A stretch of DNA of 40,609 nt from positions 1-40,609 of IMG/VR virus record IMGVR_UViG_3300006802_000202, one strand, 5' to 3'. The DNA comes from a virus. Below the pieces are notes generated by a model. The model saw only the letters and a list, made by a program, of their open reading frames with translations, made no database searches and was not told the DNA's origin. Of this stretch, positions 1 to 40,609 are shown piece by piece. The position numbers and the translations under genes were made by a program. Each line of letters opens with the position of its first letter. Within the stretch, counting starts at the first letter, position 1.

Positions 1-1
1 C

Positions 2-196
2 ACTCATATCAATCCCTACTGGTATCAGGAACATTATACCGGCAAGGTTAAGGAATTCCTCACCGAACTTATCGCTGCGATGAAGTCTGGCGGCTGGTAT
101 GACAAGTCGGATATCCAGACAGATTATTTCAATGCCGCTTGGTATATCGATATCAATGTCGGTAAGTGGAATAAGCCCTACGAGGTCACAAAGTAA
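2..196 (+). CDS. C-terminal end of an unidentified protein (5' truncated)
   Basis: An open frame enters from the left edge and ends at TAA, giving the last 64 residues of a protein rich in Trp and Tyr (for example NPYWYQEHY, GGWYDKSD and KWNKPYEV). Codon use is like that of the neighbouring genes. I do not recognise the family, and no catalytic motif is visible in the part present. It ends seven bases before a tRNA-Lys gene, so it probably shares a transcript with the tRNA cluster. The start and most of the protein lie outside the window. Confidence 0.6.
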   Translation, partial: THINPYWYQEHYTGKVKEFLTELIAAMKSGGWYDKSDIQTDYFNAAWYIDINVGKWNKPYEVTK

Positions 197-202
197 TCAA
201 TC

Positions 203-277
203 GGACCGATAGTTCAGGGGTAGAACAACGGACTTTTAATCCGTGTGTCGTTGGTTCAAATCCAACTCGGTCCTCCA
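203..277 (+). tRNA. tRNA-Lys (anticodon UUU)
   Basis: A full cloverleaf can be folded by eye. The acceptor stem is GGACCGA with TCGGTCC, the D stem GTTC/GAAC, the anticodon stem ACGGA/TCCGT around the loop CTTTTAA, and the T stem GTTGG/CCAAC with loop TTCAAAT. The CCA end is encoded. The anticodon TTT (235-237) reads AAA/AAG, and AAA is very common in this AT-rich phage. Confidence 0.95.
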
Positions 278-304
278 ATCTTTAACAATCATCGGAGAAA
301 CTAA

Positions 305-721
305 ATGATTAAAACGAAAATTTTTGTGGCGTCTGTATGTGTCTTGGCACTGGCTGGTTGTGAAAGACCTGCTGATATTGCTTCACGCAATTTGTCACAA
401 GCCGCTGATAATTTTGAAATTCAGCGTCGAGTTGTTTTCTACAACGGCATAACAGGTGACTACATTCTTTCGGTTGAAGGACTTTGTTCTCTTGGTAATT
501 TCGATTCGGTCGGCCAACTTACTGTTACCTGCAGGACCGGTCCGAGGTCTTATAAGAAGCATTTCCTCGGTTTATCGGATAACGTGACATTTTTCGCCGA
601 GCAGATGGAGGCAGCGGATGTTAGTACATATCATTACCGTGTCGTATTCCGTCCGCAGACAATTCTGCCCGATATTGATTTCCAGGCTGACGTTGGAGAA
701 TTGACAACCGATAGCAATTAA
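305..721 (+). CDS. Small phage lipoprotein (beta-sandwich type)
   Basis: The protein has 138 residues. It begins with a basic, hydrophobic signal peptide ending in a lipobox LAGC, with Cys19 as the lipid-modified residue, so the product should be anchored to a membrane. The mature part is mostly predicted beta strand and contains segments such as RRVVFYNGITGDY, KKHFLGLSDNVTFF and YHYRVVF that I recognise from a widespread phage lipoprotein family of unknown role. A GGAG ribosome site sits about eight bases before the ATG. The gene stands alone between tRNA genes. Possible roles are envelope modification or superinfection exclusion, but nothing in the sequence proves either. Confidence 0.8.
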   Translation: MIKTKIFVASVCVLALAGCERPADIASRNLSQAADNFEIQRRVVFYNGITGDYILSVEGLCSLGNFDSVGQLTVTCRTGPRSYKKHFLGLSDNVTFFAEQMEAADVSTYHYRVVFRPQTILPDIDFQADVGELTTDSN

Positions 722-729
722 TTAATTCA

Positions 730-806
730 TGGTCTATAGCTCAACCGGTTAGAGCATCCGTCTTATAAGCGGGAGGTTTCGGGTTCAAGTCCCGATAGGC
801 CAACCA
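730..806 (+). tRNA. tRNA-Ile (anticodon UAU)
   Basis: Complete cloverleaf: acceptor TGGTCTA/TAGGCCA, D stem GCTC/GAGC, anticodon stem TCCGT/GCGGG with loop CTTATAA, T stem TCGGG/CCCGA with loop TTCAAGT, then A and an encoded CCA. The anticodon TAT (764-766) reads AUA directly. Most bacteria instead read AUA with a lysidine-modified CAU anticodon, so this tRNA would not need the host TilS enzyme. Confidence 0.93.
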
Positions 807-818
807 AATTCGAATAAA

Positions 819-893
819 GCGCCTATGTTGAAAGGGATATCATAAGAGTCTTCTAAACTCCAGTTCCAGGTTCGAATCCTGGTAGGCGCGCCA
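819..893 (+). tRNA. tRNA-Arg (anticodon UCU)
   Basis: Acceptor GCGCCTA/TAGGCGC, anticodon loop CTTCTAA, T stem CCAGG/CCTGG with loop TTCGAAT, discriminator G and encoded CCA. The D stem is short (three good pairs) and the anticodon stem has one A-C mismatch at its outer end, so it is a little irregular but should fold. The anticodon TCT (852-854) reads AGA/AGG; AGA is the dominant Arg codon in the late genes of this window. Confidence 0.9.
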
Positions 894-912
894 CTTGTTA
901 GAGAGAAAAGAA

Positions 913-1089
913 ATGATGAAGACTTGGTTATTTGATCATGAAATTGCAGTCTTGGAGGCTATAGAAAATGGCTTGACAGAGCTTGACTTAATCAAAAAGT
1001 TCGTTTACAATAAGATTACGATATACGATCCTAGGATCGTTGAGGAATATGTCAATAGAATATTTTTCACTAGTGAAGAATATAACTAA
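913..1089 (+). CDS. Tiny acidic protein, paralogue of the next gene
   Basis: A 58-residue protein of unknown function. I chose ATG 913 because the in-frame TTG upstream overlaps the tRNA-Arg 3' end; a purine-rich stretch (gagagaaaagaa) before the ATG may serve as ribosome site. It contains AVLEAIENGLTELDLIKKFV, which matches in pattern VIQAIENGFTSFDDVFAFV of the following gene, so the two are tandem paralogues. The pattern looks like two or three short helices, possibly a small HTH-like or protein-binding unit. No enzyme motif is present. It is followed within ten bases by its paralogue and is probably cotranscribed with it. Confidence 0.65.
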   Translation: MMKTWLFDHEIAVLEAIENGLTELDLIKKFVYNKITIYDPRIVEEYVNRIFFTSEEYN

Positions 1090-1099
1090 AGGAAAACCA

Positions 1100-1297
1100 A
1101 TGTCCAGTATCAAAAATTACTCGTATAACCTTGAAGAGTATGTTATACAAGCTATTGAAAATGGATTTACTAGCTTTGATGATGTATTTGCCTTTGTGAA
1201 TACCAATATGAAAACTAATGAGAGAGATGTTCTTGCGGTTCTGGAAAGCTTTCATGGAGAACCGGAGTTTCCCGAATTAAATGGAACTTATCTCTAA
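1100..1297 (+). CDS. Tiny acidic protein, paralogue of the previous gene
   Basis: A 65-residue protein of unknown function. The ATG at 1100 follows a clear ribosome site (aaaggaaaa); an upstream in-frame start overlapping the previous gene is less likely. It shares the AIENG(L/F)T core and the following helix pattern with its neighbour, then has an acidic C terminus (ESFHGEPEFPELNG). Both are predicted to be small helical cytoplasmic proteins. Duplicated tiny genes next to a tRNA cluster are typical of early phage regions whose products act on host proteins, but no specific target can be inferred. Confidence 0.7.
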   Translation: MSSIKNYSYNLEEYVIQAIENGFTSFDDVFAFVNTNMKTNERDVLAVLESFHGEPEFPELNGTYL

Positions 1298-1309
1298 TAA
1301 AATATGTGG

Positions 1310-1338
1310 TTGATATTATAACTTCCTTGTGTTATAAT
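1310..1338 (+). promoter_or_regulatory. Sigma70-type promoter
   Basis: TTGATA (1310-1315) and a perfect TATAAT (1333-1338) are separated by exactly 17 bases. Transcription would start near 1345, leaving a leader of about 30 bases before the ATG at 1374. It faces the HTH gene and is read by unmodified host RNA polymerase, so that gene is probably early. Confidence 0.8.
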
Positions 1339-1340
1339 AT
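1313..1340. repeat. Perfect inverted repeat overlapping the promoter
   Basis: ATATTATAAC (1313-1322) and its exact reverse complement GTTATAATAT (1331-1340) flank eight bases. The right arm covers the whole -10 box and the left arm starts inside the -35 box. This is the geometry of an operator for a dimeric repressor. It has no U-tract and very little GC, so it is not a terminator. Confidence 0.6.
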
Positions 1341-1373
1341 TTAAATCTAAATCGGAATTAGGAGTACTATATA

Positions 1374-1853
1374 ATGCCTATCGTAGCTACCTCTAATGGT
1401 ATCAAGCCTGAAATCCGCGCTCTTGCGGTTATCCTTCTGAATAAGCCCGTTACACCATCCGAAATCAACGAGTGCGTTGGTACAGGTAACTATGCCGCCA
1501 AGTATATTACTTTTCTTCGGCGACTGGGTTTTGTCTTTGAGTCCAATAAGGATGGTCGCTCCATTGTTTCGTATACACTAGTTAAAGAGCCTGATAATGC
1601 AAAGGACCTTCGGTCCACCAGGCCAAAGAATACGGTTGAAAAGGTCAAGGTAAAGCCACCTGTTGAAAAGAAGAAGGTAGTTAAGACTAAGGCCAATAAG
1701 GCCAAGGCCAAGGTCGCGACTAAGAAGGTTCCAAAGGTTGAAAAGAAAACCAATGTTGTACCTAATATTTTTGTAAGCCCTTCGAACTCTTCGTTCGCGA
1801 TTGATCGTGATTGGGACAACTTCGGTGAAAGCCTCAACTCTCTCCTGCGATGA
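1374..1853 (+). CDS. Predicted DNA-binding protein: winged-helix N terminus with lysine-rich tail
   Basis: The protein has 159 residues. Residues 8-70 look like a winged helix: helix (IKPEIRALAVILL), PVTPSEINECVG as the turn-helix, a further helix (AAKYITFLRRLGF), then a wing ending RSIVSYTLV. Residues 80-125 are a basic tail of Lys/Ala/Val/Pro repeats (KKKVVKTKANKAKAK), as in histone-like tails. The last 20 residues form a conserved-looking acidic/aromatic end (DRDWDNFGESLNSLL), possibly a partner-binding peptide. A strong AGGAG ribosome site precedes the ATG. The gene has its own promoter with an overlapping inverted repeat, so self-regulation is a reasonable guess. The exact family is unknown to me; a transcription regulator or nucleoid-like protein are both possible. 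Confidence 0.7.
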   Translation: MPIVATSNGIKPEIRALAVILLNKPVTPSEINECVGTGNYAAKYITFLRRLGFVFESNKDGRSIVSYTLVKEPDNAKDLRSTRPKNTVEKVKVKPPVEKKKVVKTKANKAKAKVATKKVPKVEKKTNVVPNIFVSPSNSSFAIDRDWDNFGESLNSLLR

Positions 1854-2386
1854 ACATCTTCTATATTCACATAGACCCTAAAAAGGCGGCCGAATATACC
1901 GTCGATAGCCATTGTGTCAAGATGATTCTTGAATCATGTCAGTTGCTATCGACGGCTCACCGGCTTTTGGACGGTGTTCTATATACAGGAAAAACTCCTA
2001 CTGGAAGAAATGTGAAAAGATGGAGACTTGATAATGACAAAGATGCTACCCTTTATTCCGCCACACATATTAATCACCCTTCAGCAGTATGGTGCAGAGG
2101 TAGCGATTCTGCTTATCTATGGCTACACAAACATCTTGAAGGTCTTTTAGAAGAATATACATTTCGATATGGGAAAATTCATAAATCGACACCCGTATTT
2201 GAAGCACTAACTAATCTACCTAAGAATATTAAAAAACTTTCGTTTGAACCGCCTCCGCCAGCAATGGATCAAAAATATATTATTTCAAACGATTCTTTAG
2301 TAAACTATAGAAACTACTATAAATATGGTAAGAAGCACCTTCACAAATGGACTAAACGAAATCCTCCTGATTGGATTCTAGAATAG
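1850..2386 (+). CDS. Conserved phage protein of unknown function (MNIFYIHIDPKKAAE type)
   Basis: The protein has 178 residues and its ATG overlaps the stop of the upstream gene by four bases (ATGA), so translation is probably coupled. The N-terminal pattern, with HCVKMILESCQLLSTAHRLL at about residues 21-40, and the later HPSAVWCRGSDSAYLWLHKH are hallmarks of a family common in T4-like and other large phages. Many His, Cys and Trp residues are conserved, suggesting a metal site or enzyme, but I know no proven activity. The C-terminal half has a Pro-rich link (FEPPPPAM) and a Tyr/Lys-rich end. No signal peptide or membrane segment. Confidence 0.75.
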   Translation: MNIFYIHIDPKKAAEYTVDSHCVKMILESCQLLSTAHRLLDGVLYTGKTPTGRNVKRWRLDNDKDATLYSATHINHPSAVWCRGSDSAYLWLHKHLEGLLEEYTFRYGKIHKSTPVFEALTNLPKNIKKLSFEPPPPAMDQKYIISNDSLVNYRNYYKYGKKHLHKWTKRNPPDWILE

Positions 2387-2395
2387 GTAATACAA

Positions 2396-2653
2396 ATGGC
2401 ATATTATACATTTGAAAACACTATTACAGGCAAAATTTATGTTGAAGAAATGCCTATGTCTGAAAGAGAGCAGTATCTCAAGGATAATCCAGAGGTGAGA
2501 CAAATTCTGACATCACCTCCAACGCTTGATTCCGTCCGTTTAGGTATTACAAAGCCACCCTCTGACTTCCAAAAGTATGTTCTCGGTAAGGTTAAAGAAA
2601 AGAATCCACTTGGTTCTGTCGAGAAGCGATGGACAATAAATAAGGAAGTATGA
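2396..2653 (+). CDS. FmdB-like small phage protein without zinc cysteines
   Basis: An 85-residue protein that starts MAYYTFENTITGKIYVEEM, followed by a helix and DNPEVRQI. This layout resembles the FmdB-type zinc-ribbon proteins seen in many T4-like phages (short beta hairpin, helix, then a basic tail). The cysteines that would bind zinc are absent, so it cannot be a working zinc ribbon. The tail KVKEKNPLGSVEKRW also fits that phage group. Its function is unknown. It is the last gene before a strong terminator hairpin. Confidence 0.6.
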   Translation: MAYYTFENTITGKIYVEEMPMSEREQYLKDNPEVRQILTSPPTLDSVRLGITKPPSDFQKYVLGKVKEKNPLGSVEKRWTINKEV

Positions 2654-2693
2654 TATTTAAAACAAGTTATTTTAGCACGTAAAAATTTAAAAG

Positions 2694-2728
2694 AAGGGTG
2701 GTTCCTAATTTTAGGATCCACCCTTTTT
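2694..2728 (+). terminator. Rho-independent terminator before phoH
   Basis: The arms 2694-2707 (aagggtggttccta) and 2712-2725 (taggatccaccctt) pair over 14 positions with one mismatch around a 4-base loop, followed by TTTTT. It ends only about 20 bases before the phoH start with no clear promoter between, so it may work as a partial terminator or attenuator. Confidence 0.85.
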
Positions 2729-2748
2729 CGCATTCCAAAGGAGCAAAA

Positions 2749-3462
2749 ATGGCTAGAAAAATTAAAAAGAATAGAGATACCATTTCCCAACAACAAAATC
2801 TTCCCGCAATATTTGAATTAAGAAATATAAAACCACTAACAGCCAATCAACAAAAGACCTTTGATTCATACGAAAGAGGTCAAAATCTAATGCTTCACGG
2901 ATATGCAGGGACAGGCAAAACCTATATTTCTCTATTTCTAGCTTTAAGAGACGTTTTAAGAGATGATAATTCTTTTGAAAAAATTGTTTTGATTCGATCT
3001 GTTGTTCCTAGTAGGGACATGGGATTTTTACCCGGCAATGTTAAAGAAAAAACCAAAGTCTATGAAGAACCTTATAAAGAGATTTGTGATGATCTTTTTG
3101 GCCGAGGCGATGGTTATGAAATACTAAAAACAAAAGGTCTGATCAGTTTTACAACCACATCATTCCTAAGAGGTCTGACATTTAATAATACTCTTGTAAT
3201 TGTCGATGAATGTCAGAATATGATATTCCAGGAAATCGATACCGTTATGACTCGAATGGGTAATGATAGTCGAATTATTTTTTGTGGTGACTATAGACAA
3301 TCAGACCTTAATAAGATATATGAAAAAGAAGGTATCAATCGGTTCATGGGAATTACCCATCGAATAAATAGTTTTCAGCATATCGAATTTAGTAAGGAAG
3401 ATATTGTGAGATCGGGTCTGGTCAAGCAATATATCATTCAGAAAACGGAGTTAGGACTATGA
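2749..3462 (+). CDS. phoH: PhoH-like ATPase
   Basis: The protein has 237 residues. It is a P-loop NTPase of the PhoH family, common in marine and large phages, whose exact role (RNA metabolism or phosphate stress is proposed) is unsettled. The Walker A motif is GYAGTGKT (residues 51-58) and the Walker B is LVIVDECQN (149-157). NQQKTFDSY before Walker A and a sensor-like FCGDYRQSD follow the usual PhoH order. The ATG at 2749 has a good AAAGGAGC ribosome site; upstream in-frame codons lie in the terminator hairpin. Its stop overlaps the next start (ATGA). Confidence 0.93.
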   Translation: MARKIKKNRDTISQQQNLPAIFELRNIKPLTANQQKTFDSYERGQNLMLHGYAGTGKTYISLFLALRDVLRDDNSFEKIVLIRSVVPSRDMGFLPGNVKEKTKVYEEPYKEICDDLFGRGDGYEILKTKGLISFTTTSFLRGLTFNNTLVIVDECQNMIFQEIDTVMTRMGNDSRIIFCGDYRQSDLNKIYEKEGINRFMGITHRINSFQHIEFSKEDIVRSGLVKQYIIQKTELGL

Positions 3463-3974
3463 AATCATTTAAAGAGTATATGGATGAAACAACCAAACTG
3501 TCCAAAATCTATCGTGAATTGAAAAGTGGCGGTCAGATCGGTACAGTTTCTCCTGAGACCAATGCTACAAATACGAAAGCAACAAAGAAGGTTGCCCATA
3601 AATCTATACAGAAAGTTCTTCGTAGACTTTCAGATAAAGGTATGATCTCGTTTACAGGACCTCATAAAGGTCGATATAAGTATAGCGGCACTGAAGAGCC
3701 GGCCAAAGAAGGTTCCTATATTCTCAAACCTGGTAATCATCCAGAAGCACAAAAGCGTTTTAACAAGATTCTCAAAGCTGTTGGAACTCGCTTTGATCAA
3801 CAATCGGTTTTACATGTTGACAAGAAGGGTAAAGGTAAGCTACAATACACTGCTGGCGATGCCAAAGGCACAACGGAACCGATGGGCAGTTTACACTACA
3901 ATCAGCCGTTGACCACTGGCAGTGGAGATACACAAATCAAAGGTAAAGACGCTTCTTTTACAGTAAAGGAATGA
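3459..3974 (+). CDS. Conserved phage protein with MKSFKEYM N terminus, unknown role
   Basis: The protein has 171 residues and is coupled to phoH by an ATGA overlap. The N-terminal MKSFKEYMDE is a peptide seen at the start of several T4-like phage proteins. Residues 10-55 are basic and partly disordered; VAHKSIQKVLRRLSDKGMI looks like a helix pair. The C-terminal half is Gly/Lys-rich with predicted beta strands (GKGKLQYTAGD, GSLHYNQPL). Net basic charge suggests contact with nucleic acid or with the acidic capsid core, but there is no motif that decides this. Confidence 0.65.
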   Translation: MKSFKEYMDETTKLSKIYRELKSGGQIGTVSPETNATNTKATKKVAHKSIQKVLRRLSDKGMISFTGPHKGRYKYSGTEEPAKEGSYILKPGNHPEAQKRFNKILKAVGTRFDQQSVLHVDKKGKGKLQYTAGDAKGTTEPMGSLHYNQPLTTGSGDTQIKGKDASFTVKE

Positions 3975-3979
3975 TTGAT

Positions 3980-4147
3980 ATGAAGATTGGTGATGAAGAA
4001 TATCTAAAGCTGCGCGATGCCTTCATGAAGGAAGAATTCGATAAGAATCCACAAAAGCCTAACGGAATGTTCGGCACTCAGGGTTGGTATATCAAGAAGG
4101 AACGTGAGTTTCGTGAAAAGCTTGAAAAAGAAGGCAAACTTGAATGA
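3980..4147 (+). CDS. Small charged protein (55 residues)
   Basis: It begins MKIGDEEYLKLRDAFMKEEF and is mostly Lys and Glu, probably one or two long helices. ATG 3980 lies nine bases after AAGGA, a good spacing; the alternative ATG 3971, overlapping the previous stop, would touch that ribosome site directly. Its own stop overlaps the start of the nucleotidyltransferase gene (ATGA), so it sits inside a coupled chain of genes. Function unknown. Confidence 0.65.
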   Translation: MKIGDEEYLKLRDAFMKEEFDKNPQKPNGMFGTQGWYIKKEREFREKLEKEGKLE

Positions 4148-4587
4148 AGATTATTATTGTCACCGGAGGATTTGATCCGCTGCATTTGGGACACATTGAA
4201 TATATCAATGCAGCCAAATCATTAGGTAATTTTTTAATTGTTGGTCTCAATTCGGATAACTGGCTGACTCGAAAGAAAGGCAAACCCTTCTTGACTTTTG
4301 ACGAGAGATTTGTTATAATGTCTAATATTAAAGCTGTGGACAAAGTTATCGAATTCGATGATTCTGACGGAACAGCTATAGACGCTATTCGAATTTCTAG
4401 ACAGATGTTTCCTGATGAGGGTTTATATTTTGCAAATGGTGGTGATAGAACTTCACAAAATATTCCCGAATTGATTTGTGCTGAACAATATAAAGCGAAT
4501 TTTCTTTTTGGTGTGGGTGGAGCCGATAAGAAAAATAGTAGCAGTTGGATACTTAAAAACTGGGAAAAAAGAAATGAAGAGTTTTAA
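4144..4587 (+). CDS. Cytidylyltransferase-like nucleotidyltransferase
   Basis: The 147-residue protein carries the signature GGFDPLHLGH (residues 8-17) of the nucleotidyltransferase superfamily, with the HxGH motif that binds the nucleotide phosphates. Known members join CMP or AMP to phosphorylated substrates (glycerol-3-phosphate, heptose-1-phosphate, ethanolamine phosphate, FMN). The later KNSSSWILKNW occupies the place of the second phosphate-binding signature (ISSTxI type). Length matches single-domain members. The substrate cannot be read from the sequence; an activated-sugar or lipid precursor, or a nucleotide-cofactor step, are possible. It overlaps the next gene by 14 bases. Confidence 0.85.
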   Translation: MKIIIVTGGFDPLHLGHIEYINAAKSLGNFLIVGLNSDNWLTRKKGKPFLTFDERFVIMSNIKAVDKVIEFDDSDGTAIDAIRISRQMFPDEGLYFANGGDRTSQNIPELICAEQYKANFLFGVGGADKKNSSSWILKNWEKRNEEF

Positions 4588-5248
4588 TTATGTGAAGGAT
4601 CTACCAGAACTAGTAAAGTTACAAACAGAAGAAATTGACGGTTCTAGATTTTATTGTGCTCCTTCAGGAAAGAAACTGCCTTCAATAACAACTGTATTAG
4701 GATATCATAATAAAGAGGGTATAAATCGCTGGCGAAGTAAAGTTGGATTTGAAGAAGCTAATAAGATATCTAATCGAGCGGCCACCAGAGGAACCAAATT
4801 TCATAATCTCATAGAGAAATATCTTTCGAACCAAACAAACCTTTTCGAAAATATTATGCCTGATATGAAACAGGCTTTCACGGATTCGAGAAAAGTGCTT
4901 GACAGGATCGACAATATACATTATATTGAAGCACAGTTATTTTCTGAAAATCTTGGTGTAGCAGGAAGAGTAGATGCCATAGCAGAGTTTGACGGAAAGC
5001 TTTCGATTATCGATTTCAAAACTTCTAGAAAGATCAAGAAAGAAGAGTATATACAACATTATTTTGAACAAGCTACCGCATATTCTTTAATGTATGAAGA
5101 GTTTGTACAACCAATAGAACAGATAGTGATAATAATCAGTTGTGATGATTTGAATGAACCTCTTTTATTCATCAAGAATAAAAATGATTATATAGAAAGT
5201 TTAAAAAATAAGATCGAAATATATCGAAAGGACATTCTATGTTTCTAG
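4574..5248 (+). CDS. PD-(D/E)XK exonuclease of the RecB/MGME1 type
   Basis: The protein has 224 residues. It shows the core of RecB-like nucleases: His77 in RGTKFHNLIE, Asp134 in AGRVDAIAEF, and Asp147-Phe-Lys149 in IIDFKTSRK, followed by the Gln166 motif FEQATAYSLM. N-terminal PSITTVLG is typical of phage and mitochondrial MGME1-like ssDNA exonucleases. It probably trims single-stranded DNA ends or flaps in phage recombination and replication. I chose ATG 4574, which overlaps the end of the upstream gene; a longer upstream form would read through that gene in another frame. It overlaps the next gene by ten bases. Confidence 0.88.
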   Translation: MKSFNYVKDLPELVKLQTEEIDGSRFYCAPSGKKLPSITTVLGYHNKEGINRWRSKVGFEEANKISNRAATRGTKFHNLIEKYLSNQTNLFENIMPDMKQAFTDSRKVLDRIDNIHYIEAQLFSENLGVAGRVDAIAEFDGKLSIIDFKTSRKIKKEEYIQHYFEQATAYSLMYEEFVQPIEQIVIIISCDDLNEPLLFIKNKNDYIESLKNKIEIYRKDILCF

Positions 5249-5469
5249 AAGTTTGGATGATAGGAGTACTAGTTTTAGCTTTTGGTTTTTGTGCCTCATA
5301 TTGTGAAGATTATGGTAAAAAGAAAGGTCTTAAAGAAGGTCAACTCGGAATGATAGACCTTCTACACGAAAACAAGATTATAGATTATGTTATTCAGGAT
5401 GAAGAATGGATTGGAATCAAGTCTCACGGTAGCAAAAAGAAACCTACTGTAAGATTTAAAGTTCTTTAA
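5239..5469 (+). CDS. Small membrane protein, unknown
   Basis: A 76-residue protein with one N-terminal membrane segment (about residues 4-22, EVWMIGVLVLAFGFCASYC), followed by a charged cytoplasmic part containing KKKGLKEGQLGMIDLL. It has no cleavage site, so it is likely a single-pass inner-membrane protein. It lies between a nuclease gene and gene 33, overlapping the former by ten bases. I do not recognise the family. Confidence 0.7.
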   Translation: MFLEVWMIGVLVLAFGFCASYCEDYGKKKGLKEGQLGMIDLLHENKIIDYVIQDEEWIGIKSHGSKKKPTVRFKVL

Positions 5470-5485
5470 CACAGGAATATTTATT

Positions 5486-5713
5486 ATGATTAGTAAGGAA
5501 GAAATTTTATCATTCTCTCTGAACATAGAGAACCTTGTAGAAAAGAAGAATATTTCTTATATGGATGCCATCGTTCTTTATTGTGAAAATAATGATTTGG
5601 AAATTGAAGTTGCTGCAAAGATGCTGTCATCTTCAATCAAGGCTAATCTGAAAACCGAAGCCGAAGAGTTGCATTTCCTACCTAAATCTAATATAAACCG
5701 GCTACCTTTATGA
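5486..5713 (+). CDS. 33: gp33-like late transcription coactivator
   Basis: The 75-residue protein contains ISYMDAIVLYCENNDLE and IKANLKTEAEELHFLPK. These match the core of T4-like gp33, where (M/L)SYLEA..(F/Y)xEEN and a helix ending near the C terminus bind the beta-flap of RNA polymerase, and a hydrophobic end binds the sliding clamp. The last residues here, INRLPL, fit a clamp-binding tail. In T4, gp33 with gp55 turns on late promoters; the TATAAATA boxes in this window fit that role. Position directly before genes 59 and 32 repeats the T4 order. Its stop overlaps the gp59 start. Confidence 0.85.
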   Translation: MISKEEILSFSLNIENLVEKKNISYMDAIVLYCENNDLEIEVAAKMLSSSIKANLKTEAEELHFLPKSNINRLPL

Positions 5714-6303
5714 GACTATCCGCATATGATACATATAATCTTTATATCGGTCTAAAAAACCATTTTAGCACCTACTCATATGATTTTTTTAAATATAAAG
5801 GAAAAGTCAGGTCGACAAAAGAATCTTTCTCTATCAGAAAGGACAAATATAAGTTTCAGAAATTATCAAGACTATATCCCGAAAACGAAATGCTAGATTT
5901 TCTTGTTGCTAATTTATCTCAAGATAGTAATAAATGGGTCGGCGATCTTATTGAGGATGAATCGTCCTCTGTCTATAAAGAATATATAAAAAGAAAACAG
6001 GCCATATCACATTTCTTTGAGAACGAATTGGATAATATTTTAAAGGATGTGAAAAGACCAAACGAATTATTCTCTGGTGATTTTCCTTCGATTCTAACTC
6101 TATATCTGCAAAAAGAAATATCACTGGAATCTATGGTAATATTAAACGATTTTATTCAATACTCAAAGAAATTCGATGACAAACTATCTACAGATTTTCT
6201 TTGGCCAAAAATAAAAATGAGACTGATAAAAATAAAGCCTTTTATCGACTATGACAAGAACAAAATCAAAAAGATATTGATCAACAAAATGAAAGGAGAA
6301 TGA
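5710..6303 (+). CDS. 59: gp59-like helicase loader
   Basis: The 197-residue protein is close to the length of T4 gp59 (217). Shared landmarks are an early VxNLY-like pattern (YDTYNLYIGLKNHF), RKDKYKFQKLSRLY, FLVANLS...WVGDL, and YKEYIKRKQAISHFFE. gp59 binds forked DNA and gp32 and loads the gp41 replicative helicase; this copy is basic, as expected. It is translationally coupled to gp33 and lies upstream of gp32, its functional partner. It ends nine bases before the gp32 promoter region. Confidence 0.9.
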   Translation: MRLSAYDTYNLYIGLKNHFSTYSYDFFKYKGKVRSTKESFSIRKDKYKFQKLSRLYPENEMLDFLVANLSQDSNKWVGDLIEDESSSVYKEYIKRKQAISHFFENELDNILKDVKRPNELFSGDFPSILTLYLQKEISLESMVILNDFIQYSKKFDDKLSTDFLWPKIKMRLIKIKPFIDYDKNKIKKILINKMKGE

Positions 6304-6316
6304 TAATAAATAATGC

Positions 6317-6345
6317 TTGACAGGCAAGTATTATCCTGTTACTAT
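6317..6345 (+). promoter_or_regulatory. Strong sigma70-type promoter of gene 32
   Basis: A perfect -35 box TTGACA (6317-6322) and TACTAT (6340-6345) are spaced by 17 bases. Transcription would start near 6352, about 33 bases before the gp32 ATG. This gives gene 32 its own promoter apart from the 33-59 transcript, as expected for a protein needed in large amounts. Confidence 0.85.
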
Positions 6346-6384
6346 ACAAACATACAAAACACACAAACATACGGAGATATACAA
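6346..6384 (+). promoter_or_regulatory. Unstructured A/C-rich leader of gene 32
   Basis: From 6346 to 6372 the RNA would consist almost only of A and C with no G (caaacatacaaaacac and so on), then GGAG (6373-6376) as ribosome site and ATG at 6385. T4 gp32 represses its own translation by binding an unstructured leader over its ribosome site. This leader would be a good single-stranded target, so the same control is inferred. Confidence 0.45.
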
Positions 6385-7266
6385 ATGACAACATTTTCTA
6401 CACTCAAGAAGTCCTCAGCTAATCTAGAACGCCTCACCAAGGAAATCGAAAAGATCAATTCACCGACGACCGAAAGACAGTCGGATGACCGTTTCTGGCA
6501 GCCTGAAGTCGATAAGTCTGGTAACGGTGCCGCTGTTATTCGTTTCCTGCCAGCCGCTGCGGTTGATGGTGATGATGCTCTACCATGGGTAAGAATTTTC
6601 TCTCATGGTTTCAAGGGTCCTACTGGTCTATGGTATATTGAAAACTCTCTGACTACCCTTGGTCAGAAAGACCCTGTTTCTGAATTTAACTCGAAGCTTT
6701 GGAATGAATCTTCGGACGATAATTCACCACAGAGAAAGCAGGCTCGAAATCAAAAGCGTAAGCTAAATTACATTTCAAATATTATGGTCATTTCTGATCC
6801 TAAGAATCCTGCAAATGAGGGTCGTGTTTTCCTCTATAAGTTCGGTAAGAAGATTTTTGATAAGATCACTCTTGCGATGAATCCAGAATTTGAAGGTGAT
6901 GTAGCTGTTAATCCTTTTGATTTTTGGAATGGCGCAAACTTCAAGCTACGCATCCGTCAAGTCGAGGGTTATCGAAACTATGATCAATCTTCATTTGATT
7001 CTCCTTCGGCTTTAAGTGTCGATGATGTTAAGCTTGAAGAGATTTGGAAGAAGGAGCATTCACTAAAGGAGTTTATCGATACTAAGAACTTCAAGTCTTA
7101 TGACGAACTGAAGGCTAGACTTAGTGAAGTTATTGGTAATACTGATAGAGTAAAGATTAGTGCTGTAGAAAATCAGATCGTTTCAGAATCGCGTACAAGC
7201 AACGTGGACGATAATGTTGAGGAAGATGAAGACCTTGAATATTTCAAGAAGCTGGCTGACGACTAA
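6385..7266 (+). CDS. 32: Single-stranded DNA-binding protein gp32, cysteine-free
   Basis: The protein has 293 residues (T4 gp32: 301). The basic N-terminal KKSSANLERL is the cooperative self-binding region. The core contains HGFKGPTGLWYIENSL, RKLNYISNIMVISDP, GRVFLYKFGKKIFDKI and WNGANFKLRIRQVEGYRNYD, all matching the gp32 OB-fold. The C terminus is acidic (EEDEDLEYFKKLADD) and would recruit gp59 and other replication proteins. There is no cysteine at all: where T4 has its zinc-binding CPVC, this protein has DPVS. Codon use is more GC-rich at third positions than in the late genes, fitting high expression. ATG 6385 is chosen for its ribosome site and the promoter upstream. Confidence 0.95.
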   Translation: MTTFSTLKKSSANLERLTKEIEKINSPTTERQSDDRFWQPEVDKSGNGAAVIRFLPAAAVDGDDALPWVRIFSHGFKGPTGLWYIENSLTTLGQKDPVSEFNSKLWNESSDDNSPQRKQARNQKRKLNYISNIMVISDPKNPANEGRVFLYKFGKKIFDKITLAMNPEFEGDVAVNPFDFWNGANFKLRIRQVEGYRNYDQSSFDSPSALSVDDVKLEEIWKKEHSLKEFIDTKNFKSYDELKARLSEVIGNTDRVKISAVENQIVSESRTSNVDDNVEEDEDLEYFKKLADD

Positions 7267-7304
7267 ACACTGATTGTATTTTCATATTTTATTTCCTAAA
7301 CTTT

Positions 7305-7333
7305 AGAGGTGGAGTAAAATCCACCTCTTTTTT
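7305..7333 (+). terminator. Rho-independent terminator after gene 32
   Basis: Arms AGAGGTGGA (7305-7313) and TCCACCTCT (7320-7328) form a nine-pair stem with a six-base loop, followed by T6. The T tract touches the stop codon of the minus-strand hydrolase gene, so two convergent operons meet here. On the minus strand there is no U-rich run after the stem, so it seems one-directional. Confidence 0.88.
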
Positions 7334-9704
7334 ATCCATAACCATAGGGATAATAATTGTTTGTTCCTATTGGAGTAATACTAAATGGTTCTTTAGATTG
7401 ATTTTCAGCATAATATCTCACAATAGATTGAGGTAGAGTAGGATGATCAACCTGAACCATATTGGTGGGATTAGAATTATTTACTTGTGGCGTAGTTGTA
7501 GTAGGTCTTTCTGCTTGCTGAACAGGTTTATTATTTGTAGTGGGTGTTTCAACCTCTGGTGATTGATACGGTGTCATTGATGCCATTTGATATTCTTGTT
7601 GACCAACATCGGAAGCAGCTATTCTAGGTGATCCTGGTCTTCTATTAGCAACATTAGGTTCGACTGTAACCTTTTCTCTTTTACCGTCTTCAGCAAAAGT
7701 TAAAGTTGGTCCTGTTCCATCGGAAGGTCTTGCTACATAAGGTTCACTGATATTTAAAACATTTCCGTATAGACTGGGAATAGAAGTATTTGCATCTGGA
7801 GTTTTTGGTGTCGCCGTTGATTGCGATTGTGTTTCTGCTCCAGACGCCGATGGTGCTGGCTGTTGCGATTGTGTTTCTGCTCCAGACGCCGATGGTGCTG
7901 GCTGTGAGCTAATGTTTTCTATGTTATTAGCCGATGGTGTCGTAGTTTCTGCCGGTGCTGTCTCAGTCGTTGCCGATGGTGTTGTTAGTTTGGTAATAGA
8001 TTCTTGTTTATCTCTAATGTAATCGTTTGCTAAATTGAGTCTTTGTTCTTCTGTTATATTTGGATCTAATTGTAGATGTGTGTGAGAATCGTACCATCTT
8101 TCTGTTTTAACAGGAGCTATAAATCCCGCTCTTTGTAGTTCTCCGACAACAAGGTCTCGCTCTTTTTTTGACAAATTACCAAAAGTTATATCAAAAGCAT
8201 TACCTTTACCGTGTTGTGAAGTCCTAGGATCTGACATTGGTTTTTTAGGATCAGGTTTTATTTTCCAATCTTCATACATCTGTATAATTTCGGGATCATT
8301 TGGATCTCTAAATGCTGATGTGATCTGAATTTTTTCAGCCAATTCCGGAGGAAGATTTTTGATCGCGTTTCTATATGATTGTAGAAACGCAGGATTCATT
8401 CTATCCAAACTGCTACTATAACCTCTACTCTCTGCACCTCCTGTAAGATTAATACCTAAATCTTTATATATTTCTGTTATTTTATCGGCCGACAACATTT
8501 CACCTGTTGCCCCTATAGCAGTCGCAGTTTCAGTAGCAATACCAGTAATACTTGCGGGAAATATTCTTGCAGCGGCTTCTGAAGAGTTTTCTCCACTTTC
8601 TATTGCTTTGGCATATTCAGTAAAAAGTTTACTTGCCTCTTCACTTTTAATACCTTTAGATTCGGCTTCTTTTAGAAACGCGAAATATGCTTTTTCCGAT
8701 TTTTCTTTGTTTGTTTGTTTGGCCAGAGCTACATTTTCTTCATATTTTTTCTGTTCTTCAGCAGTAACTTCGGTCATAGGTTGTTTTTGTATCATATCTT
8801 CATATAATTTATTTGCTTGTTCATTAGATAATCTTGCCCATCCACCATCCAATAAAGGTTGAAAATCTACGCCCGTAAATCCACCCGCTTCAATGGCAAT
8901 CTTAAAATCTTTATTTGTTATTTTACCTTTATCTTTATATGCATTATCAAGAGATTTCAGAAAAACTTCTTGATCAAATTTTTTTCCGCCGGCTCCGCGA
9001 AAAACTTGTGATTCACCTCTAAATTTTTCCAAAACATAAGATAGATAAGCTGCTTCATCATTTTTAAATCCGCCGGTTTTTCCTGAAGGCCCGTGAAATT
9101 TTGAATATACTTGTACTATTCCTTCCATCTTGTTATCTTTGCCGCCGCGCCGTGCAGACAAATTTTCTGGATCAATCCAAGAGTTACCAGTTTCCATTGC
9201 GCCAATACCAAATAATAACGCGGCGGCTGCTCTATTTTTTTTATCTGATAAATCTCCTAAACTACCATTCTTTATTAATCTTGCCATGGCAATATCGAAA
9301 TTTTTTCCAAATCCTGATATAGTACCGGGAGCAGTAGGTTTTTTTTCTGGATCAAAAACTATACCTAAATCTCTAAGTCTTTTTTCTGTTTCTGTAGATA
9401 ATGTTACTTTAGCCTTTGCTGCTGGTCTATCCGACACTTCGCCTCTTCCACCTCCGCCGGCGCCACCACCAGTTCCTCGACCTGTAGGAACAGGAGTTAC
9501 AGTTCCTGCTTCTCCGCCTCCAGATTTCTGAAACTCTAATTCTTTCTCTCTATAATATGATGGAAAAAGCGATGCTATTTGGCCAGGAGCTAATTGTGAT
9601 ATTAATTGAATACCAGCCGAAGTTCGGGTCAAAGCTCTTCTGTCACCAAAAGACATTGATTGAATTTTTTTATAGTCTACCGTAAGTTCTTCTGAAGTTG
9701 CCAT
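7332..9704 (-). CDS. Tail-associated peptidoglycan hydrolase, two catalytic domains
   Basis: The protein has 790 residues. After a Gly-rich linker (about 62-92), residues 128-305 look like a lysozyme/transglycosylase domain: AALLFGIGAMETGNSW, with Glu171 as likely acid, and EGIVQVYSKFHG. Residues 310-385 are helical and Lys/Glu-rich. Residues 405-565 form a peptidase M15-type (D,D- or L,D-peptidase) domain with zinc ligands His498 and Asp505 (SQHGKGNAFDI) and His543 in YDSHTHLQL, and AFR at 464-466. The end (570-790) is a Pro/Thr/Ser-rich tail with a duplicated 14-residue unit. There is no signal peptide. It is last in the minus-strand baseplate operon, so a virion hub enzyme that opens the cell wall during injection is more likely than an endolysin. 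Confidence 0.8.
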   Translation of the reverse strand: MATSEELTVDYKKIQSMSFGDRRALTRTSAGIQLISQLAPGQIASLFPSYYREKELEFQKSGGGEAGTVTPVPTGRGTGGGAGGGGRGEVSDRPAAKAKVTLSTETEKRLRDLGIVFDPEKKPTAPGTISGFGKNFDIAMARLIKNGSLGDLSDKKNRAAAALLFGIGAMETGNSWIDPENLSARRGGKDNKMEGIVQVYSKFHGPSGKTGGFKNDEAAYLSYVLEKFRGESQVFRGAGGKKFDQEVFLKSLDNAYKDKGKITNKDFKIAIEAGGFTGVDFQPLLDGGWARLSNEQANKLYEDMIQKQPMTEVTAEEQKKYEENVALAKQTNKEKSEKAYFAFLKEAESKGIKSEEASKLFTEYAKAIESGENSSEAAARIFPASITGIATETATAIGATGEMLSADKITEIYKDLGINLTGGAESRGYSSSLDRMNPAFLQSYRNAIKNLPPELAEKIQITSAFRDPNDPEIIQMYEDWKIKPDPKKPMSDPRTSQHGKGNAFDITFGNLSKKERDLVVGELQRAGFIAPVKTERWYDSHTHLQLDPNITEEQRLNLANDYIRDKQESITKLTTPSATTETAPAETTTPSANNIENISSQPAPSASGAETQSQQPAPSASGAETQSQSTATPKTPDANTSIPSLYGNVLNISEPYVARPSDGTGPTLTFAEDGKREKVTVEPNVANRRPGSPRIAASDVGQQEYQMASMTPYQSPEVETPTTNNKPVQQAERPTTTTPQVNNSNPTNMVQVDHPTLPQSIVRYYAENQSKEPFSITPIGTNNYYPYGYG
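7821..7904 (-). repeat. 42-bp perfect tandem duplication inside the hydrolase gene
   Basis: Copies 7821-7862 and 7863-7904 are identical. In protein they give two copies of a 14-residue Gln/Pro/Ala/Ser unit (QPAPSASGAETQSQ) in the low-complexity tail. Perfect identity implies a recent slip or continuing copy-number change. Confidence 0.92.
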
Positions 9705-9913
9705 TATCGTCTATTTTGCTGTCTTCTTTGCATGGACTTTTCGTCTCGTATTCTTTCGTTCTCTTTCTTGATGTGTTCCTTGAGAAGGTCAATATAAAGA
9801 TGCCTTTCCCAGGGAATCATACCTTCAAGATCACTCAAAGTATATTTATGAAACTGCATCAAATTGAAATTGGTTTTATAGAAATTCATCAAGTTATCAT
9901 AACCGAACATCAT
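9704..9913 (-). CDS. Short baseplate-hub/tail assembly protein after gp26 (possible frameshift partner)
   Basis: A 69-residue protein with a conserved-looking centre, YTLSDLEGMIPWERHLYIDLL, then a highly charged helix rich in Lys, Glu, Arg and Gln. The layout (DLxxMxPWER) is typical of short proteins that follow the gp26 homologue in T4-like phages, where T4 has gene 51, a hub assembly catalyst; T4 gp51 is much longer, so I leave the name open. Its ATG overlaps the gp26 stop, and it lies in the -1 frame directly after the slippery run U UUU UUA. It may therefore be made alone, or as an extension of gp26, or both. Confidence 0.6.
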   Translation of the reverse strand: MMFGYDNLMNFYKTNFNLMQFHKYTLSDLEGMIPWERHLYIDLLKEHIKKENERIRDEKSMQRRQQNRR

Positions 9914-10629
9914 AAAAAAAAAGAGTCGATGTTCTTATACTTTATCTTGTGATGAAAATTGCACTTCTCACATATCCTTTCACCTTCAATTTGAAAGTAA
10001 GGAAAGTTATCTACCCATTCTTCTAGCATATCGAATTGTGCGCGGGTCAAGTTCTCAATGAATGTTTTAAATTCTTCTTCATCTATATCTTTATTGGAAT
10101 GTATGGTATCACCATTCATTATATAATCTACTGAACTATAAATAAGTCTCATTTTTTTATCTAATAGATTTTCGTTCAATTCAATCGCCTTCACATCCGA
10201 ATAGCGAGGATATTTCATCTTAACGCTTACATTTGGACCGAGTTCTATTATATCAGAAAGCTCTTTTGGTTTTGATATAGAAGAGTTGGATATGTCAAGT
10301 GTTACAGGAAAGATATGACCACATTTCTCGCCTTCGACATAATTATTACAAGAGAAGTTTATATCGACAGTTTCATTAATAGATTTTGCTCTCAATGCTG
10401 CAAAAAGATAATCTATATCAAAAAAAGGTAAATCATCTATTACAATACTATCTTGCACACAACTCTTGATAATTTCTTTTGTAACATTTATAATTTCAAA
10501 ATTATCTTTTGATTGAGCCGCCATCAAAAGAATCTTTTCTTCTTTTACCAAAAACGGTCTAATCTTTATTTTTAATCCACTAGAAGGCAACTTGACTTCA
10601 TAAATGGGAGTTTCTAGCTTAGGTAACAT
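9910..10629 (-). CDS. 26: gp26-like baseplate hub assembly protein
   Basis: The 239-residue protein fits the T4 gp26 family (208 residues in T4): an N-terminal LPxLxTPxYEVKLPSxG opening, a helical middle (FDIDYLFAALRAKSINE), and KMKYPRYSDV. Cys94, Cys103 and His105, and Cys220 with Cys223 near the C terminus, form a likely zinc site. gp26 is needed to build the central hub with gp51, gp28 and gp29. A GGAG ribosome site precedes its ATG. The last codons read Ser-Phe-Phe-Leu-stop on a run of nine T, the slippery sequence described separately. Confidence 0.85.
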   Translation of the reverse strand: MLPKLETPIYEVKLPSSGLKIKIRPFLVKEEKILLMAAQSKDNFEIINVTKEIIKSCVQDSIVIDDLPFFDIDYLFAALRAKSINETVDINFSCNNYVEGEKCGHIFPVTLDISNSSISKPKELSDIIELGPNVSVKMKYPRYSDVKAIELNENLLDKKMRLIYSSVDYIMNGDTIHSNKDIDEEEFKTFIENLTRAQFDMLEEWVDNFPYFQIEGERICEKCNFHHKIKYKNIDSFFL

Positions 10630-10648
10630 TATAAAATCTCCGTATCAA

Positions 10649-11377
10649 TTAAGGTTGGCTTCTATCCGCAGTCCTTGGTTGTGCTATTTCACCACTAAAT
10701 TCATTGGATATAACGGTACCACCGGTACGTTGAATGTCACCATTTCTTATTAAATCAAAGGCTGAAGATGGTAGAGTGTCAACTGGTGTCTTTTTCCAAT
10801 TGATATAAGTGAAAGTGACGGTCAGTCTATTATAATTTTCATCTGCCCAAGTTACTTGTTGTGCCGAGAGTAATATGGGATATGCTTTTTGAAATGATAT
10901 TTTATAGGTAGCTCTTTCCTGACCAGCAACTCCTATATCCGACATTTGAAAAATTTCAATAGTTGTAGAATAACTGTCTCTATATGCAAAATCATATGTT
11001 GTGGTCGGATTAATAAGTTCCATCCAAGCATCAAACATTTCTCTTTCGCGAAAATCGTCGCGACAAAGGAAAGTCAAGTTCAAATCTTCATATTGAGTTT
11101 GAAATGGTATCTTGAAATTAGGTCCATAATATCGAAAGTCACCAGAAATAAAGCCTCTGCTAGGAAACTCGGCAGCTTCACAGAGTAGAGATAAGTCTCT
11201 AAAAATGTAATCGTAACCACCCGCGCCGGTCGAAGGCGTATTTAATCTTAGAAGTCGGTCGGGAAACCTAACAATATACTTTGCTACTTTAGCTAATCCA
11301 CCAAATCTACTCGCGGAGCTTCTAAAATCCTGCGGTGTTATATTTGAAGGCGGATTAGGTATTATGACTGTTGCCAT
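10649..11377 (-). CDS. Tail-tube-fold protein, probably gp54-like tube initiator
   Basis: The protein has 242 residues. The centre, DLSLLCEAAEFPSRGF, FKIPFQTQYEDLNLTFLC, EREMFDAWMELINP, and a late YKISFQKAYPILLS...TVTFTYINW, follows the gp19/gp54 tube fold with its long hairpin and helix. T4 gp19 has 163 residues and gp54 has 320; the N-terminal and C-terminal additions and the location in a baseplate operon favour gp54, which starts the tube on top of the baseplate. A main tube protein is the alternative. Its partner gp48 is encoded nearby on the other strand. Confidence 0.6.
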   Translation of the reverse strand: MATVIIPNPPSNITPQDFRSSASRFGGLAKVAKYIVRFPDRLLRLNTPSTGAGGYDYIFRDLSLLCEAAEFPSRGFISGDFRYYGPNFKIPFQTQYEDLNLTFLCRDDFREREMFDAWMELINPTTTYDFAYRDSYSTTIEIFQMSDIGVAGQERATYKISFQKAYPILLSAQQVTWADENYNRLTVTFTYINWKKTPVDTLPSSAFDLIRNGDIQRTGGTVISNEFSGEIAQPRTADRSQP

Positions 11378-11381
11378 TTAA

Positions 11382-11876
11382 TTACTTCTTTGTTACGAAA
11401 AACTCTACTGGTAAATCTATAGCATTATCCCATTCATTTGCTGTCACTTCTATAAATCTGCTTCTAACATGACTGAAAAGGTATCTTTTTATACAAGGTT
11501 GGGCTAATCCCATGACAGTTGTACTCTTTAAAAGATCATATGATAACCTTAATTTTGTGGTTTCATTATATTTTTTATTATTTGAATATTCAGATAGTTT
11601 ACTCAGCAATGCTTTTCTTTGGCCTTGTGATAGATAATGCAAATTCAATCCTAAAAATCCGTCACCATATCTTTCTATCGGTAGAACTAGAGGAAATTTA
11701 TCATATATGGGCAAGGTTTTCTTCATTTTTGGATCGTAAAAAAAGAAATACATTTTGCCTATAACGGTATTACCTCTAGACCTTTCAGTATTATTGACAA
11801 TATTTCTTCGATAGCCAGCAGCACTTCTGGCTTTACCGATAAACCAATTCGATACTTCTTTTTTTCTATCTACCAT
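11382..11876 (-). CDS. Conserved T4-like structural-operon protein, unnamed
   Basis: The protein has 164 residues and no signal peptide or membrane segment. Notable parts are MYFFFYDPKMKKTLPIYDKF, PIERYGDGFLGLNLHYL, and CIKRYLFSHVRSRFIEV near the C terminus, ending LPVEFFV. I recall similar proteins in marine T4-like phages next to head or baseplate genes but know no proven function. It is basic at the N terminus. It lies five bases from gp4 and five from the tube-fold gene, so it should be made with virion proteins. Confidence 0.6.
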   Translation of the reverse strand: MVDRKKEVSNWFIGKARSAAGYRRNIVNNTERSRGNTVIGKMYFFFYDPKMKKTLPIYDKFPLVLPIERYGDGFLGLNLHYLSQGQRKALLSKLSEYSNNKKYNETTKLRLSYDLLKSTTVMGLAQPCIKRYLFSHVRSRFIEVTANEWDNAIDLPVEFFVTKK

Positions 11877-11880
11877 ACTA

Positions 11881-12327
11881 TTATTTATTAGAAATTCCTA
11901 GATCATCTTCGGTTATAAGTTTAAATTCCCACATTCTATCAGCACAAAATTCAATTGCGCTTTTCCACTTGGCTTGATTTACACCCCAGGTTTTAACTTC
12001 GGTTATATATCTTCTTGTCATCTTCGATTGTTTTGTCGGCTCTTTTGTCTGTGCTTTAGGTTTCACTTCTAAAAGCAGAGTTTTAATTATACCGTCTTTT
12101 GTTTTGGCTTTAACGACAAAATCAGGAAAATATCTATGAACGCGATTATCGAGGGGTGAAACATATGGTATTGCAATTTCTTCGCTGCTCCATTCCAAAA
12201 CATTTGGATTCTCATCCAAATACCGCATGACTTTTCGTTCCCACAACGATCTATAAATTATGTTTGTGGGATCACCTTTATATTTTTTCGTGTTTTTTGG
12301 TGTAAATTTGCCTTTATAAGTTTTCAT
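11881..12327 (-). CDS. 4: gp4 head completion protein (PD-(D/E)XK fold)
   Basis: The 148-residue protein starts MKTYKGKFTPKN..KYKGDP, the standard opening of the T4 gp4 (50/65) family, and has about the same length as T4 gp4. It carries Glu30 (YRSLWERK), Asp69 (RYFPDFVV) and Glu87-x-Lys89 (LLLEVKPK), which make up a TnsA/PD-(D/E)XK nuclease core. gp4 acts after packaging to finish the head so that tails can attach. It is the first gene of the minus-strand operon and starts 33 bases from the divergent gp48 gene. No clear ribosome site is visible before it. Confidence 0.9.
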   Translation of the reverse strand: MKTYKGKFTPKNTKKYKGDPTNIIYRSLWERKVMRYLDENPNVLEWSSEEIAIPYVSPLDNRVHRYFPDFVVKAKTKDGIIKTLLLEVKPKAQTKEPTKQSKMTRRYITEVKTWGVNQAKWKSAIEFCADRMWEFKLITEDDLGISNK

Positions 12328-12334
12328 ATAAATA
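12327..12334 (+). promoter_or_regulatory. T4-type late promoter before gp48
   Basis: Exact TATAAATA in the 33-base gap between divergent genes, ending 27 bases before the gp48 ATG (which has AGGAG). Recognised in T4 by the gp55 late sigma factor with gp33 and the sliding clamp. No matching box faces the minus operon. Confidence 0.8.
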
Positions 12335-12360
12335 TATATGCAAATTCCCAGGAGAAATTA

Positions 12361-13476
12361 ATGCCAGGACCATTAGGATTAGATGAAGTTTTTGGTGATG
12401 TATATGACTATTTCTTTGGACCAGAAGAAACGGACGGAGCTTCTGCTAGCGCAAATCCTCTAGGTGCTGCTTATGACAATGCAACTTCATCTGTACCTAT
12501 CGATTATGGATTTGGCCAATCCAGATATGATTTCACACAAAGAGTTTTTCCATCCGATCTAGGAGCCGAAGGCAGTTTTAATGGGCATTATATGGTCATC
12601 AATATTAATGTTCAAACCTCAACACTATTCGAGAAGGTTACACAACCTGTATTAGGTGGAACAACTTTGTTTTCTCCATTGTCGCCTTTGGGTAATAACG
12701 AGGGTGAACAAGACATATCAAAGACAGATGCACTAAGGTTTACAATAGATAATCAATTTACACTAGGTGATGGAAATGTGGCTGGACAAAGCAACGACTT
12801 TTTATCCAGATTATCTTTTAGACCAAGATTTACCAAAAGAATCGCAGAGTCTATAGCCCTTTACATGTCTAATTCGGAATTAACTTTTAGCGATGTTCAC
12901 GATTTTGAAAACATAAGTTTAACTGGATTTGCAGGAACGGTAGCTTCGGGAGTCGCAAAGTTTCTTGCCAGAGCCGGAGGTTCAGCAATCTCGGCGGCCG
13001 TTGGAAATGTACTAGGCGGTGCAGTGGACGCCGTAACTGGTGCGGTTGCTCCTATAGCACAATTTGTAGGGACACCTATAAATCCTAAAGTTGAAGTACT
13101 ATTCGCTAACACTTTACAAAGACAATTTGCTTTTGAATTTCTTTTCGCTCCTACATCTTATGAAGAATCAAAAGCTCTTAAACAAATCATAAAAACTTTA
13201 AGGTTTCATGCCGCACCAGAAGTTAGACCTGGAACGGTTAATAGTTTCTTTTTCGTGCCGCCTTCTGAATTTGACATAACGTTTTATAATAGAGGTGTCG
13301 AGAATACCAATATACCTAGAATTAACACATGCGTACTAGAACAAATAGACGTTTCATATTCACCCACAGGCATATATTCAACATTCTCAAATGGACATCC
13401 TGTTCAAGTTAGAATGATGTTGCGTTTCAGAGAGACAGAAATCAATAGCAAACTCCGAGTTTTACAGGGATTTTAA
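12361..13476 (+). CDS. 48: gp48-like baseplate tail-tube cap
   Basis: The protein has 371 residues (T4 gp48: 364). The C-terminal half contains PKVEVLFANTLQRQFAFEF, FAPTSYEESKALKQIIKTL and FHAAPEV, followed by VRMMLRFRETE, the pattern of the gp48/gp54 group with a tail-tube-like domain. The middle (about 195-245) is an Ala/Gly-rich hydrophobic stretch, as often seen in this family. gp48 sits on the hub and, with gp54, nucleates the tail tube. It opens the long plus-strand baseplate operon and ends directly before gene 53. Confidence 0.82.
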   Translation: MPGPLGLDEVFGDVYDYFFGPEETDGASASANPLGAAYDNATSSVPIDYGFGQSRYDFTQRVFPSDLGAEGSFNGHYMVININVQTSTLFEKVTQPVLGGTTLFSPLSPLGNNEGEQDISKTDALRFTIDNQFTLGDGNVAGQSNDFLSRLSFRPRFTKRIAESIALYMSNSELTFSDVHDFENISLTGFAGTVASGVAKFLARAGGSAISAAVGNVLGGAVDAVTGAVAPIAQFVGTPINPKVEVLFANTLQRQFAFEFLFAPTSYEESKALKQIIKTLRFHAAPEVRPGTVNSFFFVPPSEFDITFYNRGVENTNIPRINTCVLEQIDVSYSPTGIYSTFSNGHPVQVRMMLRFRETEINSKLRVLQGF

Positions 13477-14379
13477 ATGTCATCTTATTTTGATTTATTT
13501 CCTTTAGCTAGATATTTGATTGGTAGAAATGTTGATACAGTAAACAGCTATGATCTGGCGGTCAATCTTCTGGTTAGAGTTAGAGTTTTAACCGAACAAT
13601 TAGATAGTATTTTTCATTATTATGAGTATGTTATCAAAGACGGTGAAAGTCCAGAGATTTTAGCGGATAGACTTTATCGCGATCCAGAGGCCCATTGGAT
13701 CATACTTCTGACAAATAATATTACTGATCCTTTATATGATTGGCCACTATTCTATGATAGTTTCGATAAGTATATCGTGAATAAGTATGGTAGTCTTTCT
13801 AATGCTAAAACCACTATTCATCATTATAACAAGATCATCAAACAAATAGATTTCACGACCAAAACTGAAACGATCAAGAAAATAAGAATCGAGCCTAATC
13901 CTATTTCTGAAATCTTTGTAAATGTAGGAGGATTAGGATATTCAAATGGATTTTTAACATTTAGCACGAATTTTGGTATAGGCGCTAATGTTTCATACAC
14001 CGTCAATTCTTTTGGTTCTATAGTCTCTACAAATGTTATTAGTGGCGGAAGTTATATTGCTGCTCCTAATGTCACAATATCTGGAGCCAACACATCTATA
14101 GCCAATATCACATCATTTGTTGCAACCGGAAATCTTTGGTCGTCTTTACCAACCGATCAAGGCGGCGTCGAATCTTATAATGTTGGAACAAAAGTGGTAA
14201 ATATATATGATGGTTATAGAGAGTCTGTGAGTAATTATGATTGGGAAGTAGAACAAAACGACGCTAAACGAAATATCAAAATAATCAAACCCGAATATTA
14301 TTCTGCCATAAAAGAAGAATTTAAAAACATTATGGCAAGAGCCGGAACAAATCTAACGTCTAGACGCAGAGTTATATAA
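13477..14379 (+). CDS. 53: gp53-like baseplate wedge protein with inserted beta module
   Basis: The 300-residue protein opens with SSYFDLFPLARYLI and has YYEYVIKDGESPEILADRLYRDPEAHWIIL, which fits T4 gp53 (a LysM-like fold that ties the wedges together). T4 gp53 has only 196 residues. The extra length is mainly an insertion at about 140-215 that contains VGGLGYSNG and VISGGSYIAAPNVTISG, the Gly-Gly-x-Gly-Tyr beta unit also seen in the gp6, gp7 and gp8 homologues here. The end returns to gp53-like sequence (YDGYRESVSNYDWEVEQND and IKIIKPEYY). It overlaps the next start by one base. Confidence 0.88.
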   Translation: MSSYFDLFPLARYLIGRNVDTVNSYDLAVNLLVRVRVLTEQLDSIFHYYEYVIKDGESPEILADRLYRDPEAHWIILLTNNITDPLYDWPLFYDSFDKYIVNKYGSLSNAKTTIHHYNKIIKQIDFTTKTETIKKIRIEPNPISEIFVNVGGLGYSNGFLTFSTNFGIGANVSYTVNSFGSIVSTNVISGGSYIAAPNVTISGANTSIANITSFVATGNLWSSLPTDQGGVESYNVGTKVVNIYDGYRESVSNYDWEVEQNDAKRNIKIIKPEYYSAIKEEFKNIMARAGTNLTSRRRVI

Positions 14380-15650
14380 TGGCTGAAAAAATTAAAGATA
14401 TTAAAGACGCTTACGCCTCTAATTTTATTTGTACATTTCCTAATCTAATAAACACAACAGGTAAAGGTAATAGACTTGATGTAGCCACAAATCTTTTAAA
14501 CGAAACTAACATAAATGAAGTGAGCATGACAGAAAGTCTGCTTACTCCTGGACTACAAACTAGCGTTGTTATTCAAAGCAGAGTTAATTCTGATCTATAT
14601 AAAAATTTGGACCTATTTTATAATCAACCAATATCTATAGAAGCTCGAAGAGATATTTTAGAAACATTCGAGCTAAAATCTATAATGAGAACGCAGCAAA
14701 TTGTTTATAGATTGAGCGATAGACGCAGAATCAATTATGATCTAGAGCAATTCACTTTACATGCCTGTGACCAAACGCTTATAAAAGATGCACAAACATA
14801 TGTTAAAGCTGAGTGGAAATGTACAACACCTAGTGATATCGTTTCTGATATTTTGAATAATTGTATCAGCCCTTTGAGTGTTAATATAGAACCTTCTTCG
14901 CCTGGTAGAGACTTTACAGCGGAAAATTCCCATCCTTTCCAAGCAATACGCAAATTGGCTGAAATGGCCAGTGCAACGACAGGACCAAATGCTAAACAAG
15001 ACCCTTCTTTTTTACATTTTATGACATACCAAGATAATATCGGAAATGATGTACCTACACACCATTTTAGATCCTTAACTGCATTGGCATTACAGGATAA
15101 AACTATGAAATTTGTCTATAATGATAAATTTAGTAGCGCAACAAATTATTATAGTCCTTTTGATATAATGGATTACAGATTTCCATGTGATTTCGATATG
15201 ATATCCGATCTATTAAATGGCTTCGATACTGATGGTAATTTTACAAGTGCTATGAATGTTGTTCAGCCTATTATATCTGGTCTTTCAGTTTTTAATATAA
15301 CTAGTTTAGGTGGATGTGGTACTACGCCCTTTACAGCTATGACCAATTCTCCAGAAGATCAAGACGGATGTTCTCTAGCTAATGAAACTTGGCTACTTAA
15401 AAGAAAATCGAAAGTTGCTTTGATCGATCAAGATAAAATTGCATTAAGATTGACTGTTCCTTTCAATCCTGAGCTAAATGTAGGTAGAGTTATTGATGTG
15501 AATTTCAATTATAAACCTGATGCAGGAAGAAGTGCCTATGGATCAGGAGAATATCTAATCGTAAATATGACACATAATATTAAAGTTGGTGGTCTAGGAG
15601 TCACAGTAATGGATTGTGTAGCAAAAACGGTAGCGGCGGGTAAAGTATAA
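14379..15650 (+). CDS. 27: gp27-like central baseplate hub protein
   Basis: The protein has 423 residues (T4 gp27: 391). Hub features are the tube-like domains at the start (NEVSMTESLLTPGLQTSVVI), the FTAENSHPFQAIRKLAEMA helix typical of gp27/gpD hubs, and the end YLIVNMTHNIKVGGLGVTVM. A trimer of gp27 forms the channel that joins the tube to the spike. It is fused by one-base overlaps to gene 53 and to the OB-fold spike gene, so the three are coupled in translation. Confidence 0.85.
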   Translation: MAEKIKDIKDAYASNFICTFPNLINTTGKGNRLDVATNLLNETNINEVSMTESLLTPGLQTSVVIQSRVNSDLYKNLDLFYNQPISIEARRDILETFELKSIMRTQQIVYRLSDRRRINYDLEQFTLHACDQTLIKDAQTYVKAEWKCTTPSDIVSDILNNCISPLSVNIEPSSPGRDFTAENSHPFQAIRKLAEMASATTGPNAKQDPSFLHFMTYQDNIGNDVPTHHFRSLTALALQDKTMKFVYNDKFSSATNYYSPFDIMDYRFPCDFDMISDLLNGFDTDGNFTSAMNVVQPIISGLSVFNITSLGGCGTTPFTAMTNSPEDQDGCSLANETWLLKRKSKVALIDQDKIALRLTVPFNPELNVGRVIDVNFNYKPDAGRSAYGSGEYLIVNMTHNIKVGGLGVTVMDCVAKTVAAGKV

Positions 15651-16744
15651 TGTCTATTGAACCCAGAGTCGGTGTTATTGTTGATAAAAAAGTTTTTCCA
15701 GATGGTCAAATACTCCATAAAGTTTTCGTTCCAACTTTACACAAAAGCATCGAAAATTTACCTTTTATACCATCGTCTTTTACACCAGCCGAAGCATCTT
15801 CAAAAACAAACTATGGAGCAATGGACAAAGGCTCTTGGGTTACTGTAACACAAAATAAAGGTGAAGAAAATACAGGATACGGAACTATTACAGGAGTTTA
15901 TCAAAACAGAATTGATGATCCTGAATTAACAGGAAATATCAGTCTTAAATCTCTTTGGGCAAAATTTTTGAATGAGGTTCGCGATAATGTAAAGCGAGTT
16001 GAATCGTTATCAAAGGAGTCTGTTAATGGTGTTGAGCAATATATTATAAAGTCGGAAAAAGATTTTAGACTTAACGATTTTAGAGGATTTTCGGCTAGCC
16101 TGACAAAAGAACTATTTAACAAAATTAATATTTCTCAAATGAAGAATGTTCCGACAGCACTTCAATCTGTTAGCTCAATACTAGGTGCTTCGGCTTTATC
16201 TAACTTACCGGGAACATTATTTTCACTGGGCAATCTAAAGAATCTTTTGACCGATGACATTAGAAGAGAAATAAACAAAGTTTTACCTGCTAATCTACAG
16301 CAAGCATTAGATACCATATTAAATAATCTTGTTACTGTCGAAGGCGAAGGTAGAAGAGTTAATTTGCCTATACTTTTAGCAAATATAATCGAAGAGCTTA
16401 AGAATGTGAAGAACATAGGCGATTTGGAAAACTTACTCGATAAAATAATGAATGATAACACATTTGCTGGTACTGATCTATTAGACAAACTGGAACAAAT
16501 AATTTCTGGACCTTTTGGAGACATTAAATTACAAATTGATGCTTTTGGTAATATAACAGAAACTCTTTCGGATGCTGCTAATCAAGCATTATCTGCTTTT
16601 GGAGGTGTACTAAGTAGTCTACCAAGTGCATCAGGAAGTTTGTTTGATTCTATAGAGGATCTAGTAGGTATTATGAATACTATGAAGCTGTCTTCTGATT
16701 TGAAAAACACATTCGAAGAATTGAAAAAGGCACCCAAGGAATAA
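15650..16744 (+). CDS. 5: gp5-like spike protein, OB-fold domain without lysozyme
   Basis: The protein has 364 residues. Residues 5-90 form an OB-like domain (RVGVIVDKKV...HKVFVPTLHK...GSWVTVTQNK...GYGTITGVYQ), as at the N terminus of T4 gp5 and VgrG. The rest is helical, with Leu/Asn-rich segments (about 105-364) and no lysozyme active-site pattern and no beta-helix. T4 gp5 joins OB fold, lysozyme and beta-helix in one chain; here the beta-helix is the next gene and a hydrolase is encoded on the other strand. The helical tail may be a docking or trimerisation part. Confidence 0.75.
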   Translation: MSIEPRVGVIVDKKVFPDGQILHKVFVPTLHKSIENLPFIPSSFTPAEASSKTNYGAMDKGSWVTVTQNKGEENTGYGTITGVYQNRIDDPELTGNISLKSLWAKFLNEVRDNVKRVESLSKESVNGVEQYIIKSEKDFRLNDFRGFSASLTKELFNKINISQMKNVPTALQSVSSILGASALSNLPGTLFSLGNLKNLLTDDIRREINKVLPANLQQALDTILNNLVTVEGEGRRVNLPILLANIIEELKNVKNIGDLENLLDKIMNDNTFAGTDLLDKLEQIISGPFGDIKLQIDAFGNITETLSDAANQALSAFGGVLSSLPSASGSLFDSIEDLVGIMNTMKLSSDLKNTFEELKKAPKE

Positions 16745-16750
16745 TATAAT

Positions 16751-17347
16751 ATGGCAGAATCAAATGAAAATACTACACCTAAAATTGATGGTATAGAAAA
16801 CAATGAGATGAGTAAAGATCCGTCCAATAGAAATACTGTTTCTTATCCAGATGGATCTTTTATGAATTGGGATTTCACAGAAGGTAATGAACATGTTACC
16901 ATACAACATAAAACAGGATCATCAATTCAAATAACCTCTAACGGTTCTATGAAATTTGTTAGTGCGGCGGGCAAGATGGGTTTTGAAGTGAACGGCGAAG
17001 GTTATATTAGAGTGACAGGAGCATATAATATTGTCGTCGATGGTGGTGCTAGTATGAGGGTCAAAAATAATATGGACTGGTATGTTGGTGGAGATATGAA
17101 GGTGAAGGTAGAAGGCACAATGACAACGACCGCAAAAAATACCAACTTTGTTACAGCCGAAAAATTCGAAGTGGGGGCCAAAAAGACTTCTCTAGTTTCA
17201 ACCGACACATTAATAACAAGTGCTAACAAAACGCAATTATTGGCACTAGGCGATGTTGATGTAAAATCCACCGGCGGCGATACATTAATATCATCTTCTG
17301 CGGTCACTACAATTAAAGGTCCGACAAAGGTTGATATCAATCCATAG
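16751..17347 (+). CDS. Beta-helix spike protein (gp5 C-terminal domain type)
   Basis: The protein has 198 residues. After about 30 disordered residues it has TVSYPDGSFMNWDF, then short alternating strands with the VgrG/gp5C pattern of polar, Gly- and Val-rich repeats (SIQITSNGSMKFV, RVTGAYNIVVDGG, NMDWYVGGDMKVKVEG, LALGDVDVKSTGG). This would form the trimeric needle that pierces the outer membrane. It sits between the OB-fold spike gene and the PAAR gene, the natural order of a spike complex. It ends KVDINP. Confidence 0.85.
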   Translation: MAESNENTTPKIDGIENNEMSKDPSNRNTVSYPDGSFMNWDFTEGNEHVTIQHKTGSSIQITSNGSMKFVSAAGKMGFEVNGEGYIRVTGAYNIVVDGGASMRVKNNMDWYVGGDMKVKVEGTMTTTAKNTNFVTAEKFEVGAKKTSLVSTDTLITSANKTQLLALGDVDVKSTGGDTLISSSAVTTIKGPTKVDINP

Positions 17348-17355
17348 GAAGCAAT

Positions 17356-17661
17356 ATGCCAGGAGTACATAGAGACGGAGACAGTAGAATATGCGGAGCA
17401 GCAACCAAAGGAACAGGTAGTACTGTGTTGATTAATGGTAAGGTATGCGCCGTTGAAGGAGATTTATGTGATCATGGTCAAGGCGCACTAGAAGCATTAT
17501 ATGGATCCAAAAACGTTTATGTTGGAGGTAAACTTATTATCTGTGCTACTGGAGACATAGCAAAAGCCGATTCGCTTGAACACCTTCCCGGAGAAACCAA
17601 TCCTTTGGGACATTCAACTAATGTTATAGTTTATGGTGGCGCTGCGGGTGGTGGTTCATGA
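17356..17661 (+). CDS. PAAR spike-tip protein
   Basis: The 101-residue protein starts MPGVHRDGDSRICGA, the standard opening of phage PAAR proteins (T4 gp5.4 has this role). His5, Cys13, Cys31, Cys38 and His40 are candidate metal ligands for the iron or zinc site that sharpens the tip. Repeats of short strands (VLINGKVCAVEGD, NVYVGGKLIICATGD, TNVIVYGG) make the cone. It follows the beta-helix gene and overlaps the next gene by four bases. Confidence 0.92.
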   Translation: MPGVHRDGDSRICGAATKGTGSTVLINGKVCAVEGDLCDHGQGALEALYGSKNVYVGGKLIICATGDIAKADSLEHLPGETNPLGHSTNVIVYGGAAGGGS

Positions 17662-17993
17662 CACTATTAAAAGGAGAAACTGTTAGATCGGGAAACAATA
17701 CTGCTAGAGTAAAGAATTTATATGCGAATGGTCTTATTGTTCTGATGGATATAAATGGTACAATACAAGCAGGAACAACTATAACGGGCGATGATTCTGA
17801 AGAAACTATAACTTTGAGTGCATTTGAGATTAGTGATGCTTTTGATTTATATTATGACGAAGGTTCGATTAATGAGTATCTAGATAATTTAATCGTACAA
17901 GATAACGGAGCTTTCATAGCACAAGATGCACATTTTACTGGAAAAGATAGTCAAAATTATCAAATTACCAATTACATAATAACGGAAAATTAA
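17658..17993 (+). CDS. Small baseplate-region protein, unknown
   Basis: A 111-residue acidic, mainly beta protein, coupled to the PAAR gene by an ATGA overlap. It begins MTLLKGETVRSGNNTARVKN, then has VLMDINGTIQAGTTITGDDS, an SH3- or OB-like small barrel pattern, and an acidic second half (FDLYYDEGSINEYL). Its place after the spike tip suggests an accessory of the baseplate centre or a link to the following fibre-like gene. I do not recognise a family. Confidence 0.65.
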   Translation: MTLLKGETVRSGNNTARVKNLYANGLIVLMDINGTIQAGTTITGDDSEETITLSAFEISDAFDLYYDEGSINEYLDNLIVQDNGAFIAQDAHFTGKDSQNYQITNYIITEN

Positions 17994-17994
17994 A

Positions 17995-18747
17995 ATGCCT
18001 GTCGCAATTTCTAACTTAACAGCAACCTGGTCAAATAGCTCAATAACATATACTGGTATCGGTCTTAATATAGCAAATACAGGACATCATGCTAATAGTA
18101 GGGTTTTAGCCTTATCAGTTAATAATGTTGATATATTAAAAGTCGCTTCTAATGGTGACACAGTATTCGGTACTGTTCCAAATAGCATTACACTCAGAAC
18201 ACAATCAACTGGGTATACTGGTATTGAAATGAAGTCAAATACTGGTGGATATATTGATTTTGGTACAGAGGGTAGCGATTACTACGGTCGAATCATACAT
18301 AACAATTCGGCCAATACATTTAATATAACATTTTCAGGTTTAAATAGTGTATTGGGTATTGGTAAAGAAGGCGTAAGTATAAATGGCAATTTAACAAGCA
18401 ATAACATCACCAGTAATACGATTTCTGATTTAAAAGGTGAACTTCGAACGATTGTTGTAAATTCTCAAACTGACGCATATGTTCTTACGGCAAACGATTT
18501 TGGAAAACTGATTAGTATTACAACAGGAGGAGTAACTGTTCCTAATACAATATTTTCAGCAGGTCAATCAATAAGTGTTTATAATAACTCTGCTAGTGAA
18601 CAAATAATAGCAAATGCTGGAGACGTAACAATGTATTTTGCAGGCACCGCTAATACTAGCAGCAAAACTTTAGCTCAACGAGGTCTTTGTACTGTTGTTT
18701 GTGTCGGTGCTAATACTTTTGTTATTTCTGGATCAGGATTAACATAA
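17995..18747 (+). CDS. Fibre-like structural protein
   Basis: The protein has 250 residues rich in Asn, Ser, Thr and Gly with repeated short strands, for example LNIANTGHHANSRVLAL and GYIDFGTEGSDYYGRI, and NLTSNNITSNTISDL as a stalk-like link. The C-terminal part (VLTANDFGKLISITTGGVTVPN) resembles end domains of phage fibre and appendage proteins. No chaperone or catalytic motif is visible. It lies between the spike genes and gp25, where T4 has no fibre gene, so it may be a short baseplate appendage. Low sequence complexity limits certainty. Confidence 0.6.
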   Translation: MPVAISNLTATWSNSSITYTGIGLNIANTGHHANSRVLALSVNNVDILKVASNGDTVFGTVPNSITLRTQSTGYTGIEMKSNTGGYIDFGTEGSDYYGRIIHNNSANTFNITFSGLNSVLGIGKEGVSINGNLTSNNITSNTISDLKGELRTIVVNSQTDAYVLTANDFGKLISITTGGVTVPNTIFSAGQSISVYNNSASEQIIANAGDVTMYFAGTANTSSKTLAQRGLCTVVCVGANTFVISGSGLT

Positions 18748-18748
18748 T

Positions 18749-19426
18749 ATGTCAATGACGCAAATGATCTTTGCTTCATATAGAGTTTTGAACGCAATTT
18801 CTATTTCCTTGATAGCATCTCCAGCGGATATTACTACCGATCTTACAACCTATACATTTTCATCTCTAAATACAAGTTCTGTTTTATCTACAGATAGATT
18901 GGTAGCGGTTATACAAGCAGGAGAAACAACAGCAACTACCAGTTCTGTAACTATAGGCGGCAACTCAGCAAACATAGATGCTGATGTTAATTTCTCTTCT
19001 AAAATTGTTTTTGCTTCAATAACAGGATTTACTGGAGCAACGGCGTCGGTGGTAGTAACTTTTTCTTCTGGACAAGCTAGATGTAGATGTTCTTTGGTAA
19101 AATTATCTGGTTCCGATCCAATATCATTTTTTGACACCGGTTCAGCGTCTGCGGCCTCAGGCACTGGTTTAACTATGACCAATATGAATATTCCCGCAAA
19201 TGGCATAGCTTTGGTTGGTGACTATCATGGCACACAATCTACGACAACAGCGTGGTCAGCAGGAGATGTATCAATTTTGAGAGATGGTGACATTGAAGCT
19301 TTAAGCTTTGCTTCTTTTGGTTCTATACCTTATAGAACAACTGCTAGAACATCTCACACCGTTACAACAACTCACACAAATAGTACACAGCCTATATCAC
19401 TTGTTGGCGCTAGTTATGGATACTAA
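18749..19426 (+). CDS. Ser/Thr-rich virion protein, unknown
   Basis: A 225-residue protein, almost entirely beta by appearance, with many Ser, Thr and Ala residues (SSVTIGGNSANID, ASVVVTFSSGQARCRC) and ending SLVGASYGY. Such sequences often form jelly-roll or Ig-like domains in phage appendages. It begins one base after the preceding stop codon and is followed by the late promoter for gp25, so it is the last gene of the first baseplate unit. No specific family is recognised. Confidence 0.6.
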   Translation: MSMTQMIFASYRVLNAISISLIASPADITTDLTTYTFSSLNTSSVLSTDRLVAVIQAGETTATTSSVTIGGNSANIDADVNFSSKIVFASITGFTGATASVVVTFSSGQARCRCSLVKLSGSDPISFFDTGSASAASGTGLTMTNMNIPANGIALVGDYHGTQSTTTAWSAGDVSILRDGDIEALSFASFGSIPYRTTARTSHTVTTTHTNSTQPISLVGASYGY

Positions 19427-19450
19427 AGAATCTTAATCTCTATAAAATAT

Positions 19451-19458
19451 TATAAATA
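19451..19458 (+). promoter_or_regulatory. T4-type late promoter before gp25
   Basis: Exact TATAAATA in the 69-base gap, 38 bases before the gp25 ATG. The gap holds no other feature I can see. It would start the wedge unit gp25-gp6-gp7 again independently of the upstream operon. Confidence 0.8.
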
Positions 19459-19495
19459 TGTATGATACAATCAATATTGGAAAGAAGCAATAAAA

Positions 19496-19897
19496 ATGTC
19501 GCTTTCGACATCAAGAATAAGAGATTTTTCAGATTTAGATTTGGATTTCATAAAGCATCCTGTAACAAAGGATGTTAATAAGAAAACTGGACCAGATGCA
19601 GTAGCGAGAGCAATTCGCAATCTAATTCTAACTAATTACTATGATCGACCTTTTAGACCATCTATTGGATCTAACGCGCAAAGGTTGCTTTTTGAAAATA
19701 TCAATCCACTGACTTCAAATTTGCTAGAACAGAGTATAGCTCAAACAATAGAAAATTTTGAACCTAGAGCAAGACTAATTGGTGTTAAAGTAATTGCAGT
19801 TCCCGATAAAAATGGTTATGCCGCGAAAATAGCTTTCTATGTTAATAATAGACCTGAACCACTAGGCGTAACAGTTTTCCTAGAAAGGATAAGATAA
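19496..19897 (+). CDS. 25: gp25-like baseplate wedge protein
   Basis: The protein has 133 residues (T4 gp25: 132). It has the conserved features of the family that is also found in type VI secretion (TssE): AVARAIRNLILTNYYDRPF, RPSIGSNAQRLLFENI, and IAQTIENFEPRARLIGVKV. The EPR triplet is the signature of the group. gp25 binds gp6 and gp53 and contacts the first sheath ring. It is directly followed by gp6. Confidence 0.96.
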   Translation: MSLSTSRIRDFSDLDLDFIKHPVTKDVNKKTGPDAVARAIRNLILTNYYDRPFRPSIGSNAQRLLFENINPLTSNLLEQSIAQTIENFEPRARLIGVKVIAVPDKNGYAAKIAFYVNNRPEPLGVTVFLERIR

Positions 19898-19898
19898 A

Positions 19899-21968
19899 AT
19901 GGCTACGGCCAACACAGCATTAAGAATCGCAGAGTTAGATTTCGACTCTATAAAAACCAATCTCAAAGACTATTTGAGAAATCAATCAGAGTTTTCTGAT
20001 TATGACTTTGAAGGATCAGGTTTATCTGTTCTTCTTGATATATTAGCCTATAATACACACTATATGGGTTATTATCTCAATATGGTAGGTAACGAAATGT
20101 TTCTTGATACTGCCCAAATCAGGGCTTCAGTGCTTTCTCATGCAAAACATTTAGGATATCTGCCAAAAAGCAAAACAGGTTCTACAGCAACTGTTAATAT
20201 AAAAGTGACTCCCACTAATAGTGAAGATAATGTTTCGACCACTCTTGTATTAGGCAGAAATGTTAGATTTATTTCTGAACCTATAGATGGTATCAGTTAT
20301 GTATTTTCGACCACAGAAGCCAATACGGCAGTAAAAGCCAATAATTCATTTGATTTTAATAGTATACAATTAAAACAAGGTGAACCTGTTATACAACAGT
20401 ATTCGGCCAGATCAAATAGAAAATATAATATTCCTAGCGCAAATGTCGATATCTCCACAATTAGAGTGACAGTACAGGAATCTTCGACAAATACAAGCAC
20501 ACAAACATATACTCTAAATGAAGATATTACAGAAGTAACTTCAAATTCTGCCGTATATTTCCTAGAAGAAAATTCGGATGCAAACGGTTCTTATACTGTA
20601 TATTTTGGTGATGGTATTATCGGTAAGAAACCTGCTAACAATAATATTGTTATATTAAATTATCTTATTACATCCGGTGAAGCTTCAAATAAAGCGAACT
20701 CATTTACACTTATCGATTCTATTTCGGGTTATACAGGCAATGTTATCGTTACACCGGTTGCAGCCGCAGCCGCCGGTTCAGAAAAAGAATCAGTGGAGTC
20801 GATCAGGTTCAAGGCACCTTATTATTATACTACACAAAATAGAGCGGTAACTACTGAAGATTTTAAAACACTAATACTGAAAGATTATCCAAACATCGAT
20901 GCAGTTTCGGTTTGGCCAGGAGATCAAAATGATCCACCCATTTACGGTAAAGTTTTCGTATCTTTGAAACCAAAGGATGACTATTTTCTAACTATTCTAG
21001 AAAAAGAGAGAATAGAAAATGAAATAATAGCAAATAGAAGTGTATTAACAGTTTTCCCAGAAATAGTTGATCCAGACTACACATATCTACAGGTAAATGC
21101 ACTGGTCAATTACCATCCAGAACAAACTACACTTTCGCAAGCCGAACTGAAACAACTTATTCGTCAGTCAATACTAGATTATAGAGATTCGGACTTAAAA
21201 ACTTTTTCATCAACATTTAGAATTTCTAAATTACAAAAATATATTGACAATTCACATCCTTCAATTTTAGGATCAACCGCAACTATATTTGCTCAAAAAC
21301 GAGTTGAATTTTTTCCACTTCAAACAAAAAGCTATACAATAAATTTTGGTTTTCCTCTTTCTCGCGGCATTATAGAAAACAAGTTTTATATATTTCCCTC
21401 TTATACTGCACTCGATAGTGCAGGGACACCAAGAGAAGTTTATATAGAAGATACTCCAAATTCTATTACTGGTGTAGATTCTGTTGATATTGTTGACGGA
21501 GGTTTTGGCTATGAAGTTGCTCCAACAATAACTATTACGGGCGACGGAACAGGCGCAACCGCCACAGCAACTGTATTGAATGGTCGTATTACTAATGTGA
21601 GTATGACTAACAAAGGCGCAGATTATACTGTCGCCAATATAACTGTTACCAGTGAAATAGGAGCCGGCGCGGTACTACAACCAATTCTAGAGGCTAAACT
21701 AGGAAGACTCCGAGTCTTTTACTACAAGAGCAATGGTGAAAAAGTTATAATCAATTCAAACGTCGGAGAAATTGATTATAATACCGGCATAATAACTATT
21801 AATGGAATTACACCTCAAAGTGTTAATTCTTCTCGTTATATAGAAAATTATATTAGCTTTAATGCCGTACCTCTCAACAGTCTTATTACACCATTGAGAA
21901 ATAATATTCTTGACATAGACGAGAATGACGATTCTAGTATAAACATAACATTGGTACCCGAAACATAA
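19899..21968 (+). CDS. 6: gp6-like baseplate wedge protein
   Basis: The protein has 689 residues (T4 gp6: 660). The N-terminal LDILAYNTHYMGYYLNMVGN and FLDTAQIRASVLSHAKHLGY are hallmarks of the gp6/gpJ wedge family. A middle part (APYYYTTQNRAVTTEDFKTLI, NIDAVSVWPG) is the conserved core shared with P2 gpJ. At about 525-590 it contains a Gly-rich beta unit (VDGGFGYEVAPTITITGDG, TNKGADY) absent in T4 gp6. gp6 dimers form the iris ring of the baseplate. It overlaps the gp7 start by one base. Confidence 0.94.
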   Translation: MATANTALRIAELDFDSIKTNLKDYLRNQSEFSDYDFEGSGLSVLLDILAYNTHYMGYYLNMVGNEMFLDTAQIRASVLSHAKHLGYLPKSKTGSTATVNIKVTPTNSEDNVSTTLVLGRNVRFISEPIDGISYVFSTTEANTAVKANNSFDFNSIQLKQGEPVIQQYSARSNRKYNIPSANVDISTIRVTVQESSTNTSTQTYTLNEDITEVTSNSAVYFLEENSDANGSYTVYFGDGIIGKKPANNNIVILNYLITSGEASNKANSFTLIDSISGYTGNVIVTPVAAAAAGSEKESVESIRFKAPYYYTTQNRAVTTEDFKTLILKDYPNIDAVSVWPGDQNDPPIYGKVFVSLKPKDDYFLTILEKERIENEIIANRSVLTVFPEIVDPDYTYLQVNALVNYHPEQTTLSQAELKQLIRQSILDYRDSDLKTFSSTFRISKLQKYIDNSHPSILGSTATIFAQKRVEFFPLQTKSYTINFGFPLSRGIIENKFYIFPSYTALDSAGTPREVYIEDTPNSITGVDSVDIVDGGFGYEVAPTITITGDGTGATATATVLNGRITNVSMTNKGADYTVANITVTSEIGAGAVLQPILEAKLGRLRVFYYKSNGEKVIINSNVGEIDYNTGIITINGITPQSVNSSRYIENYISFNAVPLNSLITPLRNNILDIDENDDSSINITLVPET

Positions 21969-24325
21969 TGTCAAGTAATAATAGAATTTCAAATTTTGTA
22001 AATTCTCAAGTTCCTTTCTTTGTTAGAAATGATCATAGAACTTTTGTGTCTTTTCTTGAAGCTTATTATGAATATCTAGAGCAATCTGAACCCATATTAA
22101 AAGATGGTAAAGCCGTAGAAAGATCAAGAAACCTTTTAGATTATTTTGATATCGATAGAACACTGGACGATTTTACTGGAAAACTGTATAGTACATTTTT
22201 AAATGAATTTCCGGATACCGCACTTGTCGATAAAAAATTAATCTTGAAACATGCCAAAGATTTATATCGAGCAAAAGGCACAGAAAAGTCCATAAGATTT
22301 CTATTAAGAGCATTGTTTGGTAAAGAGATAGAGATTTACTATCCTAAAAAAGATATATTAAGAGCTTCGGATGGTAAATGGTATATACAAAGAACACTAA
22401 GGCTCGAAGACATAAGAATAGATAATACTTCTAATACATCGCTAGTTGCACTAGAAAAATTTATAGGAAGAGAAGTAAAAGGAAGAACTTCTAATGCTCT
22501 TTCTATTATAGAAAGGGCCGATAGGTTCTTTGAAGGCGGAACTCAAATCGATGAGCTAACAATTTCTTCCATTAGAGGATCATATGACAGCGGCGAAACA
22601 ATAATAACCACGTTTACTGAAAATGGATTGACCAAAAATGTCAGTGCCAATATTGTAGGTGAGGTGATTTCATCGATAGTAGTTAATAATCCAGGTTCAG
22701 GTTATATAACGGGAACTGTTGTTCCCGTTATCAGTAATACAGGTTCAGGTGCAATTGTAACCATTGGACAAGTATCGTCTGGTAGAATAAATTCTATTTC
22801 AGTCACTGAAGGTGGAGCCGGATATCAAATAGGTAACGATATTCTAATTACAGGTGGTGGTACAGGTGCAGGTGCTGCGGCCAATGTAAGTCTTGTGTTA
22901 GATGATAGTAGTGTGCATCCAAATTCTTATAATATTGTCATAAGTTTAATTTCAGCCGAAGCGAATACAGTTATAGGAAATACAACATATTCAAATTTAA
23001 ATTCATTAGTTATTGATCCTGCCAATAACTGGATACAAAACACTGTACAAACATTTGTCTATGGTAATACAGGTCCTGCAAGGGCTATTTTAGTATCAAA
23101 TCCTGGTGCAGGATATTCAGAAGTTCCAAGTTTCAGTGTTGTCGCCAACACTAGAATTGCCGAATTAGGTATATTAGGTCGTTTAGAAATTAATAATGGT
23201 GGAGAAGGGTATTTAATTGATGATGAAATACATTTCACTAACGTATTTGGTGGGTATGGCACAGGAGCTTTAGCTAAAGTTTCAAATGTAGGTACAAGCA
23301 ATACTATAACAGAAGTAGAATTTGTAGAAATGCCGGGGCATCTGGTTGGAGGATCCGGATACGATAAAGATTATCTTCCTATCGCAACGGTCGTTTCGTC
23401 TAATGGTAATGCTACAGGCGCAAATGTTTCTGTAGTTTGTCTATTAGGAGATGGCGCAAGTTTCTTCTCGGCCAACTCTACATTAGGAGCCATTAGAAAT
23501 TTCACAATAATAAACAGAGGTCGAGGATATACTCCCGGCGAACCTACATTAAATCTTAGTGCTTTCGGTGATGGCACGGCGCAAGCCTCCATAACCGTTG
23601 CGGAAGGACTTTTCACTTATGAAGGACGATATCTAAATGATGACGGGTTCTTAAGTTCGTCGAATTATTTGGAAGACAGAGATTATTATCAGAATTATTC
23701 TTATGTGATTAGAATCAAAGAATCTTTAAATAATTATAAAAAAGTAGTTAGAGAATTATTTAATCCATCTGGAATGAATTTCTTTGGCGAATATCTCTAT
23801 CAGAATATCGACGAAGAATATGATGCACCAGCAGATGCAGAAGATGTATTGAAAAATAAAATAACTGTTCAAACTTATACCAAGACTGCCAATCTGATCA
23901 ATGTAACATATATTTCTCATAATTTATCAACAGGAAATAACGTGACGCTCGAATTCGCTTCTGGTGGATATTCGAATGTTAAGAACGGAATATATAATGT
24001 GGTTTCGACCACAACAGACACATTTAATGTTAAGTTAGAACCACAAATTTCTGCGATAACTATTAATGATGCTGGTGCATTATATAACTCAAATAGTTTC
24101 TTAATATTTACTGGCGGCGGAGGATCAGGCGCTAACGCTAAATACACCACAAATGCAAATGGTTCAATTATTTCTGTTGTGATAAACGATTTCGGCAGAG
24201 GATACACTAGTGAACCAACTGTCACTGCGAATGGATCAAATTCAACTCCTGCTACATTTAATGTAACACTACTTTACGCAAATAACACATCCGGTTCAGT
24301 AAATGTTGGTAAAATTTTGATATAA
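21968..24325 (+). CDS. 7: gp7-like baseplate wedge protein with many Gly-Tyr beta units
   Basis: The protein has 785 residues (T4 gp7: 1032). The N-terminal FVRNDHRTFVSFLEAYYEYLEQ and LYRAKGTEKSIRFLLRALFG match wedge proteins that follow gp6 in marine T4-like phages and are distantly like P2 gpI. The rest is made largely of Gly-rich units such as VNNPGSGYITG, TEGGAGYQIGND, VSNPGAGYSEVP, NNGGEGYLIDDE, INRGRGYTPGEP and INDFGRGYTSEP, at about 230-310, 375-550 and 695-770. Between them is a conserved part with YYQNYSYVIRIKESLNNYKKV. gp7 joins gp6 and gp10 in the wedge. The beta units may carry surface loops. Confidence 0.85.
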   Translation: MSSNNRISNFVNSQVPFFVRNDHRTFVSFLEAYYEYLEQSEPILKDGKAVERSRNLLDYFDIDRTLDDFTGKLYSTFLNEFPDTALVDKKLILKHAKDLYRAKGTEKSIRFLLRALFGKEIEIYYPKKDILRASDGKWYIQRTLRLEDIRIDNTSNTSLVALEKFIGREVKGRTSNALSIIERADRFFEGGTQIDELTISSIRGSYDSGETIITTFTENGLTKNVSANIVGEVISSIVVNNPGSGYITGTVVPVISNTGSGAIVTIGQVSSGRINSISVTEGGAGYQIGNDILITGGGTGAGAAANVSLVLDDSSVHPNSYNIVISLISAEANTVIGNTTYSNLNSLVIDPANNWIQNTVQTFVYGNTGPARAILVSNPGAGYSEVPSFSVVANTRIAELGILGRLEINNGGEGYLIDDEIHFTNVFGGYGTGALAKVSNVGTSNTITEVEFVEMPGHLVGGSGYDKDYLPIATVVSSNGNATGANVSVVCLLGDGASFFSANSTLGAIRNFTIINRGRGYTPGEPTLNLSAFGDGTAQASITVAEGLFTYEGRYLNDDGFLSSSNYLEDRDYYQNYSYVIRIKESLNNYKKVVRELFNPSGMNFFGEYLYQNIDEEYDAPADAEDVLKNKITVQTYTKTANLINVTYISHNLSTGNNVTLEFASGGYSNVKNGIYNVVSTTTDTFNVKLEPQISAITINDAGALYNSNSFLIFTGGGGSGANAKYTTNANGSIISVVINDFGRGYTSEPTVTANGSNSTPATFNVTLLYANNTSGSVNVGKILI

Positions 24326-24328
24326 ATA
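24321..24328 (+). promoter_or_regulatory. T4-type late promoter before gp8
   Basis: Exact TATAAATA that begins inside the last codons of gp7 and ends 27 bases before the gp8 ATG. A second start for the outer wedge genes gp8 and the giant DUF4815-type gene. Confidence 0.8.
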
Positions 24329-24354
24329 TCGTAAAGAAGGATTTTTTAATCTAA

Positions 24355-25692
24355 ATGACAACATCATCGACCTTTATTGATCTAAGAATTAATAACGCAG
24401 AGCAACTCAAAGAGTCTGTCTCAGAACCTGCGCCAAACACGAAACTATATTTAACATATGGTAAGACAGGTACATGGGCTAATGATTCTAATCCTCCTGT
24501 CTCAAACACTTCATATTCAACATTATATGAAGTATGGCGATACATGGTTGGTGGCAAGAAGATTACTGGTGCAGATATTCATCATATCATACCTAGAAAT
24601 AATTGGACAGCTAACACAGTATATACAGAATATGATGATTTAAATACCGATCTTTTCGGTATCAATAGTAAAATGACAATTGTAAATAATGAATATAATG
24701 TTTATAAATGTATTGCTAATAATTCTGGCGCAAATTCAACTATCGAACCAACATCAGTAAATAGAGATACAATAATTGAAACCTCTGACGGTTATAGGTG
24801 GAAATTCATGTATACTATTTCCGATTCTGATAAATTGAGATTCGTAACAGATTCATATATTCCAGTTCAAACTCTAATTGCTGACGAAGGTTCTATACAA
24901 TGGCAAGTGCAAGAGGCGGCTATCGATGGTGCAATTAATTATATAAAAGTAACAAACGGTGGTTCAGGATATACAAACACATCAAATATATTAGTGACAA
25001 TATCAGGTGATGGTCAATCGGCTACAGCTACGGCCAATATAAATGTTACTTCACAAACAGTTTCAAGTATTATTATAACCGATCCTGGAATAAATTATAC
25101 GAGAGCCACAGTTTCAATATCCGGCGGTGGCGGTACAAATGCAGCAGCTAGAGCAATCATTTCTCCACCTGGTGGACACGGTAAAAATCCAATATATGAG
25201 CTTGGTGGAAAAGATTTAATGTTCAACACCAGGATTATAGGCAGCGAAGGAGATATTCTTCCTGTCACAAACGATTATAGACAGATTGCTATAATCAAGG
25301 ATCCTCTTCTAGAAGGAACCTCAAATGTTTCTGCCAATGCCGCATTTCTACAAGCATTGACTCTTATTACAGCAGCCGAAAGTTCAGGTGATTTTATAGA
25401 AGATGAAATAATATATCAAGGTGGAACAGTCGATACTGCAACATTTAAAGGTGTCGTTTTAAGATGGGATTCTACAAATAGTACTGTATATGTTATAAAT
25501 ACAGAAGGAACGCCGGCCGCTGGGTCGATAACGGGTGAACAATCTCTCACCGTAAGATTTTTAATTGCGGATGGCATTATTGAAGGTGATTTGGAGCCGC
25601 ACACCGGCAAAATATTATATGTTGATAATATAGGACCTATTTCTAGGGCCGCCGACCAAACTGAAGATTTTAAGATTATTATTAAATTTTAA
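24355..25692 (+). CDS. 8: gp8-like baseplate wedge protein
   Basis: The protein has 445 residues (T4 gp8: 334). The conserved start includes LYLTYGKTGTWANDSNPP, YEVWRYMVGGKKI and NVYKCIANNSGANSTIEP, then GYRWKFMYTISDSDKLRF, all typical of gp8. An extra beta unit at about 195-270 (VTNGGSGYTNTSN, ITDPGINYTRATVSISGGGG) accounts for much of the added length. gp8 dimerises and links gp7 and gp10 in the outer wedge. Confidence 0.92.
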   Translation: MTTSSTFIDLRINNAEQLKESVSEPAPNTKLYLTYGKTGTWANDSNPPVSNTSYSTLYEVWRYMVGGKKITGADIHHIIPRNNWTANTVYTEYDDLNTDLFGINSKMTIVNNEYNVYKCIANNSGANSTIEPTSVNRDTIIETSDGYRWKFMYTISDSDKLRFVTDSYIPVQTLIADEGSIQWQVQEAAIDGAINYIKVTNGGSGYTNTSNILVTISGDGQSATATANINVTSQTVSSIIITDPGINYTRATVSISGGGGTNAAARAIISPPGGHGKNPIYELGGKDLMFNTRIIGSEGDILPVTNDYRQIAIIKDPLLEGTSNVSANAAFLQALTLITAAESSGDFIEDEIIYQGGTVDTATFKGVVLRWDSTNSTVYVINTEGTPAAGSITGEQSLTVRFLIADGIIEGDLEPHTGKILYVDNIGPISRAADQTEDFKIIIKF

Positions 25693-25706
25693 AAGGGAAA
25701 AATAAA

Positions 25707-28700
25707 ATGGCAGATGCCACACTTAATGTAGCAAATTCGACACTTACAACCGATTTCAATGTAACTCCTTATTATGATGACTATGATGTATCGAAGAATT
25801 TCTACAGAATACTTTATCGTCCAGGTTTCGCGGTGCAGGCTCGCGAACTTACGCAGATGCAAACCCTTTTACAAAAACAGATTGATCGTTTTGGTAAACA
25901 TGTTTTCAGAGAAGGTAGTATAGTTCTACCTGGTCAATTCTCTATCGAAAAAGATGTTGATTATATTAAAATTAAAGATTTAAATTCTTCTAATGTCTCG
26001 GTAAATGTTAACGATTTTCTCAACAAAGAAGTTTTTGGACAAACAAATGGTATCAAAGGTTATGTAATTGATGCGAGAGACGGTGTTGAGACAACGGCTA
26101 ACACAAAAACTCTATATGTTCGATACCAATCGGGTTCATTGACTAATACCAGTATCAAAGTTTTTGTTGATGACGAACCACTAACATCTAATGCCGGCAA
26201 TGTCACACTAATTAGTGCAAATTCCACAGGTAAAGGTTCTAGATTTGTTATTTCTGAAGGTGTTGTTTTTGCCAAGGAACATTTCATTTATTTCCCATCA
26301 CAATCTATTGTTATAGATCGTTATGGATCTAGTCCAACATGTAGAGTTGGTTTTAATATAACAGAAGATATTATTAGATATACTGATGACGCCTCACTTC
26401 TCGATCCCGCACTAGAAGCTTCTAATTTCCAAGCACCAGGTGCGGATAGACTTAAGCTTACTCCAACACTAGCCGTACTAGATATTAATGATACAACGGG
26501 TGCACCAAATTTCGTCGAACTTCTAACTATTAGAGACGGCGTTATTGAAGAGCTTTATGATAGACCACAATATAATGTTCTTCGCGACGAAATGGCAAAA
26601 AGAACTTCGGACGAATCTGGTGATTATTATGTGAATGGTCTAGGAGTAAGATTGCGCGAACATAAAGATACAGGAATAAATGGTGGTCTATATGCTAACG
26701 GCAACACATCTCTACTAGCAGTTGGTGTCGAGCCTGGTACAGCATATGTTAAGGGATATGAAGTCGGTCTTCTAGGCAATACAAAATATGTTTCTGTCGA
26801 AAAAGGTCTAACATATGGAAATATAAGCGGCCAACTAGCTTCCGCTTCGATGGGAAATTATATAAACATCAATGAAGCAGTAGGCACAGTTGAACTGGAT
26901 CAAGGAACACTAATACAACTTTATGACACCGCACAGAAAAGAATCACAGAAAATAAATGGTCTGATGCTGCTCAAACTGGAACATTAATTGGTAATGCAA
27001 GGGTACAAACTATTGAATATGATTCTGGCAATCTAGGAACGGCGCAAGGCGGTCTAAAACTATATCTCTATGATATCAAGATGAATGGTGTAAACTCTTT
27101 TGCTAATGTAAAGAGTGTCTATCTTGATAATTCGACGGATGCTGATTTCGGTGCCGATGTTATACTTGAATCCAACAATGCGGTTCTACAAGAACCTACA
27201 ATTTCAACTTTGTTATATGCTACAGGTGTACCTTTTACTAGAACAATTCGCGATTCTTTAAATGCTGTTGATACTTCATTCTCTTTCAAGAAAACGGAAT
27301 CTGCAACAATAAGTTCTGTAGGACAATTTACTGTTTCTACAACCTCTCCAGAAACTCTTCCTTATGGTGTAACAACACTAAGTTCTTCTCAAAAGAATGA
27401 TATTCTTGTTGTTATAAACGAGGATTGTAGTGTTCCTCTCGTTGGAACAGTTGCAGGAACTTCCGGTGCCAATACTCTTACAGGTACCTTAACTAAATTT
27501 ACATCATTGAATCCTGGCGACAAGATTGAATTTTCTAATGTCGGTGGTCCTACCGGTGTTTATACAATTTATTCGATTACCGATAATGTAAATATGCAAT
27601 TGGTTGGAAATCTCAATGAAAATTCGACCGCAAATGATATAGTTAAAATTTTCAAGAAAGGTGATATACTCGATCTTGATGCTAAAGGTTCTTCGGGCAA
27701 TCTAGGTGCACCAAGAGTTGTTACACAAACAGCAACAGATTCTATGACAATCGATCTAAAGGAAGATTTTGGAGCAACCAAAGGTGCTGTGATTTCTTAT
27801 CGTGCTTCCAGAAGCCCCGCTAGAGAATCGGCTAAAGTTCTGAACACACTCAACTTTACTCAAATAAACTGTGCGACACATACAGCAGGCGTCACAGGAC
27901 CATATAGTCTAGGTGTTGCAGATATTTATAGATTAAGACAGATTAGAAAAGATAGTTCCGCTTTCACATCAAATACACAAGGAATAGATGTTACAAGTTC
28001 ATTCACATTTGATAACGGACAAAGAGACCAGTTCTATGATTTCGCCTCTATCACACCTAAGGGAATAACACTCACTTCTGGTGATAAACTTCTTATCGAA
28101 TATGATGCTTTTACACCAAGTTTCTCTTCGGGTGCAGGTTATTTTTCAGTCGATTCATATAATGAAAATGGTGCTAATGTTGCTATCGAAACTATTCCTA
28201 TATTCACTTCGCCTGTCACAAAGAGACAGTATGATTTAAGAGATCATCTTGATTTTAGACCCGTAAAGTCGAATACAGCAAGTTTTGGTACGGCAGTTTC
28301 GGCAGCGACAACAAATCCATCAACCTTTGCCAATTTCTTTACAAACGGTACAGGACTAAAAATACCAGCAGCTTCAAGCCAAATTTCATATGATTATTCT
28401 TTTTATAAAGCAAGGCGCGATTTGGTTGTAATAGACAAGAACGGCACCATATCGATAATCAAAGGTATTCCAGATGAAAATCCTGTAACACCTCTTGTTC
28501 CAGAAAATACCATGGCACTAGCCGCACTCTATATTGCTCCATTTCCCTCTCTAGCACCAAATTATGCACAATTACTTAATAGGAAAGACCTATCGAGCCT
28601 TTCAAGGAAACTCTCTAACAAGAGATTTACAATGAAAGATATCGGTACTCTCCGTGACCGAATCGTAAATCTAGAGTATTATGCAAGCTTAACAACACTA

Positions 28701-31574
28701 GAGAAATCTGCCGTCGATCTACAAGTACTCGATGAAAATGGACTGAATAGATTCAAGAATGGTATATTTGTCGATACTTTCCGTGATCACTCACTAGGAG
28801 ATACAGAAAGTCCAGCTTATAGCATTGTTGTAGATAAGGACGAAAAGAGTATCAGACCAATCTATACAATGGATTCATTTAGATACCAAAGAAAAGCCAA
28901 TACAGGTGTCGTCATAACGGGTGACCTAGCGACACTACCCTATACAGAAGCCAATGTCATTGTACAAAATAAAGCAACATCGGCTAGAAATATTGAAGTG
29001 TCGTCCTATAGATTTATCGGTAATCTATATCTAACACCAAGCGAAGATATGTGGGTAGATACTCAATATCTAGAAGATAACGCTGTAACGATAGGACCAA
29101 ATGGTAATAATCTTCCACAACCTACCGCCACAGAATGGAATTCATGGCAAAAGAAGGTTGTTGGCTATAAGCTTTATAACAAAAAAACAGGTAAACTACT
29201 AGCAACGTTTGATGCGAATGAAAAAGACCTTGCATTTAATAACGCTTATTATCTCTCTAGAAATGTTACATTCAATAAGAATACACTAGGTTTAACAGGA
29301 TCCAAGTTTGAGTCTATTGTTGAAACAGTATATGAATCCTCAAGAACGGGCACAGAAACATTCCCGGGCATTTCTGAAGATTCTGAATCTCTAGGTAATA
29401 GAATCGTCGATGTTGGTATTATTCCTTATATTAGACCACAAACTATCAAACTAAATGCAAGAGGTCTAAAAGCTAATACAAAGTTCTTCGTATACTTCGA
29501 TGGCGAAAATCTTACAGGCAATACAACACCTCTTACTGTAAGCGAATACAATTTAACTTTCCCTGTAAGTGCAACAACAGACGGTGAAGGTGATGATATT
29601 ATATCCGATGCTTCGGGTGAAGTGTATGCGTATCTAAGACTGCCTTCGGAGAAGAGATTTAGAACAGGTACAAAAGAAGTTGTCATAACAGATAGTCCAA
29701 CCAATTCAGAAGCTGATGCCAGTTCAGCCGCCAAATCATATTTTGTGTCTCAAGGTCTTGTTCAATATAAACAAGATACGATTCTTACAACTAGACAAGT
29801 TATACAACTAGAAAAAGAGGTAACAGATGTTAAAACCTCTACTACACAATATACACAACCTCTAGGACCATCTTGTACTGCATATTCGTTCTTGGCCAAA
29901 GCTCCTGAAGGTGAAGAAGGTCTGTTCCTTACTAGTGTCGATCTTTATTTCCAAGCCAAGCATCCTACACTAGGTGTTTGGGTAGAAATTAGAGAAATGA
30001 ATAGTGCTGGTGGTATTACTCGAAATCAAGTACCATTCTCGGAAGTCTGGATACCTTCAAGTGAAATACAGGTTAGTGCTGATGCGTCTGTAGCACAGAA
30101 GATTACTTTCCCATCACCAGTATTCTTGTATAATGATACACAGTATGCATTTGTCATACACACAATTGGTCTAAATCCTGATACATATCTTTGGATATCT
30201 AGACTGGGTGAAATTGATATCGAAACAAATACTTCAGTAACAGCCAGACCTCTTACTGGAACACTATACACAACCAATAACAATCTAAATTGGGATATTG
30301 TTCCAGATGTTGACCTTAAGATTACATTTAGACGAGCAGCGTTTACAACAGGTTCGGCAGGAACAATTGATATTGCAAACCTGCCTGTTGAAAAGCTAAC
30401 TATCAAGGATGTTTCGGCTCCTCTCAATACTTATGGTGAAACTTTTGTCGGTAATGATATTTTAACACTGTCATCCATTTCGGGAGGAACCATAGCAACA
30501 GGCGACTTCATAGTAGGCGACACTTCTACTGTAAATTCATCTGTATTAACTATAGGCGGCTCACTCTACACTATGTCAAATACAGGATATACACTAAATG
30601 AAACTGCGAATGTTGCTAACAATCTTGGATTAAGAGGAATTACCGCCTCTATCACAGGAATAAAAAGAGCAACCGCTACACTTGCCAGCTACAAAGCCGG
30701 CGCTAATGTATATACAGCAGAATTTATATCCTCGAACGGCAATTTCCGAGTGAATGATATTATCAGAGGAACATCTTCTGGTGCAACCGCAAATGTTGTA
30801 TCTGTGGATAACTATAGATATTCTGTTGTCGATTTCGAACCATCATATCTAAACTTTGGAAAAACCAGCATAGAATTTGGTATGAAGTCAACAGTTAATT
30901 CTACCAATACTCTAGCATCATCTTATACCACAATTAATGACAACGACAACTATTATTTTGGTGAAGAACAGGTCATTCTTTCAAGAACCAATGAAGTAAA
31001 CGCACTAGGTTCGGAGCAATCGAATCAAATTAGAGTTACTATGTCCAGTTCTTCAGAGTTCTTGTCACCAGTTCTAGACCTAAGTAGAACACACTCTGTT
31101 TATGTCGATAATATTATCAACGCAAACACTCTTAATGAAAACACAGCTTCAAGTGGAGCCCTAACAAACAAGTATATCTCAAAGCCAATAACTCTGGCAG
31201 AAGGTCAAGATGCAGAGGACCTACTTGTCATTATAACAGGATATAGACCACCCACATCTGATATAAAGATTTGGGCAAAGATACTAAATTCTGAAGACGG
31301 TGAGGCATTTGATGATTCGCCATGGATTGAAATGGAAAAAGTCGATGACTCTATATATTCTTCGGCGGCTGACCTCGACGATTTTAAAGAATTTTCATTT
31401 AAATTCGCAAGTACAAATTTGACGGGTACCAATGGTGAAGTCCAATATACAAACTCGCAAGGTATTACTTTCACAGGATTTAAGTATTTTTCGATAAAAA
31501 TTGGTCTTTCTGCAACAAATAGTGCAGTTGTTCCGAGAGTCGCGGACCTCAGAGCATTAGCTTTACAATTATAA
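25707..31574 (+). CDS. Giant gp10/DUF4815-type baseplate structural protein
   Basis: The protein has 1955 residues and is the largest in the window. The N terminus (FNVTPYYDDYDVSKNFYRIL, RPGFAVQARELTQMQTLL, FGKHVFREGSIVLPG) is the DUF4815 opening found in virion proteins of many T4-like phages, where it stands at the gp9/gp10 position. The centre holds YDLRDHLDFRPVKSN and LYIAPFPSLAPNYAQLLNRK, and LRDRIVNLEYYASLTTLEK. At about 1390-1510 there is a jelly-roll-like, possibly sugar-binding stretch (TSVDLYFQAKHPTLGVWVEI). Codon use is smoother and richer in C-ending codons than in its neighbours. It probably forms the outer wedge arm to which the fibres bind. Confidence 0.85.
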   Translation: MADATLNVANSTLTTDFNVTPYYDDYDVSKNFYRILYRPGFAVQARELTQMQTLLQKQIDRFGKHVFREGSIVLPGQFSIEKDVDYIKIKDLNSSNVSVNVNDFLNKEVFGQTNGIKGYVIDARDGVETTANTKTLYVRYQSGSLTNTSIKVFVDDEPLTSNAGNVTLISANSTGKGSRFVISEGVVFAKEHFIYFPSQSIVIDRYGSSPTCRVGFNITEDIIRYTDDASLLDPALEASNFQAPGADRLKLTPTLAVLDINDTTGAPNFVELLTIRDGVIEELYDRPQYNVLRDEMAKRTSDESGDYYVNGLGVRLREHKDTGINGGLYANGNTSLLAVGVEPGTAYVKGYEVGLLGNTKYVSVEKGLTYGNISGQLASASMGNYININEAVGTVELDQGTLIQLYDTAQKRITENKWSDAAQTGTLIGNARVQTIEYDSGNLGTAQGGLKLYLYDIKMNGVNSFANVKSVYLDNSTDADFGADVILESNNAVLQEPTISTLLYATGVPFTRTIRDSLNAVDTSFSFKKTESATISSVGQFTVSTTSPETLPYGVTTLSSSQKNDILVVINEDCSVPLVGTVAGTSGANTLTGTLTKFTSLNPGDKIEFSNVGGPTGVYTIYSITDNVNMQLVGNLNENSTANDIVKIFKKGDILDLDAKGSSGNLGAPRVVTQTATDSMTIDLKEDFGATKGAVISYRASRSPARESAKVLNTLNFTQINCATHTAGVTGPYSLGVADIYRLRQIRKDSSAFTSNTQGIDVTSSFTFDNGQRDQFYDFASITPKGITLTSGDKLLIEYDAFTPSFSSGAGYFSVDSYNENGANVAIETIPIFTSPVTKRQYDLRDHLDFRPVKSNTASFGTAVSAATTNPSTFANFFTNGTGLKIPAASSQISYDYSFYKARRDLVVIDKNGTISIIKGIPDENPVTPLVPENTMALAALYIAPFPSLAPNYAQLLNRKDLSSLSRKLSNKRFTMKDIGTLRDRIVNLEYYASLTTLEKSAVDLQVLDENGLNRFKNGIFVDTFRDHSLGDTESPAYSIVVDKDEKSIRPIYTMDSFRYQRKANTGVVITGDLATLPYTEANVIVQNKATSARNIEVSSYRFIGNLYLTPSEDMWVDTQYLEDNAVTIGPNGNNLPQPTATEWNSWQKKVVGYKLYNKKTGKLLATFDANEKDLAFNNAYYLSRNVTFNKNTLGLTGSKFESIVETVYESSRTGTETFPGISEDSESLGNRIVDVGIIPYIRPQTIKLNARGLKANTKFFVYFDGENLTGNTTPLTVSEYNLTFPVSATTDGEGDDIISDASGEVYAYLRLPSEKRFRTGTKEVVITDSPTNSEADASSAAKSYFVSQGLVQYKQDTILTTRQVIQLEKEVTDVKTSTTQYTQPLGPSCTAYSFLAKAPEGEEGLFLTSVDLYFQAKHPTLGVWVEIREMNSAGGITRNQVPFSEVWIPSSEIQVSADASVAQKITFPSPVFLYNDTQYAFVIHTIGLNPDTYLWISRLGEIDIETNTSVTARPLTGTLYTTNNNLNWDIVPDVDLKITFRRAAFTTGSAGTIDIANLPVEKLTIKDVSAPLNTYGETFVGNDILTLSSISGGTIATGDFIVGDTSTVNSSVLTIGGSLYTMSNTGYTLNETANVANNLGLRGITASITGIKRATATLASYKAGANVYTAEFISSNGNFRVNDIIRGTSSGATANVVSVDNYRYSVVDFEPSYLNFGKTSIEFGMKSTVNSTNTLASSYTTINDNDNYYFGEEQVILSRTNEVNALGSEQSNQIRVTMSSSSEFLSPVLDLSRTHSVYVDNIINANTLNENTASSGALTNKYISKPITLAEGQDAEDLLVIITGYRPPTSDIKIWAKILNSEDGEAFDDSPWIEMEKVDDSIYSSAADLDDFKEFSFKFASTNLTGTNGEVQYTNSQGITFTGFKYFSIKIGLSATNSAVVPRVADLRALALQL

Positions 31575-31592
31575 AAATAAAAGAGCGGAAAC

Positions 31593-31793
31593 ATGACTGA
31601 AGCAAAAACAGAAATACAAGGAATATACAAGGCGAGTGAAGGTGTACTAATAAATAAAGATAATGCAGGACTACAAAACTATAAACTTAGAAAAGCAAAA
31701 GAAAATAAAATTAACGAATTTGAAAAAAAGATTGAAGATTTGCAATCAGATATGAGCGAAATCAAGATACTTTTAAAGGGATTGGTAAAGTAA
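31593..31793 (+). CDS. Short coiled-coil protein at the fibre junction
   Basis: A 66-residue protein with IYKASEGVLINKDNAGLQNY followed by a long charged heptad helix (NEFEKKIEDLQSDMSEIKIL). Proteins with this opening (GVLINKDNAALQ type) sit before fibre genes in other T4-like phages. It could be a small virion adaptor or an assembly chaperone; the sequence does not decide. A GCGGAA stretch serves as ribosome site. It ends one base before the next gene. Confidence 0.7.
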   Translation: MTEAKTEIQGIYKASEGVLINKDNAGLQNYKLRKAKENKINEFEKKIEDLQSDMSEIKILLKGLVK

Positions 31794-31794
31794 T

Positions 31795-32853
31795 ATGGCA
31801 TTCTCTAACGTTTCATTAAATGATACATTTGCTACTTGGTTGACAAGAACAAACCAATTAGTCATAGCATATAATAGTTTGGAAGCAAATAATGCTCTAG
31901 GCGCATCGGGGACCGCCAATGCAGGAATAATACAAGCCAATACTGCAAGAGTACACGCCAACTCTTCATATGATCAAGCTAATTCTGTTTATAGTTATTC
32001 TAACACAATCTATTTACATGCTAATTCCTCATATGATCAGGCGAACACGGTATATGACTATTCCAACACAATTTATTTACACGCCAACTCTTCATATGAT
32101 CAAGCCAATTCTTCATACATCCATGCTAATTCATCCTTTGAAAAAGCCAACGATGCTAATTCCTATGCTTTTGCTGGCATAGTCCAAGCGAATACTGCTA
32201 GAGACCATGCTAATGTGGCCTTCGGACAAGCTAACTCGACTAATCTATATGCATTTGCCGGCATAGTCCAAGCGAATACTGCTAGAGTACATGCCAACGC
32301 CGCATTTGATAAAGCCAATGCGGCTTTCGCGAATGCTACTGGTGTATTTTCCGGAACCATAATATTGAGTTCTAACGGAACTTCAACTGCACCTGTAATA
32401 ACACATCTGGCCAATACGACAACTGGTATGTATTTTCCTTCACAAAATACTATGGCTTTTTCTACTGCCAGTAATACTGTAGTTTATATGTCGCCGACAG
32501 GTAACGTTGGAATATCAACAACAAATACATCATATAAATTATTCGTGGCAGGTGATATATACGCTACTGGTGATCTTGTTGCATATTCAGACCTGGCAAT
32601 AAAGAAAGATATATTCACTATCGAAAACGCACTAGATATAGTAAAAAATCTGCGCGGCGTAAGATATGTAAGAAGAGACACAGAACAGAAAAGAATAGGT
32701 CTAGTTGCACAAGAAGTGCAAGAAATTTTACCGGAAGTAGTTTTGTCGTCAGAAAACAACATAGGTGTAAATTATCCAGCTATTGTCTCGGTATTAATCG
32801 AAGCAATCAAAGAACTTAAACTAAAAGTGGATAAACTAGAAAGAGATAATTAA
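31795..32853 (+). CDS. Tail fibre with heptad stalk and S74 self-cleaving chaperone end
   Basis: The protein has 352 residues. Residues 48-182 are heptads of the form A-N-x-A-(F/Y/R)-x-x, a likely trimeric coiled-coil stalk. Residues 185-260 are a beta link (TGMYFPSQNTMAFSTASN). Residues 265-352 match the peptidase S74 intramolecular chaperone: the cleavage dyad Ser265-Asp266 in YSDLAIKKDI, NLRGVRYVRR, RIGLVAQEVQEILPEVV, VNYPAIVSVLIEAIKEL and a final helix. In this family the chaperone helps three chains fold and then cuts itself off before the Ser. The visible receptor-binding part is short, so this could be a connector fibre. Confidence 0.88.
   Translation: MAFSNVSLNDTFATWLTRTNQLVIAYNSLEANNALGASGTANAGIIQANTARVHANSSYDQANSVYSYSNTIYLHANSSYDQANTVYDYSNTIYLHANSSYDQANSSYIHANSSFEKANDANSYAFAGIVQANTARDHANVAFGQANSTNLYAFAGIVQANTARVHANAAFDKANAAFANATGVFSGTIILSSNGTSTAPVITHLANTTTGMYFPSQNTMAFSTASNTVVYMSPTGNVGISTTNTSYKLFVAGDIYATGDLVAYSDLAIKKDIFTIENALDIVKNLRGVRYVRRDTEQKRIGLVAQEVQEILPEVVLSSENNIGVNYPAIVSVLIEAIKELKLKVDKLERDN
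31936..32340 (+). repeat. Ala/Asn heptad repeat region of the first fibre gene
   Basis: About 19 units of seven codons. Within it, a 21-residue block (ANSSYDQ, AN(S/T)VY(S/D)Y, SNTIYLH) appears twice in a row, followed by a partial third copy. The DNA copies differ mostly at third positions, so the protein pattern is kept while codons drift. Confidence 0.85.
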
Positions 32854-32855
32854 TC

Positions 32856-34418
32856 ATGTCTCTACCAGAATCTGGCGAATTGAAATTTAGTACAATAAGA
32901 GAAGAATTCCTTTATAAAGGTAATACTCCGGTCTATATACATGTAACAGATCCTACGCCCGCATTCAATAGTGGTTTACAAGGTATCAGAGTTGCTGGGG
33001 ATTACAATAATGATATTACTTATTTCGATGGCGCTTCTGTTGTTGCTTATGATAATAATCGAACAGATTTTACAAACTTTAGTGCGAGTTCTGATAATTA
33101 TAGTTATAGATGGTTAGGATATTTTAAACCAAACGCAACAGGAACTTGGGCATTCACATTAATAGATACCGACGATCATGCCCATATATGGATAGGAGAT
33201 GAAGCTGTTACAGACTATTCTCTACTTAACGCTGTTGCTAATAATTATGTTTATGTTTCTGGAGCAGAGCGAACTGGCATAGTTTCAGTAACGGAAGGAT
33301 ATTATTATCCAATCAGAATTTATTTTGGAGAAGGAATTGGTTCCGATAGAATACAACTAAGAATATCTGGTCCTGGACAATTAACAGAAACCGGTAACGC
33401 ATCGGGTTATTTTTTTGGTAGCGGTCAATTCGGCACACTATCGACGGCCAATGCTTTAGAAACTAAATTCAGTGATTATTATCGAGGCGGATTATATGTT
33501 AATAGTGATCAAACCGGTATACCTACCGGCGGCGAAAATAAACTCTCAAATTTTCGTGGAGCATTTGAAACGGCTAGTGTTTCCGATATTGTAGCAGAAT
33601 TGTCAGGAAACGATTCTAGTTATTCTGTTAGAAATTATCTATGCAGTAAAAGTTCGGTCGCGTCTGGCAAAGAAACTTCTACGAGTCGAGGCGACACTCA
33701 AATAACAAGTGGATTGGCATCAACATATAGAACAGCCACTTCTGTTTCAGGAACACTATCTTTTTCCGAAAGTTCTTCCGATTCGAATGGTTTAAGATAT
33801 GGACAGAGAACAAAATGGGTTACAATCGCCGCAATAAATGTAGGACAATCTGTAGGTAATCCTTCCTGTAGTATTAATGGTACTGCACAAACCGCGTCTC
33901 AAGTTTATTCCAATACTTTAGTTTCAGCCGCTGTAGTATCTGGTGCACCATATGTTTATAATTTTTCATTGTTTAGAAAAGAAATAGATTTTAACGATAT
34001 TAGCTCAATACAAACTACTTTTCCAAAAGTTAACGACGACTCGGACAATAGACAGGAGGTATATGTTATACCTGGTAAATGGAGAGTAAATGGTTCTCAA
34101 TTTACAACATTTTCTTCTTCCGGCAGCACAGCAACAATAACACAATCTGTAAATCAAAATGATCTAATCTTTGCCTTTATGTCTAGAGAAACTAATGGCT
34201 ACGTTAGTGATGGAGATTATGGAACCATAGGCGGTTCAGCCAGAGAGGTTTTATATATGGATAGAACAACATATCGAAACAGTTTAGCAAGTAGATTGAA
34301 AGTTTTTATAGCTGCAAATAATGGTACAATATCACACACTACCGGCCAAGAGTCATATGACATTGATACCGCCGCATATAGGCCGAAACATATGATCCGA
34401 TTAGTTTATGATAGTTAA
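32856..34418 (+). CDS. Adhesin-like fibre protein with PA14/GLEYA-type domain
   Basis: The protein has 520 residues. The opening MSLPESGELKFSTIREEF and later GGENKLSNFRGAF are phage fibre-attachment patterns. Residues 25-180 look like a PA14/GLEYA sugar-binding domain: GIRVAGDYNND, YSYRWLGYFKPNATGTWAF, DTDDHAHIWIGDEA with the calcium-type Asp pair, and YYYPIRIYFGEG. The last 300 residues are Ser/Thr-rich beta sequence of unknown fold. Recognition of a host glycan is likely from the domain type. It lies three bases after the S74 fibre gene. Confidence 0.8.
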   Translation: MSLPESGELKFSTIREEFLYKGNTPVYIHVTDPTPAFNSGLQGIRVAGDYNNDITYFDGASVVAYDNNRTDFTNFSASSDNYSYRWLGYFKPNATGTWAFTLIDTDDHAHIWIGDEAVTDYSLLNAVANNYVYVSGAERTGIVSVTEGYYYPIRIYFGEGIGSDRIQLRISGPGQLTETGNASGYFFGSGQFGTLSTANALETKFSDYYRGGLYVNSDQTGIPTGGENKLSNFRGAFETASVSDIVAELSGNDSSYSVRNYLCSKSSVASGKETSTSRGDTQITSGLASTYRTATSVSGTLSFSESSSDSNGLRYGQRTKWVTIAAINVGQSVGNPSCSINGTAQTASQVYSNTLVSAAVVSGAPYVYNFSLFRKEIDFNDISSIQTTFPKVNDDSDNRQEVYVIPGKWRVNGSQFTTFSSSGSTATITQSVNQNDLIFAFMSRETNGYVSDGDYGTIGGSAREVLYMDRTTYRNSLASRLKVFIAANNGTISHTTGQESYDIDTAAYRPKHMIRLVYDS

Positions 34419-34429
34419 GGAAACATAAC

Positions 34430-34804
34430 ATGTCATCGAGAAAATGTGTAGTAGAAGGTATAGAAGTTCTAGGTGAATATAACGATCTTAAGTTCACTGC
34501 CGTTTATTTTGAAAATGAAACCGGAATAAATGAACCTGTGGCAGAGGTTACACATATTATAAATGCTTGTTATATTTCTGATGATGGTTGGTTATATTCC
34601 GACGACAATATGTTTGAAGAGAAAGAAATAAAAGAAGTAATAAAAAACCATAAGAATGAATATTGGACAGAAGAGATTATAGAAAAACTTAAAATAAAAA
34701 TAGAAAAAGAATTTATCGAGAAAAATATCAAATTTAATTCAAACGAAAATGAAACAATAAGTTTAGAAGAAATACAAGGAATACTAGATAATATAGGCTA
34801 TTAA
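34430..34804 (+). CDS. Unknown acidic protein opening the accessory cassette
   Basis: A 124-residue protein. The first half is beta (KCVVEGIEVLGEYNDLKFTA), the second is a highly charged helical part (KIKIEKEFIEKNIKFNSNEN). It does not look like a fibre. It lies three bases before an oxygenase-like gene and is the first of six genes in the same direction with very low GC. No family recognised. Confidence 0.6.
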   Translation: MSSRKCVVEGIEVLGEYNDLKFTAVYFENETGINEPVAEVTHIINACYISDDGWLYSDDNMFEEKEIKEVIKNHKNEYWTEEIIEKLKIKIEKEFIEKNIKFNSNENETISLEEIQGILDNIGY

Positions 34805-34806
34805 TA

Positions 34807-35340
34807 ATGTTAATGAAATGTGATCCTAATCCGGAAGTTATAAAACATCTATCTCATATCATAAGAGAATGCTTCGCACAGTGGAAAAACCTTCCAAAAG
34901 GTAATTGTACAGAAATAGATTTCAATAAACAACCTTTGCCTGGCGAATCAGATGTGGACAGTGGATCTTTTTTAAACAATTATCCTACTATACATTTAAA
35001 TCCATTCAAAAGAAAAGAGAAGTTTGAAAGATTAACAGAGTTTTTAAAAATTAACGATCCTTTAATTAAGGATTATCAGCATAGTAATGCTATTGTGTAT
35101 GCTCCAATGACCTGTATGAGATGGCACACAAATTCCAGTTTTGTAGGGTTAAGAACGTACTATACCTTTACAAATGGTAAAGGAATTTTTAGATATATCG
35201 ATGAAAATGGAAATGTTATAGACGATCATGATAATAAAGGATGGACCGTTAGAAAATTCCAAGTGACCAGAAATCCAGGCTTTTGGCATACGGTCTGGAC
35301 GGAGCAAACAAGATTTTCTTTCGGCTTTATGAGTCAATAA
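34807..35340 (+). CDS. 2OG-Fe(II) oxygenase-like protein with HxN in place of HxD
   Basis: The protein has 177 residues. The C-terminal half has the order expected of a double-stranded beta-helix oxygenase: MRWHTNSSFVGLRTYYTF, GIFRYIDENGNVI, WTVRKFQV, FWHTVWTEQTRFSFGFM. Candidate metal ligands are His107 and His161 and the 2-oxoglutarate-binding Arg169. The usual acidic ligand is Asn109 (HTN). I recall related phage proteins with the same HTN, so it is probably a family trait. It may be a modified hydroxylase or a catalytically dead protein. Two close ATG codons (34807, 34813) are possible starts. Confidence 0.6.
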   Translation: MLMKCDPNPEVIKHLSHIIRECFAQWKNLPKGNCTEIDFNKQPLPGESDVDSGSFLNNYPTIHLNPFKRKEKFERLTEFLKINDPLIKDYQHSNAIVYAPMTCMRWHTNSSFVGLRTYYTFTNGKGIFRYIDENGNVIDDHDNKGWTVRKFQVTRNPGFWHTVWTEQTRFSFGFMSQ

Positions 35341-35341
35341 A

Positions 35342-36337
35342 ATGCAAGATTTAAGAATATATGACCAATGGGTTTCTTGGGCAAAAGCCAGATATAATAC
35401 ACCCGAAAAATTAAAAAATTTACCATATCTTATTAAATTTAACGAAAGTTTAAAGAAGATATCCGTTAAACACGATATTTATTTCCTTTTCTGTGATGTT
35501 ATAAAAGCCAAGTTTTTATCAAACACATTACTTTATAGGGGCGGTAGTCCTAATTATAGACTTTTTAAAATTTCTCCAGGAGGCGAATATATACTCAATA
35601 ACCCTAGATATCATTTGTGGAAAAATTGCGATATCGACAGTAATATTTTAAATTTATGGAATAGTTTTCCAAATAATAGATACGAACAGTCGAAAAAAAC
35701 GATAGAATTGCCTAAAAGCTATGATCTTTTTTGCCTACAGCTAACAGGCAAAATTTTCGATTCGACCAATTTGCCTCCAGGAAAAATGGATTTACCTTCC
35801 GACGATCCTAGATGGAATAGTAAATATCTAGATAGAATTATGCCTAGAGACGAATGGGCGACGAGAGACGCCATTAAGTATGCCACCGAAAACAAAAGAT
35901 ATACTATCTTTAAATCACATCCTGTAACATCACAACCAAATGTTAATTGTTGGAAAGATTTTCAAAAAGAAGGTATAATAAATGAATACACTATATTTGT
36001 CGATAGAGACGGATGTAATATTGATTATTTGGTGGATAACGCGGATTTAGTGTATTCGGCCGATAGTGCGGTGAGCCTAAATGCGATGTTGAAAGGTAAA
36101 AGAGTAGCAACATATTATAATACAGATTTATCCGAAGTAATACCTCAAATATTTGATTCGGGAGAATTGAAAACAGTAAGACCTGTACCAGAAGAAGACG
36201 TTAAAAGATTTCTCACTTGGTATTATTACAAATTGAGTTTTGATATTGAAAGCGCAAATTATGAAGAGAAAATAGAAAATTTTGTTATGAATTTTAAAAA
36301 AGGTCAAAGAGCAAAAGAGCTATTTTCGTGCGTCTAA
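35342..36337 (+). CDS. Capsule-type glycosyltransferase-like protein, copy A
   Basis: The protein has 331 residues and is a tandem paralogue of the next gene. It contains LLYRGGSPNYRLFKISPGG, RYHLWKN, then RDAIKYA (175-181), YTIFKSHPVT (188-197), and ADLVYSADSAVSLNAMLKGK (234-253). The order ‘helix, (F/V)KxHP, then a Ser-x-x-Ala/Leu-xx-G-K-x-V motif’ is that of capsule polysaccharide synthesis enzymes (KpsS/Caps_synth type, GT-B fold), where the last motif binds the sugar nucleotide. No membrane segment. The substrate is unknown. The fold assignment is from motif order only. Confidence 0.55.
   Translation: MQDLRIYDQWVSWAKARYNTPEKLKNLPYLIKFNESLKKISVKHDIYFLFCDVIKAKFLSNTLLYRGGSPNYRLFKISPGGEYILNNPRYHLWKNCDIDSNILNLWNSFPNNRYEQSKKTIELPKSYDLFCLQLTGKIFDSTNLPPGKMDLPSDDPRWNSKYLDRIMPRDEWATRDAIKYATENKRYTIFKSHPVTSQPNVNCWKDFQKEGIINEYTIFVDRDGCNIDYLVDNADLVYSADSAVSLNAMLKGKRVATYYNTDLSEVIPQIFDSGELKTVRPVPEEDVKRFLTWYYYKLSFDIESANYEEKIENFVMNFKKGQRAKELFSCV
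35840..35913 (+). repeat. Segment shared with the paralogous gene at 36928-37001
   Basis: Seventy of 74 bases match the copy in the next gene, and all four differences are silent third-position changes (35860, 35872, 35884 and 35908 by alignment). The two proteins are much less alike elsewhere, so this patch stands out. Confidence 0.9.
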
Positions 36338-37410
36338 TATTCAAAGAATCGTCTAGATTTCCATCCTTAAAAGAAAATTATAAATTTCTTGAAGATGCAT
36401 TAAAAAGAGATGAAGGTACTTTAAGACAATCAAAAATAAAAAATCTGATACATATCAAAAGATTTCATGAATTATTGGAACCTATATTAAAAAAATATAA
36501 TGTTCCGGTTTTGATGGCAGATGTTAATAAACAAAAAAATTTAAATAATATTTTATTTTATAGAGGCGGCAGTCCAGTATATAGTTTGTTCACACTTACT
36601 CCTGGAGGACAATATATTAATTATAATCCTTTCTACCATTTATGGAAAAATCATAAAATAGATTATGACATAGTTGAGAAAATACAACACTATGACATGA
36701 ATCGCTACGCACAACCTAAAATCGAAATAAAATTGCCCGAGAAATACGATTTATTTCCTTTAAATTTATCAAACCATTTATATGGTTTCAGTGAACATCC
36801 TTCACAAATTAATATCAACAAAAATGATCATAGATATTATTTTAACAGAGAATTATCTATGATAGGTCGTTCCAGGGTGGAACGTTCTATGAATAAAACT
36901 AATAGACTATTTGAAAAGAAATATGTAATGCCTAGAGACGAATGGGCTACGAGAGACGCTATTAAGTATGCTACCGAAAACAAAAGATATACTATATTTA
37001 AGAAATCTCATGTGGTAACTCCAAATTATATAAAAAAATGGTCAGATTTCGAAAAAGAGGGCATTATCAATGAATTCACAATATATACTGATGCAAATAT
37101 GGACTATTTAATACAAAACTCTAATTTTGTATATAGCTCGGATAGTATGTCTTCTTTTCAGGCACTAGTAATGGAAAAACCTACCGCGACTTATTATAAC
37201 ACAATTATATCTGAAATAATTCCTGTCATTAAAACAGCTAAAGAGATGGAAAATATTGGCAAAATAAAAAAAGAAATTAAATTGAGATTCCTTTCCTGGT
37301 TTTATCACAAACTTTCTATAGATATATATTCTCAAGACGCCGAAGAAAAAATTGAAAATATTGTTAAAAGATTTAAAAATGGCGAAAGAACAAAGGAAAT
37401 ATTTTCATGA
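36328..37410 (+). CDS. Capsule-type glycosyltransferase-like protein, copy B
   Basis: The protein has 360 residues. It starts with GTG, ten bases inside the end of copy A, so expression is likely coupled. It keeps all landmarks of copy A: LFYRGGSPVYSLFTLTPGG, YHLWKNHKID, the identical RDAIKYATENKRYTIFK block (209-225), and SNFVYSSDSMSSFQALVMEK (265-284). It has a longer middle (about 155-200) with several His, Arg and Asn residues. The HP after the Lys of copy A is KKSHVV here. The pair could transfer different sugars or form a heterodimer. Function is inferred from motif order only. Confidence 0.55.
   Translation: MRLIFKESSRFPSLKENYKFLEDALKRDEGTLRQSKIKNLIHIKRFHELLEPILKKYNVPVLMADVNKQKNLNNILFYRGGSPVYSLFTLTPGGQYINYNPFYHLWKNHKIDYDIVEKIQHYDMNRYAQPKIEIKLPEKYDLFPLNLSNHLYGFSEHPSQININKNDHRYYFNRELSMIGRSRVERSMNKTNRLFEKKYVMPRDEWATRDAIKYATENKRYTIFKKSHVVTPNYIKKWSDFEKEGIINEFTIYTDANMDYLIQNSNFVYSSDSMSSFQALVMEKPTATYYNTIISEIIPVIKTAKEMENIGKIKKEIKLRFLSWFYHKLSIDIYSQDAEEKIENIVKRFKNGERTKEIFS
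36928..37001 (+). repeat. Segment shared with the paralogous gene at 35840-35913
   Basis: The partner copy of the 74-base patch described above, encoding an identical run of 24 residues in both proteins. Either recent gene conversion or unusually strict constraint on this part of the active site. Confidence 0.9.
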
Positions 37411-37970
37411 AGATAGAAACATATCCTTGGGAACACCTTATAATCGATAATTTTTACGATGAACAACTTTTCGCCAATATGAAAAAAGAAATGTCAGAAT
37501 TTATTAGAGAAAAGAAAAATAATTACACACACGATATAAGAAAACAGAAAAGATTTCTTATTATGGATACGGATATAAATTTTCCTAAAATTTTACCAGA
37601 AACATATAAGTGTTTAATTAGTAGACCAGTTGACGCATCTTATCTAGATTTTTTTAGTAAAGTTAGGGACTACATTTCTATAAAAGCCGAGAGCGAAATT
37701 AACGTCTGTTTAGATGATCTAGATTATCCTATACACGACGAAAACATAAAAAAAATATTATCTTGTGTCGTATATGTAATGCCAGAAGAATCGAGAGGAA
37801 CCATTCTATATGATAAGGATAAAAATTTTGTAAAAGAATTAGAATGGAAACCTAACACCATGTTTATTTTTCCAGGACTAGAAGGAATAACTTGGCATAG
37901 TTATAAATGCATTCCTGGAAGTTATCGCATAACAATCAATACATTTCTAAAAGACTTAAACAGAAGATAA
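37407..37970 (+). CDS. 2OG-Fe(II) oxygenase (hydroxylase-type)
   Basis: The protein has 187 residues. It starts ETYPWEHLIIDNFYDEQLF, the normal opening of phage prolyl-hydroxylase-like oxygenases. The core is YPIHDENIKKILSCVVYV, GTILYDKD, LEWKPNTMFIFPG, ITWHSYKC and SYRITINTFL. Fe ligands would be His110, Glu112 (HxE form of the HxD/E motif) and His164, with Arg174 for 2-oxoglutarate. It would hydroxylate a protein or small molecule, or act on a sugar; the target is unknown. It overlaps copy B by four bases (ATGA). Confidence 0.8.
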   Translation: MKIETYPWEHLIIDNFYDEQLFANMKKEMSEFIREKKNNYTHDIRKQKRFLIMDTDINFPKILPETYKCLISRPVDASYLDFFSKVRDYISIKAESEINVCLDDLDYPIHDENIKKILSCVVYVMPEESRGTILYDKDKNFVKELEWKPNTMFIFPGLEGITWHSYKCIPGSYRITINTFLKDLNRR

Positions 37971-37975
37971 ATTAT

Positions 37976-38719
37976 ATGCAGTATATGAAGCAACTAAACA
38001 ACGTTTTCATTAGAGTTCCTAAAACAGGTAGCGAAGCTCTAGCCAAATTTTTTATAGATAATGTTTTAGAATCGGGAGATAAATCTACAATATTATTAGA
38101 GAGAGAAATTATTAAACCTAAACATAAATGGCAAGAGTATTCCATTCAATTTAAAATTGAAGGTAATAACTATCATAAAAGTCATATGACTGCACAATAT
38201 GCCATAGACAATAATTTAGTGCCCATGGATGCAAAATTTATAGCTACTATAAGGGACCCTATCGAAAAACAATTAAGTTTATATCTGTCAAACTCTAGAT
38301 TAAAAAGTGTTAAAAACACGAATAAAAAAGTAAGACTTAAGCCCTCGTTATTTAATGGATCAATAGAAACTTTCAGAGAAGAGATCGAAAAAGGTTTTAT
38401 AGAAATAGAAATAAGACCCCATCAAAACCAGTTTCAATACGAATTTTTGAAATATAAGGATGCTTACATTGGAACATGGTGGTGCTATGACTATATTTCA
38501 AGTCATATAGAAGAGTTTATAAAAACATACGATATTCAAGTTAAAGTTCCGTTGCAAAAAATAAATCAATCTATTAGAACAAGAAAATCTAAAGAGTTTA
38601 TAGATGTATATTATACTCCCGAGTTGAAGAAAATAGTATCGGAATATCACAAAAAAGACTTGGAATTATATAATACAGTAAGAGACCATTGGCAAACAAA
38701 AGGATATTCTATTATATAA
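37976..38719 (+). CDS. Sulfotransferase-like protein (Sulfotransfer_2 type)
   Basis: With ATG 37976 as start, the protein has 247 residues. NNVFIRVPKTGSEALAKFF holds the PAPS 5'-phosphosulfate loop (PKTGS, 15-19). KSHMTAQYA (His70) fits the HxTA motif with the catalytic His of the heparan/carbohydrate sulfotransferase group. KFIATIRDPIEKQLSLYLS gives the 3'-phosphate site (Arg94, Ser101). Members move sulfate from PAPS to sugar hydroxyls. An upstream in-frame ATG overlaps the oxygenase gene and lies before the conserved start. It is the last gene of the cassette; a late promoter follows. Confidence 0.75.
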   Translation: MQYMKQLNNVFIRVPKTGSEALAKFFIDNVLESGDKSTILLEREIIKPKHKWQEYSIQFKIEGNNYHKSHMTAQYAIDNNLVPMDAKFIATIRDPIEKQLSLYLSNSRLKSVKNTNKKVRLKPSLFNGSIETFREEIEKGFIEIEIRPHQNQFQYEFLKYKDAYIGTWWCYDYISSHIEEFIKTYDIQVKVPLQKINQSIRTRKSKEFIDVYYTPELKKIVSEYHKKDLELYNTVRDHWQTKGYSII

Positions 38720-38722
38720 ATA
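38715..38722 (+). promoter_or_regulatory. T4-type late promoter of the second fibre locus
   Basis: Exact TATAAATA overlapping the sulfotransferase stop, 26 bases before the next ATG, which has AGGAG. The distance is almost the same as at gp48 and gp8. Confidence 0.8.
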
Positions 38723-38747
38723 CTCTTATACAAACTAGGAGTATAAA

Positions 38748-39083
38748 ATGGCGTCCTACGTAGAACTATATATGGATCAAGGCGCAACCTTCAATAACAT
38801 TATTTATCTCAACGATGATAGTACAAACGCCAATGTGAACCTTACGGGTTATATCGTAAGAAGTCAGATGCGTCGGTCATATTATTCCTCCAATGTGTCG
38901 GCCAATATTATTTGTACAATCACAAACGAAGCCAACGGCGAAATAACAATGTCTCTGCCAGCAGCAAACACAAGTAACATAAAAGCCGGTAGATATCTGT
39001 TTGATCTTGAAACAGTAACAAATGGAACAGTGGTTAGAGTATTAGAAGGCACAATTACAGTAACACCGGGTGTAACTCGCTAA
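38748..39083 (+). CDS. Small virion protein linked to fibre genes
   Basis: A 111-residue protein: ELYMDQGATFNNIIYLNDDS, VNLTGYIVRSQMRRSYYSS, then NGEITMSLPAANTSNIKAGR and VVRVLEGTITVTPGVTR. This is an Ig-like beta sandwich that I recognise from many T4-like marine phages, always next to fibre genes; its role is probably structural or in fibre attachment. Its stop overlaps the ATG of the following fibre gene by one base. Confidence 0.8.
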   Translation: MASYVELYMDQGATFNNIIYLNDDSTNANVNLTGYIVRSQMRRSYYSSNVSANIICTITNEANGEITMSLPAANTSNIKAGRYLFDLETVTNGTVVRVLEGTITVTPGVTR

Positions 39084-40609
39084 TGTCAACAAAAGTAACA
39101 GTTAATACTTCCGGAAGCAACAGGGTTTCTGTTAATAAGCAAAATAGAGACACAATAAGAACTGTTGGTGTTGACTATACAGGTACAGCCAATTCTGTTG
39201 CTTCTGCTTTGGAAATCGCTCAACTGGCTTTTGATACTTCTAATGCAGCCTTAAATTCTATTACATCAGCATATGATCAATCTAATACTTCATTCAATCA
39301 ATCAAATATAGCTTTTAGTCAAGCCAACTCTGCATATGATAAAGCCAATGCTGCCAACTCATATGCATATGCAGGCATAATCCAGGCTAATACCGCTAGA
39401 GACCATGCCAATACTGCCTTTGCTAACGCCAACCTGGCTCTAGTTGTAGCCGAATCCGCTTTCTCTAAAGCTAACGATGCCAATTCCTATGCATATGCTG
39501 GTATAGTTCAAGCCAATACTGCAAGGGACCACGCTAATATAGCATTCGGTCAGGCCAATGCGGCCAATTCTTATGCCTTCGCCGGAATAGTTCAAGCTAA
39601 TACAGCTAGGGATCACGCTAACACAGCTTTTGGTAATGCTAATCTGGCTCTAGTTGTAGCAGAATCTGCTTTTGTCAAGGCTAATGCTGCAAATCTATAC
39701 GCATATGCCAGTATAGTACAAGCCAATACGGCTAGAGACCATGCTAATGTATCATATAATCAAGCCAATACTGCTTTCGACAAAGGCAATTCGGCCTATG
39801 ATTTGGCTGTATCAGGAATAGTACAAGCAAACACCGGTCGAGATCATGCCAACACGGCATTCGGTCAGGCTAACGGAGCTTTTGATCAAGCGAATTTGGT
39901 GTATGATTATGCCAATACAAAATTCTCAAGCAATGGTGGTATAATATCTGGAAACGTAACAATTAGAGGCAACCTTATTGTTACAGGCAATACAACAGTT
40001 ATTAGTGCAAATAATTTAACTATAGATGATCCTTTTATTCTTCTGGCTAATAATAATACCGGCGATATTTTTGATATTGGTATTGCAGCACATTACGCAA
40101 ATAATACGGATGAAATTGTACATACCGGCATTTTTAGAAGCTCGGCAACTAAAGAGTGGTATCTTTTCAAAAATTATAATGAACACTTCTTTTATGAAGA
40201 TGGCAGAAATATTGATATAAACGCCAACAATTTTACTCTCGATACATTAAATGCGAACTTCATAACAAGCAATTTAAATCTTGGTGGAATAAACGCAATA
40301 AATTGGATCACATCTTCATATTCACAAGCAAACACTAGTCGAGATCACGCCAATACTGCCTTCGCCAATGCTAATCTAGCACTAGTAGTAGCAGAATCTG
40401 CTTTTGTCAAGGCCAATGCTGCTAATTCATATGCATATGCCGGTATAGTCCAAGCTAACACCGCAAGAGATCACGCTAATACCGCCTTTGCCAACGCTAA
40501 CCTAACATTAATAGTAGCCGAATCGGCTTTTGGTAAAGCCAATGCTGCTAATTCCTATGCGTTTGCTGGTATAGTACAAGCCAATACAGCCAGAGATCAT
40601 GCAAATACC
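39083..40609 (+). CDS. Long heptad-repeat tail fibre protein (3' truncated by window)
   Basis: The frame is open from ATG 39083 to the window edge (509 residues visible). After about 45 residues it has heptads such as ANTARDH, ANTAFGN, ANLALVV, AESAFVK, built into a larger 42-residue unit. At about 283-410 a beta domain interrupts the stalk: GNVTIRGNLIVTGNTTVIS, DDPFILLANNN, and FRSSATKEWYLFKNYNEHFF, a module found in fibres of marine phages. Then the heptads resume and run off the end. The receptor-binding tip is outside the window. It is probably the main long fibre or a part of it. Confidence 0.88.
   Translation, partial: MSTKVTVNTSGSNRVSVNKQNRDTIRTVGVDYTGTANSVASALEIAQLAFDTSNAALNSITSAYDQSNTSFNQSNIAFSQANSAYDKANAANSYAYAGIIQANTARDHANTAFANANLALVVAESAFSKANDANSYAYAGIVQANTARDHANIAFGQANAANSYAFAGIVQANTARDHANTAFGNANLALVVAESAFVKANAANLYAYASIVQANTARDHANVSYNQANTAFDKGNSAYDLAVSGIVQANTGRDHANTAFGQANGAFDQANLVYDYANTKFSSNGGIISGNVTIRGNLIVTGNTTVISANNLTIDDPFILLANNNTGDIFDIGIAAHYANNTDEIVHTGIFRSSATKEWYLFKNYNEHFFYEDGRNIDINANNFTLDTLNANFITSNLNLGGINAINWITSSYSQANTSRDHANTAFANANLALVVAESAFVKANAANSYAYAGIVQANTARDHANTAFANANLTLIVAESAFGKANAANSYAFAGIVQANTARDHANT
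39218..39928 (+). repeat. Heptad repeat region, first block
   Basis: About 34 seven-residue units. Six heptads form a 42-residue (126-base) higher-order unit: ANAANSY, AYAGIVQ, ANTARDH, ANTAF(A/G)N, ANLALVV, AESAFVK. The first fibre gene at 31.9-32.3 kb uses the same heptads in another order. Confidence 0.88.
40321..40609 (+). repeat. Heptad repeat region, second block (continues past the window)
   Basis: The same 42-residue unit (ANTARDH, ANTAFAN, ANLALVV, AESAF, AANSYAYAGIVQ) restarts after the beta domain and repeats at least twice before the edge. Confidence 0.85.

Follow-up and report, generated by a model that had tools for sequence, protein, structure and literature searches.

We found that six plus-strand genes at positions 34430-38719 of a 40,609-nucleotide stretch of viral DNA (the window, meaning the whole stretch that was analysed) form an enzyme cassette between two fibre loci of a T4-like (Kyanoviridae-like) phage. 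Judged from sequence comparison, the cassette is not a chance collection, because its gene order recurs in diverged virus contigs. We give about an even chance to the reading that it modifies a fibre or a fibre-associated virion protein. This reading is preferred because the enzymes lack membrane segments, the genes appear to lie in a late fibre unit and the linkage with fibres is kept.

The preliminary description had reported six closely packed genes in one direction between a PA14 fibre gene and a second fibre locus, and this layout was confirmed. All six reading frames were present, and their junctions ranged from a gap of 2 nt to an overlap of 10 nt. They encode g1 (34430-34804, 124 aa, without known family), oxA (34807-35340, 177 aa, predicted double-stranded beta-helix fold, 2OG-oxygenase/prolyl-hydroxylase-like), GT1 (35342-36337, 331 aa, a GT-B capsule-type glycosyltransferase), its paralogue GT2 (36328-37410, 360 aa), oxB (37407-37970, 187 aa, 2OG-Fe(II)-oxygenase-like, with HxE...H...RxT) and ST (37976-38719, 247 aa, a PAPS sulfotransferase of the Sulfotransfer_2/heparan-sulfate-2-O-sulfotransferase-like type). 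The reading frame of ST is open from 37907. Its start probably lies at 37976, since relatives align from that ATG onward, and the 64-nt overlap with oxB is probably an artefact of mechanical ORF calling.

Both flanks were identified by Pfam and PHROG matches. The upstream fibre or adhesin gene (32856-34418, plus strand, 520 aa) has a GLEYA/PA14 domain at residues 70-176 (GLEYA, E 6e-17; PA14, E 2e-11). Its C-terminal module (about residues 241-520, 33576-34418) is shared with the cassette-adjacent fibres of two related contigs, G001 and L018; the module HMM matched only these three among the 13 loci examined, and tblastn with the module gave no match in 50,697 phage records. Downstream, a plus-strand gene resembling L-shaped-tail-fibre-assembly genes (38748-39083; phrog_3304, E 7e-21; phrog_1084, E 3e-25) opens the second fibre locus, which further on holds a fibre with A/N repeats. 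A homologue of the assembly gene also comes after the cassette in L018. The richness of the fibres in Asn, Ser and Thr, mentioned in the preliminary description, provides no evidence of modification.

The proposal of a linked gene set forming a dedicated pathway was supported by a survey of related viruses, in which all or the greater part of the block was found in five other contigs, with order and strand unchanged. The order oxA-GT(s)-oxB is kept in the window and in four metagenomic virus contigs (G001, L018, L024 and L028), and ST follows it in the window, G001, L018 and L024; L023 has only GT-ST. Wherever upstream sequence is present, the 5' neighbour of the block is a fibre or adhesin gene, and in two of the contigs, G001 and L028, the neck gene gp13 and the terminase come next after it. 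In L024 and L023 the upstream genes are Gly-rich adhesins not homologous to the window fibre, so no single fibre domain is an obligate substrate. Single-protein scans missed relatives that alignment-based scans later found. With tblastn, GT1, GT2, ST and the GT and ST of L024 had no match in 50,697 phage records, nor did the whole block as DNA or protein; as far as these sequence searches reach, the GT and ST pair is without match among the isolated phages of a collection of about 50,700 records. The window proteins also had no NCBIfam match, and no cellular relatives of oxA and GT were confirmed in genome contigs.

Fibre loci are recombination hot spots, and the adjacency of fibre and cassette could be partly passive. 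The genes might then be unlinked morons, for instance 2OG oxygenases with a part in nitrogen or 2-oxoglutarate metabolism, a role proposed in cyanophages, where such enzymes are numerous and scattered (PMC3037559, PMC9146016). Pelagibacter phage HTVC008M has four 2OG oxygenases at this place with no GT or sulfotransferase. We regard this explanation as quite improbable, given that the gene order is the same across five highly diverged copies whose GTs are 26-62% identical. The GC content of the cassette is 0.27-0.34, compared with 0.37-0.40 in flanking genes. A recent foreign acquisition was rejected as the cause, since GC3 (0.19-0.28 compared with 0.21-0.36) resembles that of the fibres and composition thus offers no hint that the genes came in recently from elsewhere.

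Two oxygenase-like folds had been described, and the assignment stood for oxB by motif and homology and for oxA by predicted fold. In oxB the residues H110-D-E112...H164...R174-I-T follow the HxD/E...H...RxT/S pattern, and they are retained in all four cassette members aligned. Synechococcus phage S-SCSM2R has an annotated 2OG-Fe(II) oxygenase to which oxB is 29% identical over 94% (E 3e-10), and oxB matched Pfam PF13640 only at E 0.038, under the cut-off. It also matched phrog_274 (E 6e-6), whose label, DNA endonuclease V, we judged to be wrong for a 2OG family because annotated 2OG oxygenases match it too. As to a DNA hypermodification pathway, no nucleotide- or base-modifying partner genes were found among the cassette genes and the adjoining fibre genes, on a contig that is itself a fragment.

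The AlphaFold2 model of oxA (pLDDT 83, pTM 0.82) has the double-stranded beta-helix and matched PHD2, P4H and AlkB with Z of about 10-11. Prolyl hydroxylases were the best solved-structure matches, namely PBCV-1 collagen prolyl hydroxylase at the top in VIA-align (Z 11.1) and Pseudomonas putida P4H in Foldseek (E 2.6e-5). The motif reported earlier was present as H107-T-N109...H161...R169, but Asn stands at the carboxylate position of the His-X-Asp/Glu...His metal triad. Other aligned members have HTN, HSN or HNN, the exception being L021 with HDD. R169, 8 residues past H161, is invariant in 7 aligned members, in agreement with the 2OG Arg/Lys position. As HTN replaces the canonical carboxylate motif, the name oxygenase is for oxA a model-based assignment at the level of fold only. 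Relatives of oxA are also linked to fibres in L021 (fibre, oxA, sulfotransferase-like gene, fibre), in L020 (after a tail-chaperone-like gene) and in phage C48C1 (between a structural gene and the fibre-assembly gene); others, in L019, L011 and two paralogues of C48C1, lie away from fibres. A collagen-type prolyl hydroxylase system was rejected, as the proline fraction of the fibres is only 0.2-3.6% and no proline-rich substrate lies nearby.

GT1 and GT2 had been described as a pair of capsule-type transferases. Their paralogy (48% amino acid identity) and KpsC-like GT-B fold were supported, but the catalytic signature was not. KpsC was the top Foldseek match of GT1 (E 8.8e-5) on a model with a moderate pLDDT of 65. 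The VIA-align ranking placed other GT-B enzymes and UDP-GlcNAc 2-epimerases above KpsC, over the C-terminal domain, which we took to reflect the shared GT-B fold only. With an E-value limit of 1, Pfam Capsule_synth (PF05159) matched 6 of the 8 GT family members (best E 5e-7), and window GT1 stayed below its curated cut-off (14.4 bits, against 20). The HP nucleotide-binding motif and the QXXXD nucleophile motif (defined in PMC10148158 and PMC12887879) differ in their retention. HP is kept in GT1 (about 35918-35923) and in the first GT of every cassette, and is lost in window GT2 (FKKSHVV), G001 GTb, G001 GTc and L028 GT2, whereas none of the 11 GT members has QXXXD at the corresponding position. 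A standard retaining beta-Kdo transferase system was rejected for the missing QXXXD. The GTs thus resemble the retaining beta-Kdo transferases KpsC, WbbB and KrkA (GT107, GT99, GT140) in best Foldseek matches and in the HP motif of GT1, and differ from them in the absence of QXXXD and of a membrane anchor and in their phage fibre context. In the tree, GT2 pairs with G001 GTb (support 99/99). A tract of GT1 (35840-35913) is 95% identical to its plus-strand counterpart in GT2 (36928-37001), with 59% for the paralogues overall, and none of 10,000 codon permutations reached this identity; the shared tract is a probable case of gene conversion.

For ST, the PAPS-binding pattern noted earlier was found as a 5'-PSB-like VPKTGS and a 3'-PB-like IRDPxExxLSxYL motif, and Pfam, PHROG and HS2ST profiles matched the family. 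Sulfotransfer_2 (PF03567) matched 5 of the 6 ST members (best E 6e-6), the window protein itself not among them; ST matched phrog_3347, Gal-3-O-sulfotransferase, at E 5e-4 and the HS2ST profile at E 0.0026. HMMER aligned a His in 5 of the 6 members to the HxH of HS2ST, and we take it to be the catalytic His of HS2ST-type enzymes. The phage protein shares these motifs with heparan sulfate 2-O-sulfotransferase and differs in being phage-encoded, of about 210-300 aa in the family, and without membrane anchor. The role of phage sulfotransferases has been reported as unclear (PMC10580990).

Homologues of the first gene, g1, occupy the corresponding position in G001 (E 2e-25) and L018 (E 1e-5), and g1 has no match in 50,697 phage records. 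Its C-terminal motif SLEEIQGILDNIGY (34760-34801, plus strand) fits the pattern [DE][DE]Ixx[IL][IL], which is common to otherwise unrelated proteins encoded just 5' of the enzymes in the window, G001, L018, L024 and L023/L031. The pattern, composed after inspection of these five loci, was found near the C-terminus in all five testable cassette loci and had one other match in 827 ORFs; L028 was left out because its upstream sequence is missing. This predicted C-terminal helix motif on unrelated proteins is new here. We propose from these sequences that g1 may be a fibre chaperone or adaptor. The enzymes could instead modify g1 and its stand-ins, giving a virion component or a released effector with the helix as recognition site, by analogy with peptide-maturation cassettes that have radical-SAM/SPASM enzymes. 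The presence of the motif on the gene immediately 5' in every testable locus and a radical-SAM/SPASM enzyme in G001 and L018 would suit this, but the carriers fall into three families without relation to one another, one of which has a DUF4376 domain, they have no common modifiable core, and the motif was picked after inspection, and we consider it very doubtful.

T4-type late-promoter-like TATAAATA sites were found on the plus strand at 24321-24328, ahead of gp8 (24355), and next at 38715-38722, overlapping the 3' end of ST and preceding the fibre-assembly gene. Their number was rejected as a sign of promoters (8, with 7.4 expected), and only placement was significant, as 4 of the 7 plus-strand sites stand 15-45 nt ahead of the start of a gene (P 5e-5 under random placement). 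The 24321 site is likely the start of a late unit of fibre and cassette, and by this layout the cassette seems to be transcribed as part of that unit.

The cassette enzymes have no membrane segment (maximal 19-aa hydropathy 1.24), and no membrane, flippase or lipid-carrier protein is encoded in the block. This speaks against an unlikely alternative, the remodelling of host-surface glycans late in infection. A polysaccharide or LPS precursor of the host would then be sulfated and extended, which would keep progeny and debris from re-adsorbing or exclude superinfecting phage. This alternative is in line with GTs nearest to capsule Kdo transferases, a carbohydrate-type ST, GT8 and FkbM methyltransferase genes in the relatives, and the LPS gene clusters reported in cyanophages (PMC3037559). 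However, two or more protein-hydroxylase-like genes would be superfluous, and the late fibre-unit place and the C-terminal motif on fibre-neighbour proteins suit a protein target better.

For modification of a virion protein, we infer the following activities, order, substrate and role of g1. Late in infection, soluble phage enzymes would work in the cytoplasm on a fibre, adhesin or fibre-associated protein that has just been made. OxA, oxB or both would hydroxylate side chains, GT1 with its intact donor motif, and GT2 perhaps as partner subunit, would add a sugar, perhaps at the new hydroxyl, and ST would sulfate that sugar. In relatives the radical-SAM/SPASM, FkbM and GT8 enzymes may add variety. 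The C-terminal helix of g1 or its stand-ins, as chaperone or adaptor, would recruit the enzymes. This full line, with fibres or chaperone hydroxylated, glycosylated by a catalytic/partner GT pair and sulfated, is put forward tentatively.

The preliminary description knew of no phage system of this composition. As far as searched, the combination has no counterpart, but its parts have precedents. HTVC008M has several 2OG-Fe(II) oxygenases in a row between fibres and gp13, a position in the T4-like structural order that matches that of the cassette, on the opposite strand; they fall in phrog_61 and phrog_81, and oxA and oxB profiles did not match them. In phage C48C1 (OQ984149.1, CDS0202-0204), a small gene, a GT and an oxA-family gene (E 1.6e-17) come directly before a fibre-assembly gene, the last lying between it and a structural gene; the GT did not match the capsule-type profile, and no oxB or ST match was found in the stretches searched. 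Fe(II) oxygenases are among the commonest identifiable genes of fibre-bearing marine metaviromic islands and were assigned to host recognition (PMC3909814), the relevant section of which describes no GT and sulfotransferase pathway. In mycobacteriophages Che8, Corndog and Myrna, glycosylation of capsid and tail-tube proteins was shown experimentally (Freeman et al. 2023, as cited in PMC12363180 and PMC12619734). The likeness is in phage-encoded glycosyltransferases proposed to act on virion proteins; here a capsule-type GT pair with oxygenases and a sulfotransferase is encoded beside fibre genes.

Marine phages commonly carry 2OG oxygenases and sulfotransferases. The conserved block ties them to a glycosyltransferase and to fibres and suggests a concrete role that can be tested, namely that they modify the adhesion apparatus post-translationally. 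If this is true, both chemistry and sequence would determine fibre specificity, and this would bear on the prediction of host range from genomes.

The 40,609-bp virus record (G000) is T4-like phage DNA. T4-like PHROGs were matched by gp6, gp8, ssb and the baseplate and tail proteins, and gp6 was 39% identical to its counterparts in Kyanoviridae, BUCT-ZZ01 and HTVC008M for instance. A 790-aa protein adjoining the baseplate hub gene (7332-9704, - strand) had no match in Pfam or PHROG, and at 203-893 three tRNA genes, for Lys (TTT), Ile (TAT) and Arg (TCT), flank a gene that phrog_478 labels as a recombination directionality factor. All six ORFs of the cassette (g1, oxA, GT1, GT2, oxB and ST; 34430-38719, + strand) were found as in the preliminary description. 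Since relatives of the sulfotransferase ST start from the corresponding ATG, its true start is probably 37976.

Single-protein searches returned no cassette relatives. Alignment-based scans of IMG/VR gave five more contigs with cassette genes, every locus being a metagenomic fragment, and distant relatives escape the pattern-based scans used here. G001 (IMGVR_UViG_3300025889_000609) carries a fibre, a 203-aa protein, g1, oxA, three GTs, oxB, a sulfotransferase-like gene, ST, an FkbM methyltransferase, ST, radical SAM-SPASM and gp13, then terminase, sheath, tube and portal. L018 (3300043119_000538) has a fibre module, g1, oxA, GT, oxB, ST, radical SAM-SPASM and the fibre-assembly gene. In L024 (3300016476_000688) a Gly-rich adhesin and an 89-aa protein precede oxA, GT, oxB, ST and GT8, and in L023/L031 (3300020048_002324) a Gly-rich adhesin and a DUF4376 protein precede GT, ST and GT8. 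L028 (3300017951_001044) has a partial oxA, GT, oxB, two further GTs, gp13 and terminase, without ST. The oxA-GT-oxB order was retained in five contigs including the window, with ST next in four of them; the proteins were down to 26-62% identical between contigs, yet the order was unchanged. The survey for co-occurrence that had been proposed thus found the genes linked, and the cassette is real and conserved. The combination had no match among 50,697 phage records.

The AlphaFold2 model of oxA (pLDDT 83, pTM 0.82) was nearest to solved prolyl hydroxylases (P. putida P4H, PHD2, PBCV-1 vCPH; Z up to 11.1) and AlkB-type oxygenases. The oxygenase-like fold proposed for oxA therefore stood, but its metal motif is HTN, and it thus lacks one feature that defines 2OG oxygenases. 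For oxB the same proposal was supported by HxE...H...RxT and by kinship with an annotated cyanophage 2OG-Fe(II) oxygenase. The label 'DNA endonuclease V' of phrog_274, which takes in oxB (37407-37970) and an ORF of the contig L014 (28562-29095), is likely a mislabel; this PHROG includes marine-phage 2OG-Fe(II) oxygenases. Such enzymes are numerous in cyanophages and have been proposed to act in 2-oxoglutarate/nitrogen metabolism or to help repair DNA (PMC3037559, PMC9146016), and HTVC008M has several at the position of the cassette.

With a GT model (pLDDT 65) Foldseek placed KpsC nearest, and Pfam Capsule_synth matched 6/8 family members, in line with capsule-type transferases. However, QXXXD, the nucleophile motif of retaining beta-Kdo transferases (PMC10148158, PMC12887879), was absent from all 11 members searched. 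An HP motif is present in the first GT of every cassette and gone from window GT2, G001 GTb and GTc, and L028 GT2, which suggests from sequence a catalytic and a partner GT. Window GT2 grouped with G001 GTb (support 99/99), so the duplication predates these phages. A 74-nt tract is 95% identical between GT1 (35840-35913) and GT2 (36928-37001), paralogues 59% identical overall, suggesting later gene conversion around PRDEWATRDAIKYATENKRYTIFK.

For ST the prediction of a PAPS-binding sulfotransferase was supported: Sulfotransfer_2 was found in 5/6 members, and the HS2ST profile match spans both PAPS motifs and one conserved His. In the contig L030 (1987-10720) several sulfotransferase-like paralogues in a row with an oxB relative form another phage sulfotransferase island; this contig also ends in a gp25-like gene.

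The small protein g1 matched no known family. Beyond what had been described before, [DE][DE]Ixx[IL][IL] ends the protein directly 5' of the first enzyme gene in all five loci where an upstream gene is present (motif at 34760-34801 in the window; genes at L012 7519-7965, L018 7690-8004, L024 7842-8111 and L031 4769-5491), and one other ORF among 827 has it; the pattern was drawn up after inspection and these counts are descriptive. Its carriers are of three unrelated kinds, namely g1 (three loci), the 89-aa protein and the DUF4376 protein, and it could plausibly serve as a docking helix for the cassette enzymes.

Fibres next to the cassette in G001 and L018 share the C-terminal module of the PA14 fibre; this module was not found in the other phages compared, nor by tblastn in the phage collection (50,697 records). 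Fibres of the same short Ala-Asn repeats (QANTARDHANTAFAN-like) lie on either side of the cassette (31795-32853 and 39083-40609). A collagen-type hydroxylation scheme was unsupported, because proline makes up only 0.2-3.6% of the fibres. In L021 (3911-10541), an otherwise different phage, two fibre genes enclose a relative of oxA whose metal motif is the canonical HDD, and a sulfotransferase-like ORF (PRSGTSS). L020, likewise a different phage with an oxA relative at a fibre locus, has it after a tail-chaperone-like gene, and in isolate C48C1 the fibre-assembly gene is immediately preceded by a small gene, a GT and a member of the oxA family; oxA relatives also occur away from fibres, in L019, L011 and at other sites of C48C1. 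Fe(II) oxygenases are listed alongside fibre genes in a study of metaviromic islands (PMC3909814), and virion glycosylation by a phage-encoded system is known in mycobacteriophages, as cited in PMC12363180.

Late-promoter-like TATAAATA sites at 12327, 19451, 24321 and 38715 lie shortly 5' of gene starts (4/7 + strand sites, P 5e-5). As the sole + strand site between 24321 and 38715 is at 25494, within gp8, fibres and cassette are probably in one late unit. The main rival reading is that the cassette enzymes change a host-surface glycan. Membrane segments were not seen in these enzymes. This, the probable late unit, a fold like that of protein hydroxylases and the repeated occurrence beside fibres favour cytoplasmic modification of fibres or proteins associated with them. 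The order of reactions, the donor, the acceptor and the role of g1 are what we infer. We give about an even chance to the reading that the cassette would act in the cytoplasm on a fibre or on a protein associated with one.
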